A DNA stretch of 64,000 bases from Sipunculus nudus (Eukaryota > Annelida > Sipuncula > Golfingiida > Sipunculidae): positions 55,691,250 to 55,755,249 of the forward strand of contig CM049318.1 of the NCBI GenBank assembly GCA_026874595.1. The letters run 5' to 3'. The translations under genes and the position numbers were made by a program. Of the stretch, positions 1-64,000 are shown piece by piece. Under the pieces are notes generated by a model. It was not told the DNA's origin. It searched no databases and saw only the letters and a list, made by a program, of their open reading frames with translations. Every line of letters begins with the position of its first letter. Within the stretch, counting starts at the first letter, position 1.

Positions 1-403
1 ATATTCTAGTTTTGCAATGCAATGCTCACAGATACCAGCCTAATGTTTGGTCTGTTGGCGCATAATGACCACTTACAGATCTGATCATTTAGTTCGCGTT
101 TCGTCCCAGTTGACTTATTTTTGACCATATAACAGATCCGGAACATAGAAATTTCATGAAAGACAGAAATTTTTATGAAAATGCACGTATGGACTTTTTT
201 TTCACAATGCCTGAGAGATACTAGCCTGATTTTTTGTGTGTTGCTTGATAATGACCCGTTACAGATCGAGTTTGCATTTTGCCCTTGTTGACCTACTTTT
301 GACCATATGACACCTCCTGAACTTAAAATTTTTTTTACAAAATTTAACAAATGTTTCTAATTTGCCCCAGGCGGGGGCATTCGTGTCGTTCCGACACATA
401 TAG
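1..403 (+). mobile_element. Family-2 hairpin-capped element, 3' part
   Basis: This is the 3' end of the element seen complete at 15,754-17,900; its 5' part lies outside the window. It contains about two of the roughly 178-190 bp internal tandem units. It ends with a G-rich arm at 370-380, the reverse complement of the first arm of the 5' hairpin. A short perfect hairpin follows at 383-397 (GTGTCG, loop TTC, CGACAC), then ATATAG before TTT. It is near-identical to 17,494-17,900. Confidence 0.75.
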
Positions 404-760
404 TTTAAAGGCTCATATTGTATTAACTTGCTTGGTCCAGATTCAGGCAGGCCACTGGAGGTCAGCTTTGCCAGGGTACCTGTTATGTAATGGGTCACTG
501 GGGAGATCCCCTGCTGTAACGGGTGTACAGATGTTCTCATATCAACCCCCCCACCCCCATGGAAATGAAAAGGAAATAAAACTTTGTTTGTCCTGTATGT
601 ATATGCAGAGGTGTTGTTATTGCCACCATTCCCCCTCCCCTGCCATTGAGTCTATATTGTAAATGTGTAAAATGTTAAATTAAAAAACAAAATAGTATTA
701 GAAAAACATCATGATTTAATTTAAACATATTCGTGTCTCAGGAAAATGGGACAAAAAGTG
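404..760 (+). repeat. Repeat-derived stretch with C-rich run
   Basis: No gene is visible. The sequence recurs at 17,901, 32,963 and, more diverged, 60,155. It carries a short C-rich tract near 547-557 that varies between copies. A related stretch occurs inside the element at 14,185-14,400, so it is part of a dispersed repeat that got included in the unit. Confidence 0.7.
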
Positions 761-3060
761 ATCAGCTCTGTCATTCTAGGCCCAAAGATAAGGAGAAATT
801 CAGAGGAGACCTGGATGAAAAACTAAGGTCTGAAAATAGATAAGGTCTATAAATACTTAACTGGGTATGAGGTAAGATCAAGGTGACTTGAAAAGACTAC
901 ATGCTTAGTGGATGTGATATTTTTGGCTATAGAGCGGGTACATTGTTTATTAAGGTGTGTAGCTGTCTCTAGTTTAGGCCCGTCCTTCTAATAGCAAACA
1001 GCCTTTTCGAGCATTAATCCTACTCTACTTTCGTTGACTGATATGCTCTATGTGTGGGCGCCATGTGGCCTTTTTTTTGTAAAAAAATAACACCCAAGAA
1101 TCTGGCAGCGGCGGAATCTTTTAAATTCTCCCATATCAATTATAAGGGTTCAAAATATTTTGGTTTGTACGCTTTACTAAACAAAACCGTTTGTGTTTCT
1201 GTTGGATTTTGTTTGATTCTCAAGGTGTGGCACCAGTTGCTAATGCGGTCGAGCTTGGCTTGGACTGCGTTGCGTAAATAGCAAACGTTTGAACAAGAGG
1301 CCCAGACGGCTATGTCGTCAGCGTATTATGAAACGCTGACCATTTGTCCCGTCTTTAGAAGGTCGTTAACATACATAATAAAGAGTTAAGGGCTCAGCAC
1401 TGAGCCCTGGGGAGTCCCAGCTTCAAGCCTAATCTCCTAAGATTATGTACCTTTATGATTAACCTTAAGGAATCTATCTGTAAGGAATGAGAAGATTACT
1501 AGTTTATGTGGCAGATGGGATCTCACAACTTTAATGCGGAGACCGCCAGACCATACTACATCAAAGGCCTTTTTTACGTCGAGAAATGTGGGATTATGGA
1601 TTAATGCCCCTTTCCATTAAATCGGAAAATATTCCCATGAAATGCACAGTAGGTTTGCAATTCCCCCAAGACAGGGTCTGGCATTTTCTGTAGCATTTTG
1701 TGAGTTTGTCCAGACCAGGAGCCGATATGCCTTTGGATTTGGCAAGAGCTTACTGCTGCGTTGTCGTCACCGTCTTCCGTGGTCGGGTTTTCTAGATGAT
1801 AAAACAATGTTTTATTTTTATCAATTATTTGTTTAGCTGTGTTTAAAAATTCATTCTTGAAGTCAGGGTATGTCGGGATGTGGTGTTTTTGCAAATAGAT
1901 CTGCACGAGAATATGTTGAGCAGCAGCCGTGCCGTCAGGGCGTATTAGGGGTTTAGCCTGACCTGTATTTGGGTTTAATTTAGAGTTATACAAACATTTG
2001 AATTGTTTCAAGAGTTCACATATGTTTGTTTTATGATCTAGACTGTTAATATAATCTGACCGTTGTTTCGTTAAGATAGCTCGGTCTTCTAACCTATTTA
2101 CTCTATTAAACAAAGCTTAGGCTTCCGTGGTACGCGTGCGTTGTTGGTAGCGCCTGACTAGTCGCCTTAAGGCTACCACCTTTTTCATTTCTTTGGTGAA
2201 GTTCCACCAGTTTCTTTTTTTTAACTTCTCTCTCTGAAGCGACGACATTGACGACCAGAATGATACTTCGTGTTATGCATGTTGCGTTTAAATCTAACTG
2301 TAAATATGTGATTACGTCCAATTTAGAAGGATTTGACATAATTTATAGCCTCACCTGGTGTCAGTTTAGTTTCAGATATTTAAGCTATATCGATTTTATT
2401 TTTATCTAGATATTTTAATAATTCAAGTTTACCCGCGTTTAAGCAGTTGGTGTTTACTGTGCAATATTAATACTAATGAACATATTTACACTATTTTTCA
2501 GGGTGTTTTGATAGTTCCTGTTCAGACTAAGGTTGGCCAGTGGTCATCACTGGCCAATGCTTCCAACCTGTTAATATCCGATCGAATGGCTGTGTGGTCG
2601 ACCTTCTTGCGGAAATACCTCCAGACCAATCCAGCAGCTGTCTCGCAGATCTGATCAAGTTGAACACCAGGGTTGAAGTTGTACACAAGATCGGTGAAGA
2701 GCAACAAGGTGTTCAAGTCAAAATGTGCTTTTTGTCGGAGTAGTCGAGAGTTTCGGCAGTGTCCGAGCGTTCGTCTGTGGGACTGGTGCAAGCTGCACAT
2801 GTACCTGCTTTGCCATATTGGCTGTGCTGGTGCTGGTTTGTGCTCTCTTGTGTAAACTTTTGATTTACCTCTTGAATTGCAGGGCAACTGCGATATGATG
2901 CGATAGGTGCATTTGAACAATTTGCGCATCTCGCGAGGGCTTTGTTCATGGAACAAGCACATATTCCTCCCACAGGTTCTTTGTGGAGAATTGGTCCCGG
3001 TACCTCGGCGAAGACGGGGCAATATAGTCCTTAGGACTTTCATGTTGCGCTACAATGTCT
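760..3060 (-). mobile_element. Jockey-like LINE remnant, copy 1
   Basis: This is a broken non-LTR retrotransposon read on the minus strand. From 5' to 3' it shows a gag-like zinc knuckle, CANC followed by IASYRSC, within 2,713-2,973. Next comes a stretch before the reverse transcriptase at 1,601-2,113. The RT block containing FLDVKKAFDVVW is at about 1,551-1,586, GTPQGSVLSP at about 1,391-1,425, and YADD encoded at 1,314-1,325 followed by IAVWA. Frameshifts and stops separate these parts, and the knuckle histidine is replaced by proline in all three unit copies, so it was already dead before the duplications. The C-terminal part is missing here but survives at 61,620-62,090. Clade assignment rests on the motif style and is moderate. 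Confidence 0.85.
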
Positions 3061-5593
3061 AAAAATTATTTATTTTCAACAGTAAACAACACTAGTGATG
3101 TTCCGCAGATGGCATACGCATACGGGCCCCGCGAAAAAAACAAACTGCACGCGGGACCTGCGCGAGGACCGGGCGTATAGACTGGGAAAATGATAAAACA
3201 ATAGTTGAACTTTTTTCCGCGCAAGAGGCTCGGGTATATTGAATGGCACTCTTGATCATCTTGCATGAAAACGTGTGAATGTATACGCCTTTTTAAAATG
3301 TAAATGAAGCAAGTTAAAAGTTTGAAGCCAGCGAAACAAATAATGTGCATATATATATACATGAATGATAAATATACTAAACATGTAAATATACCACCTA
3401 CGCTAGATTCCCAGGAATTGAAATTAATAAACAGCTTTGTCCGAGAGCACGTCTCTATTTTGCCATTCATTAGATTAACCATTTTTTGGCATCTGTTGAC
3501 AGGATTAGTGGTCTCCACGTTAGTATATTTTCAAGCACAAAGCGTACAGCACGGCTGGTTAGTACACATGTAACTGCAAAATCGATCTCTAAATGGCACA
3601 AGCAGGTGAAACTGAATATTTAGTTACAGTGAGCGCACGCTTTCTGGAGTCGCTGTAGAGATATAAAAGGGAGTGCTTTATTAACATCATCACATTACAT
3701 GAAATGGCATTTGGAATAAAAGTGGCTTTTGACATTGACGCAAAGCATTTTAAACATGCATCATGTTTGTTATAGGTACATCCAGTTTTATGGTTGACGG
3801 GTCTAGTTAAGCCTCTGTGGATCACCGTACTTAAGCACTGCTCGTGTAAAGACTTGGGTTACCCCTATTTTATTTCCGCCTACTAATCTGGCCTATTACC
3901 CCTGGAGGTAGGCTGAAGGTAATTCCAGGTTACACCGGGTTTAGTATGAACTGAAGTCTAGGTAACCCTGGGTTTAGTCTAAACGTAATTTAAGTATACT
4001 CGGGGTAGTCGGCATGTTTTAAACATTTTTATATGACATATTTAAGATGTTTTTGCTGGTTAAATCAATATTCCTGAACAAAACTCCACCAAAGTCACAA
4101 ATCACCTAATATCCAACAACAGTACACATCTTTGGCCAATAAAACAGCTTTCTCCCCAATAGACCTTATCCAGAACTCCCTGTAAGCTGACCATAGGCCT
4201 GCAGGTGGTACACACAGTGTCTAGTAGCCAGAGACTGTGACGCACAGCAGTAGGCTGGAGATAGGGCTGTGTGTATAATCTAGGGTCCTTATCTCTTAGA
4301 TTTATCTGTAAATGACCAAGGATAATTAGAATTAAATACTGACAGATGGATAAAAAGGCAGCTCCTAAAGCCACACATGGAAGCGCTGAGATTGATTAAA
4401 ATCCGAAATTAAGTTTACAGGAGAAATAGATCAGACTTGATACATGTGCCAATCATCTCTTAAATAAAAACAAGACAGAGACAGTGTTTATATCATACCT
4501 AATTTTAAACTCAAATTTTTTATCTATCAATTAGGGTGTTATTTGGATGAATTACAGTATTTTGGAAAATATCAATTATGTCTTTCAAGCATAATGACTT
4601 GGAATATTTTCCCAACACATATAGAGCTTTTATCACTGGATCGTGAACCACTAGTTGTAAGAGAATGGCAAACAATCAAGGGATTAGGAGAATAAGATAA
4701 GGCATAAGCATAAATTAAGATGAAAAGTAATAGTCCACATGATGAAGTAATATCAATAAATTTTGTCACTAAGTCATAGTGAAAAATAAATTTAACATTT
4801 ACTGAAGATTTCAACATTTATGAAACAGCTTAGTTCTATTTCCTACTGATTGACAATGACCAAAAATGATAATTAGGACTTTACACCAGTGATTACTTAG
4901 GGTCACATGATGGCACCAAATGAAAAATATATTTCATATGTAAAATATTCAAATTAACTCAATCTCAGATGGGGTGGTTCCTTATGTGTTGGCTCCTCTC
5001 ACCCTGAGGTTAGACCTCACCCTATGATTAAAGAAATATCTGGTTATGTCAACCTGATTGGCATATTTAAAATATAAATTGTAATTTTAAAGAGGTTTCA
5101 ACATGGTTTAGACAGGTTTTGTAGCTAAAGGGTCACTAGCCATGGAAACATGACTCACAGACCTTTATTTGAATAAACAGACTGGGCATGTAGTAATTCT
5201 CTAGTTTGATCTGCTGCTTTTCCAACAAACAAAATCAATCTATCTGCTTAAAGATAATCCAGGAATTCTTTCAATCATTCTGTTGAAAAAAAAGAAAAAA
5301 GAGGCCATTATACAGAATGTAGCTGGCTTTTATACATTGAGTAAATGCTATAAAATATGACCAGGGAGTGCTTGAGCAAGCACTGTTTGTACCACTAACA
5401 GGCAGGACTTGCGAGGTGGCCTTCATAAGTGGACAGTTCCAGAGTAGATCTATTAAAGTCGCCTGAGCATTGCGCTGCTTAAATAATTTTTTTATGCAAC
5501 ATATTACGAAAGTATAGCATTCAATAAGAATCCAGCTAAAGTTACAGCTTTACAAGCGTCTAGAAGGACTGAGTGATTGATAATATTTTTTTA
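3061..5593. other. Unit region with no recognised gene
   Basis: This 2.5-kb stretch lies between the LINE and the 3' end of the galactosyltransferase gene. Short open frames exist, for example on the minus strand at 3,066-3,518 and 4,102-4,374, and recur in units 2 and 3. Their products show no motif I recognise, and their similarity between units is what recent duplication alone would give. The first 150 bases after the LINE are GC-rich and may be its 5' untranslated part. The last few hundred bases before the gene are probably its 3' flank. Confidence 0.6.
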
Positions 5594-6637
5594 TTAGCTT
5601 TGTTTTCGGTTCAACATTTTCCATGCTTCTCTCATGTCGTCGATGTTTTTTGTATGGCCTACAAAGAACTTTCTGTCTTCTCTTAAACGTTGCATGGTTT
5701 TTCCTTTGTGACCGGAAAGGAAACGACGACCCAGATTTACGAATGTCTTATTAAGATTTTCTACAAGGATGCCGGTCATAAACATATCATCCACAGGGTA
5801 CAGTGGCACATGAAAAGACGCGGTGTACATATCCGCGACCATGTCATATGTGTACGCAAATCCTATACCGATCATGTATGGAGGAGTATACGTTTTGTTG
5901 TAAACCTCTTGGATTACACACCATCTATGCCACGGAGTGCATCTCCTTGGTTTTTTTTTCCTGCCCACGGAACCAAAGAAGAACCGCTCTTTATGCTTCA
6001 AGTCGCTGAATAGGGTTCCTAACAATTTCCTCATATCAAAAATTGCATCATCATCAGCTTTGATGACAAACCTGGCATTTTTGCACCAGTGATGCATAAA
6101 ATTCAAGGCCGTCAGACCTTTTCGGGCCAGATTTCTGTATGCTTCAATAAAATCCCCAATGACAAGATCTTGATTACGGTTCTGTTCCGATACGATTTCA
6201 GGACTTATGGTCCCTTCTGTGCCTTGTTTTCCTAGCACGAAAATCGTCCTCAGATGGTGCTTAGCAAATAAAGTTTCATTGCCATACGCCTGCCTGATAA
6301 ATTCTCTTTGTACCACATTGTCTGGTGAAGTATATACGTAAAGGAGCGTGATTTGCTCTCCAGAATTAGCAATACATTTAGATCTGTTAAACATCAGCAG
6401 TTTTGGTTCGCCATACTTATTGTACTCTGGAAGGCCAGGCTCTATGTAACCAGTACTTTTTATCCTTCCTCCTTTCTTCGTAGCTTTCAATTTGTTGTTA
6501 GTCTGTAAGTTCTTGAGGTTTTTCAGCAAATCTGAAGTGTTAAATTGTCCAATGTAACTTAGAAGACAAACCAAAGCTAAACACCCAGTGATAAGCAGGA
6601 AGATAAGTAGTGGTCCCCTGATTCTTGTTGGGATCAT
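5594..6637 (-). CDS. Beta-1,3-galactosyltransferase-like (GT31), intact
   Basis: The frame encodes a 347-residue type II Golgi membrane glycosyltransferase that would transfer a hexose from a UDP-sugar in beta-1,3 linkage; the exact donor and acceptor cannot be told. A hydrophobic anchor lies at about residues 8-29 after a short basic tail, followed by a variable stem to about 75. The catalytic domain shows the metal-binding DDD (residues 195-197, within VIKADDDAIFD), PPYMIGIGF at 252-260, and VDDMFMTG at 282-289, the counterpart of the family EDVxxG motif. Possible N-glycosylation sites are at 33, 84, 120, 247 and 296. Length and one-exon coding match B3GALT enzymes. The start has A at -3, and a usable splice acceptor lies at 6,748-6,749. 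The TAA stop overlaps an AATAAA hexamer that copies 2 and 3 lack. This is the only copy with an intact start and frame. Confidence 0.92.
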   Translation of the reverse strand: MIPTRIRGPLLIFLLITGCLALVCLLSYIGQFNTSDLLKNLKNLQTNNKLKATKKGGRIKSTGYIEPGLPEYNKYGEPKLLMFNRSKCIANSGEQITLLYVYTSPDNVVQREFIRQAYGNETLFAKHHLRTIFVLGKQGTEGTISPEIVSEQNRNQDLVIGDFIEAYRNLARKGLTALNFMHHWCKNARFVIKADDDAIFDMRKLLGTLFSDLKHKERFFFGSVGRKKKPRRCTPWHRWCVIQEVYNKTYTPPYMIGIGFAYTYDMVADMYTASFHVPLYPVDDMFMTGILVENLNKTFVNLGRRFLSGHKGKTMQRLREDRKFFVGHTKNIDDMREAWKMLNRKQS

Positions 6638-6799
6638 CGTGTTTTCTGATGCAGTCGGCCTTCACCTCACAGCTCTGCTTTTACCAGCTTATGTTTGCCG
6701 CATATTTAATAGGTAACCTTACAATGAGAAAAGTTTATGTTAAGCAACTAGCAAGAATTTAAACAATTATACGCATAATGATCACGCACTGTTCCTTTG

Positions 6800-6847
<48 letters not shown>

Positions 6848-7280
6848 ATTTGGACGTCCGATTATCGATAAAGCAGTGATTTAATAGACAGGAATAAGCA
6901 ACTGTTTGGCACTGGATACAACCACGACTTTCGGTATATTTATGTGGTTTCACTCACAGATAAGCTGTGAATAAAAGTTTAATTTCATCAGAGGACCGCA
7001 CGTGATTCTAAATTTCTTCAAAAAGATATTGTTATAAATATATAGAGTGATATATATATATATTTAAATATAAATTATATGTTAGAAGTGATTAGTGAAT
7101 ATTCTTAACGTCATTTTACATCAAAACGTTATCGCTTTCAACTTAACTAAGAAAATCTCTGGCATCATTTGATATCATTTTTTTCGATACGTTACAAGCT
7201 TTTGGTAGTCAGTATATATCTATGTGTATCCATCAAAAAAAAGATTCGTATAGTCTATTTTCAGTTTTTAGTTCCCGAAA
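6638..7280. promoter_or_regulatory. Upstream flank of GT31 copy 1
   Basis: This is the minus-strand 5' flank of the gene. It contains a candidate splice acceptor, TTCTTGCTAG read on the minus strand, ending at 6,748, which is kept in unit 3. It also has a GA repeat (6,799-6,845) and AT-rich runs near 7,035-7,080. No single core promoter can be picked out. If the upstream exons at 11,453-12,736 belong to this gene, most of this flank is intron. Confidence 0.4.
6799..6845. repeat. CT/GA microsatellite, unit 1
   Basis: This is a dinucleotide tract of CT on the plus strand (GA on the gene strand), about 165 bases upstream of the ATG of copy 1. Its counterpart is at 24,240-24,282 in unit 2. Only a short remnant is left in unit 3, at about 39,390-39,404. 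Confidence 0.9.
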
Positions 7281-8499
7281 AGGGGTGGCGCCACCTGTAT
7301 TTTTTACTTTAATTAATTTTTTTTCTATTTTTTACGATAAAATGATAACAATCATGTCAGTTTCTCAGCTGTGATTACATATCGATTCCCAAAACCTGGT
7401 GTGTTTATTGATCACAAGTGGATTCCCTATAGTAATCACCCCGTCTGTCTGTCTGTTTTTCTGTCTGTTCATCCGTCCATCCACACAAATTTGTTTCCAG
7501 ATGATAACTCCAGATTGGAATGACACATGGATTTCAAACTTGACTTGCATAATGCCAACCACTAAAGCAAGAACCTATATGATTTTGGGGTCACAAGGTC
7601 AAATGTCAAAGTCAAAGGACTAATTTAATAAGATTATGGCTGCATTATGAGCCAAGCTTTTCTTCCAAAACTTTCCATCCTGCGCATTTTGCTGACAGGC
7701 CAGTATGGGCAGAGCATAAATGAATTTTGGTTCACAAGGTCAAAGTTCAAGGTCACAGGCTATCTGTTCACCAATTAGTTTTCAGATGGTAACTCCAGTT
7801 TAGTTTGACATAGTGGTTTAAACCTAAACTTATATATGGCTCACCACATCACTAAAAACCGTGTTGATTTTTGGGTCCAACGGTCAAAGGTCAAGGTCGC
7901 AGGAACTATTTCTTAAAAAATAATGCATATGCATTTGAATCAAACTTCATCGCAAACCTTCCATCTTCAAGACATTGCTAACCTGCCAATAGATAGGGGA
8001 AGATTCTGTTCGATTTTGGGGTCAAAGTTCAAGGTCACAGGGCCCAGCCATTCACTAATTAATTTATGGATGATATTTCAGCTTTGGATTGATAGATTGG
8101 CTTCAACCTTGATTTATTAATGACCCATTAAATAAATTCATTTTGACATTCAGGGTCCAAAGATCAAAGTTGAAGGTCACAGGAGCCACATCTTTAAAAA
8201 GAATATGGATGCACTGTAAATCAAAGTTTTCATCCCAAACTTTCCATCTTTCAAACATGGCTTACTTGCCCAAAGTGAGGAAATCTGTAGATTTTTAGGT
8301 TACCTATTCAGAGGTCAAAGTCACATTTTGAAAGATTGTTACAATAATCTAAATGCTGCAAGTTCAAGGATAATAAGTTCTAAAATTTTTTTGGTCACAA
8401 GGTCATTGGTGAAGCACATGACTGTCATTCTAAATAATTTCTATTAAATATTCTTATAGACAAATTGAGCTGAGCGTCGAGACCAATGGGTCCCTAGTT
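7281..8499 (+). mobile_element. AGGTCA-rich repeat with family-1-type 3' end
   Basis: The block starts near the palindromic GGTGGCGCCACC at about 7,285. It continues through a CTGT/CCGT tract at 7,440-7,480, then repeats a degenerate module of about 130-150 bp whose core is a run of AGGTCA-like half-sites (about 7,590, 7,735, 7,875, 8,010, 8,157 and 8,300). It ends with GAGCTGAGCGTCGAG, the near-palindrome GACCAATGGGTC and CCTAG followed by TT. No open frame of interest is present. The unit 2 copy is 24,714-25,930. Confidence 0.6.
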
Positions 8500-8504
8500 A
8501 ATAC

Positions 8505-8898
8505 CCCATTTTGTACACAAGCCTGGTTGTGCAACCTACAGTCGTTTTCATATACCATAGATCCATCACTGACGAGACGAATGGTGCAAACTATTTTTTT
8601 GTTGTCGTAGAATATGTTTTTTTCTCCGGTTGGTTTGAAGTATACACCTGAAAGTTTGCATGTCCATAAATCTTGGAATGATTTATCTTGTATACAAGAC
8701 TGCTTGGGCCACCTACAATCAACTTTATCTTGTATCCATCTGTATTTCGTGAAAAGTGCACATATTCGAGGATTTTATTGGCATCTCTGATGCCACAAAT
8801 TTGGATTCATGTAATGTCAGGAACATTCAATGTCTTATTTTAGTCATGCCACTATGATTTGGCATATACATGGAGACGCTTGTTGACTGCCCGTTTTT
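8505..8898 (+). mobile_element. Family-3 element, 3' fragment
   Basis: The right end has an arm resembling GGCGGATAC (here GGCATATAC), followed by a degenerate hairpin and CCCG, like the complete family-3 end at 32,554-32,599. It directly abuts the family-1 start at 8,899. The same joined pair occurs at 26,333 and, diverged, at 48,201. Confidence 0.5.
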
Positions 8899-11303
8899 AG
8901 CTCGGCTGACTTTCAGTCATGCTGTGGTATAGCGATGGGTCTTTGTCCGTCGTCCTTCTGTCTGTCCGTCCGGCCGTTAGCAGGAGTACAAGGCGTAACC
9001 GTAAGGGCTATGATCATGAACCCTATGTAGTCTTAGAGGTTCTACAAAGATCCCCTTGAAAACCTGAAATTAGGTCATTGAGACCTATATTCTCCGAGTT
9101 ACGGGGTGTGTTTGCACCCCAAAAAAATCCTATAGCTAAAATTATCATCCCACACCTTCCATCTGTCACATACGGCTCACTACCAACATTGGAAGAATCA
9201 TAATTATTTTGAGGTTACAAGGTCAAAGGTCAAGGCCACAGGACCCAATTCTCTAAAAAGCTCGAAGATACATTTAATGCCAAACCTTTCATCCTAAACC
9301 TTGAATCATTCACATATGGCTCACCTACTAAGTGGAAGAAGAATCTTATAGGTTTTGAGTGGCAAGGTCAAGGTCACAGGGTCCACTTCTTTAAAAAGGC
9401 TGTGGACACATTTCAAGCTAGACCTATCATTCCAAACCTTCTAGCATTGACATCGCTTCTCTGCCAACAGGAGAAAAGACCTGTTGATTTTGAGGTCAAA
9501 GGTTAAGTTAACTCACTTACTTCTTGCGAGGAGCCATTTTAAAGCAAACTTTTCAACCTGTATCTTACATCTGTCTTATATGGCCTACCAATATGGGAAG
9601 AACCCGATTGATGTTGAGTTCAAAAGGTCAGAGGTCAATGTCACAGTACTTTATTGTCCCAAATGCTTAAGAACATCTTGCAAGCTGAACTTGGTATCCC
9701 AAACCTCGTCTTTCACATGTGCCACCTCTATGCACCACTCATTTTGATTCATACTTCATATTTATGGGTCTTTTTACTTTAAGAAATAAATAATGGTTTT
9801 ATGGTCAGCTGGTCAGGAGGTTAAAGGTTGGAGGTCAAAGTTATTCACACATTGGTTGCCAGGTGATTACTCCAGTTTTAAGTGGTCAGTAGTTTAAGTG
9901 GTTTGTAGTTACCCATCACTGTAAAAAGGATGCTATTGATATGTGGGCAAAAGGCCAAGGTCATAGGTCAGGGATTTTCCCAATTAAAACTTACTTTGTA
10001 GATCATCTATATTTTTCTTGCATATACCATTGCACTCCAACTAGTACATCTTACTGTGTGGCCGTAATTGTGAGCGACACTTGTGATATATGATTCCCTT
10101 TGTATCAGCCCTTGAAAGATAAGAACATCGTCAGTGCATAACAAAAACACTGTTGCCCGAGGTAGGCTTAAGACTTAGAGTATTGTATAATTTTTTAGCT
10201 ACTGATTTATAAGATGATGGGAACATTTTGCAGTTTATTTTATGGAATCATAGCAATAAACTTAGTTTCCTAGATATCTACATTTTTTTATATAAATCAT
10301 CAGATAAACCAGCATGTGTTTGTTCTGATAATTTGTGGGTCTGTACCTGGATTTAGGATGGCTTTATTTGTTTTACAAGAGTTTTAGTAATGCTTCCTGC
10401 CTTTCTTTTCTTTGAGGTTTTGCAGTTTACCTACCCTGCCGATCCGACTAAAAAAGCAAGGCGATAATTAGAAAAAAATGGTCTTAAACTATTTTCATTT
10501 GCATGTCGAAAGATATGATATAAGAGCTCTCCAACCTGATCATGCCTTTTGAATTGTTTTTGACATTCATTAATGTAACATTCTTTTGAGAAATTATCAC
10601 AAGTTTGGTCTCTTATTAGGGGATATGTGATATCAAATATCAGGCTTGTTAGAAATCCAATATGTCTGCTAGGTAGCCATCTTAGAAATCCTTTTGTCAG
10701 TGCAGTTTCTGTGATTTTTTGTTAATATATGGTCCCTGTTAGAGGATGTTTGTTGTCGGATTTCAGACCTGACAGAAATCTAAATGTGGCCACCAGGTAG
10801 CCATTTAAATTTCTTTTGAACATTTTATCTCAAGAACTGTTAAGGTGAATGCAGTGGGACATATATTAATGTAATCTAGCAAAGGATTGGGTCAAAGGTT
10901 TCATTAAAACTATGACCATCTTTTATGGAAGTTGGTTTGTATTGCATTAAAATTCATATAAAAGCATCCGTTTCTCAATATTTCTTGCATGGATTTTAAA
11001 ATTTTTTGGCGATATATGTTGTCCCTATATTTGGCCTTTGTGGTGTTCTTATTTAGACTGATGGGTATCAATTAAGCTATTAGATCAGTTCCTGTTAGCA
11101 CAACAAGCATACATTTTGCTTCAGACCATTAAGTCATCGTGTTATAACTAGATATATGTGATCAATATTTCTGTTATCATAGAAAATTTTCAACATATTT
11201 GGCAAATAGGTTCTTCAGAATTTTGACTGCAGGTTGTGAATCTTAGCCCATGATGTTGCAGGTCATGCTTGGCAGCTGAGCGTCATGATCCATGGGTCAC
11301 TTG
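8899..11303 (+). mobile_element. Family-1 hairpin-capped element, unit 1
   Basis: The 5' end is a degenerate form of the family-1 hairpin (8,899-8,927), soon followed by a CCGTCGTCC/CTGTCCGTCC tract. Internal modules of about 130-150 bp with AGGTCA half-sites occupy about 9,200-9,960, including a perfect AGGTCAAAGGTCA at 9,220-9,232. The 3' end at 11,273-11,303 has CAGCTGAGC, a near-palindrome centred on CCATGG, and CACTTG before TTT. No transposase is present, so it is non-autonomous. Confidence 0.65.
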
Positions 11304-11452
11304 TTTCTAAATATTCCCACATCAGGAGGGGGACAAACTAGATCCGTTCATTAGATCAAATTTCCCTTATTATTATTATTAAAGCTTCGTGACAACAGTC
11401 ATAAATGCTTAAAACAACCTTTAATCTTGTAAAGTTTAATATAAACACTCAC

Positions 11453-11578
11453 CCTTTAGACGACACTGTACAAGATGTGGACTTGGCTAATCCTCGTTGT
11501 GACTGGTAGCCGAGAGCAGCCAGAGAATATGTCGGGACACGGCAGGGTTTTAATACTTTCTTCTGAAGCCGATTCAAT
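11453..11578 (-). other. Putative exon B, unit 1
   Basis: This 126-base segment on the minus strand is bounded by a splice acceptor (TTAATTTGTAG) and a near-consensus donor (GTGAGT). One frame is open throughout and begins LNRLQKKVLKPC; it is basic, rich in Ser and Thr and has no acidic residue, but contains no Met. The segment recurs at 28,894-29,019 and 55,503-55,630 with both splice sites kept. The unit 3 copy is out of frame. It sits upstream of the GT31 gene on the same strand, so I think it is a 5' untranslated exon of that gene. A leader exon of another gene remains possible. Confidence 0.45.
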
Positions 11579-12659
11579 CTACAAATTAAGAAATATTAGT
11601 TTATTCTGTTTAAAGTTAAATCTAAAAGCATATAAGTATGGACATGGATAAATGAACTTCCTATGAATGTAAAATTTATAAGGTATATAAATGTCTCTCA
11701 ATATGTATGAAACAAATCATATCAATCATGCTCCTGATATGACAGAACAAGTTCAAATTATGAAAAAATACTTACTGATCATAAAATGACATACCAACTG
11801 AATAAGAAGTCTATGTTGCTTTATGTTTGCTTTTCTATACTTAACTGTTACTTCAACCTAATAATAATGAAACCTTTACAGATTTAGTATAAATACTAGT
11901 TACTCTGACCAACGTGCAGCAGTAAAGAAGCAAACATCACATTTAAATCATTATTTCTGATAACACAAACATATGGAGTCATCATTAAGCTACTCTAACA
12001 CAGCCATGCATGGGTGGCTTTGTCCTGTTATTAGGGCTAAGCTCAGGTCATGTAATTGGTGACATACTGTAGCCAAGACTATCTAACAACACCGAAAAAA
12101 TAAAATTATCCGAGCATGTCCGTACATTGGAACAAGCACTGTACAACATGTATTAGGTATATACACGAACTTTATCTGTTCCAAAAAACTACAAAATGAA
12201 GAAATGCTAATGACTCCAGTATTTAGACTACTTAATGAACCTTTTACATAATTATCAGTTGATAAATGAAAGTAAATGTGTGATTACTTATGACATTTCG
12301 GCATATTGTCGAGCAACATGCTTCTCGCCTTACGGGTTCAGGCTGATCTGATCACCAAAGAATGCACGAACTGTTTCATTAGTCTTAGCTGAAAAGCTTG
12401 ATATTTAAGCACGTATTTTTATTAAAACGAATAAATACATTTGACGCTTCAACTTAAAAATACGTGAAAGTATTTGGTATACAGGTTGTTTTTCCGTAGC
12501 TGGTAGAGTAAATATGTGAACCTCTCATTGACATTCCTGTTTGTCTACAAAGCGGCAGACCTATAAATGACAATTTAAAACGTGACAATCTTTTAGATGC
12601 ATTTCATTGACACATGTAATGATGCACAAATTCTGTAACAGACCCAGTGATTAACCAAC

Positions 12660-12736
12660 CTGTCCGATGCTCACAGTGGTCCTTAGGACACCGATTAGAG
12701 GCACCAGTGTCTTTCGTTGAATGTATCGCGGCTGAC
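12660..12736 (-). other. Putative exon A, unit 1
   Basis: This 77-base minus-strand segment is bounded by an acceptor (ATTTTGCAG) and a GTTGG donor. It recurs at 30,119-30,195 and 56,794-56,871 with both sites retained, while length and frame change in unit 3. It lies about 1.1 kb upstream of exon B. No frame joins exons A and B into a longer open reading frame starting with Met, which fits an untranslated leader. Confidence 0.4.
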
Positions 12737-13186
12737 CTGCAAAATGAACTTATCAAAGACAAGAACGGGGGCTTTTAATGAGTGCGTGTGAAGATAATTT
12801 TTCAATACCGTTCAGATTGGTACTAAATTCTATTCCAATATATTTTCAATTTAATTCAAATTTACACCTGGCTTGCATAGCGGGGATTGTACTTTAAAAC
12901 ATAAAATAAATATAATGTTACAGAGTTCAAACCTTTCTGCATACATACAGTGTGATCCTTTCGTGCATCTGCTGTAATGATCATCAGCATGTTGTTTTCT
13001 GTAAAACGTCGGGATTTATGCGTGTCAATCGGGTGAGGAGGACGTTAGGGTTCCTTGCCATACATGCAGGATGATGTTCGTGCAAATAGGTCGCTTTCAT
13101 ATGTGCGGGTCCCTCATGCGGATAATCAGTTATTTAATCCTTCAGTCACATTTTCTGATAATTTGCAATTTAAGTTTATTAATTTT

Positions 13187-15753
13187 AGCTCAGCTGACTA
13201 GAAGTCATCTGAGCTGTAGTAATGGTCCATTGTCTGTCTTCCGTCTGTCCTGCTGTCCGTCGGTCCGTTAGACTGGCACGTTTTGTAACCGTTAGACCTA
13301 AGAATCCAAAATTCTGCATTCTTTTAGAGGTCCCCAACACTTCCTACCAAACCGAAAACCGTGTTACTGCGACTTCGTTCCTTTGAGAAATTAAGGAAAA
13401 CCCTCAAATGTTCATTAAAATCTATTATCACACCACAGGACTGCCTTATATTCAATGACTTATAGTCAGCTGAGCTATAGTCGTGGTCCGTCGTCCGTCC
13501 GTCTGTCCGTCCGTCCGTCCGTCCGTAGATGTGGCACGTTTTGAAACCGTAAGACCTAGGAATCCAAAATTCAGCATAATGTTAGATGTCCCCAAGATCT
13601 CCTACCAAGCCGAAAACTGGGTCTGTGCGATTTCATTCCTTTGAGAAATTAAGGAAAAACCTCAATTTTTTATTAAAATCATATTTTCACACTTCAGGAC
13701 TGCCTAATATCAAAACCACTCATCTGTTTTTCCTCATATTTACCATAAATATTCCTCTATATAGTTCCTATGTACATGCCAGAAATTAAGTCTGTAAAGT
13801 ATAAATTCTTTAAGTTATGGGCCCAAACATAATTGACTTTGTAAAAAATCAGGAAAAATTAATAACTCACTTAACATGAAAAATTTTGAAACTAGAGTCT
13901 ATTTTATCAAGTATATAACTATGTTTTATTCAGATACAATTGTTTTCTCAAAAAAATAGATCTGAATTTTGTAAAATTTTAAAGTTATTAGCATAAAAAA
14001 TCAGTACCTTAAATTTTGCCCAACTTTGACCATGGCACGTTTTTTCCCTGTAAGCACCATTGATTTAATTTTCACAGCATGTAATCATAAATATTTAGTT
14101 TGTCTAAATCTGAAATTTGAAAATAAAAGCTTGAAAATTAAGCTAGTTATTGATTTTTTCTGTAGTCACGTGCTTTGATTACAGATGCAGGGTCCCACTC
14201 CAGGTCATTGGGAGTCAGCTATGCCAGGGTTTCTGATTTGTTACAGTCACTGGGGGAGATCCCCTGCTGTGACAGGTGTACAGTTATTCTCATATCACCA
14301 CCCCAATCACACAACACCCCCCCCCCCCCCCCCGCAAACCCAACCCACCAAGTGTTATGCAGTAATTGTTATTGTTTTCACTGTATCTCCTTAATTGTAA
14401 TGCTGTTTCCACTCCAATATGCACAAACATTCCTTGAAAAAATAATTCAAGGTGTAATCAAGAAGATGCAATGTTGTGTAATGTAGCATTTTTGAAGAAA
14501 TCAATTTTCTTTTATATGATTTTAACAAATATAATTGAACCCATCAGTATGCTTAAATTATTATAAAATATGAAGCACATTATGGATAAATAAAGACACA
14601 ATTAAAAATTGTGAAATCTAAATCAAGTATTATTTTTAGATATTTATTGTTTTGCAGATTTAAAAGATAAATAAACATTTGTATGCATGATGTGGTGTTA
14701 TCTGACAAGATTGAGATTTATGATGATGCAGTTGAGAATTATGAATCAACTTTTATATTCAGATATATATGTTAAATTGGAAATGTATAGAAATATAAAC
14801 TTAAATTAGAAAATAATTGATGTGATAAAAAAATGAGGATTTAATACAAACATTTGTTCATTATTTTCCTGCCTCAGCAGAATTTGAGATCAGGCTTTGT
14901 TTGCCCCGTTTTATGTTGTTTATTAGCTCTATTTCAACTGTATACATATCATTAAAAAAATACATATATATTTAATAATATATATTATACAAAAAAATAG
15001 ATCCAATTGAACAAATGTGTAAACTACTGAAATGTCTGCAGTAAATCGAAAAACCAACTAATGATCATGGTAATAGTACAGATCATTTGTTCACAACCTG
15101 CTCACATGCTTTAGTTTTAACATTAGGAAACACATGGTCAGGTCACAAAATATTTTTTGCAACAATTTCTTGCTCATCAATACAAACCAATCATATAAAC
15201 CAACCATGGCCTTTATTACCTCTTCCTCTTACACTTTATCTCCATTTGATATTATTTTCGATTTTTACCTTCAAGGTTAACGTCAGCTGAGCACAGTGAC
15301 CCATAGGTCCCTTGTTTCTTAATATTATCCTACATACCTCCTACATATTTCCTTTATTATTGCCAGACAGTAAGACCGTATTGTGTAATTTCTTGAAGTT
15401 ATGGGCCAAAACATGATTGATTTTGTAAAAAAATCAGGAAAGATATTTACTTACTTAACATGATATTTATTGAAGCTATAAACGTATATACAGACTTTGC
15501 TTTCCGGTATATAACTTTGTGTAACCAGGATTCAATTGTAAACCCAAAATTAGATATGGATTTTGTAATTTTCAAGTTATTAGCATAAAAATGAGATCAG
15601 TACCTTTAATTTTTCCCAATTGTGACCAGGGCACGTTTTTTTCCTGTAAGTACTATTGATTTAATTTCCACAGTATGTAAACGTAAGTATTTAATCTATT
15701 TAAATCTGCAATTTGATAATAAAAGCTAAAAAAATAGGATAGTTTTTATTTTT
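13187..15753 (+). mobile_element. Family-1 element, outer, interrupted
   Basis: It begins with the 29-base imperfect hairpin at 13,187-13,215 (AGCTCAG and TGAC pairing with GTCA and CTGAGCT around a short loop). A CTGTC/CCGTC tract and a segment on 'gactgcctaatatc' follow. It is interrupted at about 13,456 by a second family-1 element and resumes at 15,315, running to about 15,750. Unit 2 carries the same outer element at 30,647 without the nested copy. Confidence 0.7.
13456..15314 (+). mobile_element. Nested family-1 element, absent from unit 2
   Basis: The left end is the second arm of the family hairpin followed by a CCGTCCGT-rich tract (13,480-13,530). The right end at 15,284-15,314 has CAGCTGAGC, GACCCATAGGTC and CCTTG before TTT. 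In unit 2 the corresponding site (about 30,912-30,930) reads through without the 1.86 kb, which fixes both ends. Inside are a long C-run at about 14,317-14,333 and sequence related to 404-760. No protein is encoded. Confidence 0.75.
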
Positions 15754-15834
15754 TATGCCCCCGCCACTAAGTGGCCGGGGCATATAGTTTTACCCATGTC
15801 CGTCCTTCCGTCATTCCGAAATAAAACAGTTGTA

Positions 15835-16550
15835 CGGACTTTTTTCGCAATGCCTGCAGATATTGGCCTGATTTTTGGTGTGTGGACAGATAATGACCAG
15901 TTACAGATCGAGTTCGTGTTTCGTCCCGGTTACCCTACTTTTGACTGTTTTACGGCTCCTAAACTTAGAAAATTTCATGGAAAAAAAAATTTCTATGACA
16001 AATACACATGAACGGACTTTTTCGCAATGCCTGCAGATTTTGGCCTGATTTTTGGTGTGTGGGCAGATAATAACCAGTTACAGATCGAGTTTGCGCCTCG
16101 TTCCGGTTGACCTACTTTTGACCGTTTTACGGCTCCTAAACTTAAAAAATATCATGAAAAATAGAAATTTTCATGACAAATACACATGTACGGACTTTTT
16201 TTCGCAATGCTTGCAGATATTGGCCTGATTTTGTGTGTGTAGGAAGATAATGACCAGATATAGATCGAGTTCGCGTTTCGTCACCATTGATCTACTTTTG
16301 ACCATTTAACGGCTCCTTAACTTTGAAAATTTCATGAAAAATAGAAATTTTCATTACAAATACACATGTACGGACTTTTTTTTCGCAATGCCTGCAGATA
16401 TTGGCCTGTTTTTTGGTGTGTTGGCAGATAAAGACCAGATACAGATCGAGTTCGCGTTTCGTCACCATTGACCTACTTTTCATTGTTTTACGGCTCCTAA
16501 ACATAGAAAATTTCATGAAAAATATAAATTTCCATGACAAATGAAAATGT
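15835..16550 (+). repeat. 178-bp tandem repeat, 4 units
   Basis: Starts at 15,835, 16,013, 16,191 and 16,371 give periods of 178, 178 and 180. Each unit contains CGGACTTTTT, GCAATGCCTGCAG and a CAGATCGAGTT-type segment. Two further diverged units follow the nested insertion at about 17,502 and 17,690. Confidence 0.9.
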
Positions 16551-16559
16551 ACAGCCGTT

Positions 16560-17496
16560 TTAAGCCCTCAGCTCATAAGCTGATGGGCAATTGTCGTCAT
16601 CCAAGCTGTCCGTCTGTCTTGCCGTCAGTCTGTCCATCCGTCTGTCTGTCCGTCTGACATCCATCCGTCCGCGTCTATTAACTTTTACCTTGTGAACAGG
16701 ATTTCTCTATAAGGTTTCACTGTTGGAATTTTATTTCATCAGTGAAGATGTATATTGATAAAATCTCAGTCAAGTTCGAAGATGGGTGATCTTGACCCAT
16801 TTTTCTACATTTTAGAGCTGATTATAGAAAAACACTCAGAAGCTTATATCTCAGGAACCATTGTGTGGATTTTCACAAAACTTACTATGATCATTGGGAC
16901 TGATGGTCTGTACGTGCTGCACAATTTTAGGGGCGCCACCTGCAATTTCTAATTTTTTCATCAATTTTTATCGGATTTTTCAATTTTGGCTTTGTGAGCG
17001 GGATATCTCTAAAAGGATTCACCATTGGAATTTTATTTCATCAGTGAAGATGTATATCAACAAAATTTCGGTCAAGTGCAAAGATTGGTGACCTTGACCT
17101 ATTTTTCTTTGTTTTAGAGCTGATTTTTGTGTGTGGATTTCACAAAACTTACTATGATCATTTGGAATGATGGTCTGTGCGTGCTGCACAATTTAGGTGG
17201 CACCACCTACAATTTCTGATTATTTAATGAATTTTTATAAGAATTTTCAATTTTGGCCTGTTGTGCAGGATATCTCCAAAAGTATTCAACACAGGAACTA
17301 CAGTGCCAATGCATGACATTTACAAAATTTTGGTCAAGTTCAAAGGTGGGTGATCTTGACCTACTTTTCAAGGTCACAGAACTTGGTATAGAAAAAAACT
17401 TAGGAGCTTATTTCTCAGGAAGCATTTGGTGGATTGTTATGAAACATGATACATACCTCTCCAATTAAATTTATAACTGATTATCAGCTTTTGCTA
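16560..17496 (+). mobile_element. Family-4 hairpin element nested in family 2
   Basis: It interrupts the 178-bp tandem array. The 5' end is a hairpin at 16,564-16,588 (GCCC and TCAGCT pairing with AGCTGA and GGGC around CATA), followed by a CTGTCC/CCGTCTG tract to about 16,675. Internal direct repeats of about 250 bp contain 'ggaattttatttcatcagtg' and GGTGACCTTGACC-like motifs. The right end reads ATTCTAG followed by TTTT, the same terminal CTAG before T as families 2 and 3. No coding sequence is recognised. Confidence 0.6.
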
Positions 17497-17900
17497 ATAT
17501 TCTAGTTTTGCAATGCAATGCTTACAGATACCAGCCTAATGTTTGGTCTGTTGGCACATAATGACCACTTACAGATCTGATCATTTAGTTCGCGTTTCGT
17601 CCCAGTTGACTTATTTTTGACCATATGACATATCCAGAACATAGAAATTTCATGAAAGACAATTTTTTTTTTATGAAAATGCACGTATCGACTTTTTTTT
17701 CACAATGCCTGAGAGATACTGGCCTGATTTTTTGTGTGTTGCTTGATAATGACCCGTTACAGATCGAGTTTGCATTTTGCCCTTGTTGACCTACTTTTGA
17801 CCATATGACACCTCCTGAACTTAAAATTTTTTTACAAAATTTAACAAATGTTTCTAATTTGCCCCAGGCGAGGGCATTCGTGTCGTTCCGACACATCTAG

Positions 17901-18256
17901 TTTAAAGGCTCATATTGTAATAACTTGCTTTGTCCAGATTCAGGCAGGCCACTGGAGGTCAGCTTTGCCAGGGTACCTGTTATGTAATGGGTCACTGAGG
18001 AGATCCCCTGCTGTAAGGGGTGTACAGATGTTCTCATATCAACCCCCCCACCCCCATTGGAAATGAAAAGGAAATAAAACTTTGTTTGTCCTGTATGTAT
18101 ATGCAGAGGTGTTGTTATTGCCACCATTCCCCCTCCCCTGCCATTGAGTCTATATTGAAAATGTGTAAAATTTATTAAATTAAAAACAAAATAGCATTAG
18201 AAAAACATCATGATCTAATTTAAACATATTCGTGTCTCAGGAGAATGGGACATAAA
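17901..18256 (+). repeat. Repeat-derived stretch, unit 2
   Basis: Counterpart of 404-760; no gene. Confidence 0.7.
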
Positions 18257-20535
18257 GTGATCAGCTCTGTCATTCTAGGCCCAAAGATAAGGAGAAATTC
18301 AGAGGAGACCTGGATGAAAAACTAAGGTCTGAAAATAGATAAGGTCTATAAATACTTAACTGGGTATGAGGTAAGATCAAGGTGATTTGAAAAGACTACT
18401 TGCTTAGTGGATGTGATAATTTTGGCTATAGAGCGGGTACATTGTTTATTAAGGTGTGTAGCTGTCTCTAGTTTAGGCCCGTCCTTCTAATAGCAAACAG
18501 CCTTTCGAGCATTAATCCTGATCTACTTTCGTTGACTGATATGCTCTATGTGTGGGCGCCATACTAGCCTTTTTTCTGTAAAAAAATAACACCCAAGAAT
18601 CTGGCGGCGGCGGAATCTTTTAAATTCTCTCCTATCAATTATAAGGGTTCAAAATATTTTGGTTTGTACGCATTACTAAACAAAACCGTTTGTGTTTCTG
18701 TTGGATTTTATTTGATTCTCAAGGTGTGGCACCAGTTGCTAATGCGGTCGAGCTTGGCTTGGACTGCGTTGCGTAAATAGCAAACGTTTGAACAAGAGGC
18801 CCAGACGGCTATGTCGTCAGCGTATTATGAAACGCTGACCATTTGTCCCGTCTTTGGAAGGTAGTAAACATACATAATAAAGAGTTAAGGGCTCAGCACT
18901 GAGCCCTGGGGAGTCCCAGCTTCAAGCCTAATCTCCTAAGATTATGTACCTTTATGATTAACCGTAAGGAATCTATCTGTAAGGAATGAGAAGATTACTA
19001 GTTTATGTGGCAGATGGGATCTCACAACTTTAATGCGGAGACCGCCAGACCATACTACATCAAAGTCCTTTTCTACGTTGAGAAATGTGGGATCATGGAT
19101 TAATGCCCCTTTCCATTAAATCGTAAAATATTCCCATGAAATGCACAGTAGGTTTGCAATTCTCCCTAGACAGGGTCTGGCATTTTCTGTAGCATTTTGT
19201 GAGTTTGTCCAGACCAGAAGCCGATATGCCTTTGGATTTGGCAAGAGCTTACTGCTGCGTTGTCTTCACCGTCTTTCGTGGTCGGGTTTTCAAGAAGATA
19301 AAACAATGTTTTATTTTCATCAATTATTTGTTTAGCTGTGTTTAAGAAATCATTCTTGAAGTCAGGGTATGTCGGGATGTGGTGAATATGATGAGCAGCA
19401 ACCGTGCCGTCAGGGCGTATTAGGGGTTTAGCCTGACCTGTATTTGGGTTTAATTTAGAGTTAGACAAACATTTGAATTGTTTCAAGAATTAACCTATGT
19501 TTGTTTCATGATCTAGAGTGTTAATATAATCTGACCATTGAGATCGTTGTTTCGCTAAGATAGCTCGATCTTCTAACCTATTTACTCTATTAAACAAAGC
19601 TTAGGCTTCCGTGGTACGTGTGCGTTGTTGGTAGCGCCTGACTAGTCGCCTTAAGCTACCACCTTTTTCATTTCTTTGGTGAAGTTCCACCAGTTTCTTT
19701 TTTTTAAATTCTCTCTCTGAAGCGACGGCATTGACGACCAGAATGATACTTCGTGTTATGTCTGTTGCGATTCAATCTAACTGTAAATATGTGATAACGT
19801 CCAATTTAGAATTTAACATAATTTATAGCCTCACCTGGTGTCAGTTTAGTTTCAGATATTTAAGCTATATCGATTTTATTTTTATCATGATATTTTAATA
19901 ATTCAAGTTTACCCGCGTTTAAGCCGTTGGTGTTTACTGTGCAATATTAATACTAATGAACATATTTACACTATTTTTCAGGGTGTTTTTATAGTTCCTG
20001 TTCAGACTAAGGTTGGCCAGTGGTCATCACTGGCCAATGCTTCCAACCTGTCAATGTCCGATCGAATGGCTGTGTGGTCGACCTTCTTGCGGAAATACCT
20101 CCAGACCAATCCAGCAGCTGTCTCGCAGATCTGATCAAGTTGAACACCGGGGTTGAAGTTGTACACAAGATCGGTGAAGAGCAACAAGGTGTTCAAGTCA
20201 AAATGTGCTTTTTGTCGGAGTAGCCGAGAGTTTCGGCAGTGTCCGAGTGTTCGTCTGTCGGACTGGTGCAAGCTGTACATGTACCTGCTTTGCCATATTG
20301 ACTGTGCTGGTGCTGGTTTGTGCTCTCTTGTGTAAACTTTTGATTTACCTCTTGAATTGCAGGGCAACTGCGATAGGATGCGATAGGTGCATTTGAACAA
20401 TTTGCGCATCTCGCGTGGGCTTTGTTCATGGAACAGGCACATATTCCTCCCACAGGTTCTTTGTGGAGAATTGGTCCCGGTACCTCGGCGAAGACGGGGC
20501 AATATAGTCCTTAGGACTTTCATGTTGCGCTTCAA
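18257..20535 (-). mobile_element. Jockey-like LINE remnant, copy 2
   Basis: Same element and same insertion as copy 1, carried by the tandem duplication. The YADD codons lie at 18,814-18,825 and the gag knuckle within 20,193-20,453. It has more private changes than copies 1 and 3, for example a deletion of about 27 bases near 19,385. Confidence 0.85.
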
Positions 20536-23035
20536 TGTCTATAAATTATTTATTTTCAACAGAAAACAATACTAGTGATGTTCCGCAGATGGCATCCGCA
20601 TATGGGCCCCGCGAAAAAACAAACTGCACGCGGGACCTGCGCGAGGACCGGGCGTATAGGCGTATGGGAAAATGATAAAACAATCGTTGAACTTTTTTCC
20701 GCACAAGAGGCTCGCGTATATTGAATGGCACTCTTGATCATCTTGCATGAAAACGTGTGTTTGTATACGCCTTTTTAAAATGTAAATGAAGCAAGTTGAA
20801 AGTTTGAAGCCAGCGAAACAAATAATGTGCATATATATATACATGAATGGAAAATATACTAAACATGTAATTATACCACCTACGCTAAATTCCAAGGAAT
20901 TGAAATTAATAAACAGCTTTGTCCGAGAGCACGTCTCTATTTTGCCATTCATTAGATAAACCAATTTTTGGCATCTGTTGAAAGGATTAGTGGTCTCCAC
21001 GGTAGTATATTTTCAAGCACAAAGCATACAGCACGGCTAGTTAGTACACCTGTAACTGCTAAATCGATCTCTAAATGGCACAAGCAGGTAAAACTGAATA
21101 TTTAGTTACAGTGAGCGCACGCTTTCAGGAGTCGCTGTAGAGATATAAAAGGGTGTGCTTTATTAACATCATCACATTACATGAAATGGCATTTAGAATA
21201 AAAGTGGCTTTTGACATTGACGCAAAGCATTTTAAACATGCATCATGTTTGTTATAGGTACATCCAGTTTTATGGTTGACGGGTCTAGTTAAGCCTCTGT
21301 GGATCACCGTACTTAAGCACTGCTCGTGTAAAGACTTGGGTTACCATTATTTTTTTTCCGCCTACTAATCTGGCCTATTACCCCTGGAGGTAGGCTGAAG
21401 ATAATTCCAGGTTACACCGGGTTTAGTATGAACTGAAGTCTGGGTAACCCTGGGTTTAGTCTAAACTTAAATTAAGTATACTCGGGGTAGTCGGCATGTT
21501 TTAAACATTTTTATATGACATATTTCAGATGTGTTTGCTGGTTAAATCAATATTCCAGAGCGAAACTCCACCAAAGTTACAAATCACCTAATATCCAACA
21601 ACAGTACAAATCTTTGGCCAATAAAACAGCTTTCTCCCCAATAGACCTTTTCCAGAACTCTCTGTAAGCTGACCATAGGCTTGCAGGTGGTACACACAGT
21701 GTCTAGTAGCCAGAGACTGTGACGCACAGCAGTAGGCTGGAGATAGGGCTGTGTGTATAATCTAGGGTCCTTATCTCTTAGATTTATCTGTAAATGACCA
21801 AGGATAATTAGAATTAAATACTGACAGAAGGATAACAAGGCAGCTACTGAAGCCACACATGGAAGGACTGAGATTGATTAAAAACCGAAATTAAGATTAC
21901 AGGAGAAATAGATCAGACTTGATACATGTGCCAATCATCTCTTAAATAAAAACAAGACAGAGACAGTGTTTATATCATACCTAATTTTTAACTCAAATTT
22001 TTTATCTATCAATTAGGGTGTTATTTGGATGAATTACAGTATTTTGGAAAATATCAATAAAATCTTTCAAGCATAATGACTTGGAATATTTGCCCAACAC
22101 ATATAGAGCTTTTATCACTGGATCGTGAACCACTAGTTGTAGAAGAATGGCAAACAATCAAGGGATTAAGAGAATAAGATAAGGCATAAGCATAAAGTAA
22201 GATGAAAAGTAATAGTCCACATGATGAAGTACTTAATATTAATAAATTGTGTCACTAAGTCATAGTGAAAAATAAATTTAACATTTACTGAAGATTTCAA
22301 CATTTATGAAACAGCTTAGTTCTATTTCCTACTTATTGACAATGACCAAAAATATTAATTAGGACTATACACCAGTGATTTCTTAGGGTCACATGATGGC
22401 ACTAAATGAAAAATATATTTCATATGTAAAATATTCAAACTGACTCAATCTCAGATGGGGTGGTTCCTTATGTGTTGGCTCCTCTCACCCTGAGGTTAGA
22501 CCTCACCCTATGGTTAAAGAAATATCTGGTTTATGTCAACCTGATTGGCATATTTGGTTTTGTAGCTTAAGGGTCACTAGCCATGGAAACATGACTCACA
22601 GACCTTTATTTGAATAAACAGACTGGGCATGTAGTTATCCTCTAGTATGATCTGCTGCTTTTCCAACAAACAAAATCAATTCATCTGCTTACAGATAATC
22701 CAGGAATTCTTTCAATCATTCTGTTGAAAAAAAAAGGAAAAAGAGGCTATTATACAGAATGTAGCTGGCTTTTATACATTGAGTAAATGCTATATAATAT
22801 GACCAGGGGGTGCTGGAGCAAGCACTGTTTGTACCACTAACAGGCAGGACTTGCGAGGTGGCCTTCATAAGTGGACAGTCCTAGATTAGATCTTTTAAAG
22901 TCGCCTGAGCATTGCGCTGCTTAAATTATTTTTTATTCAACATATTACGAATGTATAGCATTCAATAAGATTCCAGCTAAAGTTACAGCTTTACAAACGT
23001 CCAGAAGGACTTAGTGTTTGATAATATTTTTTTGA
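20536..23035. other. Unit 2 region with no recognised gene
   Basis: Counterpart of 3,061-5,593. A deletion near 22,548 removes sequence that units 1 and 3 keep. Nothing here looks like a gene or RNA. Confidence 0.6.
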
Positions 23036-24078
23036 TCAGCTTTGTTTTCGGTTCAACATTTTCCATGCTTCTCTCATGTCGTCGATGTTTTTTGTATGGC
23101 CTACAAAGAACTTTTTGTCTTCTCTTAGGCGTTGTATAGTTTTTCCTTTGTGACCGGAAAGGAAACAACGACCGAGATTTACGAATGTTTTATTAAGATT
23201 TTCTACAAGGATGCCGGTCATAAACATATCATCCACAGGGTACAGTGGCACATGAAAAGACGCGGTGTACATATCCGCGACCATGTCATATGTGTACGCA
23301 AATCCTATACCGATCATATATGGAGGAGTATACGTTTTGTTGTAAACATCTTGGATTACACACCATCTATGCCACGGAGTGCATCTCCTTGGTTTTTTTT
23401 CCTGCCCACGGAACCAAAGAAGAACCGCTCTTTATGCTTCAAGTCGCTGAATAGGGTTCCTAACAATTTCCTCATATCAAAAATTGCATCATCATCAGCT
23501 TTTATGACAAACCTGGCATTTTTGCACCAGTGATGCATAAAATTCAAGGCCGTCAGACCTTTTCGGGCCAGATTCCTGTATGCTTCAATAAAATCCCCAA
23601 TGACAAGGTCTTGATTACGGTTCTGTTCCGATACGATTTTAGGACTTATGGTCCCTTCTGTGCCTTGTTTTCCTAGCACGAAAATCGTCCTCAGATGGTG
23701 CTTAGCAAATAAAGTTTCATTGCCATATGCCTGCCTGATAAACTCTCTTTGTAAAACATTCTCCGGTGAAGTATACACATAAAGGAGCGTGATTTGATCT
23801 TCAGAATTGGCAATACATTTAGATCTATTAAACATCAGCAGTTTCGGTTCACCATACTTATTGTACTCTGGAACGCCTGGCTCTAAATAACCTGTACTTT
23901 TCAGCCGCCATCCTCCCTTGGTAGCTTTCAGTTTATCGTCAGACTGTAATTCCTTGAGGTCGTTCTGCAAATCTGAAGTGTTAAATTGTCCAATGTAACT
24001 TGGAAGACAAACCAAAGCTAAACACCCAGTGATAAGCAGGAAGTTAAGTAGTGGTCCCCTGATTCTTGTTGGGATCAT
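23036..24078 (-). pseudogene. GT31 copy 2, frameshifted
   Basis: The copy is 1,043 bases against 1,044 in copies 1 and 3. The missing base lies in a T-run at 23,393-23,400 (8 T; 9 in the other copies), where the intact protein reads GRKKKPRRC. The shift makes translation end at 23,356 after about 240 residues. This keeps the anchor, stem and DDD motif but loses PPYMIGIGF and VDDMFMTG. The rest is still readable in the next frame (23,036 to about 23,390), so the break is recent. The ATG is intact. The stem resembles copy 3 (KELQSDDKLKATKG) rather than copy 1. A sequencing error in the homopolymer cannot be excluded. Confidence 0.85.
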
Positions 24079-24238
24079 CGTGTTATCTGATGCAGTCGGC
24101 CTTCACCTCACAGCTCTGCTTTTACCAGCTTATGTTTGCCGCATATTTAGTAGGTAACCTTACAATGAGAAAAGTATATGTTAAGCAACTAGCAAGAATT
24201 TATACAATTATACGCATAATGATCACGCACTGTTCCTT

Positions 24239-24239
<1 letters not shown>

Positions 24240-24280
<41 letters not shown>

Positions 24281-24282
24281 CC
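24240..24282. repeat. CT/GA microsatellite, unit 2
   Basis: Same position relative to the gene as 6,799-6,845, with slightly different length and composition. Confidence 0.9.
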
Positions 24283-24713
24283 ATTTGGACGTCCAATTAT
24301 CGATAAAGCAGTGACTTAATAGACAGGAATAAGCAAATGTTTGGCACTGGATACAACCACAACTTTCGGTTTATTTATGTGGTTTCACTCACAGATAAGC
24401 TATGAATAAAAGTTTAATTTCATCAGTGACCGCATGTGTTTCTAAATTTCTTCAAAAAGATATTGTTATAAATATATAGAGTGATATATATATTTAAATA
24501 TAAATTATATGTTAGAAGTGATTAATGAATATTCTTAACGTCATTTTACATTAAAACGTTATCGCTTTCAACTAAACTAAGAAAATCTCTGGCATCATTT
24601 GAAATCATTTTTTTCGATAAGTTACAAGCTTTTGGTAGTCCGTATATATCTATGTGTATCCATCAAAAGACTGTTGCGTATACTCTATTTTCAGTTTTTA
24701 GTTCCCGAAAAGG

Positions 24714-25930
24714 GGTGGCGCCACCTGTATTTTTTACTTTAATTAATTTTTTTTTCTATTTTTTACGATAAAATGATAACAATCATGTCAGTTTCTCAGC
24801 TGTGATTACATATCGATTCCCAAAACCTGGTGTGTTTATTGATCACAAGTGGATTCCCTATAGTAATCACCCCGTCTGTCTGTCTGTTTTTCTGTCTGTT
24901 CATCCGTCCATCCACACAAATTTGTTTCCAGATGATAACTCCAGATTGGAATGACACATGGATTTCAAACTTGACTTGCATAATGCCAACCACTAAAGCA
25001 AGAACCTATATGATTTTGGGGTCACAAGGTCAAATGTCAAAGTCATAGGATTAATTTAATAAGATTATGGCTGCATTATGAGCCAAGCTTTTCATCCAAA
25101 ACTTTCCATCCTGCGCATTTTGCTGACAGGCCAGTATGGGCAGAGCATAAATGAATTTTGGGTCACAAGGTCAAAGTTCAAGGTCACGGGCCATCTGTTC
25201 ACCAATTAGTTTTCAGATGGTAACTCCAATTTAGTTTGACATAGTGGTTTAAACCTTAACTTATATATGGCTCGCCACATCACTAAAAACCGTGTTGATT
25301 TTTGGGTCCAACGGTCAAAGGTCAAGGTCGCAGGAACTATTTCTTGAAAATAATGCATATGCATTTGAATCAAACTTCATCGCAAACCTTCCATCTTCAA
25401 GACATTGCTAACCTACCAATAGATAGGGGAAGATTCTGTTCGATTTTGGGGTCAAAGTTCAAGGTCACAGGGCCCAGCCATTCACTAATTAATTTATGGA
25501 TGATAATTCAGCTTTGGATTGATAGATTGGCTTCAACCTTGATTTATTAATGACCCATTACTTAAATAAATTCTTTTTGACATTCAGGGTCCAAAGATCA
25601 AAGTTGAAGGTCACAGGAGCCACATCTTTAAAAAGAATATGGATGCACTGTAAATCAAAGTTTTCATCCCAAACTTTCCATCTTTCAAACATGGCTTACT
25701 TGCCCAAAGTGAGGAAATCTGTAGATTTTTAGGTTACCTATTCAGAGGTCAAAGTCACTTTTTTGAAAGATTGTTACAATAAACTAAATGCTGCAAGTTC
25801 AAGGATAATAAGTTCTAAAATTTTTTTGGTCACAAGGTCATTGGTGAAGCACATGACTGTCATTCTAAATAGTTTCTATTAAATATTCTTATAGACAAAT
25901 TCAGCTGAGCGTCGAGACCAATGGGTCCCT
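24714..25930 (+). mobile_element. AGGTCA-rich repeat, unit 2
   Basis: Copy of 7,281-8,499, with the same half-site runs and a 3' end at about 25,912-25,930 (CAGCTGAGCGTCGAG, GACCAATGGGTC). The T after CTAG is changed here. Confidence 0.6.
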
Positions 25931-25934
25931 AGAT

Positions 25935-26333
25935 AATACCCCATTTTGTACACAAGCCTGGTTGTGCAACCTACAGTCGTTTTCATATACCATAGATCCA
26001 TCATTGACGAGACAAGTGGTGCAAACTATTTTTTTTTTTTCGTAGAATATGTTTTCTTCTCCGGTTGGTTTGAAGTATTCACCTGAAAGTTTGCATGTCC
26101 ATAGATCTTGGAATGATTTATCTTGTATACAAGACTGCTTGGGCCACCTACAATCAACTTTATCTTGTATCCACCTGTTTTTCGTGAAAAGTGCACATAT
26201 TTGAGGATTTTATTGGCATCTCTGATGCCACAAATTTGGATTCATGTAATGTCAGGAACATTCAATGTCTTATTTTAGTCATGCCTCTATGATTTGGCAT
26301 ATACATGGAGACGCTTGTTGACTGCCCGTTTTT
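25935..26333 (+). mobile_element. Family-3 3' fragment, unit 2
   Basis: Copy of 8,505-8,898, again abutting the family-1 start at 26,334. Confidence 0.5.
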
Positions 26334-28737
26334 AGCTCAGCTGACTTTCAGTCATGCTGTGGTATAGCGATGGGTCTTTGTCCGTCGTCCTTCTGTCTGT
26401 CCGTCCGGCCGTTAGCAGGAGTACAAGGCGTAACCGTAAGGGCTATGATCATGAACCCTATGTAGTCTTAGAGGTTCTAAAAAGATCCCCTTGAAAACCT
26501 GAAATTAGGTCATTGAGACCTATATTCTCCGAGTTACGGGGTGTGTTTCACCCCAAAAATTTCCTATAGCTAAAATTATCATCCCACACCTTCCATCTGT
26601 CACATACGGCTCACCACCAACATTGGAAGAATCATAATTATTTTGAGGTCACAAGGTCAAAGGTCAAGGCCACAGGACCCAATTCTTTAAAAAGCTCGAA
26701 GATACATTTAATGCCAAACCTTTCATCCTAAACCTTGAATCATTCACATATGGCTCACCTACTAAGTGGAAGAAGAATCTTATAGGTTTTGAGTCGCAAG
26801 GTCAAGGTCACAGGGTCCACTTCTTTAAAAAGGTTGTTGACACATTTCAAGCTAGACCTATCATTCCAAACCTAGCATTGACATCGCTTCTCTGCCAACA
26901 GGAGAAAAGACCTGTTGATTTTGAGGTCAAAGGTTAAGTTAACTCACTGACTTCTTGCGTTGAGTCATTTTTAGGCAAACTTTTCAACCTGTATCTTACA
27001 TCTGTCTTAAATGGCCTACCAATATGGGAAGAACCCGATTGATGTTGAGTTCAAAAGGTCAGAGGTCAAGGTCACAGTACTTTATTGTCCCAAATGCTTT
27101 TAAATATATTTCAAGCTGAACTTGGTATCCCAAACCTCGTCTTTCACATGTGCCCCCTCTATGCACCACTCATTTTGATTCATACTTCATATTTATGGGT
27201 CTTTTTACTTTAAGAAATAAATAATTGGTTTTAGGGTCAGCTGGTCAGGAGGTTAAAGGTTGGAGGTCAAAATTATTCACACATTGGTTGCCAAGTGATT
27301 AATCCAGTTTTAAGTGGTCAGTAGTTTAAGTGGTTTGTAGTTACCCATCACTGTAAAAAGGATGCTATTGATATGTGGGCAAAAGGCCAAGGTCATAGGC
27401 CAGGGATTTTCCCAATTAAAACTTACTTTGTAGATCATCTATATTTTTCTTGTATATACCATTGCACTCCAACTAGTACATCTTACTGTGTGGCCGTAAT
27501 TGTGAGCGACACTTGTGATATATGATTCCCTTTGTATCAGCCCTTGAAAGATAAGAACATCGTCAGTGCATAACAAAAACACTGTTGCCCGAGGTAGGTT
27601 TAAGACTTAGAGTATTGTATAATGGTTTAGCTACTGATTTATAAGATGATGGGAACATTTTGCAGTTTATTTTATGGAATCATAGCAATAAACTTAGTTT
27701 CCCAGATATCTAAATATTTTTTTATATAAATCATCAGATAAACCAGCAAGTGTTTGTTCTGATAATATGTGGGTCTGTACCTGGATTTAGGATGGCTTTA
27801 TTTGTTTTACAAGAGTTTTAGTAATGCTTCCTGCATTTCTTTTCTTTGAGGTTTTGCAGTTTACCTACCCTGCTGATCCGACTAAAAAAGCAAGGCGATA
27901 ATTAGAAAAAAAAGGTCTTAAACCTTTTTCATTTGCATGTCGAAAGATATGATATAAGAGCTCTCCAACCTTATCATGTCTTTTGGATTGTTTTTGACAT
28001 TCATTAATGTAACATTCTTTTGAGAAATTATCACAAGTTTGGTCTCTTATTGGGGGATATGTGATATCAAATATCAGGCTTGTCAGAAATCCAATATGTC
28101 TGCTAGGTAGCCACCTTAGAAATCCTTTTGTCAGTGCAGTTTCTGTGATTTTTTGTTAATATATGGTCCCTGTTAGAGGATGTTTGTTGTCGGATTTCAG
28201 ACTTGACAGAAATCTAAATGTGGCCACCAGGTAGCCATTTGAATTCCTATTGAACATATTCTCTCAAGAACTGTTAAAATGAATGCTGTGGGACATAAAT
28301 TAATGTAATCTAGCAAAGGATTGGGTCAAAGGTTTCTTTACAACTATGACCATCTTTTATGAAAGTTGGTTTGTATTGCATTAAAATTCACACAAAAACA
28401 TCCGTTTCTCAATAATTCTTAAATGGATTTTAATTTTTTTTTGCTATATATGTTGTCCTTATATTTGGCCTTTGTGGTGTTCTTATTTAGACTGATGGGT
28501 ATCAATTAAGCTATGGGATCAGTTCCTGTTAGCACAACAAGCATACATTTTGCTTCAGACCATTAAGTCATCGTGTTATAACTAGATATATTTGATCAAT
28601 ATTTCTGTTATCATAGAAAATTTTCAACATAATTGGCAAATAGGTTCTTCAGAATTTTGACTGCAAGTTGTGAATCTTAGCCCATGATGTTGCAGGTCAT
28701 GCTTGGCAGCTGAGCGTCATGATCCATGGGTCACTTG
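26334..28737 (+). mobile_element. Family-1 element, unit 2
   Basis: Copy of 8,899-11,303. The 5' hairpin here is nearer to the family form (AGCTCAGCTGAC). AGGTCAAAGGTCA occurs at 26,654-26,666. The 3' end is at 28,707-28,737. Confidence 0.65.
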
Positions 28738-28893
28738 TTTCTAAATATTCCCATAATCAGGAGGGGGACAAACTAGATCCGTTCCATACGTCAAATTTCC
28801 CTTGTTATTATTATTATTATTAAAGCTTCGTGCCAACAGTCATAAATGCTTACAACAACCTTTAATCTTGTAAAGTTAAATATAAACACTCAC

Positions 28894-29019
28894 CCTCTAG
28901 ACGACACTGTACAAGATGTGGACTTGGCTAATCCTCGTTGTGACTGGTAGCCGAGAGCAGCCAGAGAATATGTCGGGACACGGCAGTGTTTAAATGCTTT
29001 ATTCTGAAGCCGATTCAAT
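28894..29019 (-). other. Putative exon B, unit 2
   Basis: Counterpart of 11,453-11,578, with the same length, acceptor and GTGAGT donor. The frame is still open, with a few amino-acid changes (for example LNRLQNKAFKHC). Confidence 0.45.
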
Positions 29020-30118
29020 CTACAAATTAACAAATATTAGTTTACTCTGTTTAAAGTTAAATCTAAAAGCATATAAGTATGGACATGGATAAATGAACTT
29101 CCTATGAATGTAACATTTATAAGGTATATAAATGACTCAATATGTATGAAACAATTCATATGAATCATGCTCCTGATATGACAGAACAAGTTCAAATTAT
29201 GAAAAAATACTTACTGATCATAAAATGACGTACTGACTTAATAAGAGGTCTATGTTGCTTTATGTTTGCTTTTCTATACTGAACTGTTACTTCAACCTAA
29301 TAATGAAACCTTTACAGATTTAGTATAAATACTAGTTACTCGCAGCAGTAAATAAGCAAACATCACATTTAAATCATTATTTCTAGATAACACAAACATA
29401 TGGAGTCATCATTAAGATACTCCTACACAGCAACACAGCCATGCATGGATGACTTTGTCCTGTTATGAGGGCTAAGCTCAGGTCATGTAATTGGTGACAT
29501 ACTGTAGCCAAGACTATCTAACAACACCGAAAAAATTATCCGAGCATGTCCGTACATTGGAACAAGCACTGTAACACATGTATTAGGTATATACACGAAC
29601 TTTATCTGTTCCAAAAACACTACAAAATGAAGAAATGCTAATGACTCCAGTATTTAGACTACTTAATGAACCTTTTACATAATTATCAGTTGATAAATGA
29701 AAGTAAATGTGTGATTACTTTTGACATTTCGGCATATTGTCGAGCAACATGCTTCTCGCCTTACGGGTTCAGGCTGATCTGATCACCAAAAAATGCACGA
29801 ACTGTTTCATTAGTCTTAGCTGAAAAGCTTGATATTTAAGCACGTATTTTTATTAAAACGAATATATACATTTGACGCTTCAACTTGAAATAAGTGAAAG
29901 TATTTGGTATATAGGTTGTTTTTCCGTAGCTGGTAGAGTAAATATGTGAACCTCTCGGGTTACAACTGTATCTCCAAAATGGTTATTGACATTCCTGTTT
30001 GTCTACCAAGCGGCAGACCTATAAATGACAATTTAAAACGTAACAATCTTTTAGATGCATTTCATTGGCACATGAAATGATGCACAAATTTCTGTAACAG
30101 ACCCAGTGATTAACCAAC

Positions 30119-30195
30119 CTGTCCGATGCTCACAGTGGTCCTTAGGACACCGATTAGAGGCACCAGTGTCTTTCGTTAAATGTATCGCGGCTGAC
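30119..30195 (-). other. Putative exon A, unit 2
   Basis: Counterpart of 12,660-12,736, with the same 77-base length and splice sites. Confidence 0.4.
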
Positions 30196-31049
30196 CTGCA
30201 AAATGAACTATCAAAGACAAGAACGGGGGCTTTTAATGAGTGCGTGTGAAGATGATTTTGCAATACCGTTCAGATTGGTACTAAATTCTATTCCAATATA
30301 TATCCAATTTAATTCAAATTTACCCCGGGCTTGCATAGCCGGGATTGTACTATAAAACATACTGTAAAAATATAATGTTACAGAGTTCAAACCTTTCTGC
30401 ATACATACAGTGTCATCCTTTCGTGCATCTGCTGTAATGATCATCAGCATGTTGTTTTCTGTAAAACGTCGGGATTTATGCGTGTCAATCAGGTGAGGAG
30501 GACGTTAGGGTTCCTTGCCATACATGCAGGATGATGTTCGTGCAAATAGGTCGCTTTCATATGTGCGGGTCCCTCATGCGGATAATCAGTTATTTAATCC
30601 TTCAGTCACATTTTCTGATAATTTGTAATTTTAGTTTATTATTTTTAGCTCAGCTGACTAGAAGTCATCTGAGCTGTAGTAATGGTCCATTGTCTGTCTT
30701 CCGTCTGTCGTGCTGTCCGTCGGTCCGTTAGACTGGCACGTTTTGTAACCGTTAGACCTAAGAATCCGAAATTCGGCATTCTTTTAGAGGCCCCGAACAT
30801 CTCCTACCAAACCGAAAACCGGGTTGCTCCGACTTCGTTCCTATCAGAAATTAAGGAAAACCCTCAAATTTTCATTAAAACCTATTATCACACCACAGGA
30901 CTGCCTTATATCAAATGATTTTTCTTCTTAATATTATCCTACATATCTCCTACATGTTTCCTTTATTCTTGCCAGACAGTAAGACCGTATTGTGTAATTG
31001 TATCCGCCAAAACGAAGTTTTGCGGATACTATGTTTTTGACCGGGTTCC

Positions 31050-31072
31050 GCCGCCGCCGCCGCCGCCGCCGC
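31050..31072. repeat. CCG trinucleotide run
   Basis: A pure CCG/CGG run lies just inside the family-3 5' hairpin. It sits where other families carry a CCGT/CTGT tract. Confidence 0.9.
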
Positions 31073-31222
31073 GTTCGTTTCCGGAGAACTCCTCTGAGAC
31101 TACTGGACAGATTTTTCCGAAACTTACACAAATTATCGGGTCACATGTGAACTGGTGCCTAACCAAGTGATCTTGACCTCTGACCTTTCGTCTCTGCCCA
31201 GCGTCCGTTTGTGCGTCTGTTT

Positions 31223-32460
31223 CCACACATAAACCCATATATCTCGGGAACCGTTTGACCGATCCGGAAAAAAATTTTACACAAATGTAGCCCTGGGAAA
31301 GCTTTATAACATACACAACAAAAGGTGGCGCCACCTGCAACCATGTTTGCACAGTGTCCATCTTTTCATCTGCCTGGGGTTAAAATCTCTCATATCTCTG
31401 CAGTGATTTGACTAATTCACCTAAAATTCGGCATGCATATACATCCTAGATAGCTCTCTCGATTTTGTGACAGGTGGCGCCACCTACATTCACGTTAACG
31501 CTCCACACATAATCCCATATATCTCGGGAACCATTTGACCGATCCGGAAAAAAATTTTACACAAATGTAGCCCTGGGATAGCTTTATAACATACACAACA
31601 AAAGGTGGCGCCACCTGCAACCATGTTTGCACAGTGTCCATCTGTTCATCTGCCTGGGGTTATATCACTCATATCTCTGCAGTGGTTTGACTAATTCACC
31701 TAAAATTCGGCATGCATATACATCCTAGATAGCTTTCTCGATTTTGTGACAGGTGGCGCCACCTACATTCACGTTAACGCTCCACACATAATCCCATATA
31801 TCTCGGGAACCGTTTGACCGATCCGGAAAAAAATTTTACACAAATGTAGCCCTGGGATAGCTTTATAATATACACAACAAAAGGTGGCGCAACCTGCAAC
31901 CATGTTTGCACAGTGTCCATTTGTTCATCTGCCTGGGGTTAAAATCACTCATATCTCTGCAGTGGTTTGACTAATTCACTTAAAAATCAGCATGCATATA
32001 CATCCTAGATAGCTTTCTTGATTTAATGACAGGTGGCGCCACCTACATTCACGTTAACACTCCACACATAAATCCATATATCTCAGGAACCGTTTGACCG
32101 ATCCGGAAAAATTTTTTTACACAAATGTAGCCCTGGGATAGCTTTATAACATACACAACAAAAGGTGGCGCCACCTGCAACCATGTTTGCACAGTGTCCA
32201 TTTGTTAATCTGCCTGGGGTTAAAATCACTCATATCTCTGCAGTGGTTTGACTAATTCACCTAAAATTCGGCATGTGTATACATCCTAGATAGCTTTCTT
32301 GATTTTATGACAGGTGGCGCCACCTACATTCAAGTTTATGCTGCAGACATCCAAGCTCATATCTTGGGAACCGTTTGACCAATCAGGAAAAAAATTTTAC
32401 ACAAATGTAGCCCTTGGATAGTTTCTCGTTCAAATAACAGGTGGCGCCACCTACAGTCAT
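31223..32460 (+). repeat. 280-bp tandem repeat with paired palindromes
   Basis: Units start at 31,223, 31,503, 31,782 and 32,062 (periods 280, 279 and 280), with a diverged fifth. Each unit carries the palindrome AGGTGGCGCCACCT twice. Starts are at 31,323, 31,472, 31,613, 31,751, 31,882 (one mismatch), 32,031, 32,163, 32,312 and 32,439. Confidence 0.95.
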
Positions 32461-32962
32461 GTTTATGTGGCAGAGATCCATTCTAATATTTAACACGTAA
32501 CTCTATATCCCCTTGCCACTCAATCAATGCCTTACTTCACCCGTCCTTCTCTGATTTTGGCGGATACACGTAGTCGCTTGTCGACTACCCGTATTCTAGT
32601 TTCTTGAAGTTATGGGCCAAAATATAATGAATTTTGTAAAAAATCAGGAAAGATATTTACTCACTTAACATGATATTTATTGAAGCTATAAACGTATATA
32701 CAGACTTTGCTTTCCGGTATATAACTTTGTGTAATCATGATTCAATTGTATACCCAAAATTAGATATGGATTTTGTAATTTTCAAGTTATTAGCATAAAA
32801 ATGAGATCAGTACCTTTAATTTTTCCCAATTGGGATCAGGTCACGTTTTTTTACTGTAAGTACTGTTGATTTAATTTCCACAGTATATAAACATAAGTAT
32901 TTATTCTATTTAAATCTGCAATTTGATAATAAAAGCTTAAAAATAGGCTAGTTTTTAATTTT

Positions 32963-33318
32963 TTTAAAGGCTCATATTGTATTAACTTGCCTTGTCCAGA
33001 TTCTGGCAGGCCACTGGAGGTCAGCTTTGCCAGGGTACCTGTTATGTAATGGGTCACCGGGGAGATCCCCTGCTGTAACGGGTGTACAGATGTTCTCATA
33101 TCAACCCCCCCCAGACCCATTGGAAATGAAAAGTGAATAAAACTTTGTTTGTCCTGTATGTATATGCAAAGGTGTTGTTATTGCCACCATCCCCCCCCCC
33201 CCCTCCCCGCCATTGAGTCTATATTGAAAATGTGTAAAATTTATTAAATTAAAAAACAAAATAGTATTAGAAAAACATCATGATCTAATTTAAACATATT
33301 CGTGTCTCAGGAGAATGG
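32963..33318 (+). repeat. Repeat-derived stretch, unit 3
   Basis: Counterpart of 404-760; its C-run at about 33,190-33,202 is longer than in units 1 and 2. Confidence 0.7.
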
Positions 33319-35619
33319 GACATAAAGTGATCAGCTCTGTCATTCTAGGCCCTAAGATAAGGAGAAATTCAGAGGAGACCTAGATGAAAAACTAAGGTCT
33401 GAAAATAGATAAGGTCTATAAATACTTAACTGGGTATGAGGTAAGATCAAGGTGATTTGAAAAGACTACTTGCTTAGTGGATGTGATATTTTTGGCTATA
33501 GAGCGGGTACATTGTTTATTAAGGTGTGTAGCTGTCTCTAGTTTAGGCCCGTCCTTCTAATAGCAAACAGCCTTTCGAGCATTAATCCTACTCTACTTTC
33601 GTTGACTGATATGCTCTATGTGTGGGCGCCATGTGGCCTTTTTTTTGTAAAAAAATAACACCCAAGAATCTGGCGGCGGCGGAATCTTTTAAATTCTCCC
33701 CTATCAATTATAAGGGTTCAAAATATTTTGGTTTGTACGCTTTACTAAACAAAACCGTTTGTGTTTCTGTTGGATTTTGTTTGATTCTCAAGGTGTGGCA
33801 CCAGTTGCTAATGCGGTCGAGCTTGGCTTGGACTGCGTTGCGTAAATAGCAAACGTTTGAACAAGAGGCCCAGACGGCTATGTCGTCAGCGTATTATGAA
33901 ACGCTGACCATTTGTCCCGTCTTTAGAAGGTCGTTAACATACATAATAAAGAGTTAAGGGCTCAGCACTGAGCCCTGGGGAGTCCCAGCTTCAAGCCTAA
34001 TCTCCTAAGATTATGTACCTTTATGATTAACCTTAAGGAATCTATCTGTAAGGAATGAGAAGATTACCAGCTTATGTGGCAGATGGGATCTCACAACTTT
34101 AATGCGGAGACCGCCAGACCATACTACATCAAAGGCCTTTTTCACGTCGAGAAATGTGGGATTATGGATTAATGCCCCTTTCCATTAAATCGGAAAATAT
34201 TCCCATGAAATGCACAGTAGGTTTGCAATTCCCCCAAGACAGGGTCTGGCATTTCTGTAGCATTTTGTGAGTTTGTCCAGACCAGCAGCCGATATGCCTT
34301 TGGATTTGGCAAGAGCTTACTGCTGCGTTGTCGTCACCGTCTTCCGTGGTCGGGTTTTCTAGATGATAAAACAATGTTTTATTTTTATCAATTATTTGTT
34401 TAGCTGTGTTTAAAAATTCATTCTTGAAGTCAGGGTAATTCGGGATGTGGTGTTTTTGCAAATAGATCTGCACGAGAATATGTTGAGCAGCAGCCGTGCC
34501 GTCAGGGCGTATTAGGGGTTTAGCCTGACCTGTATTTGGGTTTAATTTAGAGTTATACAAACATTTGAATTGTTTCAAGAATTCACCTATGTTTGTTTTA
34601 TGATCTAGACTGTTAATATAATCTGACCATTGAGATCGTTGTTTCGTTAAGATAGCTCGGTCTTCTAACCTATTTACTCTATTAAACAAAGCTTAGGCTT
34701 CCGTGGTACGCGTGCGTTGTTGGTAGCGCCTGACTAGTCGCCTTAAGGCTACCACCTTTTTCATTTCTTTGGTGAAGTTCCACCAGTTTCTTTTTTTTAA
34801 CTTCTCTCTCTGAAGCGACGACATTGACGACCAGAATGATACTTCGTGTTATGTATGTTGCGTTTCAATCTAACTGTAAATATGTGATTACGTCCAATTT
34901 AGAAGGATTTGACATAATTTATAGCCTCACCTGGTGTCAGTTTAGTTTCAGATATTTAAGCTATATCGATTTTATTTTTATCTAGATATTTTAATAATTC
35001 AAGTTTACCCGCGTTTAAGCAGTTGGTGTTTACTGTGCAATATTAATACTAATGAACATATTCACACTATTTTTCAGGGTGTTTTGATAGTTCCTGTTCA
35101 GACTAAGGTTGGCCAGTGGTCATCACTGGCCAATGCTTCCAACCTGTTAATATCCGATCGAATGGCTGTGTGGTCGACCTTCTTGCGGAAATACCTCCAG
35201 ACCAATCCAGCAGCTGTCTCGCAGATCTGATGAAGTTGAACACCGGGGTTGAAGTTGTACACAAGATCGGTGAAGAGCAACAAGGTGTTCAAGTCAAAAT
35301 GTGCTTTTTGTCGGAGTAGTCGAGAGTTTCGGCAGTGTCCGAGCGTTCGTCTGTGGGACTGGTGCAAGCTGCACATGTACCTGCTTTGCCATATTGGCTG
35401 TGCTGGTGCTGGTTTGTGCTCTCTTGTGTAAACTTTTGATTTACCTCTTGAATTGCAGGGCAACTGCGATATGATGCGATAGGTGCATTTGAACAATTTG
35501 CGCATCTCGCGTGGGCTTTGTTCATGGAACAAGCACATATTCCTCCCACAGGTTCTTTGTGGAGAATTGGTCCCGGTACCTCGGCGAAGACGGGGCAATA
35601 TAGTCCTTAGGACTTTCAT
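33319..35619 (-). mobile_element. Jockey-like LINE remnant, copy 3
   Basis: Same insertion as copies 1 and 2, with YADD codons at 33,882-33,893 and the gag knuckle within 35,289-35,549. It is nearly identical to copy 1 from about 33,490 onward and differs from copy 2, unlike its flanks. Confidence 0.85.
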
Positions 35620-38172
35620 GTTGCGCTACAATGTCTAAAAATTATTTATTTTCAACAGTAAACAACACTAGTGATGTTCCGCAGATGGCATACGCATACG
35701 GGCCCCGCGAAAAAAACAAACTGCACGCGGGACCTGCGCGAGGACCGGGCGTATAGACTGGGAAAATGATAAAACAATAGTTGAACTTTTTTCCGCGCAA
35801 GAGGCTCGGGTATATTGAATGGCACTCTTGATCATCTTGCATGAAAACGTGTGAATGTATACGCCTTTTTAAAATGTAAATGAAGCAAGTTAAAAGTTTG
35901 AAGCCAGCGAAACAAATAATGTGCATATATATATACATGAATGATAAATATACTAAACATGTAAATATACCACCTACGCTAAATTCCCAGGAATTGAAAT
36001 TAATAAACAGCTTTGTCCGAGAGCACGTCTCTATTTTGCCATTCATTAGATTAACCATTTTTTGGCATCTGTTGACAGGATTAGTGGTCTCCACGTTAGT
36101 ATATTTTCAAGCACAAAGCGTACAGCACGGCTGGTTAGTACACATGTAACTGCAAAATCGATCTCTAACTGGCACAAGCAGGTGAAACTGAATATTTAGT
36201 TACAGTGAGCGCACGCTTTCAGGAGTCGCTGTAGAGATATAAAAGGGAGTGCTTTATTAACATCATCACATTACATGAAATGGCATTTGGAATAAAAGTG
36301 GCTTTTGACATTGACGCAAAGCATTTTAAACATGCATCATGTTTGTTATAGGTACATCCAGTTTTATGGTTGACGGGTCTAGTTAAGCCTCTGTGGATCA
36401 CCGTACTTAAGCACTGCTCGTGTAAAGACTTGGGTTACCCCTATTTTATTTCCGCCTACTAATCTGGCCTATTACCCCTGGAGGAAGGCTGAAGGTAATT
36501 CCAGGTTACACCGGGTTAAGTATGAACTGAAGTCTAGGTAACCCTGGGTTTAGTCTAAACTTAAATTAAGTATACTCGGGGTAGTCGGCATGTTTTAAAC
36601 ATTTTTATATGACATATTTCAGATGTGTTTGCTGGTTAAATCAATATTCCAGAGCGAAACTCCACCAAAGTTACAAATCACCTAATATCCAACAACAGTA
36701 CAAATCTTTGGCCAATAAAACAGCTTTCTCCCCAATAGACCTTATCCAGAACTCTCTGTAAGCTGACCATAGGCCTGCAGGTGGTACACACAGTGTCTAG
36801 TAGCCAGAGACTGTGAGGCACAGCAGTAGGCTGGAGATAGGGCTGTGTGTATAATCTAGGGTCCTTATTTCTTAGATTTATCTGTAAATAACCAAGGATT
36901 ATTAGAATTAAATACTGACAGATGGATAACAAGGCAGCTCCTGAAGCCACACATGGAAGCCCTGAGATTGATTAAAATCCGAAATTAAGATTACATGAGA
37001 AACAGATCAGACTTGATACATGTGCCAATCATCTCTTAAATAAAAACAAGACAGAGACAGTGTTTATATCATACCTTATTGTTAACTCAAATTTTTTATC
37101 TATCAATTAGGGTGTTATTTGGATGAATTACAGTATTTTGGAAAATATCAATTATATCTTTCAAGCATAATGACTTGGAATATTTGCCCAACACATATAG
37201 AGCTTTTATCACTGGATCGTGAACCACTAGTTGTAAAAGAATGGCAAACAATCAAGGGATTAAGAGAATTAGATAAGGCATAAGCATAAATTAAGATGAA
37301 AAGTAATAGTCCACATGATGAAGTACTTAATATTAATAAATTGTGTCACTAAGTCATAGTGAAAAATAAATTTAACATTTACTGAAGATTTCAACATTTA
37401 TGAAACAGCTTAGTTCTATTTCCTACTGATTGACAATAACCAAAAATATTAATTAGGACTATACACCAGTGATTACTTAGGGTCACATGATGGCAACAAA
37501 TGAAAAATATATTTCATATGTAAAATATTCAAATTAACTCAATTTCAGATGGGGTGGTTCCTTATGTGTTGGCTCCTCTCACCCTGAGGTTAGACCTCAC
37601 CCTATGGTTAAAGAAATATCTGGTTTATGTCAACCTGATTGGCATATTTAAAATATAAATTGTAATTTTAAAGAGGTTTCAACATGGTTTAGACAGGTTT
37701 TGTAGCTTAAGGGTCATTAGCCATGAAAACATGACTCACAGACCTTTATTTGAAAACAGACTGGGCATGTAGTTATCCTCTAGTTTGACCCGCTGCTTTT
37801 CCAACAAACAAAATCAATCTATCTGCTTAAAGATAATCCAGGAATTCTTTCCATCATTCTGTTGAAAAAAAAAGGAAAAAGAGGCCATTATACAGAATGT
37901 AGCTGGCTTTTATACATTGAGTAAATGCTATATAATATGACCAGGGGGTGCTGGAGCAAGCACTGTTTGTACACTAACAGGCAGGACTTGCGAGGTGGCC
38001 TTCATAAGTGGACAGTCCTAGATTAGATCTATTAAAGTCGTCTGAGCATTGCGCTGCTTAAATTATTTTTTATTCAACATATTACGAAAGTATAGCATTC
38101 AATAAGAATCCAGCTAAAGTTACAGCTTTACAAACGTCCAGAAGGACTGAGTGTTTGATAATATTTTTTTGA
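35620..38172. other. Unit 3 region with no recognised gene
   Basis: Counterpart of 3,061-5,593. Up to about 36,540 it follows unit 1; beyond that it follows unit 2. No gene is recognised. Confidence 0.6.
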
Positions 38173-39216
38173 TCAGCTTTGTTTTCGGTTCAACATTTTC
38201 CATGCTTCTCTCATGTCGTCGATGTTTTTTGTATGGCCTACAAAGAACTTTCTGTCTTCTCTTAAACGTTGCATAGTTTTTCCTTTGTGACCGGAAAGGA
38301 AACAACGACCGAGATTTACGAATGTCTTATTAAGATTTTCTACAAGGATGCCGGTCATAAACATATCATCCACAGGGTACAGTGGCACATGGAAAGACGC
38401 GGTGTACATATCCGCGACCATGTCATATGTGTACGCAAATCCTATACCGATCATGTATGGAGGAGTGTACGTTTTGTTGTAAACCTCTTGGATTACACAC
38501 CATTTATGCCACGGAGTGCATCTCCTTGGTTTTTTTTTCCTGCCCACGGAACCAAAGAAGAACCGCTCTTTATGCTTCAAGTCGCTGAATAGGGTTCCTA
38601 ACACTTTCCTCATATCAAAAATTGCATCATCATCAGCTTTGATGACAAACCTGGCATTTTTGCACCAGTGATGCATAAAATTCAAGGCCGTCAGACCTTT
38701 TCGGGCCAGATTCCTGTATGCTTCAATAAAATCCCCAATGACAAGGTCTTGATTACGGTTCTGTTCCGATACGATTTCAGGACTTATGGTCCCTTCTGTG
38801 CCTTGTTTTCCTAGCACGAAAATCGTCCTCAGATGGTGCTTAGCAAATAAAGTTTCATTGCCATATGCCTGCCTGATAAACTCTCTTTGTAAAACATTCT
38901 CCGGTGAAGTATACACGTAAAGAAGCGTGATTTGCTCGCCAGAATTTGCAATACATTTAGATCTGTTAAACATCAGCAGTTTTGGTTCACCATACTTATT
39001 GTACTCTGGAACGCCTGGCTCTATATAACCTGTACTTTTCAGCCGCCCTTCTCCCTTGGTAGCTTTCAGTTTATCGTCAGACTGTAATTCCTTTAGATCG
39101 TTCTGCAAATCTGAAGTGTTAAATTGTCCAATGTAACTTGGAAGACAAACCAAAGCTAAACACCCAGTGATAAACAGGAAGATCAGTAGTCGTCCCCTGA
39201 TTCTTGTTGGGATTAT
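38173..39216 (-). pseudogene. GT31 copy 3, start codon lost
   Basis: The full 1,044-base frame is open and all catalytic motifs are present (KADDDAIFD, PPYMIGIGF, VDDMFMTG). However, the codon at 39,214-39,216 is ATA where copies 1, 2 and 3' have ATG. The next in-frame ATG lies in MFNRSKC, about residue 82, which would remove the anchor and stem. A TTG at 39,151-39,153 would begin inside the anchor. It is therefore probably silent, or makes a soluble or non-AUG-started product. Because the rest is uninterrupted, the loss is recent. It happened after the 2.17-kb duplication, since copy 3' keeps ATG. Confidence 0.8.
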
Positions 39217-39834
39217 CGTGTTATCTGATGCAGTCGGCCTTCACCTCACAGCTCTGCTTTTACCAGCTTATGTTGACCGCATATTTAGTAGGTAACCTAA
39301 CAATGTGAAAGAAGTTTATATTAAGCAACTAGAAAGAATTTATACAATTACACGCATAATGATCATAGTTGTAGACACACTGTCCCCCTATCTCTCTCTC
39401 TCTGATTTTAAGTCCGATTATCAATAAAACAATGTTTAAATAGACAGGAATAAGCAACTGTTTAGCACTGGATACAGCCAGAACTTGCGGTATATATATG
39501 TGTTTTCTCTCACAGATAAGCTATGAATGAACGTTTGGTTTCATCAGTGACCGCACATGATTCTCAATTTCTTCAAAGCAATTTTGGTATATAAAAAGTG
39601 ACAAATATATAAATATTTTAATTATATGTTAGAAGTAATTAGTAAATATTCTTAAGGTCATATTATATCAAAACGTTATTGCCTTCAACTAAACTAAGAA
39701 AATCTGCTCTATCATTGGAAATCATTTTTTTTCGGCGAAGTTACAAGCTTTTGGTTACAGCATGTATCTGTGTATCCATGAAATGACAATAGCGGGTACT
39801 AAAATAACCAAAAAAAAAACATGCGTAATAAATT

Positions 39835-40368
39835 TCCGGAAAACTCCTCTGAGACCCTTTGACCGAACTTTTCACAACCCTGCATATTATTCACTCTTGT
39901 GTAAACTGGTGCGTAACAAAGATTGGTGGCACCACCTGCAATCTTTTTAATGCAGTATGAATCTTGGTCTCTAAGTGATAACAGCCTATATCTCGGGAGT
40001 TGTTCAGTGTATTGTGCACATCCTTAGATCTGGGATCTGTCCATCTCGTGCACGCGACTGGTGGCGGCGTCATTTTCACCCTGGCGTCTATCCATGTAAC
40101 TGCCATCTATTCGGCTCAGTGATTGGTTAAATGTACTGAAATTCTTATGTTAATAGTTTTTTTCATATTTCGATCTTGTATTGAAGACTGTAAGGGGGGG
40201 GGGGGTATCTGTAATCGTATTTGCGTGCCACCGATCCGTTTGTTGTCTTGGGTGAAAATCACATATCTCTTGAGTGGTTCAATGTATCGGTCTGAAATTT
40301 GGCATGTCAATCCATCTTGGACAATTTTCTTGTAGATAAGACAGGTAGCGCCATGTATCTTCCTTTTT
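39835..40368 (+). repeat. Family-3-like fragment with poly-G run
   Basis: Sequence such as TTTCCGGAAAACTCCTCTGAGAC matches the inside of family 3 near 31,077 in part, and GGTGGCACCACCTGCAA resembles its palindrome. A G-run of 12 at 40,194-40,205 is 16 long in the duplicate at 42,360-42,375. There is no gene. Confidence 0.5.
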
Positions 40369-40906
40369 AGCTAAGCTGACTATAAGTCATCTGAGCTATA
40401 GTCGTGGTCCATTGTCCGTCGTCCGTCCGTCTGTCTGTCCGTCCGTCCGGATGTCCGTCCGTAAGACTGGCACGTTTCGACACCATTGGACCTACGAATC
40501 TGAAATTTGCCATACAGTTAGATGTCCCAAAAATCTCCTACCATGCCGAAAATAGGACTTCGTTCCTTCGAGATATTAAGGAAAAACCTCAATTTTTTAT
40601 AAGAAATCTATTTTCACACTTCAGGACTGCCTAATATCAAAACAACTCATCTGGTTTTCTTCATATTTACCATAAATATTCCTCTATATATTTCCTATGT
40701 ACATGCCAGAAATTAAGTCATTATTATTTAATTTAAAAAAAAGTTATGGGCCCAAACATAATGGACTTTGTAAAAAAATCAGGAAAGATATTTGGTCACT
40801 TAAGACCAAAAGTGTTAAAGGTAGGGACTTTTTTTCAGTAATACAAATTTACTTGATCAAAATTTAATTGTATACCAAAAATTAGATCAAAATCTGTTAA
40901 ATTTTT
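40369..40906 (+). mobile_element. Family-1 5' end, truncated
   Basis: The hairpin is at 40,369-40,397, followed by a CCGTCGTCCGTCCGTCTG tract and the family body, cut off by the duplication junction. Confidence 0.65.
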
Positions 40907-40916
40907 ACGGTTTACG
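40907..40916. other. Filler at duplication junction
   Basis: Ten bases, acggtttacg, lie between the two duplicate units and belong to neither. They look templated from the adjacent attacggtt, giving three near-repeats of ttacgg. Confidence 0.75.
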
Positions 40917-41382
40917 GATTACGGTTCTGTTCCGATACGATTTCAGGACTTATGGTCCCTTCTGTGCCTTGTTTTCCTAGCACGAAAATCGTCCTCAGAT
41001 GGTGCTTAGCAAATAAAGTTTCATTGCCATATGCCTGCCTGATAAACTCTCTTTGTAAAACATTCTCCGGTGAAGTATACACGTAAAGAAGCGTGATTTG
41101 CTCGCCAGAATTTGCAATACATTTAGATCTGTTAAACATCAGCAGTTTTGGTTCACCATACTTATTGTACTCTGGAACGCCTGGCTCTATATAACCTGTA
41201 CTTTTCAGCCGCCCTTCTCCCTTGGTAGCTTTCAGTTTATCGTCAGACTATAATTCCTTTAGATCGTTCTGCAAATCTGAAGTGTTAAATTGTCCAATGT
41301 AACTTGGAAGACAAACCAAAGCTAAACACCCAGTGATAAGCAGGAAGATCAGTAGTCGTCCCCTGATTCTTGTTGGGATCAT
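40917..41382 (-). pseudogene. GT31 copy 3', 5' fragment with stop
   Basis: This is the 5' part of the gene, from an intact ATG at 41,380-41,382 to the duplication breakpoint, covering the anchor, the stem and the first part of the catalytic domain. It lacks the DDD motif and everything after. A TAG at 41,248-41,250 replaces the CAG (Gln) of copy 3 in the stem, leaving an open stretch only from MFNRSKC. It cannot make an enzyme. On the minus strand it lies upstream of copy 3 with the same promoter-proximal flank. Confidence 0.88.
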
Positions 41383-43078
41383 CGTGTTATCTGATGCAGT
41401 CGGCCTTCACCTCACAGCTCTGCTTTTACCAGCTTATGTTGACCGCATATTTAGTAGGTAACCTAACAATGTGAAAGAAGTTTATATTAAGCAACTAGAA
41501 AGAATTTATACAATTACACGCATAATGATCATAGTTGTAGACACACTGTCCCCCTATCTCTCTCTCTCTGATTTTAAGTCCGATTATCAATAAAACAATG
41601 TTTAAATAGACAGGAATAAGCAACTGTTTAGCACTGGATACAGCCAGAACTTGCGGTATATATATGTGTTTTCTCTCACAGATAAGCTATGAATGAACGT
41701 TTGGTTTCATCAGTGACCGCACATGATTCTCAATTTCTTCAAAGCAATTTTGGTATATAAAAAGTGACAAATATATAAATATTTTAATTATATGTTAGAA
41801 GTAATTAGTAAATATTCTTAAGGTCATATTATATCAAAACGTTATTGCCTTCAACTAAACTAAGAAAATCTGCTCTATCATTGGAAATCATTTTTTTTCG
41901 GCGAAGTTACAAGCTTTTGGTTACAGCATGTATCTGTGTATCCATGAAATGACAATAGCGGGTACTAAAATAACCAAAAAAAAAACATGCGTAATAAATT
42001 TCCGGAAAACTCCTCTGAGACCCTTTGACCGAACTTTTCAAAACCCTGCATATTATTCACTCTTGTGTAAACTGGTGCGTAACAAAGATTGGTGGCACCA
42101 CCTGCAATCTTTTTAATGCAGTATGAATCTTGGTCTCTAAGTGATAACAGCCTATATCTCGGGAGTTGTTCAGTGTATTGTGCACATCCTTAGATCTGGG
42201 ATCTGTCCATCTCGTGCACGCGACTGGTGGCGGCGTCATTTTCACCCTGGCGTCTATCCATGTAACTGCCATCTATCCGGCTCAGTGATTGGTTAAATGT
42301 ACTGTAATTCTTATGTTAATAGTTTTTTTCATATTTCGATCTTGTATTGAAGACTGTAAGGGGGGGGGGGGGGGGTATCTGTAATCGTATTTGCGTGCCA
42401 CCGATCCGTTTGTTGTCTTGGGTGAAAATCACTCATATCTCTTGAGTGGTTCAATGTATCGGTCTGAAATTTGGCATGTCAATCCATCTTGGACAATTTT
42501 CTTGTAGATAAGACAGGTAGCGCCATGTATCTTCCTTTTTAGCTAAGCTGACTATAAGTCATCTGAGCTATAGTCGTGGTCCATTGTCCGTCGTCCGTCC
42601 GTCTGTCTGTCCGTCCGTCCGGATGTCCGTCCGTAAGACTGGCACGTTTCGACACCATTGGACCTACGAATCTGAAATTTGCCATACAGTTAGATGTCCC
42701 AAAAATCTCCTACCATGCCGAAAATAGGACTTCGTTCCTTCGAGATATTAAGGAAAAACCTCAATATTTTATAAGAAATCTATTTTCACACTTCAGGACT
42801 ACCTAATATCAAAACAACTCATCTGGTTTTCTTCATATTTACCATAAATATTCCTCTATATATTTCCTATGTACATGCCAGAAATTAAGTCATTATTATT
42901 TAATTTAAAAAAAAGTTATGGGCCCAAACATAATGGACTTTGTAAAAAAATCAGGAAAGATATTTGGTCACTTAAGACCAAAAGTGTTAAAGGTAGGGAC
43001 TTTTTTTCAGTAATACAACTTTACTTGATCAAAATTTAATTGTATACCAAAAATTAGATCAAAATCTGTTAAATTTTT
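40917..43078. repeat. Local tandem duplication, second unit
   Basis: Near-identical to 38,751-40,906. Differences seen include poly-G length, a CT insertion near 42,431, and single substitutions. The right side then continues as family-1 body sequence. Confidence 0.95.
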
Positions 43079-44306
43079 TTAAATATTGGCAAAAATATAA
43101 AATTAGTACCTTAAATGTTGCCCAAGTTTGACCATGGCACTTTTTTTTCCTGTAAGTACTGTGGATTTAATTTTAACAGCATGTTTTTGTTAGCATTTTG
43201 TCTGTTAACACCAAAAATTTGAAATCAGTTGATCAAAAACTGTAGATTTTATTCAAGTTTTCAAGCACCATGTCACATCAAGTTTACATCAAGCTAGTGT
43301 TATGCAGTTTGCTAGAGTTCAGCTCCCCAGCTTCAGCTCTAAGTTCCTTAAATTTAGCATACAGTTAGATGTCTCCAAAATCCCCTACCATGCCAAGAAT
43401 TTGATCACTAGGACTTAATTCCCTTTTTACATTAAAAGCCCATTGTTACACTGTAAGACTGCCTAATATCAAAACCACTGATCTGACTTTGATCATATAT
43501 AATATACATATTTTTCTATACATTCGCTATGCACATGCCAGAAATGATGTCAGTATTGTGTAATTGTTTTAAGTTATGGGCCCAAACATAATGCACTTTT
43601 TAAAAAATCAAGAAATATATTTACTCCCTTAACAAGAGGATTGCTGAAGCTAGAGATTTTTTGTCAGGGATGTAAAATTATTTAATCAAGATTCAATTGA
43701 ATACCAAAAATTATTTCTGAATTTTTTCAAATTTTATAAGTTATTAGTATAAATATAAAATTAGTACCTTAAATTTTGCCCAACTTTAACCATGGCACGT
43801 TTGTTTCCTGAGAGCATTGTTGATATAATTTTCATATCATGTACACATAAGGATTTCATCTTTGTAGTTTAGAAAGCTGAAAGAAATTGGCCAAATATTG
43901 TAGCTTTTATTAATGTTTATATGAGACCATGTCAGACCCAAGCTTAATCCAGCCCCTCTTCAGTCACCTGTATGTTGACCTTGTTGACCTTTCATCAGAT
44001 TATGCATGCTTGAGCGAAGCATACACTGGGGCAGCCAGGCAGCTAATGCCCAGCCACAGTTGATCCAGGTGTCCAACCCAGCTCATTTTGTAGTTGTTTT
44101 GAAAAACAACATAACAATAAACAATAAATAAATAATTTTGTATTGTTTTTTTATAACAAATTAAAGAAAAATTAATAGAAAAGGAATTTGTTAGTTGATG
44201 AGTAACAGAAAATTAACTTGCAGTTACTTATAATGTAAGAATCTCGTATGGATGGATAGAATGTCAATGGTTATGTTATTCCAAATAACACCATGCAGTC
44301 ACCCAT
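42541..44306 (+). mobile_element. Family-1 element body
   Basis: The hairpin is at 42,541-42,569, then the CCGT tract and a body that repeats itself once (42,689 and 43,362, about 673 bases apart). No 3' end is seen before the fold-back element at 44,307. The family-1-type 3' end at 47,297-47,327 could be its end if the fold-back element was inserted inside it. Confidence 0.55.
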
Positions 44307-44342
44307 GTACGGAGCCCGGGAGACGACATGGTGAAATATATA

Positions 44343-44580
44343 TTAATTCGTGCGCACGAATTACTAATCCGTGCGCACGAATTACTAATCCGTGCGCACG
44401 AATTACTAATTCGTGGCCACGAATTACTAATCCGCGCGCAGGAATTACGAGGTGTAAAAAATATATTTCCAAGGTGGAAAAAAATATTTATTAATTCGTG
44501 CGCACGAATTACTAATCCGTGGCCACGAATGACTAATTCGTGCGCACGGTTTACTAATTCGTGGCCACGAATTAGTGACC
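44343..44580. repeat. 21-bp palindrome array, left arm
   Basis: Units of 21 bases alternate between GTGCGCAC and GTGGCCAC centres and are interrupted by a spacer at about 44,448-44,490. A smaller group continues at 44,626-44,672 next to the inverted pair ccaatgag/ctcattgg. Confidence 0.92.
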
Positions 44581-45160
44581 AATGAGAACAGCTCTCTTAT
44601 GTTGCTGGCTCAATGCTCATTGGCTACTAATTCGTGCGCACGAGTTATTAATTCGTGCGCTCGAATTACTAGCCAATGAGAAGCAAGCACACATCGACTC
44701 AGTCTAGGCACAGGCTGGCAGTTTTAGCGGGCACATACGGTTGTCAAAATGAAGCCACGCGCCTTCCGACAGTTCCGTGACTTCCTACCTTGGAAAATTC
44801 GGAACTCTGTATATTGAAAATAGAAAGGGCTTTAAGCGATACTTAAAGAATATAAATATAAAACTCACAGATCCAGTTGCCGTGCATAGTGGAAAATTTC
44901 ATCGTTCGGGCATAATGGGAACATTATTATAGACAAAGCCGATCAGGCTGAAATTTTTCACAGTTATTTTGCTTCACAATGTAACTCCAGTTACAGTTCT
45001 CAATCGCCATTTGACAGTGATGCTTAATTGCAAATTACGCATAAACTAGGTGAAATGAACTTCACAGAACTTCTCATGTCATATTTGGTCGCTTTCCTGA
45101 CAGGAACACATAAACATGATATGTTTGAAAGCCAATAAGCGTTTGGAAATTTTGAAAAAA

Positions 45161-45833
45161 TTATAAATTCCTATTCTCTATGAAAGTTTTAGGTCGTATG
45201 TATAAATCCTTAATACATCTAGTACTGGAGTATGGTGTTTTAATATTAAACAATTGATTTGTCAGACAGTCGTACCGACTTGAGAGTATACAACGGAAAG
45301 CATGTTTAACATGCACTGGAGCACTCTCGACTTCCAGCACTGGAACTATGGTAAAAGAGCTATAATGGTCAAGTATAAAAATAAGAAGAAAGTTGGCTAT
45401 ACAATCCACATTTTATGAAATGATTAACGGACTAGCACCAGATTATCTGCTTATATATTAACTCAAACTCTGTCTCATGCTTCGCCCTATACAGTCCGCG
45501 CATATCGCATTTGCTAAAGATACTAAGGTTCAAACGGAAAGACTGTCGCTTTTCTTTCCTTCCAATTTTCTTTTCTTTCCTTTCAATAGCCTGCAAACTT
45601 TGGAACAGTGTCATATATTTAAGTCTACTTCAATCGATTCCTTTAAGGAAAATGTTCGTGACTGTTTAAACCCTGCCTCTCGAGAAATATACAGTTATTA
45701 TTGCGACAATCATCGTCAACATGATATTATCCATACTCGGTTACGACTAGATGCCAGTTACTTAAATCAATACCTATTTTCAATAGGAAATACTGATGTT
45801 TTTAATCTAATTGATATGCTCGATATGAACTGA
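45161..45833 (+). mobile_element. LINE reverse transcriptase C-terminal remnant
   Basis: Reading across several frameshifts gives the usual end of an invertebrate non-LTR polymerase: a YKSLIH-LVLEYG-like block, then RRLESIQRKACLTCTGA, and then KMINGLAPDYL. It ends in the open frame at 45,477-45,833, with the typical STSIDSFKENV tail. It lies inside the fold-back element, so the element captured or was hit by this LINE. The clade differs from the Jockey-like copies. Confidence 0.7.
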
Positions 45834-45913
45834 GACGTACGCCTACCAGTAATAATATATGTATAAGTATCAGTTAATGTGGAATGTCAATCTGTATACA
45901 TTACGTATATTAA

Positions 45914-45916
<3 letters not shown>

Positions 45917-45952
<36 letters not shown>
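45917..45952. repeat. TA microsatellite
   Basis: A TA dinucleotide run follows the LINE remnant and may be its 3' tail. Confidence 0.9.
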
Positions 45953-45955
<3 letters not shown>

Positions 45956-46104
45956 TATCGTCTGTGAATATATGTGCACTTTTCCAATCTGATCATTTAA
46001 ATATACATATATGCATTCATGTTAATTTTTCACATTCTTTTAATTTATATATGCAGGAGAGCAGTAGCATTAGCGTAAACGGCTACTTTGTTATCCTATT
46101 GAAA

Positions 46105-46370
46105 TAAATATTTTTCCACCTTGGAAATATATTTTTCACACCTAGTAATTCGTGCGCACGGATTAGTAATTCGTGGCCACGCATTAGTAATCCGTGCGCA
46201 CGTATTAGTAATTCGTGCGCACGAATTAATAAATATTTTTTCCACTTTGGAAATTTATTTTTTCATACCGAGTAATTCGTGCGCACGAATTAGTAATTCG
46301 TGGCCACGGATTAGTAATTCGTGCGCACGGATTAGTAATTCGTGCGCACGAATTAATAAATATTTTTCAC
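46105..46370. repeat. 21-bp palindrome array, right arm
   Basis: Inverted counterpart of the left arm, again as two blocks separated by an AT-rich spacer. Confidence 0.92.
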
Positions 46371-46837
46371 CATGTCGTCTCCCGGGCTCCGTACCTATGG
46401 TATTTTTCAGTGAAATTTTAATGATAAAAAAATAAATCATATTATTCATTACTAATCATTAGGGATCATATGAAGGAAATTAATGATAGACATAGATGCA
46501 GTTGATAATATTAATCTAGATTACTACTGTGTCTAGTGTGTAGATTGATGTGAAAGTAATCCAAAGTGAATATATTACATTTATTTTTTTAAATATAAAT
46601 AAAAGCCATAAAGCCAGATACTTATGATCATTATTTAAATTTGTGAATTTTGTATATTCTGGATTCTCAACATCTTTGTTTGGCTAAAACTGAATAAATA
46701 CTAGACATGGTGCGAATGCTTTACAAATGTATTTGAATACGAATATGAATATGTACTGCATTAACAAATTTTATTGCATAAGAATGGGAATTCAGGTAAA
46801 AATTAAAGTATTTGAATACCAGTGCAGATACTTTCAA

Positions 46838-46876
46838 AATGTATTCATGAATGCATTCATGAATGCATTCATGAAT
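46838..46876. repeat. 12-bp palindromic tandem repeat
   Basis: About three copies of GAATGCATTCAT, itself a perfect 12-base palindrome, stand in tandem. Confidence 0.85.
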
Positions 46877-46993
46877 ATATTCTATAATATTATTTCAATA
46901 ATCATTTCAGTTATAATTTATTTTAAAAAATCACATGATTTCTTGTTATTTTTTAATAAAAATTATATTGGCACAATATTTGTTTTTAAATTT

Positions 46994-47094
46994 TAATAAA
47001 TAGTTAAACTCTTTTATAATATGTGCTGCTTATAAGTTATTAAAATTTAATAAATAGTTAAACTCTTTTATTATATGTGCTGCTTATAAGTTAT
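46994..47094. repeat. 54-bp tandem duplication
   Basis: A segment starting taataaatagttaaactc at 46,994 recurs at 47,048 with one clear difference in the shared part. Confidence 0.9.
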
Positions 47095-47329
47095 ATGGCC
47101 AAGTCAAAATCTGTGTGACAATAGCACTCCATTTGTTAATAAAATAAATGAAATCAATCCTCTTCCCTGTCTCCAAAGATACTATCAAAATCATACATAA
47201 GCTAAACACCAACAACTCATAATAAAGCTTATATTTATTTCCACACAAAACAAGCATGTGCCTCTTTCCCAAATCTTATTTTTTTATCATATATAACAGC
47301 TGAGCGCCGTGACCCATGGGTCCCTTGTT

Positions 47330-48201
47330 TCGTTGAATAATTGATTCCCTTTTTTTCACTTGTGGTTTGCCTTATTGGCCTTAAATTATACATGTCCAAT
47401 GATCTTGGATATCTCCATCTCCTGCTCAAGTCTGGTGTCGCCATCTACAATTGTTTTCGCGTGTCGGCCATCCATGTATTTGCTCAGGTAGAAAATAGCT
47501 CATGTCTCAGGTGTGGTTCAATGTATTGGTCTGAAATTTGGCATGTCGATCCCTCTTGGACAGTTTTCTCTTTAATCAGATAGGTGGCGCCACATTTCCG
47601 TTTTCGTAGAATTCATTGATGCCCCTTTATCAGCATGTCCATAAATTTGGATGTGTCCATCTCGTATTAAAGAGTTGTGGCGCCATATGATATCGATTTC
47701 GCGTGGCGTTCATCCGTGCGTTTGCTTTAGGTCAAAATTGCTCATATCTCAGGGAAGGTTTAATGTATTGGTCTGAACTTTTGCTTCCATCTTAAACAGT
47801 TATCTCGTAGACGAGACCAGTGGCGACACCTGCCTTCCCGTTTTCGTAGAATTCATTAAAGACCTTTTCTCAGGAATTGTTTGCCATATTTGCTTGAAAT
47901 TGGGCATGTCCAAAGAACATAGATATTTCCATCCTGTTCTCGGAACTGGTAGTACCATCTGTCCATAGATCTTTGAATGATTTATCTTGTATACAAGACT
48001 ACTTTGGCCACCTACAATCAGTTTAATATTTTATCCATCTGTTTTTTTTTCGTGAAAAGAACCTAATAGGAGGATTTTTATTGGGATCTCTGTTACCACA
48101 AATTTGGATTCATGTCATGTCAGGAACATTCAATGCCTTACTTTAATCATGCCTCTGTGATTTCGCAGATACATGGAGTCGCCTTTCGACTGCCCGTTTT
48201 T
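47330..48201 (+). mobile_element. Family-3 element, degenerate
   Basis: Diverged repeats of a unit with TGGCGCCAC-like cores and 'ctcatatctca' segments resemble the family-3 interior. The right end at about 48,160-48,201 carries CGCAGATAC, a hairpin (AGTCG and CGACT) and GCCCG before the family-1 start, as at 8,898. From about 47,950 it matches 8,650-8,898. Confidence 0.55.
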
Positions 48202-49560
48202 AGCTCAGCTGACTTTCAGCCACGCTGTGCCATAGCGATGGGTCATTGTCCGTCGTCCTTCTGTCTGTCCGTCTGGCCGTTAACAAGGGCACAAATTGTA
48301 ACCGTAAGGACTAGGATCATGAAACCTATGCAGTCCTAGAGGTTCTAAAAAGGGGTCCTTGTAAATATGAAATGAGGTCAGTGCGACCTATATTCTCCGA
48401 GTTACGGGGTCTGTTTGCATCCCCAAAGAATTAATTCTTATAACCAAAAGTTCCATCCCAAAACTTTCATCTTCCACATACGCCTCACCTACCAACATTG
48501 TAAGAACCATAATTATTTTGAGGTCACAAGGTCAAAAATTAAGTTCACAGGACCCACTTCATTGAGAGCTTGTGGATGCGTTTTAAGCCAAACCTTTCAT
48601 CCCAAACCTTTGATCTGCCACATATGGCTCACATACCAAGTTGGAGAAGAATCCTTTAGATTTTGAGGTCACAAGGTCAAAAGTCAAGTTCACAGGATCC
48701 ACTTCTTTTAAGGGTTGTGGACACATTTCAAGCTAGACTTTTCATTCCAAACATTCTAGCATTGATATATCGGTTCTCTGCCAACAGGAGAAAAGACCTG
48801 TTGATTTTGAGGTCAAAGGTCAAGTTCACAGCACCCACTTCTTGCGTGGAGTCATTTTAAGGCAAACGTTTCAACCCACACGTTCCATCTGTCATATATG
48901 GCTTACCTACCAATAGGGGAAGAACCCTATTGATGTTGATTGCAAAAGGTAGAAGTCAAGGTCACAATACTAAATTATTCCAAATGATTGTGAACATATA
49001 TGAAGCTTAACTTTTCATCCCAAACCTTCAGTCGTTCACATGTGCCTCCTCTATGCATCACTCAGTTTGATTCAACCTTTATATTTGGTCTTTTTGCTTA
49101 AAAAAATATCATTCATGTTTAGGTCAGCTGGTCAGGAGGTTAAAGGTTGCAGGTCAAAGTTATTCACATATTGGTTGCCTAGTGATTACTTCTGTTTTAA
49201 GTGGTTAGTAGTTTCCCATCACTCTAGAAAGAATCTAATTGATATGAGGGGAAAAGGCCAAGGGCATAGATCAGGGATGTTCACAATAAAAACTTACTTC
49301 GTAGACCATCTCTATTTTTCACGTATATATAACCATTGCACTCCAATTGGTACATTTCACTGTGTGGCCGTAATTGTGACGACATTTGTGAAATATGACT
49401 CCCTTTTGTATCAGCTCGTTGAATGATAAGAACATCATTAGGCACTATGAGAATATTGTATTAAGGTTTAGCTACTGATTCAAAAGATGGCGGTTACATA
49501 TTGCCGTATATTTTACGGAATCATAACAAAAAACTTAGTTTCCTAGATATCCATTTTTTT
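48202..49560 (+). mobile_element. Family-1 element, unit 3 (diverged)
   Basis: Diverged counterpart of 8,899 to about 10,290, with a degenerate hairpin, a CCGTC tract and AGGTCA modules (for example near 48,520, 48,665, 48,812 and 49,130). The equivalent of 10,300-11,300 is missing. Confidence 0.65.
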
Positions 49561-49564
49561 TTAA

Positions 49565-52500
49565 ATCAGCTGACTATAAATCTTCTGAGGTATAGTCGTG
49601 GTCCATTTTCAGTCGTCCGTCCGTCTGTAAGACTGGCACGTTTCTGTACTCATTTCTCTTAATAATTGTTGAATTTATATACATTTTTTTAGGTATATAA
49701 ATTTATTTAATCAAGATTCAATTGTATACCCAAAATTTGATCTGAATTTTGTATTTTTTGTGTTATTTGCTTTAATATAAAATCAGTACGTTAATTTTGT
49801 CCAATTTTGACCTTGGCATACTTAGTATTTGTTCCTGTAAGTACCTTCGATTTAATTTTCACAGCAGGTACACATTTAGTAATTAATCTGTTAAATTATG
49901 AATTTTGAAAATTAAAGCTTAAAAATTAGCCTTGTTCTTGAAGTTTCTAGAACGGGATCTAGGCCTTGACATGTATGAAGAAGTGTTGTTCATCCTCCCT
50001 CTACTGCAATTGATTCCTTTGCACATGTACACTAGGACATTTGTTTTTATTGCAAATGTGTATAACTTTCATATGTTGTATGTGTATGGATTGAAGCTGT
50101 TCAAGTCAGAAATTTAAAAGCATTTTATATATTCAGTTGTGTTATATTACAAATGTTAAAGGGGTAACCGAGACTTGAGAAAGTCGGACTTGTTGACAAC
50201 AGCGCTATATCATGTCTCATTTATTCTAGAAGGCAAGTTATACCTAGATATTTGGACATTTAATGCTTGAAATGTCACTGCAAAATTCATTACAAATAAC
50301 AAGCCTTCGGTATCAGCTTAGAGAGCAAGAATCGGGTCTTACAACCCCGGTAGCCGAGCGGCCGCTTGGCAACCAGAGACTCTTTCTGTCAGAGGGTGGT
50401 TGCTAAGACAAACCGTGAAAGCAGTGCCACTGATATCATTCTTATTAGCTCTCAGGAGATATAGTAACAAACCTAGGTCCACCAACGAGCATAAAAAAGC
50501 AAAACACTCATAGTCAGAACGCCCAGTCACCAAGTGCAAGCACACGGTTACAGACAAAAAAAAATTAAACACTGGGCAGAAGCAGCCACGACTGGTGAAG
50601 GATGTTGAGGGCAGTATGACACTTTGAAGTCCCCTAATTGCATTAGACATTGCTCCTTCACAAACACCACTCGAATTAGAGTCTGGTAGTCCAATACCTA
50701 GTCCGGCCCTGCACTTTGACTTACCAGAAACTGCAGGACGGGGTGGCAGCAATAAGAAACCGAGAGTGACAGATTAACAGACAGACTATCGCAAAAAATA
50801 TTCGGGGACTGCCAAAGCAAAAACACTAGCAACTTTGGAACAGTGACTAGATACCCTCGAACAACAACTCAAGGATGCTACAGGGAGAGTGAAACAGTTG
50901 GGAAGGAGAAAATCAACAGCTCCAGAGTAAGTGTAATTATCTAGAAGACCATTCCAGAAGGCAGAATCTTGTGTTTCGTGGAATACCAGAATCAGAGTGA
51001 AAAGAAACATGGCTGGACTGTGAAGACAAAATAAGAACTGTACTAAAAGATGGGCATTGACAGTGACACTGACGACAATTTGGGTATCGATAGGGCTCAT
51101 AGGTTACCAGGAAAGGGAAATACAAGACCAGTGATTGTGAAATTCAGTAAATATGAACAAAAGAAAATGGTACTTGAAAAAGCTAGGGAACATTTAATGA
51201 ACACTGACATCAAAGTGTCCCAGGATTATAGTGAAGCTGTTAGGAAAGCGAGGGGGAATCCTATACCACATATGATACGTGCTATGAAGGGGGCATAAAT
51301 GCATATTTGTCTTTTGATAAATTGTTGATTGAAAATCAGGTTTTGTATGGGACTATTCTGCAAATGAGAAGAAACCAATTAATCGTAGGAGCTAGGGATT
51401 AGTCCAGGGTCAGTATGTAAAACAAGCATGCCTTGAAAATGTACATTTATTTTTTTTTCCACTTTCAGATGTTCCTGGAGCTGTATTAACAACTAACCCA
51501 TCGACAGCACACGCACATTTTGAAATGTCTGCACAAGCTTAGGTAAGATGCGCATCTACTAACATTGATGAAACTGACAATGAAATCTATGAAAGTTAAA
51601 ATAGAAATATAACCCTGGTTTCTTGGAATACAAATGGGCTCATTAAAAAAGAGGGTTTCCGTGATACAAAAGAACTGGTATATGAAAATATCATATGTAT
51701 AACTGAAACTTGGTAAACAAAAGATGATGTATTTATTTATACATTTTGGGGATATTCTGGATATGGTCAGTAAGAAAAGAAGTAGGACGAGGAGGGGTCT
51801 TAGTACTTGTACATGAGAAACTTATTTATATGATAAAGACAGTATATAAATATATTGAGGTAATTATTCTGATTCTGGATGGAAATGGAAAATGATGGAA
51901 TAATAAGCCTGGAAAATATATTATTAGAAAATTTAGGTAACTTGGGTAATTTAAAACTGTTAGTAGTGGGAGGTCTGAATGCAACGATCGGAAATATAAA
52001 ATATTATATTTTACTTGAACACACTGGTTTTGAGAATTGTTATGTAGGTGATAACTTTGATATTAGGCGTCAGTCAAAAGACAAAACAGGTGAATAAATT
52101 TGGTAAGAGTTTACAGCAGCTATGCTGTTCATTTGGTGTACATCTTGCAAATGGAAGGGTAAAGCCAGATATTCCAGGGGAATTTACATGTATTACACAT
52201 TCAGGTTGCAGTGTTGTAGATTAAGTAATAATGAGCAGTGAACTGTTTAAATATGTCATAAAATTTAGTGTTTTAACTTATGACATTTCTGATCACTTAC
52301 CAGTATGCTGTACCATAAATATAAAGGGACATAATAACGATGTACCATTGAGAGAACCAATCAAATTACAAGAAAGAATGAAATTTGAATAATCACAAAA
52401 TGAAATTAATAATATTCCTGCTAATAATAAAATGCAACAAAGTACATGTGGAAAACTAATTGATATGTTTAATAAGACCTACCTACAAGCTTATCGACAA

Positions 52501-55320
52501 AGCGCAAAAGCAATTTAAGAACCTATGTAAAGAAAAGAAGGAAAATAATATTAAAGTAAGTGTGTAAAGAGTACTATGTGCACCTGACATAAATACAATG
52601 TGGAAAAATCTTAAATTCATAACTAGGAGAAAAAAATGATGAAATTAACCCAATGGTTTGGTATGTACACTTCAAAAAATTTCTGAATAACTCTAAAAAT
52701 GAAATTGACAATAATTCCAGGCAGCAAGTTGCTCAGTACCTGCAGGCACAACAGTTTAAAATGATGAAGGAAATGAACAACTAAATAGGGTAAAAATTTA
52801 TAGGGATTTACTAAAAGCCCTCGGTCAAATGAAGAATGGAAAGGCACCTGGGCCTGATGAAATCAGAGGGGATATAGTGAAAAGGATATTCCCTTTATTT
52901 TCTAATTATATTATTGATCTGTTTAATAGTATATTTGATAATGAGGACTTTCCATGAGAATGGAGTAAAGCAATTATATTCCAAGTTCATAAAAAAAGTA
53001 CCAGTAATCCAAAATATTTTAGAGGAATCTGTTAAATTGCATTGGTAAGCTTTTCACTAAGATCCACAGGTATATTATCTCAGGCACAGGCTGGGTATAG
53101 GAAAGGTAACTCAACTATAAACAATGCATTTTCATTAATGGGTTCAATCCAGAAATACTTATCAAAGAAAGGAGGGAGGCTTTATTGTATTTTTATAGAT
53201 TTTTCGATTGTGTCCAACATGATCTGTTGTGGTTTGTGTTAGAAAGGTCAGGTATAAATGGTAAAATATTAGTAACTTTACAGTCTATGTACAAACAAAT
53301 GAAATCATGTATACTTACAGAAAAAGGCACAACAGTATATTTTTCATGCCGAAATGGGACTTGCCAAGGATGTATGGTAAGCCCTTTAATATTCTCTTTA
53401 TTTATCAATGAATTTTATATTTTAGTGATAAAATAGGAAGACTTAAACAGCAAATCAATAAATTGCAGGATTATTGTGTTATGTATGGTATGAGGGAAAA
53501 TTTGCAAAAGACAAAGGTAATGGTATTTAGTCATGGAGGACCATTCAAAAATATTGAGAAATGGTATTATCAAAAGAACATGATTGAAAGTGTATCATTC
53601 TACAAATATGTAGGGACGAATTTTACAACTAGATTAATGATATAAAACACAGCAGGTTCAAGCTTTACAAGCAGAGAGGGCACTCCCAAGAATTTTAACA
53701 GGAAGTATAGTAATGTCACAATAAATCGGTTATTTTATTTGTTTGATAGCTGATAAAACCAATATTACTTACGGATCAGAGCTTTGGGAGATTTAATTAG
53801 AGTGAATTAATTGAAAGAGTTCATCATAAGTTTTGCAGGTATGTATTGAGAGTAGTTCATCCACTCTAAATGCAGCAGCGCTTGGAAAATGTGGTCGATA
53901 TCAATGTATGTTAGCCTGATTTAAAGATGTATTAATTATTTGACAAAACATATTCATATAACCGACAATATATATTCCAAACACATTTATAAATTATTGG
54001 TTAATTTAGATGACAAAGAAAAATAACATGGGCAACAATTATTCAAAATATACTTTTCAGTGCAGGTTTTGGCTATGTATGAATGTTGCAGGAAATTGGA
54101 GATGTAAATATGTTTATGAGACATATTCAAGAAATAATGAAAGATATGGCTTGTAAAATATGTTGTAAATTAAGTTTATATTGCTCATTCAAATCAATGT
54201 TGACAGTAGAAAAGTATTTATTATGTTTCAAACAGTAAATGCAAAAAAGCATTAGCTTAGTTGAGCTGTACTAATCATACTTTAAATGTAGAAAACGGGA
54301 GACATATTGAAAGAGAGGAAAGGGTGTGTCAGTACTGTACAAATCATGGCTTTAACAAAATTGAAGATGAATATCATTTTGTATTTGAATGCCTTTATAT
54401 AGAAACATTCGTGACAAATATATTGACAAATACCAGCAAATACCAAATGAACATAATTTTGTAAATTTTCTTACACAGGACAATGTGTTTGAAATAAACA
54501 GATAAGCTGCCTATACATATTCTGCATTTCATAGAAGAGAGAACCATCATAGATAAAATATACTATTATGTAACATTTAACTAATTGTTATCTGTGTATA
54601 TGAACAAGAATATTCACGTTGAATGTTGGTTGTAAAATTAATTAATTAATCAATTTATTATTTTATGTTGAATATGCACCTAACATGGATGAATGACACA
54701 ATGTGACACATTTATTTTGTAGATAATTGTATTTCATTTGTTTAATGTTAATGCTGTTGTTTCATTATTGTACATGTTATTATCAGTTACCTGATGAGTT
54801 TATGACATCTTTGGAACTATGGCCCTGTGGCCTTTTATTCCTGAATAAAATATTCTATTCTATTACAGATGTTAACTTTAAAAAATCATATAATAAAAAA
54901 ATTAAGAAATAATTGAAACTTCATATATTATAAGCTTTGTTTGTCTACCAGTCTGTCTGTCCCTTTTTAAGTATATAGAAAATGTGAATGATCCTTTTTA
55001 TCCTGTAAGCATTGTTGTATTAAGTGAAGTTCATATGTATATACACTATAATAATAATACAGGTATGTTGTAATACCCATCATTTCACCCGCCCCGAATC
55101 CCCCCTCCACCGCCTCAAAGTCCTTGCATATGTGGTTAGTTATATTTCAACTGTATACAATTAAAGAAATAAAAAAATACATATACTTTATAATATATAT
55201 TATAAAAATTAGATCCAATTGAAAAAATGTGTAAACTACTGAACTGTAAACAATTTATCAAAATGCCAACCAATGATAATGGTAATAATACACCTCTTAT
55301 GTTCACAAACAGCTAATTCT
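49565..55320 (+). mobile_element. Family-1 element split by an L1-like LINE
   Basis: A degenerate family-1 hairpin at about 49,565 starts a body ending near 49,930. Sequence of the family's 3' half (compare 14,935-15,090) resumes at about 55,000. The LINE lies between. Confidence 0.5.
50330..54880 (+). mobile_element. L1-like non-LTR retrotransposon, degenerate
   Basis: ORF1 is represented by 51,050-51,298, with an RRM-like stretch (IDRAHRLPGKGNTRPVIVKF). The endonuclease remains as SWNTNGL near 51,621, ITETW near 51,702, GGLNATIG near 51,970 and SDHLPV near 52,285. Reverse transcriptase parts are KNGKAPGPDEIRGD near 52,832, AGYRKGNSTINN near 53,092, CIFIDF near 53,188 and GTCQGCMVSPLIFSLF near 53,355. 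The block that should hold the FADD box is deleted between about 53,415 and 53,440. A C-terminal Cys/His stretch (CQYC...EDEYHFVFEC) is at 54,330-54,395. The 3' end reads GGCCCTGTGGCC, then an ATTCTATTCTATT tail near 54,870. The 5' limit is uncertain. Confidence 0.85.
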
Positions 55321-55324
55321 GATT
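54881..55324. other. AT-rich repeat-derived stretch
   Basis: Contains family-1 3'-half sequence and a short C-rich tract near 55,103. No gene is seen. Confidence 0.4.
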
Positions 55325-55377
55325 ATTCCCACATAAAGGGGGGGCATACAAGATCTGTTCCACGGATCAACTTTTCC

Positions 55378-55402
55378 CTTTTTATTATTATTATTATTAT
55401 TA
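55378..55402. repeat. TTA trinucleotide repeat
   Basis: Runs of TTA occur at the position where units 1 and 2 have shorter TTA runs (about 11,368 and 28,805). Confidence 0.85.
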
Positions 55403-55502
55403 TAAATATATTATTTTTATTTTTCATTATTATAGCTTCGTGACAACAGTCATAGTTTTTACACTAGTCTTTAATCTTGTAACGATAAAAATTAATACTC
55501 AC

Positions 55503-55630
55503 TCTCTAGACGTCACTGTACAAGATGTGGACATCGGATTTTACTCGTTGTGACTGGTAGCCGAGAGCATCCAGAGAATATGTTGGGACACAGGCAGGGT
55601 ATTAATTCTTTATTCTGAATCCGGTTCAAT
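55503..55630 (-). other. Putative exon B, unit 3
   Basis: Diverged counterpart of 11,453-11,578 with the acceptor AG and the GTGAGT donor intact. It is 128 bases long rather than 126, so the frame open in units 1 and 2 is broken. Confidence 0.4.
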
Positions 55631-56793
55631 CTTTAAATAAACAAATATAAATTAACTCTGTTTAAAGTTAAATTTGAAAGCACATAATTATGGACATGGA
55701 TAAATGAACTTCCCGTGGATGAAATTTTTTAGGTATATAAATGACTCTCAGAGTGTATGAAAAATAATCATATCACTAATGCTGCTGATATGACAGAACA
55801 AGTTCAAATTCGAAAAAGATGTTTACTGATCAGAAAAGGACATATAACCTGAATAAGTTGTCTATGATACTTTATGTTTGCTTCACTATGTTTACCTGAT
55901 ACTTCAACCCAATATTAAAGAAACATTTACTGATTAAGTATAAATATTAGTTACTCTCACCAGAGTGCAGCAGTAAATAAGCAAACATCACATTTAAATC
56001 ATTATTTCTGGATAACACAAACATATAAAGACATAATGAAGCTACTCCTACACAGCAACACAGTCCCGCATGGGTAGCATTGTCCTATAATGAGGGCTTA
56101 GCTCAGGTCATATCATTGGTTAGCAACTGATGCCTAAACTATCGAACAATACCGAAAAATTTATCCGAGCGTGTCCGTACATGGGAGCAAGCAATATGTT
56201 CAACATGTGTAAGCTAAATATATATTTACTACAGGTTATTGTATGGCGTGACGATCGAGGGACGCGAACTTTCTCTGTTCTATCACAACTTTTCAAACTA
56301 CAAAATGAAGAAATGCTTACGACTCTAGTATTTAGACTACTTAATGAAACTTTTAAATAATCATCAGTTTATAAATGAAAGTAAATGTGTTACTACTTAC
56401 GACATTTCGGCATATTGTCGAGCAACATGCTTCTTGCCTGACGGGTTCAGGCTGACTTGGTCACAAAAAAAAGCACGAACTGTTTCATTAAGCTTAGCTG
56501 AAAAGCTATATTTTTAAGCACATATTTTTTAAAACGAATATATACATTTGACGCCTCAACGTGATATACGTGGAAGTATTTGGTATATAGGTTGCTTTTC
56601 GAAGCTGCAATAGTAAATATGTGAACCTTTTGGGTTACAACTATATTTCCAAAATGGTTATTGACATGCTTGTTTGTCTACAAAGCGGCAGACCTATAAT
56701 TGACAATTGAAAACGTGACAAACATTTAGATGCATTTCATTGGCACATGTTATGATGCACAGATTTCTGTAACAGACTAAGTTTATTACCAAC

Positions 56794-56871
56794 CTTTCTG
56801 CTGCTCTCAGTGGTCCGTAGGACACCGATTTAGAGGCACCGGTGACTTTCGCCAAATGTATCGCGGCTGAC
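56794..56871 (-). other. Putative exon A, unit 3
   Basis: Diverged counterpart of 12,660-12,736, with acceptor ATTTTGCAG and a GTTGG donor kept. It is 78 bases long, one more than in units 1 and 2. Confidence 0.4.
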
Positions 56872-57076
56872 CTGCAAAATGAACTTATCAGAGCAAGAAC
56901 GAGGCTTCTAATAAGTGCGTATGAACATGATTTTTCAATACAGTTCAAATTAATACTAAATTCCCTTCCAATAGATTTCCAATCCAATTCAAATTTACCC
57001 GGGCCTGCATAGCGAGTATTTTACTTAAAAACACAATATATATATAATGTTACAGAGTTCAAACCTTTCTGCATAA

Positions 57077-59224
57077 GGCCCCTCATTTTCCATGCGAAAA
57101 CGTGCGCGTTTCCCCGCGCTGAAAAAATCGCGCTAGTGTACATCAGGTATGCCTTTTCCATTCAAGCGGAAACGCGCGGGGATGAGACTTCTTGTGGAGG
57201 TCAAGGACGTCAATACAGTCTGCTTGTAGCCGCCCCAGCATAGGCCACAAATCATACTCAACTGCTGCTCTGCTTGTCTACTTAATGATTATATAAATTT
57301 ATATATACTATATACAGTCGAACCTGTCTAATGCGACCGCCCTAGGGGATGGGCACAAGTAGTCGTAACAGACAGGTGGTCGTATAAGACAAGTTCTGAA
57401 AATTGAGGAACTGCACAAATTTAAATGACATGTATGACGGAAGTATGCATATTAGTAGGCTTGAAACGTTTACACGTTTAAACGACTCCGTTTCGATTAG
57501 TTCCTGTCAAAGTTTACAGAACGACAGACCATTTGCACGAAAGACAATGATACGCTTTACATCATCGGTAAATCTGTAATAGGGCTTGCCGATATATCAG
57601 AAAATATTATTTGAAGACGCGGAAACCATTCGCGTATTCAGGTGGCATTTCGATTGAAAATTTAATGAGGGTTTTACTATTATAAACAAGAATCTTAGCC
57701 TTTCGTTTTTAATTATACAGGGTTTTTTCTCATGAGATATACACCGGCGTGCCGCCGGTAATGAATTTGACATCCCCCCTGTATATATGTTCTCATTATT
57801 TAACGACGTTGTAACCCCCGAAAATGAATGATCACCACGTGTTGCCGCCAAATTTGCATGAAACTTTTAGTTAATTGACAATCAAATGTTGATTTAATCC
57901 TCGCTTTTAACTCATTCGAGCGCACGAGTGCTGGTTAGGTGACAGAAGAAATAGGAGTACAAATGTACGCTAATTGATAACCACGGTTACAATGACGACA
58001 CGTCATGTCGTGGGGTCTTTTCAACTCATTTGCATAGCCCTAGACGGCAATTCTTGCGAATATTGCCGACTGGCTACCGTGCATACAAGCAGGCCATTAA
58101 AGAGGCCTTACGGAAAATGCAAATTTTCAGGCCGTAGGGCAATTTCAGACGATCTCAAAAATTCTAAGAACGATTAAGGCTCTCAGAAATTCGCGGCGGA
58201 GGACACATTCACAGCCTGGGAGCAGCTGCTCATTTTTAATAAACATTTTACACGGAACATTTTAAATAACTATGCGCTTTCTATATTTTACCACTCGTTA
58301 TAAAAAAGAACTGCATTGTCATCTACAAGCCCTAATATGAACTACTCAAATTGTTTGCTTACATCACTGGACACTAACATCACTTGCTTCATAGGAACAT
58401 CATGGATTATCCACTCATTGTAATAACGACTTTCATGTCACACTGAATAGATCAAAGACAAACCACGGGGGGCTCAGGTCAAAGATTAACTTTGGAGGAC
58501 CTCCATTCCTGTGTGGTCTTGAGAGCGATTCGTGTGGTCTAGCCCGGGCTCCGGGCCCAGGGTCCTCCCAAACGACCACCAGTAAAACAAACAGCGGTGC
58601 AAGTGACCGCAACTTCACGCATGGTCAATCAACTTCCCGGTCAGCCTTGGTCAGTGAGTAGCTCAATGAGTGCTTGCATTAGGCAGGTCAATATATTGAT
58701 ACTTTGGTCGGGAAAAACTACCCATAATACGTAATAGCCAGGTGGTCGTATTTCACAGGTTTTTTCATTAAATAATATAACGGAATTTCGAAAGGGACTG
58801 ATATCCAGTGGTCGTAATAGACAGTTGCCCGCATTTCACAGGTGGTCGTTCAAACAGGTTGGACTGTACATATATGGTGGCGATGTGAAATATATCTTAT
58901 TACCGATTGCCGTAGTTAATATTCTTCTCCTACATAGCCTATATACGTGACCCCCAACCGCCTGTCAATACCACATTCCGCACTAAAAACTACTTTCGTG
59001 CAAAAATAATGAAATTTTTAATGTATATATGAATAAAGTGAACAGTGCATAACAGACACATGCTCGACATGTTGCCGGGAGTTCTTGGGAACGGGAAATC
59101 CCTTGTGAAAACACATCACGCGGAAGGGGTATTCCGCGGAAACGCGCGCTGCGCAAATGGAAAAGCCCAATTCAGCGCGACTTTTTTCAGCGCGCGGAAA
59201 CGCGCGGCGCATGGAAAAGGGGCC
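57077..59224. mobile_element. TAA-flanked TIR transposon, Harbinger-like
   Basis: Terminal inverted repeats start GGCCCCT and continue TTTTCCATGCG, then GC-rich GCGCGTTTCC and GCGCTGAAAAAA segments on both sides. The element is flanked by TAA on each side (57,074-57,076 and 59,225-59,227). Units 1 and 2 have an uninterrupted site at the matching place (about 12,952 in unit 1). A three-base TAA/TTA target and GG-starting ends fit PIF/Harbinger elements. No transposase is visible, so it is non-autonomous. Confidence 0.8.
57315..58866. mobile_element. TA-flanked TIR transposon, nested
   Basis: The ends CAGTCGAACCTGT and, inverted, CAGTCCAACCTGT are flanked by TA on both sides (57,313-57,314 and 58,867-58,868). 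The subterminal parts repeat GACCACCTGT-type motifs in inverted orientation. This fits a non-autonomous Tc1/mariner element of pogo/Tigger style. It lies inside the TAA-flanked element, so it is the younger insertion. No transposase is seen. Confidence 0.75.
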
Positions 59225-59440
59225 TAAACTGCAACGATCATCAGCATGTTGTTTTCTGTAAATCGTCGCGTTTTATGCGTGTCAATCGGATGAGGACAAC
59301 GTCAGGGTACCTTGCCATACATGCATAAATATGTTCGTGCAAATAGGTCGCTTTCAGGTGTACGGAGCCCGCATGAGGATAATCAGTTTAATCCTTCAGT
59401 CACATTTTCTAATAATTTGCAATTTTAGTTTATAATTTTT

Positions 59441-61216
59441 AGCTCTGCTGGCTAGAAGTTATCTGAGCTGCAGTAATGGTCGGTTGCCTGTCGTCTGTCT
59501 GTCGGTCCGTTCGTCCGTCCGTTAGAATGGCACGTTCTGAAACCGTTAGACCTACGACTACGAAATTCGGCATACTGTAAGATGTCCAAAAAATGTTCCT
59601 TCCAAACCGAAAACTGGGTCACTGGGACATTGATCCTTTGGGACCGTAAGAAAAAAACCTCGATTTTCCATTAAAAACTTATTATCATAACACAGGACTG
59701 CCTAATATCAAAACCACCTGTTTTTCTTAATATTTACCATAAATACAGTATTTTCCTACATATTTGCTATAAACATGCTAGAAATTAAGACCGTATTGTG
59801 TAATTTCTTGAAGTTATAGGCCCAAACATAATGCACTTTGTAAAAAAAACAGGAAAGATATTTACTCCCTTAACATAATCTTTATTGATGCTATATAGAG
59901 ACTTTTTTTTCAGGTATATAACTTTGTTAGAACAGGATTCAATTGTAAACCCAAAATTAGATTTGAATTTTGTAATTTTTTAAGTTATTAGCATAAAAAT
60001 TAAATAAGTTGCCCATATTTGACTTTGGCACGTTTTTTCCTCTGTAGGTACTGTTGATTTAATTTTCAGAGCATGTAAACATAAGTATTTAATCTGTTTA
60101 AATCTGAAATTTAAAAATAAAAGCTTAAAAAATAGGTTATTTATTGGATTTTTAAGGCTATTTTATTCACTTGCTTTGTCGAGATGCAGGCAGGCCACTT
60201 CTGGTCACTGGAGGTCAGCTACACTAGGGTACCTGGAATGTAATGGTACCCTACAGATATGCTCATATCAAATCTCTCCCCCCCCCCCCCCCACATTGGA
60301 AATGAATAGGTAATAAGCCTTTGTTTTTCATGTATGTATATGCAGCGGTGTTGTAATTCCCACCATTCCCCCTCCCCTGCTACTTAGTCTGTATTGCAAA
60401 TGTGTATAATTTATTAAAATAAAAAAATAGTATTAGAAAAAAATTAAGATCTAATTGAAAAATAGTCTTCTCTCAGGAGAATGGGACATAGAGTGATCAG
60501 CTCTATCTGACCATCATCTCATCGTTATCATTAAATATATATTAATTATGTACCTTTCTCCTATTAACATTGTTGAAATAACTTTCACATGTTGTATTGT
60601 ATATGGATTCAAGCTATTAAAGTATCTGAAATATACATTAATATATATTTATAATTATAATTATAAAATATAAAACAATATATGATAAGAAATTATGATC
60701 TAATTATAAATTCATATGGCATTTTCCTGCTTCAGCAGAACGGGAGATAAAGTTTGTCTGCAAGTCTGTCTGTCTATTTTTAGATATTCAGTAATTGTGA
60801 TTGAACTTTTAATAAATGCAGCTGTAATCATTTTATAAAATACACAAAATATATTTAATAATATATTATAAAAATAGAAAATCTAATTGAAATTGAACAA
60901 ATGTGTAAACTGCTGAACTGTCGACAATTTATCACAAGGCCAACCAATGATCATGCATGGTAATAGTATACCTTTCTTTTACATATCTTATGTTCACAAA
61001 CTGCTCAAATGCGTCATTCTCAACTTGAGAAACCAATGGTCAGGTTACAAAATATTATTGGCAAACATTTCTTACTGATCAATACAAATCAATCATATCA
61101 ACCAACCATGGCCTATATTACCTCTTCCTCTCAGACTTTATCTACATTTGATATTATTTTAGATTTTTACCTTAAAGGTCAACTTCTGCTGAGCAAAGTG
61201 ACCCATGGGTCCCTTG
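59441..61216 (+). mobile_element. Family-1 element, unit 3/4 border
   Basis: The 5' hairpin is at 59,441-59,469, with a CTGTCTGTCGGTCCGT tract after it. The body includes the C-run at about 60,282-60,295. The 3' end at about 61,186-61,216 has CTGCTGAGC, the perfect 12-base palindrome GACCCATGGGTC, and CCTTG before TTT. The segment 60,155-60,500 inside it matches the unit start at 404, so either the unit began within such an element or two elements are fused here. Confidence 0.6.
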
Positions 61217-61489
61217 TTTAAATCCAACATTTAATAAACACATTTGAAAACAGTTATACTGAGATGGCGGCCTATGCGGTTCTGGGCAGAGATGGATGAA
61301 CATCGTAGTTCACTAGTCCGACTACATGGTGGCTTTATCTTCTCCCACAGGTTTTTTTTTTTAAAGGAAAAGATTGCGCTTGAGCACCATTGTTAAGGAA
61401 GTAAGGGACCCCCGTCCTAGTTGCTCCTTCAGGAACGATAAAAATGATACCTAAGTGAATTTTTAATTATTACCTATTTACTATTGGGC
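61217..61489. other. Stretch with no recognised feature
   Basis: A T-run at about 61,353 and otherwise unremarkable sequence; no gene or repeat end is recognised. Confidence 0.4.
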
Positions 61490-62090
61490 CCAAAGATTAG
61501 GAGAAATTCAGATGAGATAGAGATGAAAAACTAAGGTCGGAAAATGGATAAGGTCTATATTTACTAAACTGGGTGTGAGGTAAGATCAAGCTCACTTAAA
61601 AATAATGCTTGCGTAGTGGATGTGATGTTAGTCTCTTTCTACATAGGCTGTGATAGGATAATGTCTAGAGGAGAAACGAATTTATTTTTGGCTATTGTAT
61701 GCTTGTGGCCAATTGTTAAGTTCTGTATTGAGTTTATATGTTTTATGCTGTTATAAGTGTTGACGGATCGTTCTATCATGTAGTCTTTAACAGTCAGTGT
61801 GTTTGTGCATGCTCTTAGTTCTGATGTTTTAGTGAACCTACTTACCCCAAGGCTGCTCTGAGGGCTTTATTTTGTTGAACTTCTAATTTATATAAGTGTC
61901 TTAGCTGCACCTAAGAAAGCTATGGATCCATACATGCCTATAGGGCGGATCCATTGTTTATATAGGTGTGTAGCTGTCTCCAGTTTAGGTCCGTCCTTCT
62001 TATAGCACACAGGCTTTAGGGCATTAATCTTACTCCTCATTCGTTGACTAATATGCTCTATGTGTGGGGCCAAGCGTCCCGAAATATTTC
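61490..62090 (-). mobile_element. Jockey-like LINE, C-terminal remnant
   Basis: On the minus strand, 61,888-62,073 encodes the region after the polymerase domain (HLYKQWIRPIGMYGSIAFLGAAK), followed lower down by QNKALRAALG and SELRACTNTLTVKDYM-like stretches across frameshifts. It overlaps the 3' part of the LINE in units 1-3 and contains sequence they lost between about 920 and 940. It is therefore the older, less deleted version of the same insertion. Confidence 0.75.
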
Positions 62091-62231
62091 TCTGGCTAAT
62101 CTCGGCTACCAGTCAAAACGATTTTAACCAATATCCACATAATGTACAGTGACGTCTAGAGGGTGAGTGTTTATATTTATCTTTACAAGATTAAAGGTTG
62201 TTGTAAGCATTTATGACTGTTTATTATTATA

Positions 62232-62267
<36 letters not shown>

Positions 62268-62345
62268 GAGGGAAAAGTTGATTTGTGGAACAGGTCAAGT
62301 ATGTCCCCCCTCCTTATGTGGTAATATTCGGGGGGGGGGGGGATG
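62091..62345 (+). repeat. Inverted copy of the exon-B region
   Basis: This is the reverse complement of sequence at about 11,330-11,510. It includes the second half of putative exon B and its GTGAGT donor at about 62,163, then a TAA microsatellite and a G-rich run. It is oriented on the plus strand, opposite to all other copies. Confidence 0.6.
62224..62267. repeat. TAA trinucleotide repeat
   Basis: A TAA run of more than a dozen units. Confidence 0.9.
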
Positions 62346-62392
62346 TGAATACATGTATGAAATTTCAGATGGGTCAATGTCACATACGAAGA

Positions 62393-62910
62393 TAACTACT
62401 GTGACCTTGGAAACTGCAAGAAGGTTATCGATATTCAAACTTGACTTAGCCCTTCATGAGGTACGTCAAAGCTGCCAGTTTGGTGACTGTGCCTCATTTT
62501 TTTAGTTATAGCGTTAACATCATTTTAGCATTATGGGCGCTGTGACCTTGAAAAAGCGTCAAGGTCAAATACGATGAAACTTGACCTAGTCCTTGATCTG
62601 GTACAGCAATGCAGCAAGTTTTATGACTGTATCTCAAATTCTTTTTTAGTTACTGCGTTAACATTATTTTAGCATTATTTCCGCTGTGACATTTAAAATG
62701 CGTCAAGGACATCCGTGTTCGAACTTGACCTAGCCCTTGATTAATTGCATCAATGCTGCGAGTTTGTAGACTCTACCTCAAATTCTTTTTGAGTTATTGC
62801 ATTAACAAATGTGTTACGGACGGACGGATGGACAGACGGACGGAAAGACGCTCACCATTCCTGTACCCCGCCGACGGCGCCTTCGGCAACTGCGGGGGAC
62901 AATAATTATA
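62393..62910 (-). mobile_element. Family-5 hairpin-capped element
   Basis: Read on the minus strand, it starts near 62,910 with a hairpin whose outer arms are CCCCCGC and GCGGGG and whose inside holds GCCGAAGGCGCC. A CCGTCTGTCCATCCGTCC tract at about 62,814-62,850 follows. Three tandem units of about 140 bp follow, each with TGACCTTG-type motifs (62,393, 62,535 and 62,680). The 3' end is not seen. Confidence 0.6.
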
Positions 62911-63047
62911 ATAAAAAGAATTTACACAGCGCACTCTTACCCTATTACAGAGCACACTTTCTCTGAAACCTATCCCTCGTACCACTCCCAAAGACTTTTC
63001 TTTATCACTTTCTCCTTCCTTTTGATTCATTGAAATTCAAAACTAGA

Positions 63048-63620
63048 CAAGTGACCCATGGGTCATGACGCTCAGATGCCAAGCATGACCTGCGACATCA
63101 TGGGCTCAGATTCACAATTCCAGTCAAATTTTTTGAAGAACCTATTTGCCAATTTTGTTGAAACTTACTACGATGACAGAAATATATATGGTTAAAACAG
63201 TGACTTGATGGTCCATGGCAAAATGTATGGTTGTTGAGCTATCAGGAACTATTCCCATAGAGTGCTTGATACCTGTCTGTCTAAAAAGGAACATCAAACT
63301 GACCAAATATAAGATCACCAAATTTAGCAAAAAAATTAAAGAATCCATCAAAGTATTATTGAGAAACGGGTGCTTCTGTATGAATATTTATTTAATACAA
63401 ACCAACTGTACTAAACTTTCATAAATGATGGTCATATATTTAAGAAATATTTGACCCAATCCTTTGGAAGATTACATTAACATACGTCCAACTGTTTCAC
63501 TTTTACAGTGTCTTGAGATAATATGTTCAAAAGGAATTTAATTATGGCTACCTGATGGCCATATTGGATTTCTGACAGGTCTGTAATCCGAAAACAAACA
63601 TCCTCTTAAAAGGAACCAAA
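63048..63620 (-). mobile_element. Family-1 3' fragment, reversed
   Basis: On the minus strand this is the 3' part of the element seen at about 10,730-11,303, ending in CAAGTGACCC on the plus strand at 63,048. It is truncated at its 5' side, where the next element begins. Confidence 0.65.
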
Positions 63621-63631
63621 CATAAAAAAAA

Positions 63632-64000
63632 CAAGGGACCCATGGGTCACTGTGCTCAGCTGAAGTTGACCTTGAAGGTAAAAATCTAAAATAATATCAA
63701 ATGGAGATTAAGTCTGCCTTGACTGGTTAACGATTTGTTTGTATTATTGAGTAAGAAAATGTTGAAAATGATATTTTGTGACCAAACCATGCATTTCCTA
63801 ATGTATAAATTGAAGCATGTGAGCAGTTTGTGAACATAAGATGTATATCATTACAGTCATCATTGGTTGGCTATTTGATAAAATTTTTGACAGTTCAGTA
63901 GTTTACACATTTTTTCAATTGGATCTATTTTTATAATATATATCATTAAATATATGTAATTTTTATTTCATAAAATGTATACAGTTGAAATAAGCCTAAT
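63632..64000 (-). mobile_element. Family-1 3' part, reversed, runs off window
   Basis: The 3' terminus on the minus strand lies at 63,632 (CAAGGGACCCATGGGTCAC, then GCTCAGC, as seen on the plus strand). The body matches 14,935-15,314 in reverse and continues beyond the window. Confidence 0.65.

Follow-up and report, generated by a model that had tools for sequence, protein, structure and literature searches.

The closest described systems, cited here from extracts of the respective papers, are: (i) DINE-1 of Drosophila, where a 5' inverted repeat (IR) partly complementary to the terminal repeat is found together with a '(CCGT)n(CTGT)n' tract (PMC2374699); and (ii) the Cg_HINEs of the oyster Crassostrea gigas, which have a 5' subTIR, a complementary IR and a microsatellite, with GTCY, GTCC or GTCK in 6 of 11 elements (PMC7492417). 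Fruit flies and oysters are hence already known to have elements in which hairpins are combined with a CCGT/CTGT-type tract and with internal repeats, and a plan shared between families is real and not new. The 5' hairpin and the adjacent CCGT/CTGT tract, which the initial annotation of the present locus placed outside the standard description, are both in print for DINE-1 (PMC2374699) and Cg_HINEs (PMC7492417). The plan is not universal either, since in a set of oyster Helitron-like elements with subTIRs 33% have a 5' IR, only one has a microsatellite, and 86% of the insertions lie between A and T (PMC7992393). Autonomous partners have been identified for several families of mite, mosquito and fly (PMC4067079). 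For the oyster HINEs, a relation to any of ten autonomous Helentrons in Repbase could not be established (PMC7492417), and no named autonomous partner of oyster-type HINEs was found in the extracts of the HINE literature covered.

The repeats described here lie in a window of 64,000 nucleotides (the whole stretch of DNA analyzed) of Sipunculus nudus (contig CM049318.1, positions 55,691,250 to 55,755,249). The numbering of the window is used below, and features are on the + strand unless otherwise indicated. These repeats are very probably HINEs, i.e., non-autonomous, protein-less Helentron-associated elements, and they are further members of the published HINE/DINE-1 plan. The Helentron-derived reading, already proposed in the initial annotation, is supported by their anatomy, by insertion into T-runs, by paralogous empty sites and by the finding of no transposase gene within the window. 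In general terms, each element consists of two terminal recognition modules that flank an internal sequence, often a satellite-like tandem array. The 5' hairpin is made of the subTIR and an adjacent inverted repeat, and is followed by a GTCY/CCG tract; the subTIR is then repeated, inverted, near the 3' end, upstream of a stem-loop and of CTAG or CTTG. In the window families, 22-32 bp separate the 3' subTIR from the 3' terminus of the element. A subTIR of about 11-15 bp with an inverted, subterminal 3' copy is present in families 2 and 4, is present in family 1 across its copies a and b, and is not found in family 3. As a side observation, the module TCAAGGTCA is common to several arrays.

All the parts are present in two elements, those of family 2 (15,754-17,900) and family 4 (31,000-32,599), running from a 5' subTIR and its hairpin through a GTCC/CCG tract and a tandem array to the inverted 3' subTIR, the stem-loop and CTAG. 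The family 4 element, recovered by the end-structure scan and lacking at empty sites at ~15,390 and in the copy at 59.8 kb, opens with a 5' hairpin (31,000-31,029; z -6.51, 0/200 shuffles equal) that contains the subTIR GTATCCGCCAAA. A (CCG)8 run called by TRF (31,048-31,072) occupies the position of the GTCY tract, and no GTCY occurs within the 80 bp examined at this 5' end. The tandem array that follows (31,222-32,464; TRF) has 4.5 units of 280 bp with 92% matches. The 3' subTIR TTTTGGCGGATAC (32,555-32,567) is an inverted arm with which the initial annotation had not credited this family; it agrees at 12/13 positions, and 0/2000 shuffles were as good (in all arm tests, single-letter shuffles of the target sequence). 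The stem-loop GTAGTCG-CTTGT-CGACTAC (scan; z -2.57, 3/200 shuffles), CCGTATT CTAG and TTT complete the element (32,570-32,599).

The family 2 element was likewise recovered by the end-structure scan, with empty sites at ~32,963 and ~60,150, and is split by a family 3 element at 16,564-17,505. Its 5' hairpin (15,754-15,784; -13.1 kcal/mol, z -5.33, 0/200 shuffles) contains the subTIR ATGCCCCCGCC (15,755-15,765), and is followed by a short GTCC/CCG tract (15,797-15,818) which, with 2 GTCY and 3 CCG in 80 bp, is the lowest of the 14 ends examined. The array (15,831-16,542; TRF, self-BLAST) has 4.0 units of 180 bp, and related units resume at ~17,515-17,830 according to self-BLAST. The 3' subTIR GGCGAGGGCAT (17,867-17,877) reads GGCGGGGGCAT in a copy near 0.4 kb; the inverted arm matches at 10/13 positions at 17.9 kb and at 11/13 in the 0.4-kb copy, with 0/2000 shuffles as good in each case. 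The 3' end (17,880-17,900) has the stem-loop GTGTCG-TTC-CGACAC (scan; z -2.76, 3/200 shuffles), AT CTAG and TTT.

Family 1 is present in several copies. Copy a (13,183-13,458) has a 5' hairpin at 13,187-13,215 (z -4.24 for the end at 13,183, 0/200 shuffles) and a GTCY tract, and is broken at ~13,459 by copy b (13,459-15,314); its segmental partner at 30,642 does not have the copy b insert. Copy b is missing from segmental copies at ~30,925 and 59.7 kb, and its left edge is blurred. The first 5' arm is missing (copy at 13,456), and a GTCC tract lies at 13,486-13,526. Its 3' end (15,282-15,314) carries the subTIR GTCAGCTGAGC, the palindrome GACCCATAGGTC, CTTG and TTT. When the 5' arm of copy a (13,187) is paired with the 3' end of copy b (15,282), as was done in the arm test, 11/11 bases match (0/2000 shuffles), or 11/13 for a 13-base arm (2/2000). 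The palindrome is a 12-base near-palindrome, and family 1 3' ends fold no better than shuffles (26/200 for the end at 15,282-15,314 and 76/200 for another). TRF called no tandem array in this family, which has a tetranucleotide tract only, with the exception of a two-copy duplication (72%) within the 42.5-kb copy. Other family 1 sequences are: (i) a long copy with both 5' and 3' ends (59,436-61,217); (ii) a 5' end with a long GTCC tract (40,364-40,462) and its tandem duplicate (42,536-42,634); and (iii) a variant 5' end (26,328-26,412), with more at 8,893 and 48,199.

The family 3 element (16,564-17,505; folding, BLAST) has inserted into a run of Ts within the repeat of family 2. It has a 5' hairpin (16,564-16,588; z -4.48, 0/200 shuffles), a GTCY tract (16,604-16,656), diverged repeats with a period of ~302 bp (75% by BLAST, uncalled by TRF) and a CTAG (17,502-17,505) ahead of TTTT. 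A candidate 3' subTIR was rejected, as its best match was 8/13 and 547/2000 shuffles were as good; the 3' stem-loop is decayed and folds no better than shuffles (z -0.34). Family 5, on the - strand (62,330-62,905), has a GC-rich 5' end, a GTCC tract (62,818-62,877, - strand), a 144-bp array (62,435-62,807, - strand) and poorly defined ends. Its 5' hairpin gave z -0.30 (77/200 shuffles as good) for a folded stretch that stops a few bases short of the end of the second arm, and its 3' arm is weak (104/2000 shuffles as good). With such unclear ends, family 5 was rejected as a clean fifth case.

The single plan that the initial annotation had drawn for five families thus stands for most elements and fails in part for family 3 (no 3' arm) and family 1 (no array), family 5 being unclear. 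The 5' hairpins claimed at 13,187, 15,754, 16,564 and 31,000 are sound, and that claimed in reverse at 62,910 (family 5) is no better than shuffles in the stretch folded. Internal tandem repeats were found in families 2 and 4 by TRF, in family 5 as the 144-bp array and in family 3 by BLAST only. Regarding the 3' end, the inverted arm claimed for families 1, 2 and 3 holds for the first two, the second hairpin claimed for the same three holds for family 2, and the CTAG or CTTG before the Ts is present (CTTG in family 1; CTAG in families 2 and 3, and in family 4 as well).

A CCGT/CTGT tract or CCG run had also been claimed after the 5' hairpin, and a GTCY- and/or CCG-rich tract is indeed present at 14/14 of the 5' ends examined. 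All score at least 5, a value reached by 1.5% of background 80-bp windows, in a sample whose ends are not independent (family 1 and its variant account for ten, a number of ends are segmental duplicates, and similarity was the means by which most were gathered). Nine GTCY peaks, defined by a density of at least 6 per 60 bp and joined when no more than 100 bp apart, occur in the window, each starting 24-49 bases inside an examined 5' end. The end-structure scan, with criteria fixed only after the elements had been seen, found paired ends for two elements only, those of family 2 (1 row) and family 4 (4 rows), both on the + strand; it found none on the - strand of the window and none in 20 shuffles, and it missed families 1, 3 and 5. 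Candidate 5' ends numbered 402 vs 109 in shuffles, and 3' candidates taken alone were at chance level (4 vs a shuffle mean of 4.15). Families 2 to 5 are represented in the window by few, partly truncated copies. That the likeness between families is due to chance, or is a by-product of low-complexity or tandem sequence, would agree with this last count of 3' candidates, with a plan assembled by eye and with the failure of parts in families 3 and 5. Such an origin is nevertheless extremely unlikely in view of the lack of paired ends in the shuffles, of 5' hairpins far from their shuffles and of empty sites at the predicted ends.

These empty sites are segmental (paralogous) copies inside the same window. 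The family 2 target (32,900-33,000) is a T7 run when empty vs T6 before and T3 after the element when filled; the family 4 target (15,345-15,440) is a T3 run vs T2 and T3. Family 3 has T4 on either side, at a place where T5 to T8 is seen in four other units of family 2's repeat. In consequence of the two Ts that the filled sites of families 2 and 4 hold in excess of the empty ones, a 2-bp TT duplication is possible; in families 2, 3 and 4 it is indistinguishable from Ts carried by the element, an allocation between element ends that is also ambiguous in PMC4067079. All three clean insertions (families 2, 3 and 4) fall in T-runs of at least three, whose share of the + strand is 7.4%; the nominal probability, calculated post hoc, is 4e-4, and it is 3e-5 (also nominal and post hoc) for 4/4 once the blurred copy b of family 1 is included. 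In families 2 and 4 the ends lie inside T-runs, ATG or GTAT is read after the run, and neither a 5' TC nor an A|T target is seen. A long target duplication, which had been named as evidence against the Helentron-derived reading, is not observed at these sites, empty and filled copies differing by at most TT.

The same holds for the DDE transposase that had been named alongside it: in the Pfam scan of 146 window ORFs (stop to stop, at least 70 codons, out of 243 of at least 60 codons), no DDE domain, Helitron-like Rep or helicase was found at E 0.01, a scan that short or broken fragments could escape. Three Rep-like motif patterns gave no match in six frames of the window. The Pfam matches obtained were Galactosyl_T (5 members) and RVT_1 (1), with weak ones to PPR_2 (2) and BPTI_nem (1). 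The end patterns of families 1 and 2 had no exact match in viral contigs, and that of family 1 had none in genome contigs; since these collections hold viruses and prokaryotes, few matches were expected.

Two other kinds of element deserve consideration. Inverted subterminal repeats, with no transposase found and a TT duplication still possible, could belong to cut-and-paste MITEs mobilized by a DDE transposase, and DINE-1 itself was formerly so classed (PMC2374699 names it a MITE family). This is very unlikely, as the 3' inverted repeats are subterminal with a stem-loop and CTAG beyond them, the target duplication is at most TT, and HINEs likewise have a 5' hairpin with a GTCY tract as well as a 3' stem-loop. 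Canonical Helitrons (Helitron1), which begin with TC, end in a 3' hairpin and CTRR, and insert between A and T, are in our opinion just as improbable: the CTAG of families 2, 3 and 4 does fit CTRR, families 2 and 4 have a hairpin upstream of it, and oyster elements that combine Helitron and Helentron features are described in PMC7992393, but the resolved ends have subTIRs and no 5' TC, the resolved sites are inside T-runs and not A|T, and the CTTG of family 1 fails CTRR.

If the repeats are HINEs, as preferred here, we infer an enzyme, a single-strand intermediate and a role for each hairpin. They would be mobilized in trans by an autonomous Helentron (Rep/helicase/endonuclease) located at another genomic site; its enzyme would peel off one strand and halt at the 3' stem-loop, and the copy would be joined between the Ts of a T-run. 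What the window displays is that, within 64 kb, HINE families that differ in their satellite-like arrays go on inserting, one HINE into another included. This touches on two questions: (i) by which enzyme families whose ends are unrelated are mobilized; and (ii) why the GTCY tract adjoins the 5' hairpin in both flies and oysters. One rolling-circle enzyme may serve several lineages, as suggested in the initial annotation. An unlikely, though conceivable, extension is that one Helentron enzyme moves them all by reading the shape of the ends and the GTCY/CCG tract. Under such an enzyme the subTIR might pair both with its 5' neighbor and with its 3' copy, and the tract might be a working 5' part and not a hitchhiking microsatellite, which is equally doubtful. 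That flies, oyster and S. nudus share this type of tract next to the hairpin, and that it is present at 14/14 ends, is as a shape-reading enzyme would predict; against it stand the CCG repeats without GTCY of family 4 and, in the oyster set of PMC7992393, the single subTIR-bearing element with a microsatellite.

Regarding described systems, cited again from extracts, FoHeli elements of the Helitron2 type differ in that they include coding ones and have other terminal motifs (PMC5148889). HINE-Mo and the Helentrons of mite, mosquito and fly share with the window families the subTIRs, the 3' palindrome, T-rich insertion, variable end Ts and empty sites without target modification (PMC4067079). 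HINE-Mo nonetheless has no separate IR, unlike the window families, and the 3' subTIRs in the mite lie 38-60 bp from the 3' end vs 22-32 bp here (PMC4067079). The bivalve element Pearl, counted as a HINE by PMC7492417, is likened by description: it is non-autonomous and has short satellite-like central arrays (see also PMC5139131).

The likeness to DINE-1 extends to a 13-bp subTIR, a partial 5' IR, (CCGT)n(CTGT)n, central repeats, a stem-loop after the 3' subTIR and a TT target, while the subTIR sequences differ from those shown for Drosophila and family 4 has (CCG)8 and no tetranucleotide tract (PMC2374699). The Cg_HINEs, in turn, have mostly 4-nt microsatellite units, a satellite-like array, a 3' subTIR, a palindrome, a T-rich target and no TSD found, as here; the likeness is one of description, and the window monomers include 280 and ~302 bp vs consensus monomers of 138-181 bp in 13 oyster clusters, with family 1 differing by the lack of an array (PMC7492417). 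The presence within one genome of families with mutually unrelated sequences is a feature that the elements of S. nudus have in common with group 3 of the Cg_HINEs (PMC7492417).

The repeat elements of this window are very probably HINEs, i.e., non-autonomous Helentrons that encode no protein. In general terms, the single plan that the initial annotation had attributed to five repeat families is complete in families 2 (15,754-17,900) and 4 (31,000-32,599) and nearly so in family 1, but it is partial in family 3 and unclear in family 5. An end-structure scan, whose criteria were chosen after the elements had been seen and did not include the GTCY/CCG-rich tract or the array, required (i) a 5' arm (a short subterminal inverted repeat) whose inverted copy lies close by, near TT; (ii) the inverted copy of this arm beside a 3' stem-loop; and (iii) CTAG or CTTG, then TT. 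It returned five rows in the window, one spanning 15,755-17,900 and four, overlapping each other, spanning 30,999/31,002-32,599, with none on the minus strand and none in 20 dinucleotide shuffles; 3' candidates alone were at chance level (4 vs. a shuffle mean of 4.15). Compared with shuffles, the 5' hairpins fold strongly (z -5.33 for family 2, -6.51 for family 4) and the 3' ends moderately (z -2.76 and -2.57; for each of the two, 3 in 200 shuffles did as well).

Internal tandem repeats, also expected throughout, were detected by TRF in families 2 (180 bp x 4.0) and 4 (280 bp x 4.5), but no satellite-like array was found in family 1. The inverted 5' arm, proposed for the 3' ends of families 1 to 3, was recovered in family 2 by the end scan and in family 1 by comparing two copies: GCTCAGCTGAC, the 11-base arm in copy a (5' end at 13,183-13,458), lies inverted, with 11/11 letters, at 15,282, where copy b (13,459-15,314) has its 3' end, and none of 2000 shuffles was as good. 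There, the inverted arm is followed by GACCCATAGGTC and then CTTG; copy b itself is devoid of the first 5' arm. Two fuzzy patterns for related family 1 3' ends gave 6 rows (one being a palindrome seen on the opposite strand) and 7 rows, seven places in all, and these ends fold no better than shuffles (26/200 and 76/200 as good). Family 3 (16,564-17,505, nested in family 2) has a good 5' hairpin, the tract and CTAG, but a search of its 3' end for the inverted arm was negative, and its 3' hairpin is decayed. For family 5 (62,330-62,905, minus strand), neither hairpin nor 3' arm exceeds shuffles, and no empty site defines the ends.

Large segmental copies pair 1-13,461 with 17,497-30,921 (95.2% match) and 404-7,237 with 32,963-39,783 (95.6%); additional pieces, at 55-63 kb, are more distant. 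These copies bear a galactosyltransferase gene (PF01762) and are distinguished from each other by transposon insertions, so that single sites can be seen both occupied and empty within one window. Across 1-43,078 the copies are in tandem, 94-96% identical, with starts about 15-17.5 kb apart and one galactosyltransferase-like ORF each (5,594-6,661; 23,036-24,102, split between two frames; 38,173-39,240). Other ORFs are likewise repeated, e.g., 1,604-2,116 (minus strand; no match in the domain scan) and 34,165-34,692 (minus strand), and a 2.16-kb tandem duplicate (99.3%) lies at 38,751/40,917.

The family 2 site is empty in the copy at 32,963, where it reads T7; the filled site has T6 ahead of the element and T3 behind it. 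The copy near 60,150 is also empty. Empty family 4 sites (copies at about 15,390 and 59.8 kb) read GTGTAATTTCTTG, with T3, vs. T2 ahead of the element and T3 behind it at the filled site. These counts imply no target duplication beyond at most TT, and a pair of Ts may be part of the element itself. Family 3 interrupts the T-run in the 180-bp repeat of family 2, the four other starts of the array being uninterrupted (T5 to T8). Copy b of family 1, whose left edge is blurred by substitutions, occupies a T-rich part of copy a; neither the segmental copy at about 30,925 nor the one at 59.7 kb contains it. Since 7.4% of plus-strand positions fall in T-runs of at least three, chance is an unlikely explanation, in a post hoc test, for T-run insertion in all three clean cases (4/4 counting copy b).

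Several motifs recur among the internal repeats. TCAAGGTCA / TGACCTTGA, presumably similar to nuclear-receptor extended half-sites, occurs 13 times (7,747; 8,029; 9,368; 17,089; 17,368; 25,178; 25,459; 26,802; 27,066; 48,956; 62,543; 62,559; 63,667), some sites being segmental copies of each other; 30 shuffles averaged 0.4 and never gave more than 2. Most of the 13 sites fall within or close to internal repeats, and these belong to several families. The perfect palindrome GGTGGCGCCACC is found in ten places (7,284; 24,714; 31,324-32,451); the family 4 array holds eight of these, with at most two per monomer. Because a variant differing by one base occurs at 17,196 in the array of family 3, which also shares ATATCTCNGGAACC with that of family 4, the two arrays may, judging from these motifs, be distant relatives. 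Outside the five families, two related arrays (44,344-44,668 and 46,103-46,367) have a unit of 21 bp built around the palindrome TAATTCGTGCGCACGAATTA.

The one rolling-circle enzyme that, in the initial annotation, several lineages would share is hypothetical. No Rep was found in the window by a domain scan of 146 ORFs or by Rep-like patterns in six frames; one of these ORFs gave an RVT_1 (reverse transcriptase) match (3e-7). For oyster HINEs, the authors of PMC7492417 were unable to establish a link to any of ten autonomous Helentrons.

The tract is a regular component of the elements, as the initial annotation had it: counted over 80 bp on the inner side of 14 5' ends, GTCY and CCG average 11.2 per end, vs. 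a background mean of 0.87, and all nine GTCY peaks in the window fall at such ends. Tract and 5' hairpin, which the initial annotation placed outside the standard description, are already in print. For DINE-1, the Drosophila HINE, PMC2374699 gives "(CCGT)n(CTGT)n" and a "GTCY-rich microsatellite repeat", along with another inverted repeat that is in part the complement of the one at the 5' end, and Helitron2 has hairpins at both termini (PMC5148889). (GTCY)n elements are, by its title, the topic of a lepidopteran paper. PMC7992393 reports a microsatellite in only one of its subTIR-bearing oyster elements, which argues against a universal tract beside the 5' hairpin. The GTCY-type tract found here at 5' ends has its likeness in DINE-1 (PMC2374699) and in the oyster elements of PMC7492417, 6/11 of which carry GTCY, GTCC or GTCK.
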